NCBI RefSeq assembly: GCF_002127325.2
Contig: NC_035446.2
Coordinates: forward strand, 155,364,629 to 155,428,628
DNA length: 64,000 bases
DNA from: Helianthus annuus
Lineage: Eukaryota; Streptophyta; Magnoliopsida; Asterales; Asteraceae
Reading direction: 5' to 3'
Position 1 is the first letter of the stretch. Each line of letters opens with the position of its first letter. This document shows, piece by piece, positions 1 to 64,000 of this stretch. The translations under genes and the position numbers were made by a program. Below the pieces are notes generated by a model, which was not told the DNA's origin, searched no databases, and saw nothing but the letters and a program-made list of their open reading frames with translations.

Positions 1-175
1 AACCCCCTCGGGCCCTCTAACTAGATTTTCATGTGGCTGTAGTTCAAGACCCGACACCCCGCAAGAGGAACCGTCTCTGCGACGACGAGAAGACGAACCT
101 GAACCGGAGGTCGCTGAATCTAAGGTTAGTACCGCCAAGCCCTTCGAATGACTTCAGGGATTTGGGGATTCGACA
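1..175 (+). repeat. 3' end of the 5' LTR, followed by primer binding site
   Basis: Bases 3-76 match 7608-7681 with few differences. The copy continues to CGACA at 175, after which TGGCGCCATCCGTGGG (177-192) fits the position of a tRNA-primed binding site. The tRNA was not identified. Confidence 0.6.
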
Positions 176-333
176 TTGGCGCCATCCGTGGGACCGGGTA
201 CAAGCATGTCTTGGTCTCTTCACACAAACGGCTGGACTTGCCCTCTCCGCGACGGCCAGGTCTGCATTTTGACTTCGGTTAACAGGTTCTAAATCTCTAA
301 ACTTTCTTCATTGTCAACAATATTTGACCTAGT

Positions 334-1569
334 CAGGGCCGGCCCATGGGCCAGCGAACCCAAGCTAGGGCTTTAGGCCACAAAATTTATAGGGCCTCCA
401 ATAATTCTTTTTATTATACAGCTATTTTCGAATTGGGCCTTAAAACAAAGCACGCTTAGAAGATATGTGTATTGGGCCGCTAGGTATAGCTAACAAGTAA
501 CAACACGCGTGAATTAAGTTGTCTGATGTAATCATTTATCCAGGGTAACAACCGCACGCGACTCCCAATCACAGGCAAGATGTAATCGGCGTTTGGGAAA
601 CGAAGCTCTAATTGAATGGATTTTGGCTCTTGGTTATCTTCTTATTCAACAATTGATGTAACAGGCAAGATTTCTCTTTCTCTATGTTGTGAATTCAAGG
701 TTCTTGGTTATCGTCTTATTCAAAATTGATAGTTTGGCTTACAATTATTTCTGAAGTTAAAAAAAAGTTGGTGGTGTTGGTGACTAAGAGGATGAGAACT
801 TGAAGGCTACAATCTCACACCATTTACTAGTTAGTTTTGCTCAGGGAAGTTCTCTGATTTTCTAGTTTATTGTTCTGTTCTATTTCTAATGTTGTTTTGG
901 AATAATTCAAAACAAGTTTAATATAACTTTAAAACTCATATCTAATGTGCTTTTGTTCAAGTAATTGGGAATTGTCATCAATTTGTTTTAATAATATTAA
1001 TTGTTTTAGCTTTGAAAAAGAAGCATATGTGTATTGGTCTAGACATTGATTTTTAAATTAACTTAAACCTGGAAATGGTGTTCGGTGTTAATTTGATGTG
1101 TGATAACTGCTAGTATTCTTTTCCCTGCAATATTGATGCTAATTTTATGTGTTGTAGGCGAAATGGTGGATATTGCTCTATGAAATGGTACATAGGCTCG
1201 AGGAGCTATCTCTAGCGGTGCTTCAACAAGTAAGATCTGTTTTCCTATGTAACAAATTGTCAAAATTTTCTTCTACATTGATGTCGCTGTAGCGTTTTCT
1301 AGCATAGCCTTTTAATATTGTGTATTTTGCTGTAGGCATTTATGCATTTAGTTTTTAATTTGTATGCAAGTATATTATTTAGCTAAGACTTTTGGGAACC
1401 ATATAACACGTGCATACGATTATCACGTGCATAAGATTTTTGGAAACTATAAATTAGATGATCCCAAGCCCGGGTAAAGGAGGACGTTTTTTTTCTCAAT
1501 TTTTTTTTAGGAAAAAGGCCACAAGCTTTTATTTCGCCTTAGGCCACCAAAATGGTTGAGCCGGCCCTG
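334..1569. mobile_element. Non-autonomous hAT-type DNA transposon, 1236 bp
   Basis: The ends are inverted repeats: CAGGGCCGGC at 334 and the reverse complement GCCGGCCCTG ending at 1569. Both sides carry the same 8-bp direct repeat GACCTAGT (326-333 and 1570-1577). An 8-bp target duplication with CAGGG-type ends is the hAT signature. No transposase frame is present. Internally a 27-base segment near 630-657 is repeated near 703-729. It inserted into the LARD-like element, so it is younger than that element. Confidence 0.88.
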
Positions 1570-1577
1570 GACCTAGT

Positions 1578-2474
1578 GCAACCTACGGATCTTGAGATTG
1601 TGGAAAGGCTATATATATTTTACTTTCCAAACTTTTCCATATCCTCACCTAAAAAACCACAGATCTGTTGAAGTATATGAGCCTTCTCACTTTTACTGTA
1701 TGCATTTTTGTTTTCTATTTAAAAGAAAAGGAATGTATATAATATTGCAAATGCTATTGCAAATAGTGCAAGTATGAGATGCGTGGCCATGACATACCTT
1801 CATGAAGGTAGTAACTGACATCATACATTTAATTTACTTGAAAAATTAGATTACAAATGTTTATGCATCATGTATTAACATATCATGCACAACCTTGGTA
1901 TTTATATACAGTTTCCAGGTTACAAAAAGTAAATTGCACGTACATATATCCATATTTATATACTGTGTAAAAATATAAGTTTGAAGTATCCTTCATGAAT
2001 AAGGACATGTTGTGCCATATATTTTAATAAAAAATAAAAATAAGGGCAACCTTGCAGGATGGTTTGAAATTTTATTGGTGATTAATTGTTCTATCTAATC
2101 ATCGAAAGAAAGAAAAGTTATCTTTTTATCAAAAGACGGGTGTAACTTTATTTCATGGTCATAAGTGTAACTGTTTTATTAAAAGCCAACTCTTGACAGA
2201 GGTTAGATGTCATTTTTTAATTTAAAAATTGACATATTATGGATTACACTTTAATAAAAAAGTACACTCTAAAAAAGGGGGATGTGACTCTCCAATATAC
2301 AAGTACAACTCTTGTAGCCTATAGTACATACTTTTATTAAAGTGATGTCACCTTACCTTTCGAAAAAAGAGAAAGAGTAATGATACCTTCTCTCCTACCA
2401 ATGTGATAAAGTTTTCTTATTAAAAGAAAGCTACTTTGACTTTCTTATGAAAATAATAATATTTTACTAGTACC
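1578..2474. other. LARD-like interior, AT-rich, no gene seen
   Basis: AT-rich sequence with scattered poly-A/T runs. No coding region, RNA gene or clear repeat was recognised. Confidence 0.5.
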
Positions 2475-2870
2475 AGGTCCTTCCTACAGGTTCTTTCGCA
2501 GGGCCCCTTCCTCAGGCCCTTCAGCCAAGGTCCTTCCCCAAGACCTTCCTCAGGTCCTTTCACAGGGCCCTTCCTCAGGCCCTTCTACCAAGTTCCTTTC
2601 TCAGGCCCTTCAGCCAATGTCCTTCCCCAGGACCTTCCTCAGGTTCTTTCGCAGGGTCCTTCCTTAGGCCTTCAGCCAAGGTCCTTCGCCAGGACCTTCC
2701 TCAGGTCCTTTCGCAGGGTCCTTCCTCAGGCCCTTCAGCCAAGGTCCTTCCCCAGATCCTTCCTCGGGTCCTTTCGCGGGGTCTCTTCCCCTGACCCCTT
2801 TCTTAGGTCTTTTCACAGGGTCCTTCCTCAGGCCCTTCTACCAAGGTTCTTCCCCAGGTCTTTTCGATCA
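2475..2870 (+). repeat. Tandem repeat of CCTTCCTCAGG / GGTCCTTC units
   Basis: A C/T-rich array built of variants of TCCTTCCTCAGGTCC, TTTCGCAGGGTCC and TTCAGCCAAGGTCC, with a higher-order unit of roughly 75 bp repeated about five times. It has no coding sense. It lies in the interior of the LARD-like element. Confidence 0.85.
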
Positions 2871-4040
2871 GTTTATGTCTCCGACCAAGCGTCGTGGCCC
2901 AGGAATTTATTGGTTTTGCGGATGGTAACATGGGTCATGGAATTTATACGTTGCACTAAGAGAACGTCTTCAGACACTTGATAACCAGGTCATGTTCCGT
3001 CACCTTCTATTTATTACTGCTAGAACTATACATGCAAAATACAACTAAACTGATGGGCCATAACATGCACGTGGCAAACCTCATTCAATATTTATGTTTC
3101 ACAATTGAATTTGTGTAGGATACGACTCATTATACCCTACGTACTTAATCATACAGTTGTTGGATTTTAGAAACATTAAAACGAGATTATGTACAAATGC
3201 TTAACAAACATTCTGGCAAAAGCACTATTTGTTTAAACAGGACAAAGCGATTCGACACCTAGCTATTGCGAGCAACACATAGAGACCACACGCAACGTCC
3301 TCGAGAAAGATGTCATTGTGCGATAAGCTTTAAATTACGAAGGAGTTAATAAAATATTATTAGCTTCAGGCACATGAAGTATGTCGAGCGAGAACATGCA
3401 TTCTAAATAAAGGACAACAGGGTACTGGGTTCAAGCTATAGTATCAAGCAAAGTGACCACATTCAAGTACACCTTAGTTGAGTGATGCTAGTTGGTATGA
3501 AGCTGGGTAAAAGGCCACCCAATAGCATCGCAGGTTACAATATACGGAAAGTCTCCATAGGCGACGGTCATCTATTGGACACTTAATCAGCTTCTCTCAT
3601 ATTGTATAACCGAATACATCTATTGCCCCTTACATCCTTGGACACTACCGTGTCTCGAATAGATACATTACTCGGTAAAAGTAATTGTGATTTTGAAGAC
3701 TGTTGGCACTCATCAAAAGTAACTATATTCCTTATTCACAATCGATGGTTTAGATGCTCGGGCTAAAGGACATTTGGATGATCAAGGAATGAATAAGGAA
3801 GTTCCCACAATTTATTTTATAAGTTCAGCATTACCAACTACGCTTGACAACACTGAACTGGGAAGCTAGCATGGTATAACACCATTGGGTTATACATAGA
3901 AGACTTCTAGAAATGATCTTTATTTCTGTATGGCCTCCTTCAGAAAGGATTAAGCCCTCTCCATAAGTTCTCATGTTCGAAGATCACTACAAAAAAAAAA
4001 AAAAAAAGGGAAGGAGGGGGAAGAGGGCATGGACTGCCTT
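2871..4040. other. LARD-like interior without recognised gene
   Basis: Mixed sequence with no recognisable protein similarity. It ends at a poly-A run near 3988-4006 that leads into purine-rich sequence. Confidence 0.4.
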
Positions 4041-5000
4041 ACTAATTTCTCCTTTGAAGAAAGGAAAAACTTAGGCTGTGTATTTGGCTCCTTCCTGAAG
4101 GAAAAAAGAATCCGTGGATGACAATCCTCCACTTGAAGAAAGGAAAAGCCTGGGTTATGTATTTGGCTCCTTCCCTGAAGGAAAAAGAATCAGAGGACTA
4201 CGTTATCAATCCTTCACTTGAAGAAATGAGGAGTCTGGGCTACGTAGTTGGCTCTCCTCCTGAAGACGAAAGAATCTTCGGACTACATTATTAGTCCTAA
4301 AGGAAAATCCAGACGCTCTCTCCTTGGAGACAGAAGACTCCTTGGACTACGCTGTTAACCCTTAAGGAAACCCTGGACGGTCCTTCTTTGAAAGAGGAAG
4401 AATATTTGAGCTACATTATTAGCCCCTCTCTTGAAGAAGGAAAGAACCTGAGCAGGACAATCCGCGAGATAAGTTCCCAACACTTATATTCTGTACTTTT
4501 GATGGAAATGAGCTCCTTCCATCAGCTCCCATCCCCAAAGATTCTACAAGGAAAAAGAAAGAGAGAGAAACCTTAACAAGTGCGTCCTCGCTTTAAGGGA
4601 AAGTGAAATCCTCCTACGGTCTGTCGTGCTCGAGAAACCCTTATCTGCCGGAACAAAACGATATTCTCTCCCAAAGGCTAAAGCATTTCGGAAGTCCTTT
4701 CCATTAACAAGAAAATCCCTTCTCTTGTGGATAAGGTACCTCAGCAGTCGCTTTCAAGAACAGGAACGTATACTTTCCATGGAATTAAGTCCAGGAAAAG
4801 TTCCTTCCGAGATTATATCCCATTCCCTGGGATCAAGTGTTTTAGAGGTCCCTTTCATAAACAGGAACATACCCCTTCCTTGGGACTAAGTCTTGAAGAA
4901 ACTCCTTCCAAGAATAGGAAGGAACATATCCCTCCCTCGGGATTCAGCCTTGAAGAAACTCCTTCCAAGAATAGGAAGGTTTAATTACTTAACTCGGTGA
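4040..5000 (+). repeat. Degenerate tandem repeats of GAAGAAAGGAAAA...GGCTCCTTC type
   Basis: From about 4050 to 4300 the block 'CACTTGAAGAAAGGAAAA ... TTGGCTCCTTCC' recurs about every 80 bases in diverged copies. A second pair, with GAAGAAACTCCTTCCAAGAA repeated near 4899 and 4953, has a period of about 60 bp. Short open frames here arise from the repeats and show no protein family. Confidence 0.65.
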
Positions 5001-6124
5001 AGTTAACGAGTTTAGGGATAAAGCGAAACAGGCGAAGATGATAAACGAGGTAAACAAAATTGTTTGGATGCGTTTCGGGCCGAGTTGATGGTTTGAATAT
5101 GCAAGTAATATGAAATGATGAAGTACAAGGGACGTTCGGTCATCAATCAAAAGTTGAATTGAATGAAAATACAAGAGAAATGTGAAGTAAATAAGTTGGG
5201 GGTCAAATGTGTCATTTTTTGAAACTTAAATGGGGGTGGTAACTAAAGTGGGAGTTTCACGATGGGGATTAGTATCTCTGGGGATTAAGTCTTGAAGGAG
5301 CCACCTCCGAAAAAATAAAGATGTCCCCCCTATGTGATTAGGGGTCTCGTAAGTCTCTTCAACGAACAGGAACAAGTTTCTCCCAAGAAAAGGAGGGTAT
5401 CCCCTCCTGTGGGATTAAGTATTGCAGAAGTCTATTCAACGAACAGAAGTGCACCCAGCTACGGGATCAAGTATTGGTAATGTTCCTTCTAAGGACGGGA
5501 AAGTACCCCCATCCCAGGGATTCGATATATGAGAAAAATCCTCCCTGAGATTTCGCACCTGAACAACTTATTAAAAAAAGGGAGGGGGGCCCTGACAAGG
5601 GATTTCGAATCCGAAGAATCCTTTCCTTGAAAAGAAAAGATCTCCGCCACAGGTCTGTGTTTTAGAAAGTATCTCTCCAAAGAAGAGGAGCCCCATCTCG
5701 AGGTCGCATACGTTTGAAGAAGTCTCTCCAAGAGGAGAGGGTTGCATATTCCATGGTCACCCATTTTTAGAGAATTACTACATCTCTCCAGGGGAAGAAA
5801 GAGCCCTTAACAAGGACTCACATAGGAAGATACCTTCTACATAACAAGCGTTTTTAAAGGGTTCATAAAACCTCTCCAAAAGGAGAAGATGCCACCCCTT
5901 CTCGAAGAACAAAAACCTGAACGGTTTGAGGACCTCGCTAACGGGTCAAACATGATCATCTAGGCAGACGTGCCGAACGATCTTACAATAAAACGAACAT
6001 GTACATAGGCATACAGACATGCCGCCTTAGTCAAAACAAGGCAAAGCCCGGCCGTGGGGCTAGGACTAAGTCGACTACGTCCAAAAAACGCCGAAGCAGG
6101 CATATGAAAATCCAAGTGGCCCAA
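5001..6124. other. LARD-like interior, repetitive, no gene seen
   Basis: Purine-rich sequence with loosely repeated motifs such as GGGATTAAGT and TCTCCAAGAGGAG. No coding region could be supported. Confidence 0.4.
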
Positions 6125-6740
6125 ACGCCATTGGACAACAGGCTCAACAGAAGCTTTAACAACTTAAACAAGTTACAAAGCGGGCCTAGGCAAAGCCTTT
6201 ACAACTTGAGCAAGTTACGAAGCAGACTATAGAAAGCTTTAACAACCCAAGCAGGTTACGTAGCAAACTTGTACAAAGCTTTAACAACTCGAGCAGGTTA
6301 CGAAGCAAACTTGTACAAAGCTTTAACAACTCGAGCAGGTTACGAAGCAAACTGGTACAACGCTTTAACAACTTAAACACGTTACGAGGCAAACTTATAA
6401 GAAAACTTTAACAACTCAAGCAGGTTACGAACCAAACTTGTACAAAGCTTTAACAACTCAAGCAGGTTACGAAGCAAACTTGTACAAAGCTTTAACAACC
6501 CAAACACGTTACGAGGCAAACTTATAAGAAAGCTTTAACAACCCAAGCAAGTTACGAAGCAAACTATAGAAAGCTTTAACAACCCAAACACGTTACAAGG
6601 CAAACTTATAAGAAAACTTTAACAACTCAAGCAAGTTGCGAAGCAAACTTTTACAAAGTTTTAACAACTCAAACAAGTCACAAAACGGGTCTATACAAAG
6701 ATTTAACAACTTAAAAAGTTACAAAGCGACCCACAGAAAC
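6125..6740 (+). repeat. 42-bp tandem repeat array (minisatellite)
   Basis: The block GCTTTAACAACTCGAGCAGG followed by TTACGAAGCAAACTTGTAC recurs with exact spacing of 42 bp (GCTTT at 6236, 6278, 6320, 6362), then in more diverged copies to about 6740. Because 42 is a multiple of three, the minus strand stays open across the best copies and would read a 14-residue Leu-rich repeat. There is no sign that it is translated. Confidence 0.88.
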
Positions 6741-7149
6741 CCTTAACGGCTTAAACATGGTACAAAGAAAATTCATGAGAAAGTTTTAACAGTTCAAGCA
6801 AGACAAAAACCCTCATTAGAGGAACACCATACAAAGAGTATGACACGGTAAATAAGGCATCCAGTCGATGCTCTTAGAGAAATTACTCTTGAACGGGTAC
6901 CTTGATTGAAATGCATTTAAGAAGTACATGCAAAGATGGTCTAAATAGCATAAGCACTATAAAAAAAGCACTATCGAGCGAGTGCATTGGAAAAAATGCC
7001 TTCAAGGAGGCATAGATTGAAGTAGGGAATTGTGCTACCCTACTTGAGGGGTCACCTGGCTATTTTGAATACTAAATGCAAGGGTGTCCCAAGGACAACT
7101 AAACAGATAACTTTGGCATAACGTGTCTTAGACTACATGTGCCAGACGG
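6741..7149. other. LARD-like interior up to the 3' LTR
   Basis: Single-copy-looking sequence with no coding content recognised. A purine-rich stretch near 7150 (GGATAGGGG) could be the polypurine tract. Confidence 0.35.
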
Positions 7150-7691
7150 ATAGGGGTGACAGTTAAAGGGCGGAGAGCGACCCGCCTAAGCTTTCAAAGA
7201 CTAGAATAAGTCCTACACCCATCCATAAGTGCATAGGCTTGGATTAGGGATGACTTGACGACGAGGCTCCCCGCGTGGGCTCCTCGTCTGGGCTCATTCC
7301 CTTAGATTGATGACTGGGCCTGAGCCCATTTGGATTTTCTCAGCGTGATTAGAAGGTTTGAGCGGGCCTAATTCTGAGAAGCTCATTTCTAAGCCAGCCC
7401 ACTAGGGTTATGGCCCAAGTGTCTCGTTATAAAAAGGAAACTCTTCTTCTAAAAGAGGCAGACTACATTTTCTCACAAAAAAGGTTACTCCTTCCTCCTT
7501 CTCACATACATCTGCTCCTTCTCTCTAAATTATACATTTTATTTGCACTTATAACTATCTTTACCATACAAGATACTGACTTGAGCGTCGGAGTGCCCTC
7601 GGGGTGAACCCACTCGGGCCCTCTAACTAGATTTTCATGTGGCTGCAGTTCAAGACCCGACACCCCGCAAGAGGAATCTAAGGTTAGTACC
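7150..7691 (+). repeat. 3' LTR (damaged) of the LARD-like element
   Basis: The segment 7606-7681 repeats the start of the window. Its left limit is uncertain; TGACAG near 7156 after a purine-rich run is one candidate. The right side stops after GGTTAGTACCG and lacks the last stretch seen at 136-175. A TATA box at 7428 fits a U3/R promoter. Confidence 0.55.
7428..7435 (+). promoter_or_regulatory. TATA box of the LARD-like LTR
   Basis: TATAAAAA inside the 3' LTR, about 260 bp before the LTR end, in the position expected for the LTR promoter. Confidence 0.5.
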
Positions 7692-7989
7692 GAATCTAAT
7701 GAGGAAGTCGTTAAAGCAGGATTAAGGTGCATTAAGCAACCAAGACAAATGGTATCTGGATCACTTGGATACTGATTGGCAAGAATTTTATATGAATGAA
7801 CCCCTTACAAATATTATAAAACCCGAGCAACAAAATTGGTTATTGGTGGTGAAGTATGTGCGTGGGGCGAACATATTGATGCGTCAGACCTTGAATCTAC
7901 CATATGGCCACGTGCAGCAACACAACAGGTAACCGAACTTTAATTCATACAAAATTTATGATCACATGCTTACAAATGTTCTGTTGTTA

Positions 7990-8973
7990 GACTTGCGGGG
8001 TATGGTGGGGCTTGGGTTGGGCGTGGGTTGGGGCGGGTGATGACACGTGGAATGGGAGCCCCCCCACTGCCTGGTACGTGTCCGCGGGGTATGGTGGAGC
8101 GTGGGTTGGGCTTGGGTTGGGTGCACCGCGTGGCAGGGTAGTTTATAAAAAAAATATACAAAATTTAAAAAAATCACACAAACATTTATAAAAAAAAGAT
8201 ACAACTTCATTATTTATACATAAACCTAAAAATTACAAAATAAGAAACCTAGAGCGTTAAATAAATTTCAAAAAGGTCCATCTTGTCGAACGCCTTTTTT
8301 CCTTGCCGCGAAACTCTATGTTCGCCACCGCCACCCGGTCCTCGTGGCTTAACTCGCCCCCGGGAACGGCTTCGTAGTAAGCCTTGAAACGGTCGAGCTT
8401 GGGACGTAGCTCGCGCCATTTATGTTGGCACGCGTTCATGTTGTGGCGGTCTACCGACGTTTAGTCGGTAGGCCGCGAAAGCTTCCGGCCAATATTTGGT
8501 TTGGCCCGGTAGCCGCCCCTTCATAGCGTCAACGACGCTTGTGACTAGGGCAAGTTCTTCGTGGTGGGTCCAGGATGCCATAGCGGGTTCGTGGGATGTT
8601 GGGTTTGTGGTGACCGGCTGGGGCAGCGGGTGGGTTTTGTTGAATTTTTGGGACCACGGTGGGGGTTGGGGTGGACCACCCGGTTGGGGTTTGGGGGTAT
8701 TTATAGAGGATGTTGGGGTTTGGGTGACCGGTTGGGGTGACCGCTTGGCCAAGCCAACGGTTTGAATTTAAAAATTCAAAACTTTTGGGATGGCCCGCTA
8801 TGACGTGGCGGGTGAGCCAATGATATTCAGCCAACTAGGATGGCCAATCCGCCCCACGCCCGGCTTGAAACCCATGCCCCAAGGGCCACGCCGAAACCCA
8901 TGCCCACCCGGGGTGGTGGCTTGGGCGTTTTCCCGCTACCCACGTCTAAACTCCCGCCCCATACCCCGCAGTC
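7990..8973 (-). mobile_element. PIF/Harbinger-type DNA transposon, defective, 984 bp
   Basis: Inverted ends GACTTGCGGGGTATGG (7990) and the reverse complement of GACTGCGGGGTATGG (ending 8973) are flanked by the 3-bp duplication TTA on both sides (7987-7989, 8974-8976). TTA/TAA duplications are typical of PIF/Harbinger. It lies inside the intron of the hexosaminidase relic. It carries only the Myb/SANT-like accessory gene in broken form and no DDE transposase. Confidence 0.85.
8257..8752 (-). pseudogene. Myb/SANT-like accessory protein (Harbinger ORF1) remnant
   Basis: Read from 8752 downward: a Pro/Gln-rich N-terminus, then ASWTHHEELALVTSVVDAMK and KYWPEAFAAYRLN. In another frame follow MNACQHKWRELRPKLDRF and YYEAVPGGELSHEDRV. 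This matches the plant Myb/SANT-like, NAM-associated protein that Harbinger elements use with their transposase. A frame break lies near 8430-8450 and the C-terminus is lost. Confidence 0.7.
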
Positions 8974-9154
8974 TTATTTTATTAAAGAGAGGGTGTGGAC
9001 CCATCCTGACAAACTTGCTAAAGACCCAAATGAAGTGACGTCACGGATATCAAATTTTAGGTATTTGTTAAATCAAAGAGGAGTTGCAGTTGCTCCGTTG
9101 GATATGCCGGGTCGTGGTGCACCAGACGGGCCAGGCTCATGTTACTTTCAGTAG

Positions 9155-9387
9155 TTTGATGAAAACGGATTCTTCAATAATCGTGGCAAAAATGCCAATT
9201 CTGTCGATAATCTCTAATAGAAAAATGGTAAGTTATATGACAATGGGAGTCTCTGAAGCTGTGTCAATCGTTGCAATGAAATTATATTCTAAATATTGTA
9301 TGTGTCGTGCTTATAAATGGATGAATTGCTTTCATATATATGACACCATAGTGTTAAAAGTATATTTTGTAACCTACATATAAGATC
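9155..9387. other. Former 3' flank of the hexosaminidase gene
   Basis: AT-rich sequence between the hexosaminidase stop codon and the Tat element. It would represent 3' UTR or flank. No further gene was seen. Confidence 0.4.
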
Positions 9388-9392
9388 AATGG

Positions 9393-10331
9393 TGAAGGGG
9401 TATGGTCCCAGATCTCGCGTCAGCATCGACCGCGAGTGACCATTACCCTTATCAAAACCCCCACTAGCTAACAACCCACTTGTGCCCATGCGGGAACGCA
9501 TCGACACAAGGGTTGAATCCAATCTATCTAGTAACAAAGGAGGACTTACATGGAACAGGAGAACGGTAGAGTGATGCGACATAGCATCACATCTGGTGTA
9601 CGAAAACGGAAGTATTCACAGCGACGCGGCATCGCACCGCGTCCAGTGAACACTTCTATCAATACAGGAAAGCCTTACCTTAGGCATAGAAGGAGATGAA
9701 CGTAGTGGTACGGCTGACACCGCACCATACGGACATTTTCGTCACGACAAGGGATGCAGGCAAGACGACGATGCGGCTAGCACCGCATCTCGCGTATTCC
9801 TTGATCACAAGTAGGAGACGCGGAAACTTCAGATGTTACCGCACGTAGCGATGCGGCTTGCACCGCATCCTATGTACTCAAGCAAGTGGTACTGACACCA
9901 CAGTGCAAGTGGCACCAATGACAGTTACCTGTCAGAGCTACGTAAGCAATGGACTGACGTGGCGTAACCTCCATAACCGACGAGCCTGACACACCTGAAA
10001 AGGGGCAGCACGTCGTCAGTCCATCCATCATCATCCTCCTCCACTCCTCGGCTATAAATACCAACCCCAAACCAGGTTTGAGGTATCTTCTCACAACTCT
10101 CTCACTACTACTATCTTACTTTGCTTCCCAAGCAAACTACTGATTCTCACGCCGGAGAGTGGTAACAAGGAGCACCCCCCACCCCATCCTCCTTGTTACG
10201 AGTCACGGCTTGTTTCCTTGTGCAGGAGATCAACCACCGGTGATCCAGCCAGCGATCCTCGAGAGGAAGGGATTAACCCTTCTTGACGAGACCAGTGAGT
10301 TAACCCTGCCCGGTTAACCATTGTTTCATCA
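9393..10331 (+). repeat. 5' LTR of the Tat element
   Basis: 939 bp, TGAAGGGGTATGG...TTTCATCA. It matches 21783-22721 except for A/C at 9824/22214. It contains several copies of GATGCGGC.TAGCACCGCATC-like motifs (9772-9790, 9850-9869). Confidence 0.96.
10053..10060 (+). promoter_or_regulatory. TATA box of the Tat 5' LTR
   Basis: TATAAATA about 280 bp before the LTR end, preceded by a TCATCATCCTCCTCC pyrimidine-rich stretch. The same box is at 22443-22450 in the 3' LTR. Confidence 0.7.
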
Positions 10332-10332
10332 T

Positions 10333-10350
10333 TGGCGCCCACCGCTACTC
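10333..10350 (+). other. Primer binding site of the Tat element
   Basis: TGGCGCCCACCGCTACTC starts one base after the 5' LTR, as expected for a sequence pairing with a tRNA 3' CCA end. The tRNA species was not assigned. Confidence 0.65.
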
Positions 10351-10392
10351 TTAGCATTTTCTAATCCATCCCTTTTTTCCTCTCTCACGATC

Positions 10393-12432
10393 ATGACTGA
10401 TCACCAAAACAATACTGCGGATAACCAAAATCCTCCAATCCCAAACCCGGTAGGGGTCAATGCCTCGACCTCCCAACCCGGACACATTGGCACGTCCACA
10501 CAAAGGAGCCCCTCCTTTATGTTCGGACATGACTTATCACAGTTCCCATCTGTGATCCCACCAGGCACGACCATTCATGCCTGGTACGAGCAGCAGGCAG
10601 CTACGCTGACTGCAGCATACAACCGCGCTTGTACTGAAGCGAATATACGAGCTGGGCTTCCCCCAGCACCGCACACCCCTGTTGAGCGTATTTTACAATA
10701 CGACGGCAGGATCTATTCACGCCCGGCTTCAAGAAGCCGGCGTGAAGAAAGGGGATCGTCTTACTGTTCGGTCTACACCCTCAACGAGGATGATTCCTCA
10801 TACGGGTCCCACACCAGAGGACCGGTACACACCCGCCTTGGCCCCCATGGCGAGGACAGGAGGCGATCAACCTCCAGACGCGGCCCCGGCATTCAGAGCC
10901 GATTGGGCCCGCAACCATACACCGAAGGGTACGGTCATACCGACCCTGACGACCATAGCTACCGCGGTGATTCGCATGACACCAGTAGCAGACCGGGAGG
11001 ACGCAACTATGTTCCTCCCAGTCACCCCCGCAACACATACCTTAGGGCGGCAAAGCGCCCTGCGAACGAACCATACAGGCCAAAGGCAGCGGCCGAAAAT
11101 TCCAAGTTCGGCACGCGGATTGCCAACGCCCAGGTCACCACGACAAAGTTCGCATTCAACGTTGGGAAATACAATGGTTCGACCGACCCGGACGACCACA
11201 TGAACGTCTTCATAGGCGCGGGCATCAACGGCCAGTGGGACGAACCCACTTGGTGCAATTTTTTCCCCCAGACCCTTACGGGCCTGGCCAGGGCATGGTT
11301 CGATTCTTTGCCAGTGGGATCACTGGATTCATTCGAGGACTTGCGTACCAAGTTCCTCGCACATTTTTGCTAGCAGCGACGCCACGAACGAGATTCGTGT
11401 GACGTCATGAACATCTGGCGAAGGAACGACGAATCGCTCGAAGCATTCGTCGTCCGTTATAATAAAGAGTGCCTGGAGATAGGTGACGTGGCAGACCAGA
11501 TGGCACAAAACCACTTCATCCGGGCCGTCAAAGACAGAGAGATGATCATGACCATCTCTGGCAAGGAGGGCTTGCCCAAAAAATGGGAAGATGTCATGAC
11601 TGCGGTCAAGAAATACGCCCAGACACAGCGGTCACTCGAACCGCATGTGGCAAAGGCAAAACCCCAAGCCGAAACATCCCAACAAGGGTCCAAGCGTAAC
11701 AATAAACGCAACCGGGACGTTGGAAATCGCGATATTTCCAAACCATACTACCCGCAAACCAACACGTTCGACCCAAAGAACTACAACCCCGCCCGAGACA
11801 ATCGGGCGTCCAAGAAAGAATCTCGGGACCGCAACTGGACCGAGATCACCATGTCGCCAAGTGAGGTCCTCCTTGCGGACCCACAGTTCTTGCGACCGGC
11901 CCAACCAATGAAGTCCAAGAAAAATCAGGACCTCACACTCTACTGTGAGTACCACAAGGACTCGGGCCACACCACCAACAGCTGCATCAGTATCCGACTG
12001 GAGATTGAGCGCGCCTTAAAGGAGGGAAAACTGTAACATCTTTTGCCAGGTGGGCAAAAACCCACCAAGCGCATTACCCCTCACGGCGAAGGTACCTCCT
12101 CCGGGAAGCGAACCATGCATGTGGCTTCCACCCACATGATCCACGGAGGCAAGGGCAGGCCGCGGAAAGCGGCAAGAAGGCCGGAATGTGACTGGAAGGA
12201 CGAGCAAGTCGTCTTTCCAAAAGTCCGAGGCGGACCGCGCGATAGGCGCGCCGTCGTCATTTCAGGCCAACTGGCACACTACTGCACCGAGCGTCTATTC
12301 ATCGACCCGGGCAGTACATCTGATATAATCTACGAACAATGCTTCAACCAGTTCGACCAGGAGGACAAAGATCGGTTGCAAGCAGTAGATTACCCGTTAA
12401 CCGGGTTCGCAGGGAAACTGTCTTTCCCCTAG
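10393..12432 (+). pseudogene. gag: Tat element gag and start of protease, interrupted by stops
   Basis: Gag forms the virus-like particle; protease cuts the polyprotein. The ATG at 10393 (MTDHQNNTADN) is chosen because the frame upstream has no ATG and covers the primer site. Gag core motifs include GKYNGSTDPDDHM, ARAWFDSLP and ESLEAFVVRYNKE, followed by a CEYHKDSGHTTNSC zinc-knuckle-like motif near 11940. The same frame is broken by TAG at 11371-11373 in the middle of the gag core and by TAA at 12034-12036, then continues into a protease-like LFIDPGSTSDIIYE near 12295. It stops at 12430-12432, where the pol frame takes over. The TAA may be a gag/pro boundary; the first TAG is a true lesion. 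Confidence 0.85.
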
Positions 12433-15062
12433 GCCAGATTACTTTTCCTGTGCGTCTTTCCAGCGGAAACCGCACAAGGACAGAAGAGGTACACTTCATG
12501 GTTTTACCTCACACCTCCAAATATGACGTACTCCTCGGGAGAGAATCCCAAGGAGATTTCAATATGATTACGTCGGTCCCCCACTCTGCGGTTGGTTTCC
12601 CAACCGAATCAGGGGTCGCAATAATCTATGCCCGCAGGGACGTCATGATGTCGGACGAAGCACGTCCGGCCAAGGTCGCAAGGCCCACCCCCAATGACCA
12701 GCCAGAAAAATGGGTTCTCAACGCGAGATACCCAGAACAAAAGGTCACATTGGGTCACGCCTTGTCCCCGACCACCAAAGCGCAACTAAAGCAGCTCCTC
12801 TTCAGGAACCAAGACATCTTCGCGTGGACACCCGCAGACATGACCGGGGTCCCACGTGATATTGCGCAACATCACTTGAATACCATGCCAGGTATCAAGC
12901 CAGTGATCCAAGGCCAACGCCACCTTGGGTCAGCTAAAAATCAGGCGATGCAAGAGCAGATCGAAGAACTGCTCTCCGCAGGCATCCTGCGGGAAGTTAA
13001 ATACCAGACTTGGTTGTCCAACCCAGTCATGGTAGAAAAACCGTCCGGGGGCTGGCGCATGTGCGTCGATTACAAAGACCTTAACAAAGCCTGCCCCAAG
13101 GATGGTTACGCGCTTCCAGAAATCGACGAAAAGGTCGATAATCTCGCACCATTCAGGTGGAAGTGTTTCCTCGATTGCTACAAAGGATACCATCAAGTAC
13201 AAATGGCAATCGAGGATGAAGACAAAACGGCATTCCGGACTCCCACCGGAAATTACTGCTATACAAAAATGCCGTTTGGGTTGCGCAACGCGGGCTCAAC
13301 CTACCAGAAGTTGATGAACGACACTTTCCGCGGCCAAATAAGCAAAAGTATCGAAATCTACATGGACGACCTGGTCGTCATGAGCATGGAAGAAGATACC
13401 ATGCTCACAGATATCGAAAGAACATTCCAAACTCTGCGAAGCGTTAACATAAAGCTCAATCCAGGGAAATGCTCGTTTGGAATGGAAGAAGGCAAATTCC
13501 TTGGGTTCATCGTGACTAAAGATGGATTCAAGGTAAACCCGGAGAAGGTCCAGGCGATCGAGCGCATGCCATCGCCTTCATCGATGAAGGATATGCAACG
13601 GCTAGCCGGCAGGCTAGCGGCACTCAACAGATTCTTAGCCAACCACGCAGCTAAGTCTTATCCGTTCATCAAGACACTGCGGAGCTGTTCAAAGAAAGAA
13701 CAATTCCAGTGGACCGCAGAGGCCGAACAGGCCTTCCGGGAAATGAAGGAATGTTTGATACAACTCCCAACTTTAACCGCACCACGCAAGGATGAGCCAC
13801 TCATACTATACCTATCCGCCGCGGACAACGCGGTGGGTGCGGTACTCATTGTGGAGCGAAAGGGGGTTCAAACACCCATCTACTACATCAGCAAGATGCT
13901 CAATGACCCAGAGACAAGGTACTCAATAATGGAGAAATTGGTGCTAGCACTAGTGCACGCTTCAAGACGGTTGCGACGCTACTTCGTAAACCACGTCATC
14001 ACAGTGCTAACCAATTACAGGATCGGCCCGATCCTCTCCAAACCCGACATCTCTGGGCGATTAGCGAAATGGGCCATCGAGCTGGGCGCGCACACGATAC
14101 ATTATAAACCGCGCCCCGCAATTAAAGGCCAGATCTTGGCTGATTTCGCCGCCGAAGTACCGGTGAATCGCATCCAAGAATGCGAAGAAGCACAAACTCC
14201 TGCACCACCGCCACCCTCTTCAGAAACATGGGCACTCTTCACAGATGGTGCCTCCAACGATGAAGGAGCGGGTGCAGGTCTGCGACTCGTCAGCCCCGAC
14301 GGCCAAGAACTCACATATGCAATCCGCCTCGAATTCAAAAGCACAAACAACGAGGCAGAATATGAGGCTCTGTTAGCGGGGCTACGTTTAGCAGTCAAAA
14401 TCGGCGTGCAACATCTGGAAGCCCACGTCGACTCTTTGTTAGTTGCAGGCCAAGTACGCGGCGACTATGCCGCAAAGGGGGATATCATGATCCTCTACCT
14501 CGAGCAAGTACTGCAACTAAAATCCAAATTCGCTTCATTCAATATTCGCCATATTAATCGAAGCGAAAACAAGTCCGCAGATGCACTATCAAAACTTGCA
14601 TCTACCAGCTTCCAACACTTGGCAAAGGAGATACGCATCGAAATCCTGCAAAATCCTTCGGTACCCCTGCGCCAAGTCAACGTCATTCAATACGGTTCAA
14701 CATCATGGATGACACCTATTATCGCATATCTACAATCCGGTGTGACTCCCGAAAGCAAATCAGAAGCACGCAAACTACAATACAAAGCGTGCCATTATCA
14801 GATGGGAGACGGTATCTTATACCGCAAGTCATACCTCGGGCCACTACTACGATGCGTCAACCCCCAGGACGCCACATACCTCATTCGAGAGATACACGAG
14901 GGCATATGTGGCATACACGCTGGACCACGCATGATAGTGGCCAAAATCATGAATGCCGGGTATTACTGGCCCGGCATGCACCTGGACGCCGTCAAAGAGT
15001 TGCGCAAGTGCATCGACTGTCAACGTCATGCTCCAAAAACCTTGCGGCCAAAAACAACTTAG
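12425..15062 (+). CDS. pol: Tat element pol: protease end, reverse transcriptase, two RNase H domains, integrase zinc finger
   Basis: This frame is open from 12339, but meaningful sequence starts about 12425, where it continues the protease. Reverse transcriptase carries MCVDYKDLNKACPKD (about 13060), MPFGLRNAGSTYQ and the catalytic YMDD box at 13359-13370. A first RNase H (LYLSAADNAVGAVL, about 13800) has Ser where the catalytic Asp is expected. A second RNase H follows with FTDGASNDEGAGAGL (about 14240) and NNEAEYEALLAGL, typical of the plant archaeal-type domain captured by Tat elements. The HHCC finger of integrase (IHEGICGIHAGP...CIDCQRHA) lies at 14890-15030. The frame ends at 15062, just after an AAAAAC run where the integrase core moves to another frame. 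Confidence 0.9.
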
Positions 15063-15937
15063 TCCCCGTTACAACCGCATGGCCCTTTCAGAAATGGGCA
15101 ATTGACGTTGTGGGACCCTTCCCTGACGCTCCAGGTGCGGTTAAATTTATCATAGTGGCGGTTGATTACTTCACCAAATGGGTAGAAGCAAAACCACTCG
15201 CCTCAACCACTGCTATGATAACAAGGAAATTCATTTGGGAACACATCATCTGCCGTTTCGGATTACCAATGTGCATTGTCACCGATAACGGCACCAACTT
15301 CGCTGCCGACGAATTTCAAAAATGGCTAGAGGAACTACACATTGAGCACATATTCTCCTCAGTCGCACACCCGCAAGGGAACGGCCAAGTCGAGAGTATC
15401 AATAAAAGCCTAGTCGAAGGGATCAAGGCACGGTTGGGAACGGCCAGGCGTGGCTGGGTCGATGAACTCCCAAGTATCTTATGGGCTCACCGCACAAGCC
15501 CAAAAACAAGCAATGGGGAAACACCCTTCAGCCTAGTCTACGGTTCAGAAGCGGTGATCCCCGCAGAAGTAGGTCTCCCCTCTCCTAGAATGTTGGCTAT
15601 TGAAAAACTAGACAACAACATGGAACGCAGGATCGATTTGGACCTCTTGGAAGAAAGGCGCGAAAACGCTGCCATTAACGAGGCCAAATATAAATCCAAA
15701 CTTGAAAAGTACTACAACGCGCGCGTCCGCGTTTGTACTTTCAACCCAGGAGACTACGTCCTACGCGACAATGAGGCATCTAATGCCGAGCGCCCAGGCA
15801 AACTCGCCCACAAGTGGGAAGGACCCTACCTCATCAATGAGGTCTTAGGGAAAGGCGCGTACAGATTGCAAACACTAGAAGGCGAACCTATCGCACGCAC
15901 ATGGAATGCACAACAGCTTCGACGCTGTTATATGTAA
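15040..15937 (+). pseudogene. Tat element integrase core and C-terminus, in a shifted frame
   Basis: Integrase inserts the cDNA into the genome. This frame is open from 14705, but only the part from about 15040 matches integrase. The DDE residues can be placed in WAIDVVGPFPDAP, IVTDNGTNF and GNGQVESINKSL. The C-terminal part (KWEGPYLINEVLGKGAYRL) is the usual Gypsy SH3-like region. No chromodomain follows, in line with a Tat rather than a chromovirus. The one-base shift relative to the upstream pol frame lies near 15050, in a short A run, so a sequencing indel is possible. Confidence 0.88.
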
Positions 15938-16609
15938 GCCATGTTCTTACATTTCTCTATGTAACCTATCGGGCCGCAGGCCATTTGCAAATAAATAAAT
16001 AAGCAATTTTCTACATTATTGTTCATTATTACTATTACAAATGCGTGTTCCACTTTGCGGTATCCCAAAAACAGATTGGCAAAATCTTCATTCGTGATAC
16101 CCATACAAAGTGGTAACCACACACAAATATTGTAATAGGCCAGCAAAAGGCAAACAGACTTGCATGTTTTATCCGGCCGGATACACAAGTTTTTGTTAAA
16201 CACTTAACACAATTCCTGAGCCCAAAAAGGCAAACAATGGAATTGACGCGGACTCATACGACAAAGGTATGGAGTACACTCGACCCCATTCACAAATGAG
16301 TAGAGTTCCGGTAATATAAGCTTTTACAAAGCTTAAGCAATTCTAAAACCCTCACACGGTAAATAACAGAATTGATGCATACCCATACAACAAAAGTATG
16401 GAGTATACTTGACCCCGTTCATAAATGGGTAAAGATTACGCATACACACGTTCAGACATGCAAGAATTAAAAACACTTGTACAAACTGAACAAAGAAACT
16501 ATATATTCAAAAAATTCAAGTATCCACATGATGCTTACTGAATTTACATAAAGTTCCTATTCTATACAAGAGGAATACAAAAAAGGAGGCACACTCGCCA
16601 ACCTAAACC
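15938..16609. other. Tat element spacer between pol and the antisense gene
   Basis: Non-coding AT-rich sequence. It holds a near-duplicate block: 'TATGGAGTACACTCGACCCC' near 16268 and a similar copy near 16398, about 130 bp apart. It probably carries the 3' UTRs of both convergent transcription units. Confidence 0.5.
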
Positions 16610-19600
16610 CTATTTTTTACCGCTGGTACCCGCGTCTCCTCCGGCACCACCAGCGGGTTCTTCCTCTTCCACATTAGGGTAAAGCATCCGCAAGCGGTCA
16701 ACATAGTCCGCAACCTCCAAACACTCGTCCAGCTCCCCTACACAGGCAAGGGGCGTGTCATAAAAGGAGGCTACGGCCGCTTTCAGACGACCCTCGGTAT
16801 CCACATCACGGAACCCGGATGCCTGATCAGTATAACCGCCTGCGGATAATACATTGATATGCCAAATGCAGCGGTTATAACCAGCCTTGAAGCCAGCATC
16901 GCGCGCACGTTCCTTAACCAGGTCTAGACCAGATGAGGTCTCCGGGGCGTTCATGATAGCCTCGACAATCTGCAATAAAAGGATCATAAGTCTTGAACTA
17001 CTAATCCAAGCAAATGTAAAGGCAAAGGATACTTACACGCGCGATGCAGTGAGTCCGCAGCCACTCACGGTCAGCTTCCAGCTGGTTAAAAGAGGACACT
17101 AAGGCATCCTTGGCCTCAGCAGCAGCTTCAGCCCGCTTCTCCGCAGCAGATACGCGGGCAGTAAGGTCTGTAACCGCGACCTCCCGGGCCTGAACCTCAG
17201 CCTGTTACAAAAACAGCAAACGGTTCACTCGATAAATATGTTCAAAACAATAAAGGACGAAAGCAACAAAGTTAAAGAAACGTACCTGCAGGCTTTCAAC
17301 AACTTTGCCTAAACGAATGCGCTCCGCATTCGCCTCTTCAAGAGCCTTGGAAACACGGCTCTCCTTCTCTGCGGCCTCTTCATGGGCCTTTGAGGCACGA
17401 GCCCCGGCTTCTTTGGCCTCTTCAAGGGCCTTCAAGGCGTCGGCCTTCGCCTGCAGCGCTTTAAAAGAAATGGCCTCCGCCGCAGCTTTCTCGCTGCCCA
17501 AGGCAACATTTGCCGCCTTGACATTCGCCAACTCCTGCCGAGTATGAAACAGAACGTTATTCTGCTTAGACCAAGATTCATTCCATTTCTTGCGCTCGTT
17601 GGACAACTTTTCGTTCCAACTCTTGCGCTCATCAGCAAGGAGTTTAGCAAGGGTACGCACCTGTTTCAGCTCAGCAGTGGCAGCCCACTCAGAAGTCTGC
17701 TTCTGCTTCTCAAAAGCAGCTTTGTCCTTCTCCAGCTGCTCCGCACCCGCACGAGCAGCCTGGACCAGCTTTTCTGCTTCCGCCCGCATACGAGTGGCCT
17801 CCTCCTCGCGGCGGCCCAGCACCTTATAATCTTCCAAAATGGCATTAGCCACAATGGAAGTCCCTACCAACATTGTTGAGAGCTGGTTTATACGCAACTC
17901 TCGAGGTGCGGCACGGGCGCGCTCAATTTCAAAGGGGGTCCCCAGACCACCCAAAATCTCCTTACAGGCCGCAGGATCATTCGAAATATCATCCCCCTGC
18001 ATAACAGTCCAGGGGGGTCGGTGATACATAGTACTGCGACCTTGGGAGTATGTGCGGTAATAATACTCCAACTCAGTCTCCCCAGGCTGAATTGGAGGCC
18101 CATCATAACCCGCACCACCGGTACCAGCACCGGTAACCTTCGCCCCAGCAGCAGAGCTCTGCGGCTCAGTATCAGTCTTCTGCGCCTCCGCATCAGACTT
18201 TCCTTTCCCAGCATCAGAAAACCGCAGATCCAAATTATCCCCATCAGGGGGACTAATAAGATTGTTGGATGAATCCACGGTATCAAAAATCTGGGTGGCC
18301 ACATTCTCTGCGGTACCATTTGTCCGCACAGTCGACTCCGACACCACCTTGGCAGGGGGTGTCGACGGCACCTCCGTTGCACCCGCACCCGTGGCACGCG
18401 GGGGGGACTCCGGAGCATCGAAGATAGAAAAATCTTCATCTTGAGGCTCTGCAAAAAAGTCAAATAGCTATCAAAACTAGTTACATAACAGTTAAGACAA
18501 GCTAGCCTACACTTACCAGTGACAACCACAGGTTTTTTCTGCGTCGGAGCGGACCTTCTGGTTACCAGCCTCCGACGTTTGGTTTCAACACCGCCAGCAG
18601 CTTTCTGCTCTGGCCCTCTCTTCTCACCGACTGCAGGGGGACCCGCAGCTGTCCCTCCCGCGGAAGTCTCTTCTGCATGCTTCTTCGCAGCACCAGAACG
18701 TGACTCCGCGGCTGTACCCAAACCCTCAAGGGTATCAGATACTATCACATAATCCTTGTGTCGACGAAAAGAGGAATGAGAGATACCTGCTGCCTGCGGC
18801 ACCAGATGAGGCACAGTAGTGACCTCCTTTATCTTCTTTTGGCGAAAGCGCACGCCCTTCACAGTTTCCTCTTTGGCACACCTTTCGCTTCGGGGTCCCC
18901 CAAGGCCCCAAGATCACCTGCATGGAATCAATACGTCAATAAACCAACATTATCAACACAAATGACAAAGCTTGGATATTATACCTTTGCCTGACGGCAA
19001 CTCAACTGCCAGTGCAGCCTCAGTAGGCACCCGGAAGTTGCTACGGATGATAGTATTGTGATCCTCTTCACCATCCGCACAAACCACGGTCTCAACCGTA
19101 CCCAGGAAATCCGGGGCAAACATCCTCCATGCAGGAGCATTTTCTGATAGCAAACACAAATATCAGTAACACACACAAAAATAAGGAACGTAAACAGATA
19201 AAAAGTACGTACCACCGCTCTTCTCCCGCACCACGGGTTTCGAGTTCTTGCTCCTCCTCAGCATCATACGCAACAGCCATAGTTGCGTATTGGTCAGCTT
19301 CACGGTCTCAATGGTCTGCAACTGAGGAAACCATTCCACTGACTTCGAGCTAGGGACCGCAATGGTCTCCGCGATGATCGTCTCGGTCACGTTCCGAAAC
19401 GTCATATCTGCAACAATGGCAGCAGCTTTGATATAGAAGAATTTCTTCTTCCACATCGTCATCCCCTTGGGGGGAGTCATCAGCTTGGGGGTACCGTCTC
19501 GTTGACGGAAAGAAAAGAACCCCATGGACACTGTCATCTGATAGAACCGTCGGAAATCTCCGACGGTAGGCTCTATACCAAGAGCACGGAAGGTGAACTC

Positions 19601-19960
19601 AAAATTTCGAATCCGAATCATACCAAACGGACTCACTTGAGAAATGTGGACCTTGTACCACTCCAAGACATCCACGACAAACACCGTCAACGGTAACCGG
19701 AGATTACAGTCACCAAAAAAGTCGGCCCACATGGTCACATAACCGGCCGGAGCGTCGGCACCAGTATCACCCTCCGATGGATATTGAGCCCCATATTCAG
19801 GGGGCATTTGGACAGTAAGCATAAGATTGTCAAAAGTCTTCTTGGTCCACCTTAACGCCGGTAAACCAACACCGGCAGCCCCCTCGTCTTCTTCTTCAGC
19901 TACTATCGGCTGTTCAGGATTTTCACCCTCCACATTGTGTGGATTCGATGGTTCAGCCAT
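16610..19960 (-). CDS. Antisense extra gene of the Tat element (Transposase_28-type domain plus coiled coil), six exons
   Basis: Exons by splice consensus and phase: 19960-19213, 19143-18985, 18917-18517, 18448-17286, 17201-17037, 16969-16610. Exon 1 encodes the domain called 'putative gypsy-type transposon' (motifs WADFFGDCNLRLPLTVFVVD, GIEPTVGDFRRFYQM). Exons 3-5 encode an Ala/Glu/Lys-rich, coiled-coil-like region. The last exon ends in a Glu/Gly-rich tail and TAA at 16610. All introns are short and GT-AG. Exons 1-2, 3-4, 4-5 and 5-6 join in phase. Exon 3 needs a one-base correction near 18865-18885, so this copy looks frameshifted; total exon length is 2996 nt, one short of 999 codons. The function of these antisense genes is unknown. 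Confidence 0.8.
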
Positions 19961-20120
19961 CAACAATATTCAAGAAAGAAAAGATGGTGAACGGAAACAC
20001 CAGCAACCTCACCGGAATTTCAGAAAAAACAGTCGGAGAAGACAGATAACAGTTTCTCTCTCAAACGGCAAATTTTTTGAAATTTTCGAACAAGTGAGGG
20101 GAAACCACGAACGGTTTCCC

Positions 20121-20128
20121 CTTATATA
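20121..20128 (-). promoter_or_regulatory. Probable TATA box for the antisense gene
   Basis: TATATAAG on the minus strand, about 160 bp upstream of the ATG at 19960, in a stretch without other coding signals. It is placed as expected for an independent antisense promoter inside the element. Confidence 0.5.
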
Positions 20129-20129
20129 C

Positions 20130-21770
20130 CCATCGCAATTAATGCGGAGGGAGAAAACGAATGATCACGTTCAAAAAGAGCGAATCATAGGACACCACGT
20201 GTCGAGCGCCGTTTCCGCTGACGATTATCACGCGCGCGTGGCCGCCCACGCGCCTGACACAAGAGACGTTTACACTCTTCGCTACAGTGCATTTAATGCC
20301 TCGGGCAGTGCAAACGTCCTTTCATTTCAGCACATACCAGGAAGATCTCACCAACTTCCACCAACTCACACGTGCGTCCAGCCACGTATGCAACAAAAAG
20401 CGACTACATTATCCAATTATAAGCGGCATGCGGTTTCTCTGGTATACCGCACCATAACCCATACCGCATGTCGTTTTTTAACATACCCCTAAAAATAGGT
20501 AAAAACATATATCTTTACACTATAAGGGGATATAATACCTATCCGCACTACCCACGAGCACACGTGGAATATGCGGCCTTCCCACACACGCGCCCGTTCA
20601 GGTGTGTCAGATGCTCAGAACCAGCGCTGGCCGTTGGACTGAACCGCATCTCAGACACAGGGGAACTGCATTGCCTTCATTCTCTTCAAGCTTTAAATCT
20701 CTCCTTCCCGGTTCACAACCGCAGAGGGTACATGAACACCGTCTTTAACAAAAGGAAGGAAGGGTATGCACGCGAACGCACATCAGCAACCCTGTCTCCT
20801 GAACCTTCAAGAGCTACATCCGACCCACACCTACTTCGAGCAAATGTGGTAATACAAAACCACAGACACTCACGAGGAGCTACGGACATAACCATAGCTT
20901 CCGCAGAGTGGTTGCTACGGAAGAGCCAAGCTCACTCCACATCACCGAACAATGCTACTGCATAGCAAACTCGGTATTGGAGCGGGAAGGTAAGTGGCTA
21001 CAAAACGAACGCAGAACAGCGCTCTAAATAAACTCTCGTCGAACAACAAGCGTCCGAACAGCGGTAACAAGTCTGCTTATGACTTTGTTAACCCGATTAT
21101 GGGCCGCATAGAATAAACAATGGGGGCATACATTTGCCTATGACCATGTTTATTTACCCATAGTATGAATACACATTGTTCGACCAAACATGGCCAACAA
21201 TGACGCAACGAGGTAACCGCAAAGAACGTGCGGTTACTAGAGAGCTATGACGATAAACACGAAAACCCCACGAAAAAGGGATTGTCGTCTCATAACTCGA
21301 TGCTGAACATAGAGCTCGAGCAAAGCACTTACAAGCATCAACAACTTTTGACCCCGGTCTCAAAGATTGGTCCAAAAGTTTCTTTTCTTCTTCATGCACC
21401 AATTCAACAATTGGTATGAAGAAAAGCCCACCTTTAAAGGATGGGAAACCTCCACATACCTTCGAACCACCATCTCAGAGGTTGGTTCGAAGTTTGTGCA
21501 GCATTACTAACAAGGTCTCCAAGAGACCTTCGGCACAACAACAGGTGGCAGACCACCTGGTGACATAAATCGGCTGAGAATCTCGCATCAGACGAGATTC
21601 CTTCACCGATACGGAAGAGGCGTCAGATGACCCTTCCGGACCTCCAGCTTCATTTACATACAGAAAAGACCACACATGGTCTAGGATCTTCTCCAGACTC
21701 CAAACTACCTTCCAAACACCATAGTCCAGTACTCCTCCCACATACACCTTGTATGTGGCAGCAACACTAG
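20130..21770. other. Tat element 3' non-coding region
   Basis: About 1.6 kb between the antisense promoter and the 3' LTR. Short open frames here show no protein family. It contains CACGTG-like and GCGCGCGTGG stretches near 20230-20250. Nothing else was recognised. Confidence 0.5.
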
Positions 21771-21782
21771 ACTGGGGGGACT
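21771..21782 (+). other. Polypurine tract of the Tat element
   Basis: ACTGGGGGGACT immediately before the TG of the 3' LTR, where plus-strand synthesis would be primed. Confidence 0.7.
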
Positions 21783-22721
21783 TGAAGGGGTATGGTCCCA
21801 GATCTCGCGTCAGCATCGACCGCGAGTGACCATTACCCTTATCAAAACCCCCACTAGCTAACAACCCACTTGTGCCCATGCGGGAACGCATCGACACAAG
21901 GGTTGAATCCAATCTATCTAGTAACAAAGGAGGACTTACATGGAACAGGAGAACGGTAGAGTGATGCGACATAGCATCACATCTGGTGTACGAAAACGGA
22001 AGTATTCACAGCGACGCGGCATCGCACCGCGTCCAGTGAACACTTCTATCAATACAGGAAAGCCTTACCTTAGGCATAGAAGGAGATGAACGTAGTGGTA
22101 CGGCTGACACCGCACCATACGGACATTTTCGTCACGACAAGGGATGCAGGCAAGACGACGATGCGGCTAGCACCGCATCTCGCGTATTCCTTGATCACAA
22201 GTAGGAGACGCGGCAACTTCAGATGTTACCGCACGTAGCGATGCGGCTTGCACCGCATCCTATGTACTCAAGCAAGTGGTACTGACACCACAGTGCAAGT
22301 GGCACCAATGACAGTTACCTGTCAGAGCTACGTAAGCAATGGACTGACGTGGCGTAACCTCCATAACCGACGAGCCTGACACACCTGAAAAGGGGCAGCA
22401 CGTCGTCAGTCCATCCATCATCATCCTCCTCCACTCCTCGGCTATAAATACCAACCCCAAACCAGGTTTGAGGTATCTTCTCACAACTCTCTCACTACTA
22501 CTATCTTACTTTGCTTCCCAAGCAAACTACTGATTCTCACGCCGGAGAGTGGTAACAAGGAGCACCCCCCACCCCATCCTCCTTGTTACGAGTCACGGCT
22601 TGTTTCCTTGTGCAGGAGATCAACCACCGGTGATCCAGCCAGCGATCCTCGAGAGGAAGGGATTAACCCTTCTTGACGAGACCAGTGAGTTAACCCTGCC
22701 CGGTTAACCATTGTTTCATCA
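21783..22721 (+). repeat. 3' LTR of the Tat element
   Basis: 939 bp, matching the 5' LTR base for base except at 22214. It is followed by the AATGG target duplication at 22722-22726. Confidence 0.96.
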
Positions 22722-22726
22722 AATGG

Positions 22727-24186
22727 CCTCCCTTCAAATCTAAGATCAATCGCCTAAAACATTTATTACCCTTCTCTTTGTATTTGATCTAATCCACAAA
22801 ACATATTACAGTCATACAGACACAAAAGTTTATTTGGACATTTCTACCCTCAAAATGCACGAATGAATGAGAAAATAGAAAAATACATTAATAGTTATGT
22901 GAGGGTCAAAGTCAAATATATATCGTGTCGGTTCAAAATGTCAAAGACAAATCATTTTGTGGATTTAGGTTGACTAGTAAATGTTGAAATATTAACGAAG
23001 TGGTAACATATTTCTTCTTATAAGAATTTCATCTAAACTTAAATACTAATACGTTTCATATTTAAAAATAAGAAATCTAGTTTTTTTTTTCTTTCTAACA
23101 AGCTTACGTAATCAGGTTATATCTTATACTTTTTTTCTTTAATATATAAAGCATATAAACTTCAAGGTAAATGATCATGTACAGCAAGACAACATAATCG
23201 TACGAAGCATACGAGACCAAGAGAGGAGGACAATCTTGATATGGATGCGAGGAGTCATGAATTAGCATGCATCACATACTTGTCAACCCAAAGTGTCCAT
23301 TAGCGTAATCTCGTCGTTACAACGATAAGACCGTTAAAGATTGAATACTTAACAATGACCCAAAGCGGGCGGTGTGATACTCCAATAGTGCTATACATGT
23401 TAAGGTAAGCTTGTAAGAAGTTAATGACAAAGTGTAGTACAAGAATGACTTCTAGCATGCATGTATCCCTAAAGTATGAACGTATAGAATATGTATATTG
23501 GATTCGTTTGTATGAATAATGTATTTGCATATGTATGTTCGTATGAGTTTTAATATGGTAATATATATTGGACCTAAAAGTGTGAAAATGGAAGGATGGC
23601 ATGTATACTCACGGTTTCCGTAGAGATTTCCACGGAAGTGAGTTGATAGCGATTTGGAGTTTGGGGGCACCGAGTTATCCTACAAGGATAAAAAGGTGCA
23701 TAAGTTTGACGGATTTTGATTGGGAATGAGTATGCAAATGCTTATCTTAGTATGGAAATTACATAAAAGTAATCTTGCTAAAATACCCAATTTGGACACT
23801 ATTATTATGTGTTTTCATGGGCACAAGTTCACCCATTGGAATCCAAATATGAGAAATCCTAACTTAAGATAATATGACCATAACTCCTAACATCAATTCA
23901 TGAATTGGTTAATGTCTAGGGTTCGGTTTTTAGATTATATTAAAAGTATATATTATGTATTATAGTTATGTTATTCATATAGTAGTCAAGCGAGGAGGTA
24001 GAATGATTTGCATCCATTAAACCTCATTATATGATTCACCAAAGCACAAAATCATCAACTTAGTTGATGATTTCGGTTGGTCATGAATATGAACAAAATG
24101 AAAGTGTCTAGTTCACCTAAACAACCAAGTGATGTGACTAGACGAATGCGTTACAATCATGGCAAATGTTTGAAGAATTTGTGTAG
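22727..24186. other. AT-rich flank, possibly an eroded LTR
   Basis: No gene was recognised. Around 23590-23660 there is a GTATACTCACGG segment of the kind seen in the minus-oriented chromovirus LTRs in this window (compare 50437). With 26024-27230 it may be one old minus-strand LTR split by the solo LTR. This is weak evidence. Confidence 0.3.
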
Positions 24187-26023
24187 TGATATGCTCTAAA
24201 ATATACAGATTTTTATATAATATTTCCTACACTTTTAAATAGCTTTAGGGTTGTTTTTATCAAATTCTACTCATACTTTGTAAATATTTGAAGTTGGATG
24301 ATTCTCATAGAAAACGAGCTAAAATGATGTATTTAAGTTAAAACTAGAGGCTCACGAGTGAATGTTAAAATATCTTTTAAACTCTAGTTTGATAACTAAT
24401 ATTGTTATTATATAATCAAATGAGACAATTAAATTCTTATGAAACAAAAAAAAAATAGTTTTATGCATCAACGTCAACATTAATATTTGAAGTTTTGTTA
24501 GTCTTTAATTGGATTTTTTTTTGTTGTAGGAATTAAATGAGCATCAGCCCAAACATAGCTTGCAATATATTAATATATGGAGGCCCAGTTCGTTCGTGAT
24601 TGTTGTTGGGGACTTAAATGGCGACAACCCAATAATACATTAGAATATATATTGATTTACCTAATGCCCCACTCGGGGATACGATCGTAGACTGCTAAAC
24701 ATCAAAAAAAAAAAAAAAAAAAAGAAAAAAAAAAGAGGGTGACGGCAGAAGACAAGAGGGGACGAACAGAAGAGTAAGAAGGCAGAATTCTGAAGCGGAG
24801 AAGAAGAAAGAGAAGGCTTGTGTTGAAGAAACTTGGCATAAAGTTTATTGCTTTTGTTCGGTTAGACATCGTTTATTATCTTTGAGTTGTTAAAACTTGA
24901 TATATTAGACATGTTTGCTGAATTTTATGACTTTAAATTTATTTGTGTTTCGTTCTTGAACATAAGTAGCTAAACATTTATGCTACCTAGGTCGTATTGA
25001 TGAATATTTTGTGACTCATAACTTTCGGTTTTGGATAATATAATTTTTGGCTTAATGTTTTGGTAAAATATCTATGAGTTGTTGATGATAATGCGTATGA
25101 ATGCTACTAGTAATTGAATTGCATGATTGTTGCTTTGCGTTTTCTCGACGTTTGTTACTTTGGTAGTTTCAAATCTAGAGTTACACGTGATTTTCCATAG
25201 ACTTTGTGTTAGTGGTATAATCTAGAGGTTTCTTGTCTTAGATAACCCTATATGCAACCTTGTGAGTCCTTGAATTTAGTGTTTTGCTACTCTTGAGACC
25301 GGGAGGAGATAGAGTGTCGGTTTGTCTAGTTCTTAAGTTTTGGGTAAAGGTGAGACCGGGATGAGATCCTTACTTAGCTGCCTTAGTTTTCCTAGCAAAC
25401 TTGAGTTATTATCATCAACCAATTAGATAACTCCTTCATACTTTAGGGTGTGTTGTGATTAGCGAGACCGGGAGGTGAGCGAGTCATTTGGGTACCTTAG
25501 CATTTTCTAGTGAGGTGAGACCGGGAGGTGATCCGATCTAGTAACCGGTGATTTACACGTCCATCTTAGGATTGTCCAAGAGGTGTTAGTGAGACTGGGA
25601 GGTGATCTAGCAGTCTTTAGGGTTTTCTTGAGTTAGTCGTATTTTTAGGAACTCGGTAGCCATTCCATTGTCCAAATCCGAGAGTTGTGAGTTACGGGTA
25701 GCATTCTAGACCTAGGTAGCTGTTTTCTCCTAGTATCGAGTTTTTCTCCAGTATCCCGAGTATTCTGCTCCGTTTTGTCTAAGTTTATTTATTTGATTTG
25801 TTCAGTATTTAGTTAAAACCATTCTCTCAAACAAACAATTTATTAGGCTAGGGCTCGATAGAGGTTTAGTATCGAGAGTCTCAAGATTGTGTCCACGGTT
25901 CGATACTCGGACTTACTTGTCATACTACTTACGACCGGTACACTTGCCGGTATTGTGTGGTTTGCGAGTTTTTTCCAACTTTTAAGACCTGTTGAATTTA
26001 ATTAACACATATTTCACACATCA
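24187..26023 (+). repeat. Probable solo LTR, 1837 bp
   Basis: Starts TGATATGCTCTAAAATATAC and ends CACATCA, with near-identical 5-bp flanks TGTAG and AGTAG. The right part contains CGGTACACTTGCCGG close to the end, a feature I associate with LTR ends of plant Gypsy elements. Internally GAGACCGGGAGG/TGAGACCGGGA motifs recur at least five times between 25297 and 25600. No internal domain or second LTR was found. Confidence 0.5.
24703..24738 (+). repeat. Poly-A / A-G low-complexity run
   Basis: About 20 A, then G, then more A and AGAGGG. It is simple sequence inside the probable solo LTR. Confidence 0.8.
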
Positions 26024-27230
26024 AGTAGTCGTGTTCACTTTGTTCTTGGAAGTCATTTGGGTGAATTAAATTGTATGGCTAACTAATCAAGTGAGGTGGT
26101 GGAATCATAGTGGAGAACCAAGGTTTCCATTGTTCACACCTAACCAAAACACAAGTTTTTCAACATTGAGGATTGTAGGCTTGGTTTGGTCTCATTACTT
26201 TTGTAGGCACTTTGAAACCTTTAGGGGAGTAGGTTGTTAAACCTCTAATTTTGTGGAAATCAACCATACGCAAGACCAATAATCATAGTGTTGATTGGGA
26301 ACAAGGTTGGTTCATAACTACCGCAAGAGGAACTACAATTGAAACATTTTTTTAAACTTTTTATAAAGCAAAAAATAATACTCACTTTGGAGCCTCATAT
26401 GGTGTTGCACCAAGGTAAACCTAGGAGTTTGATATAAGAAAACAAGAAGAAAGTAGAAGAAAAGATGTTCAAAACTTACTGTTTTAAACAAGTAGATAAT
26501 CTGCCAACACTTGGAAGATTGGAGAAATTTTGATGATTTAAGAGAGATTTGAGAGTGTGTAAAGGATTAGGAGAGTGTGGAAGAGTGGTATTTATAATTG
26601 GGTTGAGTTGTTGGGTGTTAATTGGGGTTAGTTGGTAGTTAGAAGTGGTTGGGAAGTGATTTAAGGCCAAAACCCGCGAGCTATCACCAATCCTGCCTAC
26701 CCAGAGCCTCTCACGGACCGTAAGAGGTGTCTTGCGGTCCCTAAGGCTCCCCTGGATAATATTTTTTTTTTGTTTTTGGCCCATGTTGTTTGGTCACTTG
26801 TCCATTTATGCAATTCCTTGATATGTTTTGCATTTTTTGGGCATTTTAAAGTATATATGAGTATGTGAATATTACGAATGTATATGGGTATGATTCAGAA
26901 TGTAAATAAACAAGGAGTACAATTCGGTTTCGTAAATAAAACGTGTACTTGTTAACACGTATGAATATTATTCCGGGCATAAAATAACATAAAATATCAT
27001 TCGGTTTTGCATATAAAACACGTATTCAAGATTGATTAAGTATCATGTATGTATGAATAAACAAGTGTGAATGAAAATGTATTTCCTTTATGATAGAATC
27101 CTTGGATTACAAATGTGGAAAAGAAATACGAATTACAAGGTTTCTAAAAATAGAAATATGAATACAACTTTTAATTATGGAAAGTAAATAAACGCGAAGC
27201 GTTACAACCCGCAGGGGGCGACCGCCTACC
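26024..27230 (-). repeat. Eroded LTR-like sequence, minus orientation
   Basis: Holds a minus-strand TATAAATACC box near 26587 and an upstream pair GGACCGTAAGA / TTGCGGTCC near 26715-26740. The same GCGGTCC/GGACCGTAA pairing recurs at 31470-31507 in the LTR at 29435-31714. That supports an LTR promoter region, but no ends can be fixed. Confidence 0.35.
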
Positions 27231-27663
27231 TTACAAAAAATGTTATAGACTGCAATATTTAAGTAAACTCAGGAATATAAGGGTCTAGTTGAAAATAAAC
27301 CTATGCCCATTATAAAGCTAAAATTAAATTTAAAACTGATTACAAATTAGACGTAACTCATTATATATTAAAGTTACATTTATATTTTACTTTTTAGCTA
27401 CAAATTGTTAAAATATATAAATATAATTCCATTTAAAAATTTTAAAAATGATCAGGTCATTTTTCACATATGATAACCTTTTTCACCGTCATGTGCGGGG
27501 TGTTAAAACTGGTGAGATACTAAGGTGACAGTTTTGTTACATGTAATATGCGAAAGACATGCCTGATAGTTCAATACCACAATCATGAAGAATATTTAGT
27601 AAAATGCTGTTTTCAAAAATATTTACCTATATTTAACTCCTATTTAGAAATATTTACCTATAT

Positions 27664-27697
27664 TTAACACCCCTCACAATCATGTATGGGGTGTTAA
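27664..27697. repeat. Inverted repeat able to form a 10-bp hairpin
   Basis: TTAACACCCC and GGGGTGTTAA face each other across about 13 bases. A related half-site (GCGGGGTGTTAAAA) lies at about 27495. It may be the end of a small DNA element; no TSD was found. Confidence 0.5.
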
Positions 27698-27764
27698 ATC
27701 CCTGTATAGAAGCTTCAGGACCCTTAAACAGGAAGGCTTCTTAAAAATATATCATCCCACAATC

Positions 27765-28333
27765 ATGTTTATTAACCTAGATTTGAAGAGTCTCTTCAAT
27801 TCAAAAGTTATGATCATTGCCCTCCTAGTTGTATATAGTCTTCTTTTGTTGTATTTTGTCAGGATAAAAAGAACGACACACAAAATGTATTTAGTTGATT
27901 TCGTATGTTACAACCTACAATCTCTCGGAAGGACTCAAAGTAGCATTCCATGAAGCAACCAATACAAAGTGGATACTTCTCACAAGAAATACTAGACTTC
28001 ATGAAGAAAACATTAGAAAGATCTGGCCTTGGTGACTCCACTTATCTAGCAGAGATCTTTTTTGAAGAAAAGTATCATCCATCACTAGAAGCTGCTAGAA
28101 GGGAAGTCGAGATGAACATCACATATGCTTCTAGCAAAATGGGGCGTAAGATGTGAAGATATCGGGATATTAATTGCAAATTGTTGTATTTATAACACAT
28201 CTCCATCTCTTTCTAGCATTGTAATTAATAGGTATAAGTTTAGAGAGGACATCATCATCTACAATCTTGTTCGGATGGGATGCAGTGCAGGACTTGTGGC
28301 TATAGGACTTGTTAAACACCTCCTTCAAGTTAT
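27765..28333 (+). pseudogene. 3-ketoacyl-CoA synthase (KCS/FAE1-type) pseudogene, N-terminal half
   Basis: KCS enzymes perform the condensing step of very-long-chain fatty acid elongation at the ER. The fragment starts with a hydrophobic membrane segment (MIIALLVVYSLLLLYF), followed by MYLVDFVCY. Then, in another frame, come FMKKTLERSGLGDSTYLAE and HPSLEAARREVEM. Back in the first frame it reads GVRCEDIGILIANCCIYNTS, PSLSSIVINRYKFR and MGCSAGLVAIGLVKHLLQV. The catalytic Cys sits in MGCSAG. Frame breaks occur near 27930-27950 and 28130-28145. Similarity stops after LLQV, so the catalytic His/Asn half is absent. There is no intron in the fragment. It is a dead gene fragment. Confidence 0.88.
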
Positions 28334-28532
28334 TTTTTTAACTAGAGTAGTTTTTTATTCTATAGTTTGCGATTTCACAATCACAGATTACAAACAAAAT
28401 ATGGTTGATGGAATTAGAATATCTTAAAGAAATTGGATTATGAAGGAACTCAGAATCCAAATGTAATGAATAACTAGAATACCAGCAAATTGTACAAACA
28501 CGTTTGGAACTTAAATTCAGATTCCATCTGTA
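28334..28532. other. Possible MITE end, otherwise empty
   Basis: AT-rich. Around 28545-28560 the sequence CCAAACACACCC resembles the end of common plant miniature elements. No matching end or TSD was found, so this remains a suggestion. Confidence 0.25.
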
Positions 28533-29420
28533 TTAAATTTTGCTAACCAAACACACCCTTAAAAGCATATCCAACAAAGCTTTGTTGGAGTTTTGTACAA
28601 CTGCATGAACAAAAGGGTCATACCGTGGAGATGTATACTCCGTCGGGGCTAATGCAAAAGGGTTTTCGTACCCAGATGAGGTCGGGTACGTTGGTATAGG
28701 GTTTTCAAAACCCTGGGGGTACTGAATCATCGGCCGGGGTGGAGTAAGAAGGTCCACACATCTGAGGGTATTCTTGCATACGTCCAAGTTGACCAATAGA
28801 TGGGGTATAGGGGAAGTGCCAAGAGGTACTCCTGGTCATACCGACATCCTAGGCTTAGTACGGTGTCTTCTTTGTTGTTGTTCCACCATTTGGTGGGGTA
28901 ACACTAGGGCATCATCCTGCAAAGGATGAGGTGTTGCATAAGTAAGTGGTTGTAGGTATGTAGGGAATTGTGTTCTGGAGTGTTATAAAAGGTGTACTTG
29001 TTAAAATACATGTTCCATTCATCTGGACCATGATAGGGTGAGCCGTGGTATGAGGTGGTATCACTAGATAACTCTATGGGATGTTGTTCTGCTCCCGAGT
29101 TAGGCATCTCATGGTCGGAATCCTCATCTTGTTGGTATTGATTGGTACGAGGAGAATTCAAGTAATTCAAAGCATAGAACGAACCACTAGTTTGGTGGGA
29201 ATGACAGTTGAGGTCGTGGTGGTCCTCTTCCTATCATGGGTCCCTTGCCTTGTCCTCGTCTCCTTGGTGGCATTTTCCTGTCAAATATTTCAACATCAAT
29301 AACTATATAGATAAGAGTAGTCTTAGGTTAAGTCTAGACTTAGAGTTTCCTAAGGAGTCTGCGATTGTGATATTTGAGCTTAGACACAAAAGGTTAGTGT
29401 CTAGTCTGCTCAAAATGTAG
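28533..29420 (-). pseudogene. Gag leader remnant of a Gypsy element
   Basis: On the minus strand, directly after the primer binding site, two short frames read a His/Pro/Tyr-rich, acidic stretch (DEDSDHEMPNSGAEQHP; GYENPFALAPTEYTSPRYDP). Identification rests on position and composition only; no nucleocapsid or pol motif remains. The element is truncated at about 28533. Confidence 0.4.
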
Positions 29421-29430
29421 CTCTGATACC
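29419..29430 (-). other. Primer binding site (initiator tRNA-Met type)
   Basis: On the minus strand GGTATCAGAGCT lies a few bases inside the LTR end TGACA (29435). This is the standard plant primer site complementary to initiator tRNA-Met. Confidence 0.8.
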
Positions 29431-29434
29431 AACA

Positions 29435-31714
29435 TGTCACGTCCTTCCGGTGGGCCTGAATTGTGGGTTCATACGTGACGATTGATAACAGTATCACAAC
29501 TTACTAGGGGAAGACAGAATAAAAATATTAAACATTTAAAAGCTTGAATTTATGTAATAAAGTTTATACAAGATGTATGGTAAAATCCCACAAGGTTGGA
29601 TCAAAACAAAAATGGATTTTGAAACATCTTAGGCCCAAGCTATGGCATCGAAGTTCCAAGGTTAAAAGACCGAACCTAATCCAACCCGCTAATGGGGTTC
29701 GTCACCTGTGATTAACCTTTAAAAATACATGGTAAATACAATTCCACGACTCGTTTTGAAAATTATTTATAAAAAAGGTTATTTCAAAAGTTGTTGGGAT
29801 AATTTCTTATTACCCATTTACAAGGTTTTTGTACAGTTGGGAACTAGTATGAAAACCAATATTTGATCGATGTACATGCCAAAAATATATGGGACTGTCA
29901 GGTTTATGCCTACTTAATGGCCATTTGCAATTAAATGAAATGGGACGCTCGGATACGGTGGCATCAATCCCAAAGTGTTTAAATCGTTAGCAAACATACA
30001 AATTAAAACGAATACCCACCTCTGTAAGCAATAAGCCCTTTGCGATACCCTTATCAAGAGGCATAAGTTTTATCCCAAGTTTTAATAAAATTGGTCAAAG
30101 AATATTTACTTTTGCTTAAGCAAATTTAAATCTGAAAATTTAGTACTTAAAGCAAAGCCGTATCTAAAGTTTCTTAGTCTTATATGCGATTATCTAGAAG
30201 GTCCTATAGTTCGGGATGAATAGGATTAATATCCGGTTCGAAAGTTTACGGGTCATTGGTAAGTCATAGACTTTGACCCGTTTAACTTTGAATTTTGCTC
30301 GGTTTCGCTAGTTAAAGCGTTGACCGGATAGAATTTGGTTTATACGTGTACGAGTAAAAAGTCTCATTGGATACGAGCTTATTTGACCAACATTTTGATT
30401 TGGAATGATTTTGAAAGATTTGACCTGCCTCAACTAGTTTATATATTTCGTATTATAAAACTAGTCGAATACGTGAATGCGGTATCAGGCGGTCGAATGG
30501 GCCTATTCCACGTCCGGTTTATCAAAAAATATTTTCATAATGTTATAAAATTTGACCTTGAGGTCAACTTACATGTTTCATAGGTTAAAAACCATTTTCT
30601 CACCAAAAGGGCATTTTTTACATTTTGAAATATATACTTTGACTCGTCTTTTGACCTTTCAAACGGTGTGAGCAGATAGTATAGCCTTGGAGGGTTATTC
30701 TTAATAACATGGTCACATAATAAGCCTCGATTGGGTTTTAACGTTGACCAAACGGGCCAGAATCGAAATCAAAGCAAAAGTCAAACTGCTTGACTTTCAA
30801 CATATAATGGAAGGCTAAACGGAAATTAACGAGTTGGGCATGTCAAAATAAGTTTTATAAATTCATATCAACTGTTATAATGTCAAAACATATGATTTAG
30901 ATGCTTGGAAGTTCGTTTATCGCAAAATGGGAAATTTTATATTTTTTACTTTTATTCGTAACATGCTTGACTTGTTATTTCGCCTACTTAACGTGATAAT
31001 AAAAGGGTATGACCATAGGAGACTGATACCCTCGTTAATACGATCACGTAGGGAAGTTCGTTTCGAACTCTGACTTGACCATAAGGGTCAGATTAAAAAG
31101 TCAAACCGAAAGTCAAATTGTTTGACTTTTGGTTGAAAACTAATCAAATAAACGAAATTGACCGAAGGAGAATGACTTACTAGGCTAGAGGACTATAAAA
31201 AATTCTAGAGGGCTGCTCCTAATCCCAAGAGAAGTTCCAAGTGAAAGATTTAGTGTCTTTTGTGAAGGCGTGACTAAAGTGTTCAACATGATGAGCTATT
31301 TATACTTGATCTCAAGTCCCTAAATCATGCCAAGTGTTAATGGAACCTCCCTGGTGTTGATTGGTGGCCTACCAGGTGGTGGAAGGAGGAGAAAGGTGGC
31401 ACAAATCGGAGATATGTGGCACCAAGAGAAGAAGGTTGTTGCCAGCAAGATACTTGCTGTAAGGGAAGGCCTTACGGACCGTAAGGCCTTTTGCTTGCGG
31501 TCCGTAAGAACGTTAGGCCCGCAATGATTTTAAAAGCCTAGGCTTAACCTCTTGCGAGCTTCCAGAAATGCAAAGTTTTGCATTTTTGCAACTTTAACCC
31601 CTCAACTTGATTTCAATGTTTAAGTTGACGACTTTGACCCTTTTCTTCCACAATCCGAACTATATTGGGACACGTGTCGTCTTATAACTTGATGAAATTA
31701 TCCAGGATGTTACA
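29435..31714 (-). repeat. 5' LTR of a truncated Gypsy element, 2280 bp, minus orientation
   Basis: On the minus strand it begins TGTAACATCC (31714) and ends GGACGTGACA (29435), next to the primer site. A minus-strand TATAAATAG lies near 31297-31305, about 410 bp from the start. It contains a palindromic CTTACGGACCGTAAG near 31470 with TTGCGGTCCGTAAG following. No second LTR copy was recognised in the window, so most of the element is gone. Confidence 0.75.
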
Positions 31715-31723
31715 CCTTAGGTT

Positions 31724-31822
31724 TGAAAAAAATAGTGTTGGAACCTAAGCGTTTGAAAAAATAGCCGTTCGAACAATATTCGTTCGAAAAAATAGCCATT
31801 GGAACAATATTCGTTGGAACAG
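31724..31822. repeat. Short tandem/inverted repeats of GTTCGAAAAAATAGCC
   Basis: Three or four imperfect copies of a roughly 31-base unit containing TTCGAAAAAATAGCC and TTCGAACAATATTC. The units are partly self-complementary around TTCGAA. Confidence 0.7.
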
Positions 31823-32039
31823 AACTGTCCGAGGATAATGAGTAAAAGTTAAATAATTGAAAATTTTATTTATATACTTTAAAAAAGCAATATATATTTT
31901 TTATTTAAAAGAAATACAATTATTATTTATACGATTTATAAATGAGTTGATGTCTTGGTTATATAGAAGAGGAAGTCAGACGTTTCTTTTAACGATAGAT
32001 TTTGAAAAAGGCTTACGATAAAACTAGGGGATAAGAAGT

Positions 32040-32985
32040 TTCATTGTTATATGAAAGGTAATGTTGGTAAAGGTGATGGTATTAGATTTTGGATGGAGCT
32101 GTGGATGGGGGATAGACCTTAGGCCGAATATTTCTGCTTTGGAATTGGAGAAGGGGTGTATTGTTGAAGATTGTGTGGTGGTCGAGGGTAATTCGATGGT
32201 GTGGAAGTGGAGATGGAGAAGGTCCTTTGAATTGCCGGTAGAAATTAGAGAATGGATGGAATGTTAAAATGTTATCAGCTTGGTATTGGTTTCGAATGCC
32301 CGGGAATGGGTTGGAGATGGTTCGAATGGGTTCTCGGTTGGGACAGTGAAATATGTGTTGCTTTGTACAGTGGATTCATTTAAAGTGGTGCAAATGGATT
32401 CATTTAAAGTGTAACATTTTTGTTTGGCGAGTGATGATGGATAGACTTCCTACTAGCTCGGGTCGTTCTTAGATGGAGAAATGTTAATGTTGATTCAGAT
32501 TCTTGTGTGCTATATGAAGATGAAACTGAAAAGGTAGATCATGTGTTTATATGGTGTAGGTTGGCTACGGATGTTTTGGCAAAGTTTTGTTTTTGGTGTA
32601 AGTTGCCTCCTTTGTTCACGTTTTCTTTTAAAGATCTCTTAGATCTCCATCAGACGGCTAGGATAGGCGAAGCTAAAGCAAACATTCTTATGGGGTTGGT
32701 CATGATCGTCATGTGGAACATTTGGAGAGCTAGGAACGACAAGAGAATTAATAACAGGAGTTGCTCGGCTGAAGATATTTGAGTTTCGGTTTAGTCAGTA
32801 GGATATCTTTGGTTTAAATATATAGCTTGGGAGTGTATTGATTGGATAAAGTGGTGTAATTACCCTTTCTAAGTTTGGTTTTGTTTTCAGTTTGACTCTT
32901 TTTGTGTCGCTGGCTGCCCTGTCATAGTTTTTTGGGCGGGGCAGTTTTGTTTATGATAGTTAACTTTCAAACAAAAAGAAAACCC
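32040..32985 (+). pseudogene. LINE remnant, reverse-transcriptase C-terminal zf-RVT region
   Basis: Broken frames read GDGIRFWMELWMGDRP, then a zf-RVT-like part (KCNIFVWRVMMDRLPT-like, split by frame breaks near 32425-32470), then EKVDHVFIWCRLA, FKDLLDLH and MIVMWNIWRARNDKRINN. This order is typical of the 3' end of plant L1-type elements. It ends with an A-rich tail near 32970-32985. At least four frame breaks or stops make it inactive. Limits are approximate and no TSD was found. Confidence 0.75.
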
Positions 32986-33084
32986 TGTAAAACATGTCAT
33001 ATACAAACATTTATAATAAGAAAAAATAAGATGAGAAGATATTTATATCAACGAATCTAAACTCATTTGGTCAAAATTTGACTT

Positions 33085-33240
33085 GCTATAAACTAACATG
33101 CTCTAATCCGAACCTGGTTTGACCCGTGACCCAACCCGACCCGACACGTCCGTTTTGCCAAGCCTAGTTACATCCATATACATTATTGGATGGACATGTT
33201 TATACACCCCTCAACAAAATTCCCGAATCCGCCACTGCGC
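33085..33240. other. hAT-like terminal fragments
   Basis: Holds CCCAACCCGACCCGACACG...TTGCCAAGCCTAG near 33130-33165 and GAATCCGCCACTG near 33225-33237. Both resemble common plant hAT miniature-element ends (the second as the reverse complement of CAGTGGCGGATTC). Partner ends were not found. Confidence 0.35.
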
Positions 33241-34756
33241 GCGCCACCCCGTGAGGGTGGAGACCAAAATTAATGTGTTTTTAGCACACATATACGTGTG
33301 TATGTATGCATGCCTGTTGCGTGTATTATTCTAGTTTATACGCTAATTAATCTGATCTCTATCTTGACCCTGTAGTGCAATAAAGAAGATAGCGATCAGG
33401 GCCGACCCTAAGGATCCGAGTGCCGAGGACAGGCTTGAAAAAAAAGGTCCCAAGTGTATAAAGTTCCAATTTTTTTTTTCTAAAATGATGATAAACAAGT
33501 GATAAGCCCCAAATTATTTTCATATGAGGTCACGCTTTTTATACCCTTATTATTATATATATCAAATTATAACGGGGTATTGCGCCAGGAACTTTTGGGA
33601 TCTTTTGGTTTTGGCTACCAACATTCTGGTATTTGGGGATTTGTTACCGGCGTTTGCTTTTTTTACACATTTGCCCCTTGGTGTTTATAAGACATGTTTC
33701 TCTACCTCTCTCAATTACTTCACACGTTCCCACCTAGGGTTTTCAAACTCTTCTCCTCCTCCACGTCGCTCCCATTTGTGTGGCTCTGTTTTTCTTCCAC
33801 CGTTGTCGGTGACAATGGCGGAGGTGTATCCTTATCGCGTTTCCGGTGGTATACGCTTGAGTTGGGTCGTCGACTGTAGCTTTGCCTCTCGGTAAAGAAG
33901 GTGATGCCTCTCCGGTTGAGTCGCTGCTTTACCCTGAGGGCCAATGATGATCACCACTTGCTTACCTGAGAAATACGGAACTGCTGTCACCTGCAACCAC
34001 CAGTAGAATATCCTCTTTGTGGTTTCACATGGCGGTGGCAGTTAATAGTCGTTGCCGGGAACTACCGTTAACGGATGTTTTTCACGTTGACTATGATTGT
34101 TAACTTTCTATTTTGATTGTTCAATTTTATGCTCTTTGATGAGATCTGAGAGCTCGAGGTTGTATCTTTATGTGGGTTTCGATAGGTTGCATTTTTCTAG
34201 GGTGTTTTTCTTTCTGTGTTTGTTTTCCTTCTTGAATAAAGTTTTGATATTTGGAAAATGAAAACACAGATAGATTGATGGGAAAGATGCAAAATTTTGT
34301 AATGATCATGGATTCATGAGGCTAGAAGCACATATGGGTCGTACTCTATGTATTGAGAATTGTACATTAGGCATACTTTGTATACTTAAGGGGTCATCAG
34401 TTTGGGAATGTGTAGCAAATGTGATTCTTAATTTGAAGAGATTATTTTTTGCACAAACATCACAGCCACAAACCTCTCATGATGAAATTTTTGTTATAAC
34501 CTCTCATCAAACACACAAATGGAAGATTAATATAATGTTTTGTTTCTATATATTCATAACCATATGAAAGAAAGTATCGACATCAGTCGTGCGTCGAATG
34601 TTCATTGAGGACGGTGGTATTGATTAAGTTAACTAATATTATGTGATTCTAGTTACTTTAATGCTCTTTTATCTTGAATTTATATTCAGCAAATATAAGC
34701 AACAAATGTTACTGTTAAAAGCACAATAGTATAATACAGGTTTACTTCGTTTTGAT
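33241..34756. other. Sequence left of a Helitron-like end, possible captured gene pieces
   Basis: A hAT-like end TCAGGGCCGACCCT occurs at 33397. From 33700 to 34080 the sequence is more GC-rich, with short open frames such as one starting MAEVYPYRVSGG; no family could be recognised. This could be cargo of the Helitron whose 3' end is at 34786, but the 5' end was not found. Confidence 0.3.
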
Positions 34757-34786
34757 CCGTCGCAACGCGACGGGAAACACTACTAG
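34757..34786 (+). mobile_element. Helitron 3' terminus
   Basis: A perfect 7-bp stem CCGTCGC-AAC-GCGACGG (34757-34773) is followed after nine bases by CTAG (34783-34786) and then T. A short GC hairpin about 10 bases before CTRR, followed by T, is the Helitron 3' signature. The 5' TC end was not identified. Confidence 0.7.
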
Positions 34787-35423
34787 TTTCTATCAAACGT
34801 AAGAATTAAATTTTCAAGCCGAGCCGGGTAAAGCTAAAACGTACTTTATCATAGTAAAAATACATCATCTATGTGATACATATAATAAAAACAAAATATT
34901 ATTATAAGTGATAAGAAAACCATTACCAATATATATTTAGTGGGAAAATATCAAATAAGAAGTTTATTTTGGTTAGGAAGTCTAGAAAGCAATAGGATTA
35001 GGACATGTGGCAACATTTAAAATAAAGAAAAATGGTATTTTAGTCAATCCAACCCTTTTCTTCTTCCTTTTCAAAACCCAGTAACTTCAAAACCCACCAT
35101 CTTCAACCTATTCTTCACTTTCTATATCAATAATCACTACATTATATTGCGATTTTCATCACCAATCAATGATTCAAACACCCACTCAACGTGTTCTTCA
35201 GCTTTTTTTAAGAAAACTCGGTTTAATTTCATACAAAATCTTGTTTTTTCCGGTGATTTTGAAGATAATCATTCGATCCGTTCGATTCGAGCGTTGATAA
35301 GTGTTTCAATCATTCAAAAATCTCAATTGTTGAAGAAATCACTTCGATCCATGTAAGAAATTCTTTAATTTCATGTTTACGATATGATTTTTTGATTTAG
35401 TCATTGCGTTTTATGATCTTAGC

Positions 35424-35488
35424 GGGTGTCCAGGGGCGGCAGCCCCTGGCGGGGTCCAAGGGGCAGAGCCCCTGGCTGGGGTTGAGCT
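35424..35488 (+). repeat. GC-rich block of GGGGCAG/AGCCCCTGG repeats
   Basis: The motif CAGGGGCGGCAGCCCCTGG is followed by GGGGTCCAAGGGGCAGAGCC and CCTGG. This is a short imperfect inverted/tandem block common next to plant DNA transposons. Confidence 0.6.
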
Positions 35489-35539
35489 ACATTGGTCCGG
35501 ACAGTTCACAGCACAGACAGAACTATTGTCATTGTTCAA

Positions 35540-36000
35540 TGCGTTTTAGAAAGAACACTTTCTTTGGTGTTTTCTGGCCATTGCGTTTTAGAAAAACACA
35601 TTCTTGAAGTGTTTTTGGTGCATTGCGTTTTAGGTAAAAACACTTTTTTAGGTGTTTTCAGTCCATTGCGTTTTAGAAAACAGACATTTTAAGTGTTTTC
35701 TGGCCATTGCGTTTTACAAATAAGACATGTGTTTATGTTTTTGGTGCATTGCGTTTTAGGTAAAACACATTTTTATGTGTTTTCAGTCCATTGCGTTTTA
35801 CAAACTACACTTTCTTTTAAGTTTTTAGGCTATTGCGTTTTAGAAATAACACATTTCTTTGTGTTTTCTGACCATTGCGTTTTACAAATAAGTCATTTAT
35901 TTGTGTTTTTTGGTGCATTGCGTTTTAGAAAAATGTCATTTTTTAGGTTTTTTTTTCATTGCGTTTTACGTAACTGAGGGTTTTTCTATTGTGTTTTACG
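35540..36000 (+). repeat. Minisatellite with CATTGCGTTTTAG/ACAA units, about 60 bp period
   Basis: CATTGCGTTTTA recurs about eight times at roughly 55-65 bp spacing, with intervening 'AAACACATTTTTATGTGTTTTC' type spacers. It lies inside the MULE. Open frames across it are a product of the repeat. Confidence 0.88.
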
Positions 36001-36321
36001 CAACTGGGTTTTAATTTTTTTTTTAAATATAGCAATAGTATACTCGTTTTAAAGATAAAAAAACGCTCATTTTTTTTGTGCAATTTTTATAAAAAAAATA
36101 ATGTCGTATGAAAGAGTTATTAACGTTTAAAAAATGGGGGGAATTGGATGAGAGAGAAACTATTGGCTTGGATTGACTAGAATGCCCCTAAACAAACTCA
36201 CGCGCCTCTTTTCATCATTTCAATTTCCCTGATTTAATCTTAGCCCTTGATTAACTAAATGGATGGTGAAGATCACTTCCTAGCCTTCTTATCCAAATAA
36301 ACTTCTTATTGTATCTCCACC

Positions 36322-36685
36322 ATATATTTAGTTGCCCCAAGTATATTATTAAAGAAATATAAATGTATAAATTCACTTATCCTGTCCATATAAATCGTAG
36401 TTATTGGATGTTTGAAAAAGTAAAATATAAAGAAGAAGTGTAGTGGTGTGTGTAATAAAAATCATAGGTATCGGATGTTTGAAAAAGTAAAACCTAAAGA
36501 AGAAGTGTAGAAACAGCGTGAATGGCCAAACAAATGCCATCTATGGTCTCCCACACCGCTCTCGGGGGCGGCTTTTGCAAGATTTTAGGTTTGGCGTTTA
36601 TCTAAAATGCTTCCTCACTTTGTTCAACCAATAAGAAATTTACACCTAATATTATTTGTTTTAAAAAAAAGATAATAATTGGGTA
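36322..36685. repeat. 63-bp near-duplication
   Basis: TTGAAAAAGTAAAA...AAAGAAGAAGTGTAG occurs twice (about 36411 and 36477), about 65 bp apart. No gene was recognised in this interval. Confidence 0.6.
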
Positions 36686-36886
36686 TGTTATAAATATATT
36701 ACTATAATATTATGGTTATCAACTCTTAAAATAAACTGGTTTCTTCTTCAAGTTTTCTTCTTCTATAAATACTACATTGTATCTCTTGTATTAGACAGAT
36801 CTATCAATGAAATATCAGTCTTTTTCTTCCTACATCTCTTTCTCTTATTGTTTGCTATTAGGCTAGTAGGTCGTTGTTTCACAACA
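36686..36886 (+). repeat. 5' LTR of the Copia element
   Basis: 201 bp, TGTTATAAATATATTACTAT...GTTTCACAACA, with a CTATAAATAC box near 36752. It differs from the 3' LTR at three bases. Confidence 0.95.
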
Positions 36887-36905
36887 CGTTATCAGCACGA
36901 CAATG
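36887..36905 (+). other. Primer binding site region of the Copia element
   Basis: CGTTATCAGCACGACAATG follows the 5' LTR directly. ATCAGCACG after the LTR is a recurrent arrangement in some plant Copia families. The tRNA match was not tested. Confidence 0.5.
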
Positions 36906-39593
36906 CTTTCGCCAAAACCCTAATTTCTTGTGCCGCTCCTCAAATACCGTTTCCATTGTCGTATTATGAACGGAGAAACAAGAGCAAAAGTGTTTAGGGT
37001 TTCTCCCATCAGTTTATGAAAGAACCTACCGTCCTGTTGTGCTCCACCTCGTTCCTCATATGTCAGCCAAATGATTCCTTTTCTCTTGTAAGTTTATATA
37101 TATATATATATATATATATGCAAAGCTTTTTAATTCATATTTACCTGCAAAAGATTTTAAGTTCTACTTGTTGGCTTAAAACCAAATAAGGTAATTCTTA
37201 CATGTGTACATTGCATCCCCTCTAATTTAGTTTGCTTATAAATCTTGGTTAATAGTTGTTTTCTTCGATGTTTGATGATGTAATATGATAATCCTTTGAT
37301 TCCTTAGCTTTAATCACTGTTTAATATTTTAATTGTTGATATATGTATAGATTTGTGAAATCGTTTTTTATTTTGTCGTTCAATCACCATTTAGCCGCTG
37401 CCAAATCTCAATTTTAGGGTTTGTGGGCATGTGAATCTGGGTTGGAGAACAAGATTCAACTGAAATTGGAGCAATTTTTCATTCTACAATACTCCCAAAC
37501 ATCGAATGGTAATAAGTTTTTGCTCAAAATCTTTCCATTTCCTTGACTTCAATTTGTTCATCTCTTTTATATTGTCTCTTTGTGGTTCAGAATTATCGCC
37601 GAAAACGGTTGTCTCTGTTGTGTAACCTGAGATGCTTGATCAACTCGCTCAAGTAGTTCTCTCTTTAAAACTTCTGTATTTTTCCTTTTTGTTTGTGATT
37701 GATGTTTGTTAAACCAACTTTAAAATTTGGTCTGGTAATACTGATTATGTTTAGAAATTCGTTTGTGACTTTGTGTGTAGAGCAGGTGTTGGAGGTTTTT
37801 GCATCAGTTGCAGGGCTCTGCTGCAATTGTTAATTCATTGATCATCTGCTACAATAGTTCAGTATGAAGCCCACTGAAGAACACCCTACAAGAATTTATA
37901 CGGATGATTGGTGGTTTTTGCAGCTGTTGCAAAGTTCTGCTATTGGGGATATGAGGAAAGTGAAGAAAGATAGTGAGGGTAGGTGAGGTAACGACGGAAA
38001 GGTTTCATTGTATCATTTGGTCAGTAGCATATGAATTTGTTTCTATTTTTTTTTTTTGCTTTTGTTGTAGCTATTTCGTCTTTAAAGATGTTTTTGTGTA
38101 GGTTCTTGCGATTTGGTTTGATTTCGTCTTCGCTATTATCTTCGTTCTCTGATTCAGTTGTTGGTGGTATGTGTGAAATTTGGTTACTATCTATTTCTGC
38201 GGTGTATTTGTTTGGTTCCTGATTTTCCAAGATTTGTGTTGATATTTTCTTGGGTTTTTTTTTATTTTTTTTTCCAGGTTTTTTTATTGTGGTTGTCTGT
38301 TGGAGTGAACTAGCGATGTTTGAGGAGGCACTATTTGAGGAGGTTGCTCAGCATTTTTTAATTATGGTAAGTGTTAAGCAGGTAAATTTTTAAAGTTTCG
38401 AGTCCTTATTTCATCAAATTTTACTTGGTTGTAGGCTTTCCATAACATACATTGTTTTTTGTTGTGTCAAGTTTAGTTAGACTAATGTTGTTGTATTTTT
38501 AAGCATTTGGTATTTGTGGATGTTGTTTGGCTGTTGAGTATGTGTGTAGATACGGGTGTCATGTTTATGTTTTTTTTTTAAATTTCACCTTTTTTAACGT
38601 TTCTGTTTAGAGGTATAGGGATATGTTTACTTGGAACTAGGGGTGTTGAGGTGTTCACGGTTTGGTTTAAACCCGTGAAACCGTCTAAACCGGTCATCGG
38701 TTTGGTTTCACGGTCGGTTTTTTAATATCTTTCTGTTGATCGGTTTCGAAGTTCTCAAACGTAATGAACGGTTTGGTTTGCGGTTTCTTCACATAGTAGG
38801 TAATGCTTTCGATTTATTCCTATTTCAAACAGAATCTGAACAATCGGTTGTGTATGTACTGTGTACTGTGTGTATGTGAAAGTTTTTCAATTTTTTTGGC
38901 TTTCCACAACTGCAGGAAGAAGATGGTATTGATGAAGAGCTGATATAAACATAAAAATAAAATAGCAGATGCTTATAACTAGGTTTCTCACTAATAATGT
39001 GTCACAACCTAATTGAATTTGTTAATTTTAGGTTCAGTAGACCTTAATAAGTCTTTACCTCTTAATCGGTCTTTAGCCTCATGTCTGTGCATATAAGTTG
39101 TTCCCTGTTAAAAATAGCATGGTGTGCAATTTAATTTAGTCTTAATATATAACCTATATAATTTTTAGAATTACTATATTGCATTTAGTTTAGTCTAAAT
39201 TATATTTTTTTTTAAATATGTGTTTCATTTCTATTGTAATCCATGTCCAGCAATGAACAAGCTTAAGAAGGTGGGTTTATGGGTAAATTCATCTTTTCAT
39301 CTTCTTCGCTCACGGTCTACATCGTTATCCAATCTACTACATGAATTTGTCAAAGCCGTTCCTATCGGTGATGCATCTATTCATCAAGGTCTGTCGTGTA
39401 TCCTGTACAGGTGACTTTCATTAGTGTTATTCAATACATTTGTTCTTCATATTGAATCATTAAAGTATGTGTATGTGTGTGCGTCATTGTGTTGTCTCAG
39501 TGTGCAAAGATTCAAGGAAAAAATTTTGCCTGCAGTGACGTTGATGCAGCTTGAAAGTCCTATCGTGGTACATATTTATCTGTCATGACTTAT

Positions 39594-39795
39594 GTTGGAA
39601 TTCTCATTCTCTTATTATGAATTTGTTGACTTAATAAAGTCAAATTACTATTTTACCCTTTAATTATTCTGTTTATTGTTAGCTAGGAAGTTAGAGAACA
39701 GTTAGTTAGTTAGTTAGCTTTTGTCTGTATATAATTAGGGCTTGTATCATTTTGGGAATAATTCAATTCAAGCTTTTCATTCTCTCAATTTACAG
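39594..39795 (+). repeat. Copia-type LTR-like fragment
   Basis: TGTTGGAATTCTCATTCTC...TGTATATAATTAGG...CTCTCAATTTACA has the start, TATA box and end of a short Copia LTR. The flanks ACTTA and GAATT do not match, so a solo LTR is not proven. Confidence 0.4.
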
Positions 39796-41339
39796 AATTT
39801 GCGAGTATGGCCTGTTTGAGATATATTTTGGTCATAAAGAACAGGGCATCTTTAGCTTATTTGACAATTTGAAAGTGTGTTTGGTTATAAGGAACAATTT
39901 AAAATGTATTCGGGTCTTTTGACCTATTTCAAATGGTTTTTGTATGTAAAAAGTTAAGAGTAAAGTACACTGATGGTCCCTGTTTGGTCATATAGGAATA
40001 GTATGTAGAGGAAATAAGAACTGATTTGAAGGCACTAAACAACAGGCATCTTAAAGCAAGAATATTGCTGATAAAAGCATTAGGAAGCAGGTATATGTTT
40101 TTATAACAAAAACAACATGAGTCCAAAACTGAAGTGGTGATGCTCGAATCTTGTGCTCTTATAGGAAGCAGGATAAGTTATTCGAGAATGTGGTTGCCAA
40201 TGGAGCAGATTATGTAGACTGAAATAAGTCTAATCAGGTACAGTTGAATTGTGTGGCAAATATAGGATTCCTTTTTGTTTTTTGGACTCCCTTCTGTTAG
40301 CAGAGGTAGTATATTGTTGTCGGTTAAGAAATAAGATTATTGTTGGTTGTTTTGTAGTGGAAGGATTCAAATCAAGTTAACTAATATGTTGGAGATGTCT
40401 TGCCTAACCAGGTAAACTGCAGACATTAAAATAGCAATTATGTAAGCTCCGACCGATTTGTACATGAAAATTGTCAACGACAACACCTTTATGCGAAAAG
40501 GCCAGCCTTCAATGAACACTTCCACACCTGAAACTGATGTTATTCCCCGCTTTTACTTTGATTTAAGAGATTATGAAAGTCTTTCCGTCCTACGTCCTAC
40601 GGATCGTAAAAACAATCACCAGCTCCTAGCTCCTTACAGGTACTCATTGGAGTCACATGTTCACTCTCTTTCTTAAAAGAAGGAAATTATGACTAACAAA
40701 AAGAACAATGGCTCTTTTTCTACTACTCACCCTAGGAAACGAAAAACGAAAAAACGCAAATCTCTTCATACCTATGCTAATTCACTAATAATCTGTTTTT
40801 ATTTTGCCTTATGTGTTTCAGGTTTGCAGAAACGCCAGCTTTCCAGGCCGGAATTAAATGAAGGCATATGGGCTTCAAAGGCATATGGACTCGTAGCTGG
40901 ACCAAAGCTGGTGCAAAGTTATTTGTGGAAATATGTGTTAATATTTTAGTTCCATATGTGTAGAGATACTTTGACGTGTATAACTTATTGTGTAACGATT
41001 GATGGTTATGCAAAGTTTAAAAAAATTATTAACTGTATGGAGGTAAATCCATTTTTTGGTTATATAATTTAACTGGTGTATTTACATACAATTTAATCAA
41101 TTGTATAACTAATAGACATTAATTTACTGTTCAAAATTAATTTTCAAACATTTATATATAATCTGCACTTGTGAAAATGGTATACATTGTAGTTGTAGGA
41201 TTTTGGTTTGAAAGATGCTCAACTTGGTTGTTCAAGATAATATTATTTTCCAATTCTTCATTTGGTGTTAATCGTATCGTGTAAGGGCGTTTTTTTTGAA
41301 GTGAAAGGTGGAAGTAGAACAAAAGAAATAGATCAACGG

Positions 41340-41921
41340 TTGGGTGAAAATGTGTTCATTGGGTTCAAATCAAGAGTAAAAGGAATACTCGAAGGGGTTT
41401 TTTAATTAGCGGGTTGGCGCCGTAAGTTGTTAACATGTTGTAGTCATGTCTATTTTGTAAGCTATGGTAATTCATTTAGGTTTTTTCATTTTTATTATTT
41501 TCAGTTTCATTATGTTTTTACTATTTCATTAGTTATTCCAGGAAAGTATTGTACGGAAGGTCTTTAAGGAAGCCTTTGCTTTTTTTTTTTTTTGAACCGT
41601 AAATTTGGATCACTGACGGACCACTGACAGTTGAGTGAAAATGTGTTCATTGGGTTCAAATCGAGAGTAAAAGGAATATTCGAAGGGGTTTTTTAATTAG
41701 CGGGTTGGCGCCGTAAGTTGTTAACCTGTTGTAGTCATGTTTATTTTGTAAGCTATGGTAATTCATTTAGGTTTTTTCATTTTTATTATTTTCAATTTCA
41801 TTATGTTTTTACTATTTCATTAGTTATTCCAGGAAAGTATTGTACGGATGGTCTTTAAGGAAGCCTCTGTTTTTTTTTTTTTTTTTTTGAACGGCAAATT
41901 TGGATCACTGATGGACCACTG
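41340..41921 (+). repeat. Tandem duplication, two copies of about 290 bp
   Basis: TTGGGTGAAAATGTGTTC at 41340 and TTGAGTGAAAATGTGTTC at 41631 start two copies that run in parallel to GGATCACTGA.GGACCACTG, differing at only a few bases plus poly-T length. Confidence 0.9.
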
Positions 41922-42262
41922 GAGTATCATCGTGGTGCCTTCCTTTGGTTCCTATGTAGATGTTTTGTAGGCAATTTGTTACATATTTTCCTTAAGTTAT
42001 AATTATTACAGGTTGTAAGCTGTTTTTAACTAATATATAGATGAGGTTAGTGGTTGCAATTTGTTGCTATATGCTTTCTATTTATGGACATGACTTTTTA
42101 CATTGTAGTGTCTTAGAGATAAAAAAAATAATTCATATCCATTATAAGGAAAAAAATAATACATATTTTTGCTATGTAAGAAAAAAAAACTTATAATTGT
42201 TTATTTATATAAACTTGTGCAATGATGTAGTCTATTAGTTTGCTGGCTGTTAACTATGACAG

Positions 42263-42579
42263 TCTATATACTAATCTGTGGCAAACGGGCATGGTCGTGT
42301 AACGCGTAAACAAAATAAACCCGACAAGCCGAAGACATAATGTCCAAGTCACATTGCGTAGCACGTATAAAAAATGACCAAAGTGCATTAATCTGGACAA
42401 AAAATCAAGCAAATTCTATTACGTTCAATTCACATTTCGTATTCATGTATTTCAATTATGTGTAATTCTATATTTATGTTAGTACTGTAACGTTTCTCTC
42501 ATTAAAAGATTTATGTCAACAATGTTAAATAATACTTTTTTGTGAAGCCACCCGTGTAACACACGGGAACTTAGACTAG
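42263..42579 (+). mobile_element. Probable small non-autonomous Helitron, 317 bp
   Basis: The 3' end has the hairpin CCCGTGT-AAC-ACACGGG followed by AACTTAGA and CTAG, then T: a good Helitron terminus. A candidate 5' end TCTATATACTAATCTGTGGC lies at 42263, but the base before it is G rather than the usual A, so the 5' boundary is less certain. Confidence 0.6.
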
Positions 42580-45100
42580 TATAGCATATATAGGAGAAAC
42601 AACTACACCATAGTATCTATTTAATTACTTTGTCAACCCACACGGCTTAACTGTATATGATCGGTTACATTAGGATTTAACTATATTTATTATTTTCCAT
42701 TATAATATATACTATATCCAAAATATATGTGGCTTGCATGATTTTTTGAATTCTTGTGTACCGTATTTGTTTTCAGATTCTCTTTTGACTTTAGATGTAA
42801 AAATTATTAAAGGTCATGTTTTTCAAACTATCATTAAAAAATGGCATGTATTTAAGAAAGTTAGTGGTTTTAATTGAAATTCAAGAGTAAAAGCATATCC
42901 GTTTGCTTATATCCATGAGACTGAAATTTATTGCATAATTTTATGAGATATTCCACGTTAATTAGTTAAATGGTATATTTAAAGTTTATATTTGTTGTTT
43001 TATTTAGAATTTATAAATCATGGTCCATAATTACAAATAAATTCTTGATGTGAGATAAGCAATTGGTGAATGTTGATAATAAACCTGCAAAAGAACCATC
43101 TGGATATTTTGATATAATTAACTCTTTTAATCCCTTTCTAAATTATTTTTAGATATCTTTAATACAAAGGTTATGCATCACTATAAATGAATATTTAGAT
43201 TTCCTTAACTGTAAAGTTACACATCCCGTGTCATTCAATTTTAGTTATTGTTATTAAAATTTTTAACAAGTTAAATAAATTAGATTAACTGGTTGTCGAA
43301 TGAAGATTGGTTCTAAGATGTCATTTTATGAAAAAAAATCAACTACTAAATGAGAAGATGGTTTTTATATATCTATTATATTTGTATGTCAATAAATGAC
43401 ATATGTTTTAAGTCCATATGAGATTCATTAACGTGGATTATTTATTCATGAATTTAACATTTATCTTGTAATATTTGTTTACTGACACCATATCATACTC
43501 TTCAAATCTTCATAAAGCTATATTAAACCTTATTATATGGAGATATGTTCTAATCTTATGCATTGTATAATATAATTTCTTGGTATGTCATGTATTTTAT
43601 TTTTGTATGGTATTATTTATGTATGTATATAATATAATATTAACTAGTTCTGTTAAACCAAAGTTAGTAGTTTGTTATCTGAAAGTGTGTAAATATGCTT
43701 ATATAAGACAACCGGAGTGGGATACTCTACGAATTTCATTAAAAAGTTATAAAAGGTCGTAAGATATTGACCAATAAATCTTATACGACTTGGTCCTGTA
43801 ACTTTTTCTCAAATTGCATAATGAGAAAAGAAGCTTGTTTTTAAGGAAAATCTAGATGAAGTTTTCAATTTGCTACACTTGAGATATGCTCTTTAAGTAG
43901 CAATATCACATAAAGTTTGAAATGATTTCATATCTATGTGACCCAGTAAATAATGGAAAGCTATGAAGGTTGTTCCGATTCTATTCATCTGAAGCGAATA
44001 TGATTGTATAATGATCATTGAAAATGTCGTTATCATGCACTATTGAGATCGATCATCAGAAGTGCTATGATAACCAAGTTGATAATGAGATTGACCATCA
44101 GAATATTATTGTTATGATAGCCAAGTTAATAATGAGACCGACTATCAGAATTGTAATAATGGTCATAATGAGATAGACCACTAGAAGTGGTAAATTATGG
44201 GAGTGATTATATGAGAACAAAATGTGAAAAGGATAAAAGTTATATAACATGATAGTTTGCAATGATAATGCGTTGTTCTCTCGCATAATGCAACTAATAC
44301 ACATACGATCATAAACTAGAAGTTTATGTATCATGATTATTTACTTAGTTGGCATGACCGGTTAGACCACACCGAGTCAATGATGATGTGACACATAATG
44401 AAGAGCTAAAAGATTCTTCAAGCTAATAATTAGCATGTAATGTTTGCTCTTAAGGAAAATTTTATATTTTGTCAAATAAAGGAGGGTGTGTATCCCTTAA
44501 TATTCTGGAAGTGATTAAAGGATACACATATACCAACATGATACCATTTAGTGTTTTTTAAATCGATGCATCGTCTAAATGGTTATCAAATCCACAACCA
44601 GAAATTTGTGTGATTATTGCTTAGCTAATGTGATAGCAAGCATATTAATACAGATTAGTATATTTATTTTGGTAATAACGATGAATTCAATTCCCAGGTT
44701 ATTAATGATTATTGGAAGAAAATATTGAAATACATATAGCTTATGTTTATACAAGAATTGCTTTGTTGAGATGATCACTAAACGTCTACTATTTATTACA
44801 AAGCCAATGATCATGAGAGGAGCAAAAGTTCAGTTAGGTACATGTAATTTTATATATAGTACCATTAATTCACATCAAGCGAATAAGTTATAGTTCTCCC
44901 CATATATTTGGTTTTTGGTCAGTAATCAAATATGTCTCATCAAAGATTTTGGTTGTGCGACATATATTGAAACTCATCCACCATACCGCACAAAGATGGG
45001 ACTTCTAAAAAGTTTGAGAATATGTTGGGTATAAATAATCGTCTACGATTGAATACTTAAAGCCATTAGTGAGAAATTTGTTTATGGCTCATTGGTTTTT
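42580..45100 (+). other. Copia interior, AT-rich, gag/integrase region decayed beyond recognition
   Basis: No clear domain. Around 44040-44190 a roughly 45-60 bp unit containing GATAACCAAGTTGATAATGA and GA.CATCAGAA is repeated three to four times. Location between the primer site and the RT remnant suggests former gag and integrase. Confidence 0.4.
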
Positions 45101-47100
45101 CACTTTAATGAATGAATGTTCCCAACATTAGGGGGAGATAACAAGTAGTTGGAAAGTGAAAAGTGAAATGAATTATCATGTCATCTTGATCCTCGGACTA
45201 TAAACTATGAACTAGAAGTTTAAAGTATAATTCATTTACCAATATTAAAGAATAAATTACCAGACGAGTTCACTGACCTAAATAGAGTGACTAAGTAAGT
45301 CACATAATCAACTGCTTATGCTCCATTTATGTTTGTGTCCCAGAAGGACAACCACATATTTTCTAATGAGTCTATTGCACGCTTGAAGCATGGTAGACTA
45401 GTTGATTCCAGTAATACAATTCCTCGAAAGTTGGAGCAACTAATTAAGATGGTCAAGTCGAGGTGATATTAAAAAGGTCTCCTGAAGAGACAGTAGACAT
45501 GATGGTTCAAGAAGAACCTCAGGTACCTGGAAATAAAGAGATCTCGATAAGTTGTATCATGTCTAAGATATGTACGGAATCGAAACAAAAATCGACGTCG
45601 TTATAATTTTGTATATAATGTAGCGCTTATAATGATTAAACGAAGAGTATCAAGATTGAGATCTGCCTATGAACGTAAACATAGAAATGATTGGCCAAAA
45701 TGAAAAGATGCAAATAAGGCAGAGTTGAATTCTCTGTTGAAATGGAAAGTTTTTGGATCACTAGTCCATGCAACTGAAGTTGTAAGATGTGTTGGATACA
45801 AATGGGTCTTTTATGCAAGTTATGAATAGAAAATAACATGAAGTTATTTTAAGAAAAATGGTGGCACAAGATTTTTGCAAATAATTGATTAATGAGGAGA
45901 CTCATTCTTTAGTGGTGGATACAATGACTTTCCAATATCTTATTAGTCTGGTAATATAAAGAGAGAATTGATATGTGTCTTATGAATATTGTGTATCACT
46001 TGATACTGAAAGTTTACATGAAAGTCCTCAAGGATTAAATTATATAAGTCATGTAAAGTAAGTTTTCGAGAACAATGTGATCATTGTATACATATTCGGA
46101 TTTGAATATGTTATGAGTTTTTACATGTTGGATATAACTGAAACTCCTGATGAGTTTCTAAAGCAATTGAGTGTCTTAAAAAGTTAATTGAAATGTCTTA
46201 ACGATGTAATACTTGTGCACCAAGAAACATACATAGAAAACGTAATAGTGTACACGCATGGTACAATATGGATTTTGGAGATAAAAGCAAGTGTTTATGG
46301 CATTTGTGCATATGATACAAATCTATATGTGTTATATGGGTAAGTTTATGTAACACAACTCATGAAGAGTGAATGCACATGCATATTTGGATAAGATGGG
46401 AAGAATTCCTTCATGGATTGATAATGCTAGAAGCATTGATATAAAAACCTTAAGGACATACTATATGAAGTTGACAAAATATGTATGGACTAAAATAGTC
46501 GGGTTGAGTTTTGTACAACTCGAGATATTCGCATAAAGAGGGATATAAGTTTGATTAAATTAGCCATGTTTTATCAATATTCTGCTTTTAAAAGCTCACT
46601 ATAATCGCAGTTTACAGTGATGATGTGTAGGCATCATCGAGAGAAACTGTCAAGCTTTTAGATGGAGAATTTTTTTAATGACCTTGGCACAGTCTAATTA
46701 TTACTCGAACTGCAGTTCGAGTATATATGTAATTATATTTTATCAATCCCTCAAGTATATCTAGAAGATGATGTTGGGATATTTTAATATGGGCATAGTT
46801 GAACCTTAAAGGATGTTAAAGGTTCTTAAGTCACTTGTTATAAGAAATGCTTATTATCATCTCCTACCAAAGTAGAGATTCTCATTCTAGAAGTACCATC
46901 GTGAAATGCATATGTGCATTAATATGTTTTGCTAGCTATGTATGGTTATAATATCTTTCACTTGAGCTAATTGTCATGATATAGCCTTTGTCAAACGAAT
47001 AGATATTGAAATGAGTTCAAAGAAATATTTCAGGTATAAACGATATTTGATTATATTTTACTAACCCATCAAAACAAGCTTGGTTAGTCTTATAGATGCA
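45100..47100 (+). pseudogene. Copia pol remnant (integrase C-terminus, reverse transcriptase, RNase H)
   Basis: Read with many stops and frame changes: MFPTLGGDNK then LE.E and WNELS-like sequence before LDPRT near 45116-45200 (end of integrase region); NDWPK and KAELNSLLKWKVFG near 45690 (start of the RVT_2 domain); VGYKWVF; VAQ.F and THSLVVDTMTF near 45900; and a decayed later RT/RNase H part to about 47100. At least a dozen stops are visible. This cannot encode protein. Confidence 0.7.
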
Positions 47101-47520
47101 GGAATGTGACAAAACACAGTCATTGACATATGATGTTTTTGGAGACACCTAAAGTCTCGTCAGAAGATTGTACAACATTGCTCAACATAAATGATTGCAC
47201 ATTAAAGGATGGAGCGACAAATAATTGGCTACAAAAGCTTTGATCAATTTTCAAGGAAGATGGACATACGTCACTTAAAGGATACATGTTAAAATGAGGG
47301 GGAGACATATTCAAGTTGCACTCTTTTTCCCTCACTAAGTTTTGTCCCATTTGGGTTTTCTTAGTAAGGTTTTTAATGAGGCAACATACATGATCCAGAA
47401 GTATCATGAGAAGAAAATACGCGCTGCACTCTTTTTCCCTTAGCTGAGGTTTTGTCCCACTGGGTTTTCCTAGCAAGGTTTTTAACGAGGCAACATCTCA
47501 AGCGTATTAAGTTGATAACC
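47101..47520. other. Copia 3' untranslated region
   Basis: Contains a duplicated block, 'TTTTTCCCTCACTAAGTTTT' near 47324 and a similar copy near 47431, each followed by GTCCCA.T.GGGTTTTC and AGCAAGGTTTTTAA-like sequence. This kind of repeated 3' leader is common in plant Copia elements. Confidence 0.5.
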
Positions 47521-47529
47521 AAGGGGGAG

Positions 47530-47730
47530 TGTTATAAATATATTACTATAATATTATGGTTATCAACTCTTAAAATAAACTGGTTTCTTCTCCAAGTTTT
47601 CTTCTTCTATATATACTACATTGTATCTCTTGTATTAGACAGATCTATCAATGAAATATCAGTCTTTTTCTTCCTACATCTCTTTCTCTTATTGTTTGCT
47701 ATTAGGCTAGTAGGTCGTTGTTTAACAACA
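47530..47730 (+). repeat. 3' LTR of the Copia element
   Basis: 201 bp, ends GTTTAACAACA. Three differences from the 5' LTR. The GGGTA duplication follows. Confidence 0.95.
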
Positions 47731-47786
47731 GGGTAATCATTGTTGGGGCATTATTCCACTACATCCATTTTAAACAAATACCATCA

Positions 47787-48341
47787 TGGATCCCGAAGAA
47801 ATGCAATGTGTTCATTTGGAGAGCGGATATGAATAGGATTGCTACCGCCGACGCCTTGTTAAATCGTAGCATTGATATCGGCAGTTCGGAGTGTGGTTTA
47901 TGCGGTGAAGGGGTTGAGACCGTGGAACATCTGTTCACGTCGTGTTTTTTTGCTTCTATGCTTTAGTCGTGGATCGGGAAGTGGGTTAAATGTCAACCCT
48001 TAGTGGCGTTCTCCTTTAGGGATCTCTTGGAAGTTCACAACCATGCGGGTCTTGTGGCAAGAAGGTTGAAGCTCTTAAAGGCCTTATAAGAATTGGGTGT
48101 TGGTCGATTTGGAGAATGAGGAACGATGCAAGGTTCAAGAACAAAGAAGCTAAGCTTGAGTTTATTTTTGGTGATGTTAAGAAGCGTGGTTTCCTTTGGT
48201 TCAAGACTAGGAACAAAGATATAGAAACTTCATGGAATGATTGGTGTAAATTTGTAAATATTTAATGTTGTAGTTGTTTTTGGTTGCCTTGGTTTGAGGT
48301 AGCTAGTGTTTTATTGAAGTTTACCTTTCAAAAAAAAAAAA
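47787..48341 (+). mobile_element. 5'-truncated LINE insertion with zf-RVT end and poly-A tail
   Basis: The insert reads WIPKKCNVFIWRADMNRIAT, SECGLCGEGVETVEHLFTSC and IWRMRNDARFKNKEA, the C-terminal zf-RVT region of plant L1 elements. A stop at 47964-47966 and a frame break near 48088 show it is inactive. It ends in 12 A. The 13-bp duplication ACAAATACCATCA flanks it (47774-47786 and 48342-48354), giving both insertion borders. Confidence 0.92.
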
Positions 48342-48354
48342 ACAAATACCATCA

Positions 48355-49051
48355 AATACCCCAATGCTAACTCGACTGCCACATGTCGCTTCATACGCAT
48401 AAATGAGATATTAGATTCAAGCCCACTACACATACACGTGATCTAATAAAATAATTGTTTAGTGTTATTAAATCGCCTACTATAGTATTATTACTTCTCC
48501 TTCTCTCACCTGCTCACCATCTTCTTATTCACAATCTTCCATTGAAGAACTGAAGACCACATTGAAGGTCACAATAAATACAAATCAAACTAACTTTAGT
48601 TCTTTTTTTTTTCTCATCCAAACTATTATGTCTCTACCGACTATAACTTCATGTTTAAAATATGCATAATACATTTTAGAAAATTTAGGCCCATGGAAAA
48701 AAAGGCCCCAACCGGGGGTGCGGTTTGCCCACCCTCAGGGCCCGCCCGACCACAGGTATGGTTAATAATGTTGAACCACAAATTGGTATCTGATCACACA
48801 AATATTCTCACCATAACTAATGATTTCATTCAATAACTTCAAGACTTAATTACAAACACACGTTCACCACCAACGTTCATGAGGAACTCCGGCGAGTAAA
48901 ACGGACAACTTGAGACTTATTCCAACTTAAATAATAATACACGCTGAAAACGATCGAGTTTGTACGTGTAATATTACAGAAAGAAAACTAACAGAGATCA
49001 TGCATGGCTTTATTATATCTTATATGCATGCATGCAAACGGAGTAAAACAG
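48355..49051. other. Interval between LINE and albumin gene; hAT-like fragment
   Basis: Mostly non-coding. At 48670-48750 TTTAGGCCCATGG...AAAGGCCCC and GCCCACCCTCAGGGCCCGCC resemble a hAT end region similar in style to the element at 334-1569, but no complete element could be drawn. The part next to 49051 is the 3' flank of the albumin gene. Confidence 0.4.
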
Positions 49052-49605
49052 TCAAACAGTATCGGTTCCGACTGAGCATTTGATGTTGCATTGGTTGGGG
49101 AGCATCTGAGCCTTCTTCAACACCTGCAGTAGTTGTCCGCCATGCTGTTGCTTCGGAACTTGTTTCACCACCTGTTTGATCGCCTCACACTGAGAATCCT
49201 CCTCCACTTCCTTAAGCTGGTTGCAGCACAGGTTAAGGCGTTTTTGTTACACCATGGGCTTGTTATCGAGGAGGTGCATCTGGCAGTGGCTCAGCTTTTT
49301 CAGGGTCGGGAAGCAATAAGAGAAGTCCCCAAATACACAACAAGTAGTGTGGTCGTCATAAGCGTAACAACCATCATTAACCTGCTCGGTTCCGACTGAG
49401 CATTTGATGTTGCATTGGTTGGGGAGCATCTGAGCCTTCTTCAACACCTGCAGTAGCTGTCCGCCATGCTGCTGCTTCGGAACTTGTTTCACCACCTGTT
49501 TGATCGCCTCACATTGAGAATCCTCCTCCACTTCCTTAAGCTGGTTGCAGCACAGGTTAAGGCGTTGTTGTTCCACCATGGGCTTGTTATCGAGGAGGTG
49601 CATCT
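49052..49605 (-). pseudogene. Albumin polyprotein, 3' part (rest of module 4, module 5)
   Basis: Starts at the CATCT duplication with HLLDNKPMVEQQ and runs to a TGA at 49052-49054 after SVGTDTV. The module-5 codon that is GAA in the other modules is TAA at 49247-49249, and the next CAA is AAA. Cut off from the promoter by the chromovirus, it is unlikely to be expressed as part of the gene. Confidence 0.9.
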
Positions 49606-52391
49606 TGTCACACCCCAACCGATGGCGGAATCATCGGGGCGTGGCACTGAGCGAAACAGATTGTTCAGAAGTTTCCACAACAACTATCATACAATTCAGT
49701 TATATAACACGTCCCATACCGTGTCCCAAATAATAACAAGTTATCATAGAAATCAACTAAACAATATGGGAACTGTTCCGACAACTCGGATTCTTAATTA
49801 TTACAGACCAAAAGTAAATATTGTTTTAAGTCTTCTAGACGACTACTGGGGATCTTACTGACTACAGGTGCCAGTGCAAGATCTACAGATAATTATGGCC
49901 CTGGAACAGGTACGTGGGCACTGTCCTAAGGTCACAGACTCCTAGAAGCTTATTATTGCCTCGCTTCCCTAGCACGCTAGTAGCTTAAACACCTGTCACA
50001 TACGTTAAAATAAAAGTCAATACATATAATGTAAAGGTGAGTACACAAGTTTGATATAGCATATAGAGTTCGAATAGTTTACGCATAACCAAGCACGTAC
50101 ACAAGGGCAAACGATGCATGTAAATTATCAACATGGGACCATCGATACCAATGACTTCGGGTTGACTGTCCGAGACAGTTCGCAATACATGATTACCACC
50201 GTAATCCATGCAAGTAATTGTCCTTAGCAACCCCCGTGTGAACGGGTGCTGAGTCCAAACTATAGTACTACGTTGCTAAAGCAGGCAGATAGCACTCCAC
50301 GTGTAAACATAATAAACAGCAATCATTTAGACAAGTAATACATGCAAGTAGGTTAGCGTTCAAATAGTTTGTGTTGTTTGTGAATTTGATAGATTACGTA
50401 TGTAACACCCAAAAGTGCTGAAAGCAAAAAGGGATCGAGTATACTCACAGTGATTGATGTGGATTGAAGGGAGCACTGAGAATAGGTTAGCCTGAATAGT
50501 TCGATAACACAACGATGAGTAACGCGGAAAAGTAAACAATGTACTTGGATCGAGTAGGCCATTCGATCGGACAGCAGTTCGATCGAGTGGGCTGTTCGAT
50601 TGGTTTGTAAGTCCGTTCGAACATCCATTCGATCGGTTGGCTGGCTCGATCGGTTGGTTCCTTCAAGTGGATTGTTTCTTCCTTTGATGTGAAGGATGTG
50701 TTTGTGTATGATGGTTTGTACTACCTTTCAAGTTGGTCGATCGAACAGCAGTTCGATCGGTTAGCCCAACCGATCGGTTAGTAAATTCAGATTTGGCAAG
50801 ATGTCACTCGATCGGTTAGCATGCTCGATCGGGTGGCATTTCAAAAGTCCAAGGGTTTTTAAAGTATAGTATCTCATGATCCGAGCAGTAATGTTTACAA
50901 TCGAGTGGCTTAGTCGATCGAACAGTACCTCGTCAATACTACACTTTGTGAGTTGGTGAGTCTAAGTGCTGGTCGATCGGTTAGCCTAGTCGATCGGCTG
51001 GCATAGTCGTTCGGTTGGGCTGTTCGATCGAACAGCCTAGCCGTTCGGCCAGCTTCTCGATTTGGTTAACTTATCACCTAACACTTGGTTATTCCCGTTA
51101 CTTGGTGTGATTTGGAGATATTTTGACTACGAGTTGAACCACGAAACTGAAGTCCCTACTTAGTCTACTGACTCGAGCAGGAATCACCCAAACTCGGTCA
51201 GAAACGGTTTGGAACCTAAGTTTAACATTTAACCCGGAATCGGTATATCTCGTGGTAGAACCCGAATCTTGAACCATGTGTTTGTTTAGATTGATTGTAA
51301 GTCGGTTCAAGTCTCGTTTTCACCTTTTTGAGTGTAAAAGAGTTGAAAGATAGATGAAAACCCATCTTCCAATCCTTTTTCACCGTGAAATGTTAAGATC
51401 TATGGAAGATTTTAGGTTATTGATGTGGAAATCGGTTAGATCTAGCTTATTCATGGTTGAATGAAGTCAAGAACATGAAGTTCTTGATGAACACCAAGAA
51501 TACCATGATGACATCACTCAAGAACACCTAGATCTTGGTGATTTCATGGATGAAATTCAGATTTTGAAAGATAGAAAGATGGAGAATCGATTAATGAACA
51601 CGAACGTACAAAGATTAGAGTGAAATACTTACCGGTTTGAGAGAAATCTTGGATTTAGTGAGAAGAAGAGGCTGGTCGGTCAGAGCTTTTCCAAAAGTGG
51701 AAAGTTTGACAAGGACAGCCCTATTTATAGGCTTCCAAAAGAGGAAAGGTCAGCTGATCGAACAGCATTCCTGATCGAGCAGCTGTCCGATCGAACGGTC
51801 CTGTTCGATCGGCTAGCCTGTTCGATCAGGTTGCCCTGTTCGATCGGCTTGCCTGGTTTTTGAGTGTTTCGCGACGATTTTTGATATTTCGACTTCGATG
51901 AACGATGATTTGAGCATGATAGAATTCCTAATCAAATTACTTTTAGTCCCAACTACTATATCTAACATACAAGCATCCTTACAACCATTTCGAGTTCGAT
52001 TTCCATTGAGTTTGATTCACCTTGAGTCTTGATTGATTTGATCGATTCACCACACACACTTTAACATAAAAGCAAACATGCACAAGTAACACATAAGGCA
52101 CACATGCACGTATAAGAGCATTAAAATCCACACACTTGAGTTGGATGATTGATTCGATTAGTTTGATTATTGATTGACTAGCTTTATTGCGTTGTTACTT
52201 CCTATCCTTCACAGTCGGTCGTTGATTCACAGTTCGATTGTCGGTCGGTTAGTTTGATTATACAACACTTACTCCAAATAATACGGAAATCAAAATGAAA
52301 CTAAAATGAAATTAACCTTACTAATCTTTAATTCCAATAACAGTCAACACTTGACTTTGACTTTGACTTTTGGAAAACACGGGGTGTTACA
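49606..52391 (-). repeat. 3' LTR of the chromovirus
   Basis: Equal in length and content to 58175-60960. About 16 CGATCG sites cluster at 50540-51040 and 51770-51850, mostly as TTCGATCGAACAG or CGATCGGTTGGC variants, on both sides of the TATA box. Confidence 0.96.
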
Positions 52392-52410
52392 GTCTCCCCT
52401 CCTTTAGGGA
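52392..52410 (-). other. Polypurine tract of the chromovirus
   Basis: Minus strand CCTAAAGGAGGGGAGAC directly before the 3' LTR start TGTAACACC. Confidence 0.85.
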
Positions 52411-52478
52411 ATTTCGTCCCGAAATTAGGCCGAGAACCGTACATCGCCGTGTGATTTTACCTATTTGATGCTTCAGAT

Positions 52479-55400
52479 CTATCTGAATAACTGCGGGTAC
52501 TTGGCCTTCATGTCACTTTCGAGTTCCCAAGTGAACTCCGCGCCTCGTTTGCCTTCCCACCGTACCTTTACAATAGGAATGCGAGAGCGTCTGAGTTGCT
52601 TGGTCTGTCGGTCCATGATTTCGACAGGCTTTTCCACGAAGTGTAGCGTCTCATTGACCTGAAGATCGTCGAGTGGTATTACTGCGTCGTGGTCGGCTAC
52701 GCATTTTCGAAGGTTTGAAATATGGAAAGTCGGGTGGACATTGCTGAGTTCCTCCGGTAATTCGAGTTTGTAGGCAACCTTACCGATCCTTTCCAGAATC
52801 TTAAAAGGTCCAACAAATCGAGGCGCAAGTTTCCCTCTTTTACCGAATCGGACTACTCCCTTCCAAGGTGATACCTTTAGGAGCACGTAGTCGCCAACTG
52901 CAAATTCGCGGGGCCTGCGTCGTTTATCGGCGTACATCTTTTGTCTATCCCGGGCCTTTACCAAATTTTCCCTTATCTGGTGGATCTTGTCAGTCGTTTC
53001 TTGCAGAATCTCGGGCCCAGTCAATTGTGAATGACCGACCTCGTGCCATACAATAGGCGAGCGACATCTCCTACCATACAAGGCTTCGAAAGGTGCCATT
53101 TCGATGCTGGAGTGATAGCTATTATTGTACGAAAATTCGACCAATGGTAGGTGTTTGCTCCAACTACCACCAAAATCGATAACACACGCACGGAGCATGT
53201 CTTCAATAGTACGAATCGTTCTTTCAGTTTGCCCGTCGGTTTGCGGGTGGAATGCGGTACTCAAATTCAGCGTCGTACCAAGAGCTGCTTGAAAGGTTTC
53301 CCACAATCTCGATGTAAACCGAGCGTCGCGATCCGAAATGATGTCTCGAGGCGTACCATGATTCTTAATGATCTCGTCGGTGTAGATTTGGGCTAGTTTG
53401 GCCACCTTATAGTCTTCTCGTATTGGCAGAAAGTGGGCTGATTTGGTTAGACGGTCGACTATAACCCAAATACTGTCGTGACCTGATGGCGTGGTCGGAA
53501 GCTTAGTTATGAAATCCATAGCTATGCTCTCCCACTTCCATACGGGTATCGGCGGTTGTTCGAGTAAGCCTGAAGGTCTTTGGTGTTCAGCCTTGACTCT
53601 TGCACAAGTTAAACAGCTACCAACATATAGAGCAATATCCCTTTTCATCCCAGGCCACCAGTACTTGTAACGAAGGTCCTGGTACATTTTATCCGCACCG
53701 GGATGAATGGAATATCGGGATTTGTGGGCTTCGTTCATGATGATCTTTCGCAAATCTGTCCTCCTCGGAACCCAGATTCGGTCCAGATAATAGAATATCC
53801 CGTTGGCCTTGCTCACGAGTTGAGTTCCATCGTGATAGATTCGTTCTTTCTTCAACGTGCGTTCGTTAAAGCATGCGTGTTGTGCTTCGCGGATGAGAGC
53901 TTCGAGGTTATACTGAGCCTGGATGTTTCGAACACCTATCACGTAATTCTTTCTGCTGAGGGCGTCTGCAACTACATTCGCCTTGCCTGGGTGATAACGG
54001 ATCTCACAGTCGTAGTCGTTGAGAAGTTCTACCCATCGGCGTTGACGCATATTGAGTTCCCTCTGGTTAAAGATATGTTGTAGGCTCTTGTGATCGGTGA
54101 AGATCGTACACTTTGTACCATACAGGTAGTGTCGCCAAATCTTTAAGGCAAAGACAACTGCGCCTAGCTCGAGGTCATGGGTCGTATAGTTCTTCTCGTG
54201 AATTTTAAGCTGTCGAGATGCGTAAGCTATAACCTTGTCTCGTTGCATAAGAACACAGCCAAGTCCAAGGTTTGAAGCATCACAATAGACAACGAAGTCA
54301 TCGCTTCCGTCCGGCAGTGTAAGAACTGGTGCATGGCACAGCATGTGTTTTAGGGTTTGGAAAGCAGTCTCCTGCGCGGTTCCCCACACAAAAGGCTTGT
54401 CTTTATGAGTAAGGGCGGTAAGCGGTACAGCAATCTTTGAGAATCCTTCGATGAATCGTCGGTAGTAACCAGCTAATCCGAGAAAGGAGCGAACTTCTGA
54501 CGGATTCTTTGGCGTAACCCATCCTTTGACTGCCTCAATCTTTGCAGGATCAACGTGTATACCCCGACTATTCACAATATGACCCAGAAATTGGACCTCC
54601 TCCAACCAGAATTCACATTTGGAGAATTTGGCGTAGAGTTGGTTTCCCTGAAGCAACTCGAGAACCAATCGCAAATGCTGCGCATGTTCGGCCCTCGATC
54701 TGGAATAGATCAGGACATCGTCGATAAATACAATGACAAAACGGTCTAAGAACGGTTTACACACGCGATTCATCAGATCCATAAAGACCGCGGGTGCGTT
54801 GGTCAAACCAAAAGGCATGACAACAAATTCGTAGTGGCCGTATCGGGTTCGAAAAGCGGTTTTGGGTATGTCTTCCTCTTGAATCCGCAACTGATGGTAG
54901 CCTGAACGTAGATCAATCTTGGAGAAACACTGAGCACCTTGTAGTTGGTCAAACAGATCATCGATTCTTGGTAAGGGGTATCGGTTCTTAATGGTCAACT
55001 TGTTCAATTCCCGGTAGTCGATGCACATTCGGAACGACCCGTCCTTCTTTTTGACGAAAAGGACTGGTGCGCCCCATGGAGAAGTGCTCGGGCGAATGAA
55101 GCCTTTTTCAAGTAACTCTTGAAGTTGGTTCGAGAGTTCTCGCATCTCAGATGGAGCGAGTCGATACGGAGCCTTGGCCACTGGGTTGGCTCCTGGTATA
55201 AGGTCGATTCGAAAGTCGATATCACGACTTGGAGGTAATCCAGGAAGATCATCAGGGAACACCTGAGGAAATTCTCGGACAACAGGAACATCCTTGACTT
55301 CAACTTTCTTTTTCTTATCCGTCTCTGCTACTATAATGTTGGCCAAGAAGGCTCGATATTCCTTGCGGAGATATTTGCGAGCTTGAAGACAGGACATGAG

Positions 55401-57092
55401 TTTGAGATCTTTTGCAGTAGTTTCACCGTACACACATAGTATATCACCACTAGCTAGCACAAAACGAATCATCTTATCGGAACACACAACTTCAGCACGG
55501 TTTTCACGAAGAAAGTCCATGCCTACTATGACATCGAAACTTCCGAGTTGCATTGGAATGAGATTAATCGGAAATATATGATTGTTGAGTTTGAGAGTAC
55601 AATCACGGAGCACAGAATTGACAGCAATGGTTCTTCCGGTAGCGACTTCTACTTCGAAGGGTGTCGAAAGATAAGAGCGCTTACGTCTAAGAAGTTTCTC
55701 AAATTCAAATGACACAAAGCAGTTATCGGCTCCAGTATCAAACAGACATGATGCATATATACCATTCACAAGGAACGTACCATTGACCACGTTGTTATCA
55801 GCTTGAGCCTGGCGTGCGTTGATGTTGAAAGTTCTGGCGTGAGCGGCTTGCTGTTGAGGCTGTTGTTGTTGTTGTTGGGGTTGTTGAGCTTCTTGTTTCA
55901 CCACCCTGTTCGGGCACCGGTTCGCGAAGTGGTTAGGGTCACCACATGCAAAGCAGGTCCGAACATTGTTTGCTGGGGCCTGTGCAGCTTGAGGAGTTTG
56001 AGGAGCAGGGAGTAAAGCCTGGTTGACAGCGGCCTGAGCTTGGGCTTGACGGGGACCATAGCGGCAACTCGCAGTGAAATGCCCGTAAACGTTGCAGTGG
56101 GCACAGAATCGGCAGGCCACACCCACCGGGTGATGGTAGGAACATGTAGCACAGAGTGGGTGGGGGCCGGTGTACGCACGCTTTGCTGGCGGCGCATTGA
56201 TCACTGGCGCTGAACGCTGTGGCTGTTGCTGCTGCGCGGGTACAGACTGTAGTGGAGTAGCAGTGGTTGCGGCAGCGCAACTCTTCTTCTTTCTTCTCCT
56301 TGAGGACTTGGAGGCTTGAGCAGTAGGGTTGTCGGTTGATGCAGTAGTAACTTGATGCAACGATTTGGATGGCTTATCCCAGACACCAGCCTTAACTCGC
56401 TTGTCGTTAATCTCAGCAGCGAGTAGGTAGGTTTCCTCGATCGTTGCGGGTTTGGCGGCGTGAACAAAATCTGCGACACAATCCGGAAGAGCACGGATGT
56501 ATTTCTTGATGGTCATGTCAGAAGTCTTGACCTGGTCGGGACATATGATACTCAATTGCTTGAAACGAGCGGTGAGACCAGCATTGTCTCCCTCCTTCTG
56601 CTTGATACTCCAGAACTCATCCTCCAACTTTTGGCGTTCGTGGGGAGGACAGAACTCGTCCATCATGATCGATTTCAACTCCTTCCACGTCAGCTCGTAT
56701 GCAGCGTCGTTTCCGCGCTTGTTCCTTTCTGCGGTCCACCAGTCCAAAGCTCGTGACTGGAAGACACCGGTAGCATTGAGAGTACGGAGGTGATCTGGGC
56801 ATCCGCTTTGACGAAGGGTAACTTCCACAGAGTCAAACCAATGAAACAGAGCCGTAGGGCCATCTTCACCGGTAAACTCTTTTGGCCCACATGCCTTGAA
56901 TTGTTTGAAGCTAAAAGTAGCTTTGTTGGAGTCTTTGGGCGTGAGGGTTCGGGATTCCTCAGATGACTTGCTTGCGTTCTCGAATACTTCACTCACAGCC
57001 TTTGCTACTGTTTTAGAGAGGATAGCAGCAAGACGACGATCTCTCTTCTCCCGACGAGTAAGACGTTGACGAGGCCTTGATGATGACGACAT
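52479..57092 (-). CDS. gag-pol: Gag-pol polyprotein of the chromovirus, single intact frame
   Basis: 1537 residues from the ATG at 57092 ([11 protein letters not shown]); earlier in-frame codons lack ATG. Gag core at about 60-220 ([26 protein letters not shown]), a Cys/His-rich segment at about 314-343, and a CCHC knuckle [14 protein letters not shown] at about 380. Protease [11 protein letters not shown] near 450. Reverse transcriptase [18 protein letters not shown] and FIDD near 790. RNase [11 protein letters not shown] near 937. Integrase HHCC finger near 1123-1163, then D (AMDFITKLP), D (ISDRDARF) and E (DGQTERTIR). C-terminal chromodomain at about 1485-1537 ([20 protein letters not shown]). 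No stop or frame break. Expected products act in cytoplasmic particles and then the nucleus; the chromodomain is thought to guide integration. Confidence 0.96.
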
Positions 57093-58157
57093 GGTCTGCA
57101 ATTGACATCGCCATAGGGCTCAACACAACGAATTCGAATCTCGCACGTCTTAGTTTACTAAAGCTTAGAATCACGTCGCATCTCACGTCACGTAACACAT
57201 ATAAACACATAAACACATAATCACAGAGACACATAAGCACAGAAGCAACTAAAGCACAGAAGCAATTAAGCAAATAGAGCACTTAATTTCCTAAACACGT
57301 ATGAAATTTTATCACAGAAGCAGTCAGAAAACAGAAACCTATATCCACATGTCGAGTGTCGTTCGTTTCGCATACCGGATAGCATCACATTGTATCGTCT
57401 AACTTAGTCGTATTGCGTAGCATAGCATACTGGTTTCGCTTAGATCGCATCCACAGGGATTTGAATCGAGATAGGATAGCAACAAAGGTCACGCAGATTG
57501 ATAACAAATGGAGTAACCAACAAATCTTAAAACACGTAAACAGGTAAATCACAGAAAGTCGACGAAGCAGTACTCCAAAATCGGAAAATGGATTGTCTGT
57601 GGCTACTAGACTTTGACTAACCATGGCAATTTAACTATTCACAGTTGACTTGTCGTCACTTTCGACTCTAGGGGACATGTTTCTGCCTCGATTCTTGGGC
57701 ATTACGCATGCGTATTCTAGGCCATACTCGTGAGTTCAGGTCGTTGGAGTCCGTCAATTGTCTTGGCGAGATGAAATAAAGTCGGAATAACTGCCAAGGT
57801 TAGGGTTTCACCCCTAGCTTAGCAATTTCTTCCCTGTTTTAAGAAAATTTAGAGGAAGTTTCTTATCAATTTATGGGCTTCAACCCCGAATTTGGTATAA
57901 CTCTCCCCCGTTTGTTGATAGAAAATCGCACAAAATTAATTGGCAAGAATTCGTAACTTAGGCAGGAATTTGCGGGTTTCACTCCTAATCCTGTCCAAAT
58001 TACAAAAATTTGGCTCGGAGTTCGGATGTAATGATAGAATAGAAGGAAACAACATAAAATAAGCACATAAACTTGGTCTCTTGGTTCCTAACTATAGTCT
58101 AGGCCTCTAAGACAGCGATCCGGACTAGATCGTGTCTAACCTAATTCCCTATAGTTA
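57093..58157 (-). other. Chromovirus leader, non-coding
   Basis: About 1.07 kb between primer site and gag start. No protein-like frame; likely the packaging and leader region. Confidence 0.6.
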
Positions 58158-58159
58158 TG

Positions 58160-58171
58160 GCTCTGATACCA
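58160..58171 (-). other. Primer binding site, initiator tRNA-Met
   Basis: TGGTATCAGAGC on the minus strand, three bases inside the 5' LTR end, the standard site complementary to the 3' end of initiator tRNA-Met. Confidence 0.92.
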
Positions 58172-58174
58172 ATC

Positions 58175-60960
58175 TGTCACACCCCAACCGATGGCGGAAT
58201 CATCGGGGCGTGGCACTGAGCGAAACAGATTGTTCAGAAGTTTCCACAACAACTATCATACAATTCAGTTATATAACACGTCCCATACCGTGTCCCAAAT
58301 AATAACAAGTTATCATAGAAATCAACTAAACAATATGGGAACTGTTCCGACAACTCGGATTCTTAATTATTACAGACCAAAAGTAAATATTGTTTTAAGT
58401 CTTCTAGACGACTACTGGGGATCTTACTGACTACAGGTGCCAGTGCAAGATCTACAGATAATTATGGCCCTGGAACAGGTACGTGGGCACTGTCCTAAGG
58501 TCACAGACTCCTAGAAGCTTATTATTGCCTCGCTTCCCTAGCACGCTAGTAGCTTAAACACCTGTCACATACGTTAAAATAAAAGTCAATACATATAATG
58601 TAAAGGTGAGTACACAAGTTTGATATAGCATATAGAGTTCGAATAGTTTACGCATAACCAAGCACGTACACAAGGGCAAACGATGCATGTAAATTATCAA
58701 CATGGGACCATCGATACCAATGACTTCGGGTTGACTGTCCGAGACAGTTCGCAATACATGATTACCACCGTAATCCATGCAAGTAATTGTCCTTAGCAAC
58801 CCCCGTGTGAACGGGTGCTGAGTCCAAACTATAGTACTACGTTGCTAAAGCAGGCAGATAGCACTCCACGTGTAAACATAATAAACAGCAATCATTTAGA
58901 CAAGTAATACATGCAAGTAGGTTAGCGTTCAAATAGTTTGTGTTGTTTGTGAATTTGATAGATTACGTATGTAACACCCAAAAGTGCTGAAAGCAAAAAG
59001 GGATCGAGTATACTCACAGTGATTGATGTGGATTGAAGGGAGCACTGAGAATAGGTTAGCCTGAATAGTTCGATAACACAACGATGAGTAACGCGGAAAA
59101 GTAAACAATGTACTTGGATCGAGTAGGCCATTCGATCGGACAGCAGTTCGATCGAGTGGGCTGTTCGATTGGTTTGTAAGTCCGTTCGAACATCCATTCG
59201 ATCGGTTGGCTGGCTCGATCGGTTGGTTCCTTCAAGTGGATTGTTTCTTCCTTTGATGTGAAGGATGTGTTTGTGTATGATGGTTTGTACTACCTTTCAA
59301 GTTGGTCGATCGAACAGCAGTTCGATCGGTTAGCCCAACCGATCGGTTAGTAAATTCAGATTTGGCAAGATGTCACTCGATCGGTTAGCATGCTCGATCG
59401 GGTGGCATTTCAAAAGTCCAAGGGTTTTTAAAGTATAGTATCTCATGATCCGAGCAGTAATGTTTACAATCGAGTGGCTTAGTCGATCGAACAGTACCTC
59501 GTCAATACTACACTTTGTGAGTTGGTGAGTCTAAGTGCTGGTCGATCGGTTAGCCTAGTCGATCGGCTGGCATAGTCGTTCGGTTGGGCTGTTCGATCGA
59601 ACAGCCTAGCCGTTCGGCCAGCTTCTCGATTTGGTTAACTTATCACCTAACACTTGGTTATTCCCGTTACTTGGTGTGATTTGGAGATATTTTGACTACG
59701 AGTTGAACCACGAAACTGAAGTCCCTACTTAGTCTACTGACTCGAGCAGGAATCACCCAAACTCGGTCAGAAACGGTTTGGAACCTAAGTTTAACATTTA
59801 ACCCGGAATCGGTATATCTCGTGGTAGAACCCGAATCTTGAACCATGTGTTTGTTTAGATTGATTGTAAGTCGGTTCAAGTCTCGTTTTCACCTTTTTGA
59901 GTGTAAAAGAGTTGAAAGATAGATGAAAACCCATCTTCCAATCCTTTTTCACCGTGAAATGTTAAGATCTATGGAAGATTTTAGGTTATTGATGTGGAAA
60001 TCGGTTAGATCTAGCTTATTCATGGTTGAATGAAGTCAAGAACATGAAGTTCTTGATGAACACCAAGAATACCATGATGACATCACTCAAGAACACCTAG
60101 ATCTTGGTGATTTCATGGATGAAATTCAGATTTTGAAAGATAGAAAGATGGAGAATCGATTAATGAACACGAACGTACAAAGATTAGAGTGAAATACTTA
60201 CCGGTTTGAGAGAAATCTTGGATTTAGTGAGAAGAAGAGGCTGGTCGGTCAGAGCTTTTCCAAAAGTGGAAAGTTTGACAAGGACAGCCCTATTTATAGG
60301 CTTCCAAAAGAGGAAAGGTCAGCTGATCGAACAGCATTCCTGATCGAGCAGCTGTCCGATCGAACGGTCCTGTTCGATCGGCTAGCCTGTTCGATCAGGT
60401 TGCCCTGTTCGATCGGCTTGCCTGGTTTTTGAGTGTTTCGCGACGATTTTTGATATTTCGACTTCGATGAACGATGATTTGAGCATGATAGAATTCCTAA
60501 TCAAATTACTTTTAGTCCCAACTACTATATCTAACATACAAGCATCCTTACAACCATTTCGAGTTCGATTTCCATTGAGTTTGATTCACCTTGAGTCTTG
60601 ATTGATTTGATCGATTCACCACACACACTTTAACATAAAAGCAAACATGCACAAGTAACACATAAGGCACACATGCACGTATAAGAGCATTAAAATCCAC
60701 ACACTTGAGTTGGATGATTGATTCGATTAGTTTGATTATTGATTGACTAGCTTTATTGCGTTGTTACTTCCTATCCTTCACAGTCGGTCGTTGATTCACA
60801 GTTCGATTGTCGGTCGGTTAGTTTGATTATACAACACTTACTCCAAATAATACGGAAATCAAAATGAAACTAAAATGAAATTAACCTTACTAATCTTTAA
60901 TTCCAATAACAGTCAACACTTGACTTTGACTTTGACTTTTGGAAAACACGGGGTGTTACA
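58175..60960 (-). repeat. 5' LTR of the chromovirus
   Basis: Minus strand TGTAACACCCCGTG...GGGGTGTGACA. Same length as 49606-52391, no mismatch noticed. It includes the CGATCG-rich stretches described for the other copy. Confidence 0.96.
60290..60299 (-). promoter_or_regulatory. TATA box of the chromovirus 5' LTR
   Basis: CTATAAATAG on the minus strand (the same box is at 51721-51730 in the 3' LTR), about 660 bp from the U3 start. This implies a very long R-U5 of about 2.1 kb. Confidence 0.65.
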
Positions 60961-62139
60961 CATCTGGCAGTGGCTCAGCTTTTTCAGGGTCGGGAAGCAA
61001 TAAGAGAAGTCCCCAAATACACAACAAGTAGTGTGGTCGTCATAAGCGTAACAACCATCATTAACCTGCTCGGTTCCGACTGAGCATTTGATTTTGCATT
61101 GGTTGGGGAGCATCTGAGCCTTCTTCAACACCTGCAGTAGCTGTCCGCCATGCTGTTGCTTCGGAACTTGTTTCACCACCTGTTTGATCGCCTCACACTG
61201 AGAATCCTCCTCCACTTCCTTAAGCTGGTTGCAGCACAGGTTAAGGCGTTGTTGTTCCACCATGGGCTTGTTATCGAGGAGGTGCATCTGGCAGTGGCTC
61301 AACTTTTTCAGGGTCGGGAAGCAATAAGAGAAGTCCCCAAATGCACAACAAGTAGTGTGGTCGTCATAAGCGTAACAACCATCATTAACCTGCTCGGTTC
61401 CGACTGAGCATTTGATGTTGCATTGGTTGGGGAGCATCTGAGCCTTCTTCAACACCTGTAGTAGCTTTCCGCCATGCTGCTGCTTCGGAACTTGTTTCAC
61501 CACCTGTTTGATCGCCTCACACTGAGAATCCTCCTCCACTTCCTTAAGCTGGTTGCAGCACAGGTTAAGGCTTTGTTGTTCCACCATGGGCTTGTTATCG
61601 AGGAGGTGCATCTGGCAGTGGCTCAACTTTTTCAGGGTCGGGAAGCAATAAGAGAAGTCCCCAAATACACAACAAGTAGTGTGGTCATCATAAGCGTAAC
61701 AACCATCATTAACCTGCTCGGTTCCGACTGAGCATTTGATGTTGCATTGGTTGGGGAGCATCTGAGCCTTCTTCAACACCTGCAGTAGCTGTCCGCCATG
61801 CTGCTGCTTCGGAACTTGTTTCACCACCTGTTTGATCGCCTCACACTGAGAATCCTCCTCCACTTCCTTAAGCTGGTTGCAGCACAGGTTAAGGCGTTGT
61901 TGTTCCACCATGGGCTTGTTATCGAGGAGGTGCATCTGGCAGTGGCTCAGCTTTTTCAGGGTCGGGAAGCAATAAGAGAAGTCCCCAAATACACAACAAG
62001 TAGTGTGGTCGTCATAAGTGTAACAACCATCATTAACCTTCTCGGTGACAGTGGTGATGATGGTTCGGTAGCTAGCAACCTCAACAAATGCTACCATCAC
62101 CACCATAGCGAGTACTGCAACAACTTCAAGTTTTGCCAT
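60961..62139 (-). CDS. Albumin polyprotein, 5' part (signal peptide, modules 1-3 and start of 4)
   Basis: Open from 62139 through the LTR border. In the present DNA the frame runs about 16 codons into the LTR and stops at 60913, so a truncated product with three complete albumin modules remains possible. Modules differ by single residues: Thr7 in module 1; Ser48 and Lys83 in module 2; Ala16 and Lys99 in module 3. No intron is needed. Confidence 0.9.
61066..62037 (-). repeat. 324-bp coding tandem repeat, three uninterrupted copies
   Basis: Period exactly 324 bp (108 codons), copies almost identical at DNA level. Two more copies lie across and beyond the retrotransposon insertion. Confidence 0.95.
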
Positions 62140-62144
62140 TGTGT

Positions 62145-62167
62145 TGTAGTAGTAGTAGTAGTAGTAA
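62145..62167 (-). repeat. (GTA)n microsatellite in the albumin 5' UTR
   Basis: About seven GTA triplets directly upstream of the ATG, read as (TAC)n on the transcript. Confidence 0.85.
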
Positions 62168-62206
62168 CCGATAAAACTGCCTTACTCAAACAAGGGGAAG
62201 TTGCTT

Positions 62207-62214
62207 AATTTATA
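62207..62214 (-). promoter_or_regulatory. TATA box of the albumin gene
   Basis: TATAAATT on the minus strand, about 70 bp upstream of the ATG, a normal spacing for a short plant 5' UTR. Confidence 0.75.
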
Positions 62215-62269
62215 GTGTAACTGCTCGATTTGCAGGAAGGTTAGCTAAGTGGTGAATTGTATGGCCAAA

Positions 62270-62288
62270 TATGTGTAACGTGTGCATG
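62270..62288 (-). promoter_or_regulatory. RY element with adjacent ACACGTT motif
   Basis: On the minus strand CATGCACACGTTACACAT: the RY core CATGCA (62283-62288) next to an ACGT core, 70-80 bp upstream of the TATA box. RY plus ACGT motifs are the usual seed-storage promoter code bound by B3 (ABI3/FUS3-type) and bZIP factors. This supports seed expression of the albumin gene. Confidence 0.6.
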
Positions 62289-62289
62289 A

Positions 62290-63440
62290 AAGCAACAAGT
62301 CGAACAGTGCGGATCTACGGGTATCCCCGAGATACCCCACAACTTTATGGTGAATTATTGAAAATATTGGCTTCCTATCAATAACAGTTGTAAGGGGTAA
62401 GGGTGGTCATCACTCATCACTCATCACTCACTCACAACTTCCAATCAAGTTCCGCTATGTCATCAAACATTATTGCATCACCCACAACCTTTTTAGTGGA
62501 AATGGCCATCACTCACCACCACACACAACAATTTCCCTCACCACCCATACCCCATCACCCATCAAAAATACCACGTGTTTTAAAATTGATGTGGTGTACA
62601 TTTGAGTGGTGGTGATGGTGTTTGGGAACTCATAACTCGTTATATAATTCCATCACGTGGGATTTGTTTTCCACCCCAGGTCCCCTAATCATTTATAACG
62701 TATTGATTGTTTTAAAAGAATCCAAAATAAACGGATATAAATATCGCCTCACACCACACATTTTGGCCCACTATAATTGAATTATTGGACTGCTATTGCT
62801 TTTACTATTGGATCACCAGCACTAAAAGTAAACAATGCTAGGAGAGAGGAAAAAGTTGATGGTACTGGATTTGTTATGACATTATTGTGAGGTAAGAGGC
62901 CGGTGTACTACTTCGGTTATGTATCCGTAGAATACCCAAAAATGTTTAAAAATGTGTCTTCTATTATTGGCTAGTCATCTAATTAACATTTAACAACACC
63001 CACAAACATCCTCATAAACTTTTCCAAATCATTGATTTCATCCCATAAAACATCCTTACAATATCCACGTCATAACTAAAGTCTAGACAAAAAAATATAA
63101 TTAAAGACCCAACCCACCCCCAACTCATCCGTACCCATTGACCTTTAAATCAAAAACCACTTTGGATTAAACACATTAGGAGCTTGAAATAACCAGATTC
63201 CTGATTCGGGAAGCCAAGGCTAAACCCAAAATGCTATTAAGTTTTGATCTAAAGATGAAAATGAAGAAGTTTTGGTATTATGAAAAGAGATAAAATAGAT
63301 GAGGTTTAAAGTAAAAGAGATGAAGTAGATGAAAACTTGTGGAAATCATTGTGAAACGTAGTAGAATTGGTGTGAAAAGATGAAATCTTAATTAGAAAAC
63401 ACGGGTTTGGAGTAGGGAGTGTTTTGTGCGAAGTGGGTAG
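62290..63440. other. Upstream region of the albumin gene, no further gene seen
   Basis: Contains CATCACTCATCACTCATCACTC simple repeats near 62408-62432 and a CACGTG box near 62573 (plus a second CACGTGGG near 62654). AT-rich otherwise. No coding region supported. Confidence 0.45.
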
Positions 63441-64000
63441 CAAGAGTTATGAGGTGAGAATGAGTGCGCTATTTATAGGCGATGTGGAATCAGGGTGAAA
63501 AGGGCGTTTCGTTCGAATCAGGCGTGTCTGTGCGAATGGAATGTGTTTTGTGCGAGGCACCCTGAACCAGTCTAGTTCGCACGAATTGGGTTGTCTTGCA
63601 CGATGTGATTTCCAGTTTGTGTGTAACATGTTTGTGTGATATTTTCGGGTTATCTTAGTTAGTTTAAATATGTTAAGCATGTATGCATGATGTGTAAGCG
63701 TTGTGTATGCAATAACGTATGAGATGCGTAGCGAGTACGTATGAAATACTTGAAATGCATATGTAATGCTTGAAATATGTAATTGTAATTGCTTGTAATC
63801 GAGTATCCCGAGTATCGAGTTTGCGTGTAACCGTGTAATGTAGTATGCGTTGACATATTGAAACTTGTAATCGTGTGAAATTGCGTAATTGAAATATTGA
63901 AATATGCGTATAGAGTGTCATAGTATCACGAGGATCTTAGAGGGGACGGGGCGGTCCGTTATAGACCCCCCATCACGCGTGATGGCCAAGCAGCACACCG
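63441..64000 (-). repeat. LTR-like or repeat-derived sequence at the window end
   Basis: A minus-strand CCTATAAATAGCGC box at about 63467-63480 is followed by GTTCGAA/TTCGCACGAA motifs, in the style of the chromovirus LTRs of this window. At 63970-63985 there is a perfect 16-bp palindrome CCATCACGCGTGATGG. The window ends before any border can be fixed. Confidence 0.3.

Follow-up and report, generated by a model that had tools for sequence, protein, structure and literature searches.

The albumin array and the element that interrupts it

Within the window, the 64,000-nucleotide stretch of Helianthus annuus DNA analysed here, the minus strand at 49052-62139 carries one secretory leader followed by five head-to-tail albumin modules with a unit of 324 bp. 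The start codon ATG (62137-62139) opens a 37-residue segment (62029..62139) that comprises a hydrophobic leader and a short pro-region ending in TIITTVTEKVND; it is homologous to PawS leaders, and its secretory role is predicted. Modules 1, 2 and 3 (61705..62028, 61381..61704 and 61057..61380) follow on the same strand. Module 4 is divided into a 5' part (60961..61056), which runs to a Met codon within a target duplication, and a 3' part (49373..49605), the first bases of which are doubled by that duplication. Module 5 (49055..49372) contains an internal nonsense codon and is followed by the original stop codon TGA (49052..49054). A TATAAA located 75 bp 5' of the start codon (62209..62214, minus strand) and an AATAAA about 38 nt 3' of the original stop (49009..49014, minus strand) are consensus matches only.

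One leader and five modules had been claimed in the original prediction, and both the flank-joined reading and the repeat period bore this out. The NDGCY motif begins at residues 36, 144, 252, 360 and 468 of the joined reading, and this spacing places the module starts at residues 38, 146, 254, 362 and 470. The predicted length of exactly 108 residues holds for modules 1-4, whereas module 5 has 106 residues and its stop. Tandem Repeats Finder reported a period of 324, 3.4 copies and 97% matches for the uninterrupted part (60961-62046), and identity between module copies was 97.1-99.3% over the 306 nt compared. Across the insert, the copy spacing of 11,684 bp is accounted for by the element (11,355 bp), the target duplication (5 bp) and exactly one period of 324, so the period is unbroken and the two halves of module 4 were once adjacent. 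The five-module array is therefore real, far beyond chance, and three complete units with part of a fourth lie in a single uninterrupted frame, as in a multi-albumin precursor. No further albumin gene was found in the window by tblastn with 7 of the 39 proteins (E up to 0.01), all 36 matches falling within 48,900-62,300; Rfam at gathering thresholds gave 0 matches in the window and ARAGORN 0 tRNAs.

The insert in module 4 is a complete Ty3/gypsy LTR retrotransposon (49606..60960), on the minus strand and thus in the orientation of the gene. It is bounded by two identical LTRs of 2,786 bp each (49606-52391 and 58175-60960) and flanked by the target-site duplication CATCT (left copy 49601..49605, right copy 60961-60965). 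Its open frame (52479-57119) matches gag, protease, RT, RNase H and the integrase zinc-binding domain, in that order; the zinc-binding domain is the only integrase part among the matches listed, and the core domain is not among them. The domain order, the LTRs and the short target duplication place the element in Ty3/gypsy. Judged from the LTR pair, which has 0 differences over 2,786 bp and gives a 95% age bound of about 41,000-54,000 years under assumed rates, the insertion is very recent, so that insertion-free alleles may persist in wild or cultivated sunflower.

A second lesion lies in module 5, where the nonsense codon TAA (49247-49249, minus strand; residue 511 of the joined reading) occupies the position of GAA in the other four modules. 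The allele would therefore stop 41 residues into module 5 even without the insert, and the continuous frame expected once the insert is set aside was not recovered. Since the gene is broken twice, by the retrotransposon and by the nonsense codon, the release of five albumins from one transcript, as originally proposed, is excluded for the present allele. What remains is an uninterrupted ORF of 408 residues from the ATG into the LTR (P0028, representing 2 sequences on 2 contigs), which would yield at most three whole albumins and a truncated module 4 with 15 LTR-read residues. The public protein P0004, '2S albumin-like [Helianthus annuus]', corresponds letter for letter to the 3' remnant except for one skipped stretch of 120 bp, bounded by GT..AG and containing the TAA; this odd intron independently implies the nonsense codon, and the gene model misrepresents a broken locus. 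By this protein identity, sunflower is very probably the source of the sequence.

Affinity with PawS preproalbumins

PF00234 matched three stretches in the uninterrupted part, and P0001, P0002 and P0003 scored 31.8, 34.0 and 70.8 bits against a curated cut-off of 21.7 bits, as expected for the 2S albumin/prolamin superfamily; the albumin helical fold of that superfamily was likewise recognised. AlphaFold2 modelled the module with moderate confidence (mean pLDDT 75.2 and pTM 0.56, against 51-67 for the remaining four models). The best solved structure was PawS1 (5u87), both by sequence (E 1.4e-17) and when the predicted module was compared with Foldseek (E 2.2e-06). Protein searches were performed with P0001, P0003 and P0029 as queries. 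With P0001, which returned 24 proteins, 21 of the 22 matches besides P0004 and P0005 (P0006-P0027) were labelled PawS or PawS-like, and the remaining one, P0010, 'putative AAI/SS protein'. Sequence similarity thus places the gene nearest to the PawS preproalbumins, to which the SFTI-1 precursor belongs, rather than to generic 2S albumins. PawS1/PawS2 (with SFTI-1) and PawL1 share the leader, the pro-region and the CFP motif with the array gene, as well as the albumin core LSHCQMHL...LCCNQL..V...QCEAIKQVV...KAQMLPNQC, and the PawS/PawL order of leader, pro-region and albumin is present in homologous form (alignment A1).

The cysteines separate the modules from the canonical family. A canonical 2S albumin has eight cysteines with CC and CxC, paired 1-5, 2-3, 4-7 and 6-8 (PMC2570561, available text). 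Each module has ten cysteines, identical in 5/5 modules, and Ser replaces cysteine 5 in every module and in P0005, whereas the other 22 of the 24 aligned rows have Cys there. The earlier assignment to 2S albumins thus stood as regards the albumin-type domain, while the eight-cysteine pattern was rejected for modules that are nonetheless homologous and albumin-like, and the nearest kin proved to be PawS. Pfam and phmmer both aligned Cys20 (SYCFP) to cysteine 1; MAFFT instead matched it to the final cysteine of the buried peptide. The gap from Cys20 to the next cysteine is nine residues, as in PawS1; nine were counted in 10 of the 24 rows and 8, 11 or 12 in the others. The N-terminal segment of the module, which is fused to the albumin, contains four cysteines in a pair of peptide-like hairpins (C-x8-C, then C-x7-C). 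The disulfides predicted for one module are C2-C11, C12-C20, C30-C49, C50-C95 and C62-C99.

In PawS/PawL proteins, the buried peptide precedes an Asp and a small residue-Leu tail, which serve its excision and cyclisation (PMC6223261 section 2.3). In 5/5 modules, TLKKLSHC comes directly after CFP and offers no Asp/Asn before the albumin cysteine. PawS1 combines a single albumin with a cyclic peptide that can be excised (CFPD-GLDN), whereas the array gene has five modules, lacks the Asp-Gly-Leu excision site and cysteine 5, and carries the four-cysteine segment in fused form. The closest one-module relative is P0005, a paralogue of 143 aa from Helianthus (probably annuus), which is 78% identical over leader and module. 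P0005 has the same four-cysteine layout, Ser at cysteine 5 and GTDTV end, but differs in its single module and diverged N-terminal segment; from its sequence, it shows what would be the parental form of the array gene.

Other precursors with several albumins

To count albumin cores, 7,994 candidates were scored, with a length of 0.55-1.75 of 396 residues and one-module proteins excluded. Two cores were found in 51 of the 62 Asteraceae proteins counted, a proportion that, given the length window and the limited candidate scoring, is no census. No five-core precursor occurred among the 62, and the module number exceeds every relative counted, as predicted; the highest credible number was three, in a Tagetes model. 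An uninterrupted multi-module homologue, which the original prediction had proposed to look for in relatives, did not emerge from the protein searches: with P0001 and with P0003 (12 proteins, from the 7,995 candidates with most words in common), the only proteins to show this module type in several stretches were P0028 and P0004, which both derive from this locus. Neither a transcript nor a mature peptide nor an intact allele came to light.

Two-albumin Asteraceae precursors ('2S seed storage protein', 'seed storage albumin 6 precursor'), which we take to be of the sunflower HaG5 type, resemble the array gene in being multi-albumin, with two albumins behind one leader. Those compared (P0029-P0037, P0039) are 26-34% identical to the window protein, and their albumins are diverged and canonical, with CxC intact. 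Tagetes erecta QVD17_05845 (P0029, 396 aa) has three albumin cores and no internal leader visible, but it is an automatic gene model and its units belong to the two-albumin lineage. Its cores 2 and 3 are near-repeats of each other. Erigeron P0051, with four cores, was rejected as a counter-example, because a second leader-like stretch, MAKLTLLALAF, in mid-protein indicates that it is probably two genes fused by annotation. No description of a three- or five-albumin precursor or of this locus was found in the literature covered, which lay mostly outside subscription papers, and a paper surveying the LTP/PF00234 genes of sunflower (PMC8912825) makes no mention of such a precursor in its available text. 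The locus is a real, recently disrupted multi-albumin gene; multi-albumin precursors are already known, and five modules go beyond the relatives counted.

Origin and fate of the array

The locus most probably represents an H. annuus PawS-family preproalbumin gene whose unit was duplicated via ACCGA, amplified to five and later broken twice. The last 24 nt are identical at all four inter-module junctions, which join the original 3' end (GTCGGAACCGA) to the original pro-region (ACCGAGAAGG) over a common ACCGA. A single albumin unit may thus have been duplicated head to tail through this 5-bp microhomology, and the duplicated unit would then have been amplified to five near-identical 324-bp units. 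The intact ancestor would have encoded one secreted precursor, which vacuolar asparaginyl endopeptidase would have cleaved after every VND and, probably, after the LLDN within each module as well; one predicted processed chain starts with GCYAYDDHTTCC and ends with LLDN, and the predicted large chain ends with EQVND, which only modules 1-4 can provide. Several copies of a small-plus-large-chain albumin could then have been released per mRNA, before the Ty3/gypsy insertion in module 4 and the nonsense codon in module 5 presumably ended this. Separation of the modules at VND, part of the original proposal, is plausible by homology, legumains cutting after Asn/Asp (PMC8600085, in the text available). 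Asp stands directly before each array module, unlike the invariant Asn directly before PawL peptides (PMC6223261 section 2.3), which counts against processing as deduced from homology.

The present allele may also be a truncated working gene, with promoter, leader and modules 1-3 intact and a transcript that ends in the 5' LTR and yields three albumins and an LTR-tailed fragment. We give this reading appreciable weight, though somewhat short of an even chance: the 408-residue frame is uninterrupted from the ATG into the LTR and present on 2 contigs, the VND ahead of the broken module 4 is intact, and AATAAA/ATTAAA-like hexamers occur at 5' LTR offsets 59 and 203, although such hexamers are expected to be frequent in A+T-rich DNA. 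A 10-kb element downstream may, moreover, bring silencing.

Rather unlikely, we consider, is decay before the insertion, with neutral five-fold amplification in a pseudogene and a five-albumin precursor that was never used. The modules differ from one another by 13 changes in 12 codons, of which 6 are synonymous, 6 missense and 1 nonsense, with a non-synonymous to synonymous ratio per site of about 0.29 (hand arithmetic); the probability of at least 6 of 13 being synonymous under neutrality is 0.028, 0.060 and 0.088 at a transition bias of 1, 2 and 3. The changes only suggest past constraint, a signal lost at the 5% level with a bias of 2 or 3, and sequence errors could be among the 5 of the 13 that are C-to-A or G-to-T. 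This marginal excess, the missense share, the nonsense codon in module 5 and the lost cysteine 5 would all suit an early-dead array. Against it, the length of the unit is divisible by three, the five modules have 0 frameshifts, modules 1-4 have no stop and the ten cysteines are identical throughout; the loss of cysteine 5 is common to the open one-module paralogue P0005 and so predates the array. A miscount of near-identical repeats is very improbable: copies 97-99% identical are a recognised difficulty and the module count comes from the assembly alone, but 4/5 modules have amino-acid or stop changes of their own, module 4 has a synonymous change seen in no other module, frame and period are maintained on both sides of the insert, and P0004 reproduces the module 4/5 remnant without alteration, while P0028 lies on 2 contigs (though a common source is possible).

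A bolder reading can be put forward tentatively: a true poly-albumin, which sunflower may have now or may have had until very recently, of up to five near-identical hairpin-albumin fusions, with a line-variable module number and a retrotransposon allele that still expresses three. Each product would join a six-cysteine albumin to two PawS-peptide-like hairpins, each locked by a cystine, and buried peptides would have a third fate besides loss and excision, in which they are welded onto a storage protein and multiplied. As insertion-free alleles may exist, expression, processing and copy-number variation are directly testable. PawS genes serve as a model for the birth of new peptides within an old seed protein, and the locus adds a PawS-family route in which the excision site and cysteine 5 were lost and the whole module was amplified to five. 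Within the PawS-derived peptide family, PDP-23 of Zinnia elegans forms disulfides Cys I-II and III-IV and two beta-sheets (PMC10096437, available text); it is a free 28-residue macrocycle, whereas the array segment has no cyclisation site. Tandem units per precursor are also found in Oak4 (3 cores) and TIPTOP3 (8 cores; both PMC11253845, available text) and in Dahlia PawL1e (P0038), in which the repeated units are short peptides rather than whole albumins.

Structure and family of the albumin array

The locus is a real, uncommon five-module PawS-type albumin gene that was recently disabled. On the minus strand, a hydrophobic leader and short pro-region of 37 residues ending TIITTVTEKVND (ATG at 62137-62139) are followed in a single open frame by the albumin modules. 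Modules 1, 2 and 3 are complete, module 4 is interrupted after ...SHCQM at 60961 by an insert of 11,355 bp and continues from 49605, and module 5 is followed by the TGA at the 3' end of the array (49052-49054). The modules were pairwise 97.1-99.3% identical at the DNA level (306 nt compared), with private amino-acid or stop changes in modules 1, 2, 3 and 5 and a private synonymous change in module 4, which argues that the array is not one unit multiplied by the assembler. The five head-to-tail modules after one leader proposed in the original prediction were thus borne out, and their length of exactly 108 residues holds for modules 1-4, module 5 having 106 residues plus the stop.

PF00234 was found above the Pfam cut-off in all three queries. 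The best solved relative was the PawS1 precursor, both by sequence (5u87, E 1.4e-17) and by structure (Foldseek with the predicted module, E 2.2e-06). The protein search with the leader and module 1 returned 24 proteins, and the 22 ranked after P0004, annotated as '2S albumin-like [Helianthus annuus]', and P0005, a Helianthus paralogue, were labelled PawS or PawS-like in 21 cases and 'putative AAI/SS protein' in one. P0005 (143 residues) is 78% identical and shares the GTDTV end of the array, but contains one module only.

Ten cysteines occupy identical positions in all five modules. Cysteine 5 of the usual eight, which is described as pairing with cysteine 1 in 2S albumins (PMC2570561), is absent from the albumin core: of 24 aligned rows, those of the window module and of P0005 have Ser at this position and the remaining 22 have Cys. 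The N-terminal segment, GCYAYDDHTTCCVFGDFSYCFP, contains four cysteines, spaced C-x8-C and C-x7-C. Among known peptides, those it resembles include PawS peptides of Zinnia, for example GPCYSYQSCFPD (PMC4216380), and, with regard to the number and order of cysteines, PDP-23 with its two disulfides (PMC10096437). Excised peptides are described as accompanied by a tail of Asp, a small residue and Leu (PMC6223261), but this tail is absent from the modules, where CFP leads straight into the albumin. We read the buried peptide as having become permanently incorporated into the small chain of the albumin. Cys20 was placed at cysteine 1 by Pfam and phmmer, and at the last cysteine of the peptide by MAFFT. 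The AlphaFold2 module model has three strands (2-6, 9-14, 17-22) and then four helices, the strands matching the expectation for two consecutive hairpins; with a best mean pLDDT of 75, and 51-67 for the other models, it is only suggestive.

Origin and rarity of the five modules

The last 24 nt are identical at all four inter-module junctions, which fuse the original 3' end, GTCGGAACCGA, with the original pro-region, ACCGAGAAGGTTAATGAT, across a common ACCGA, with one A-to-C difference in the pro-region part. Module 5 alone retains the P0005-like C-terminus, and module 1 alone is preceded by the pro-region. A single microhomology duplication at ACCGA, followed by unequal exchange, would account for the junction structure and give rise to the five-module array. 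Synonymous states were common to different module pairs (codon 27 in modules 2 and 3, codon 75 in modules 3 and 5), and exchange between units could produce them.

Among 62 proteins (P0029-P0090) from searches with P0003 and the Tagetes erecta protein P0029 (396 aa), in which a length window excluded one-module proteins, 51 contained two CC...CxC cores, eight one, one none, one three and one four, and none contained five. Two-albumin precursors are thus ordinary in Asteraceae, three being rare and five unseen in the sample. The three-core protein is from Tagetes erecta. The four-core protein (P0051, Erigeron canadensis, 623 aa) has a second leader-like stretch mid-protein, and so is probably an annotation that fused two adjacent two-albumin genes. 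Protein searches with P0001, P0003 and P0029 revealed no case elsewhere in which a whole PawS-type albumin is repeated, nor did the titles, abstracts and selected passages of the literature searched. Tandem repetition of short peptides is described for other plant peptide precursors (PMC11253845), and in Dahlia pinnata PawL1e (P0038) the buried peptide unit NGLFPYGPDSLKD is repeated in tandem about nine times within a single precursor.

Disruption of the present allele

The insert in module 4 is a Ty3/gypsy element, complete and oriented like the albumin gene. It is bounded by two LTRs of 2,786 bp each with 0 differences (49606-52391 and 58175-60960), is flanked on both sides by a 5-bp target duplication, CATCT, and contains one open frame with matches to gag, protease, reverse transcriptase, RNase H and integrase zinc-binding domains. 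It also carries a TGGTATCAGAGCC motif, which we take to be a primer-binding-like site. Assuming 1.0-1.3e-8 substitutions per site per year, the identical LTRs give an insertion age of at most about 41,000-54,000 years (95% bound). The LTRs also contain several short arrays built from 17-18-bp units in which GATCGAACAG- and GATCGGTTAG-like words are frequent.

The repeat copies flanking the insert are spaced 11,684 bp apart, equal to the element, the duplication and exactly one 324-bp period, which indicates that the halves of module 4 were once neighbours. The frame continuity given in the original prediction was not confirmed: the joined frame is closed by a TAA at residue 511 (49247-49249, module 5), where the other four modules have GAA. 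The allele has thus been broken twice.

P0004 starts at a methionine codon inside the target duplication, at the retrotransposon border. Its first 89 residues are identical to the 3' remnant; it then omits a 120-bp stretch bounded by GT and AG, which contains the nonsense codon, and is identical again to the end. This protein identity makes sunflower the very probable source of the window. The match also indicates that the sequence behind P0004 has the same upstream break and the same stop, and that P0004, as judged from sequence, is a prediction forced round both. P0028, a 408-residue ORF running from the leader into the LTR, is listed as representing two sequences on two contigs.

Predicted products, selection and other features

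Asparaginyl endopeptidase is reported to cleave after Asn or Asp (PMC8600085) and to mature PawS precursors (PMC6223261). Cleavage after VND would separate the modules and cleavage after LLDN would split the small chain from the large chain, and five modules would yield five near-identical albumins per transcript. Comparison of P0028 with P0003 showed 15 LTR-coded residues at the truncated end, and the present allele could produce at most three albumins and a truncated piece with these residues. The promoter side looks undisturbed at the sequence level: TATAAA at -75, CATGCA at -149 and two CACGTG boxes at -438 and -520 lie upstream, and AATAAA lies about 38 nt downstream of the old stop, motifs that also arise by chance and are no proof of expression.

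Thirteen changes in 12 codons distinguish the modules (six synonymous, six missense and one nonsense; 60.3 synonymous and 245.7 non-synonymous sites compared). The probability of at least six synonymous changes among 13 was 0.028, 0.060 and 0.088 at transition biases of 1, 2 and 3, above the 5% level at 2 or 3, which weakly favours a protein that was working during the lifetime of the array. In the gene's orientation, C-to-A or G-to-T accounts for 5 of the 13 changes, including the nonsense change (49052-49605 and 60961-62139), and this share could include sequence errors.

Elsewhere in the window, a second large retrotransposon-like region (10318-15937, plus strand) contains ORFs of 351, 220, 912 and 459 residues that by eye resemble gag, protease/RT/RNase H and integrase. 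At 17205-19969 (minus strand) lie ORFs of 420, 341 and 268 residues that are perhaps transposon-derived. Tandem repeats comprised two copies of a 291-bp unit with 94% matches (41339-41921) and arrays with nested periods of 42/127 bp (6146-6727) and 42/84/126 bp (35533-35969).
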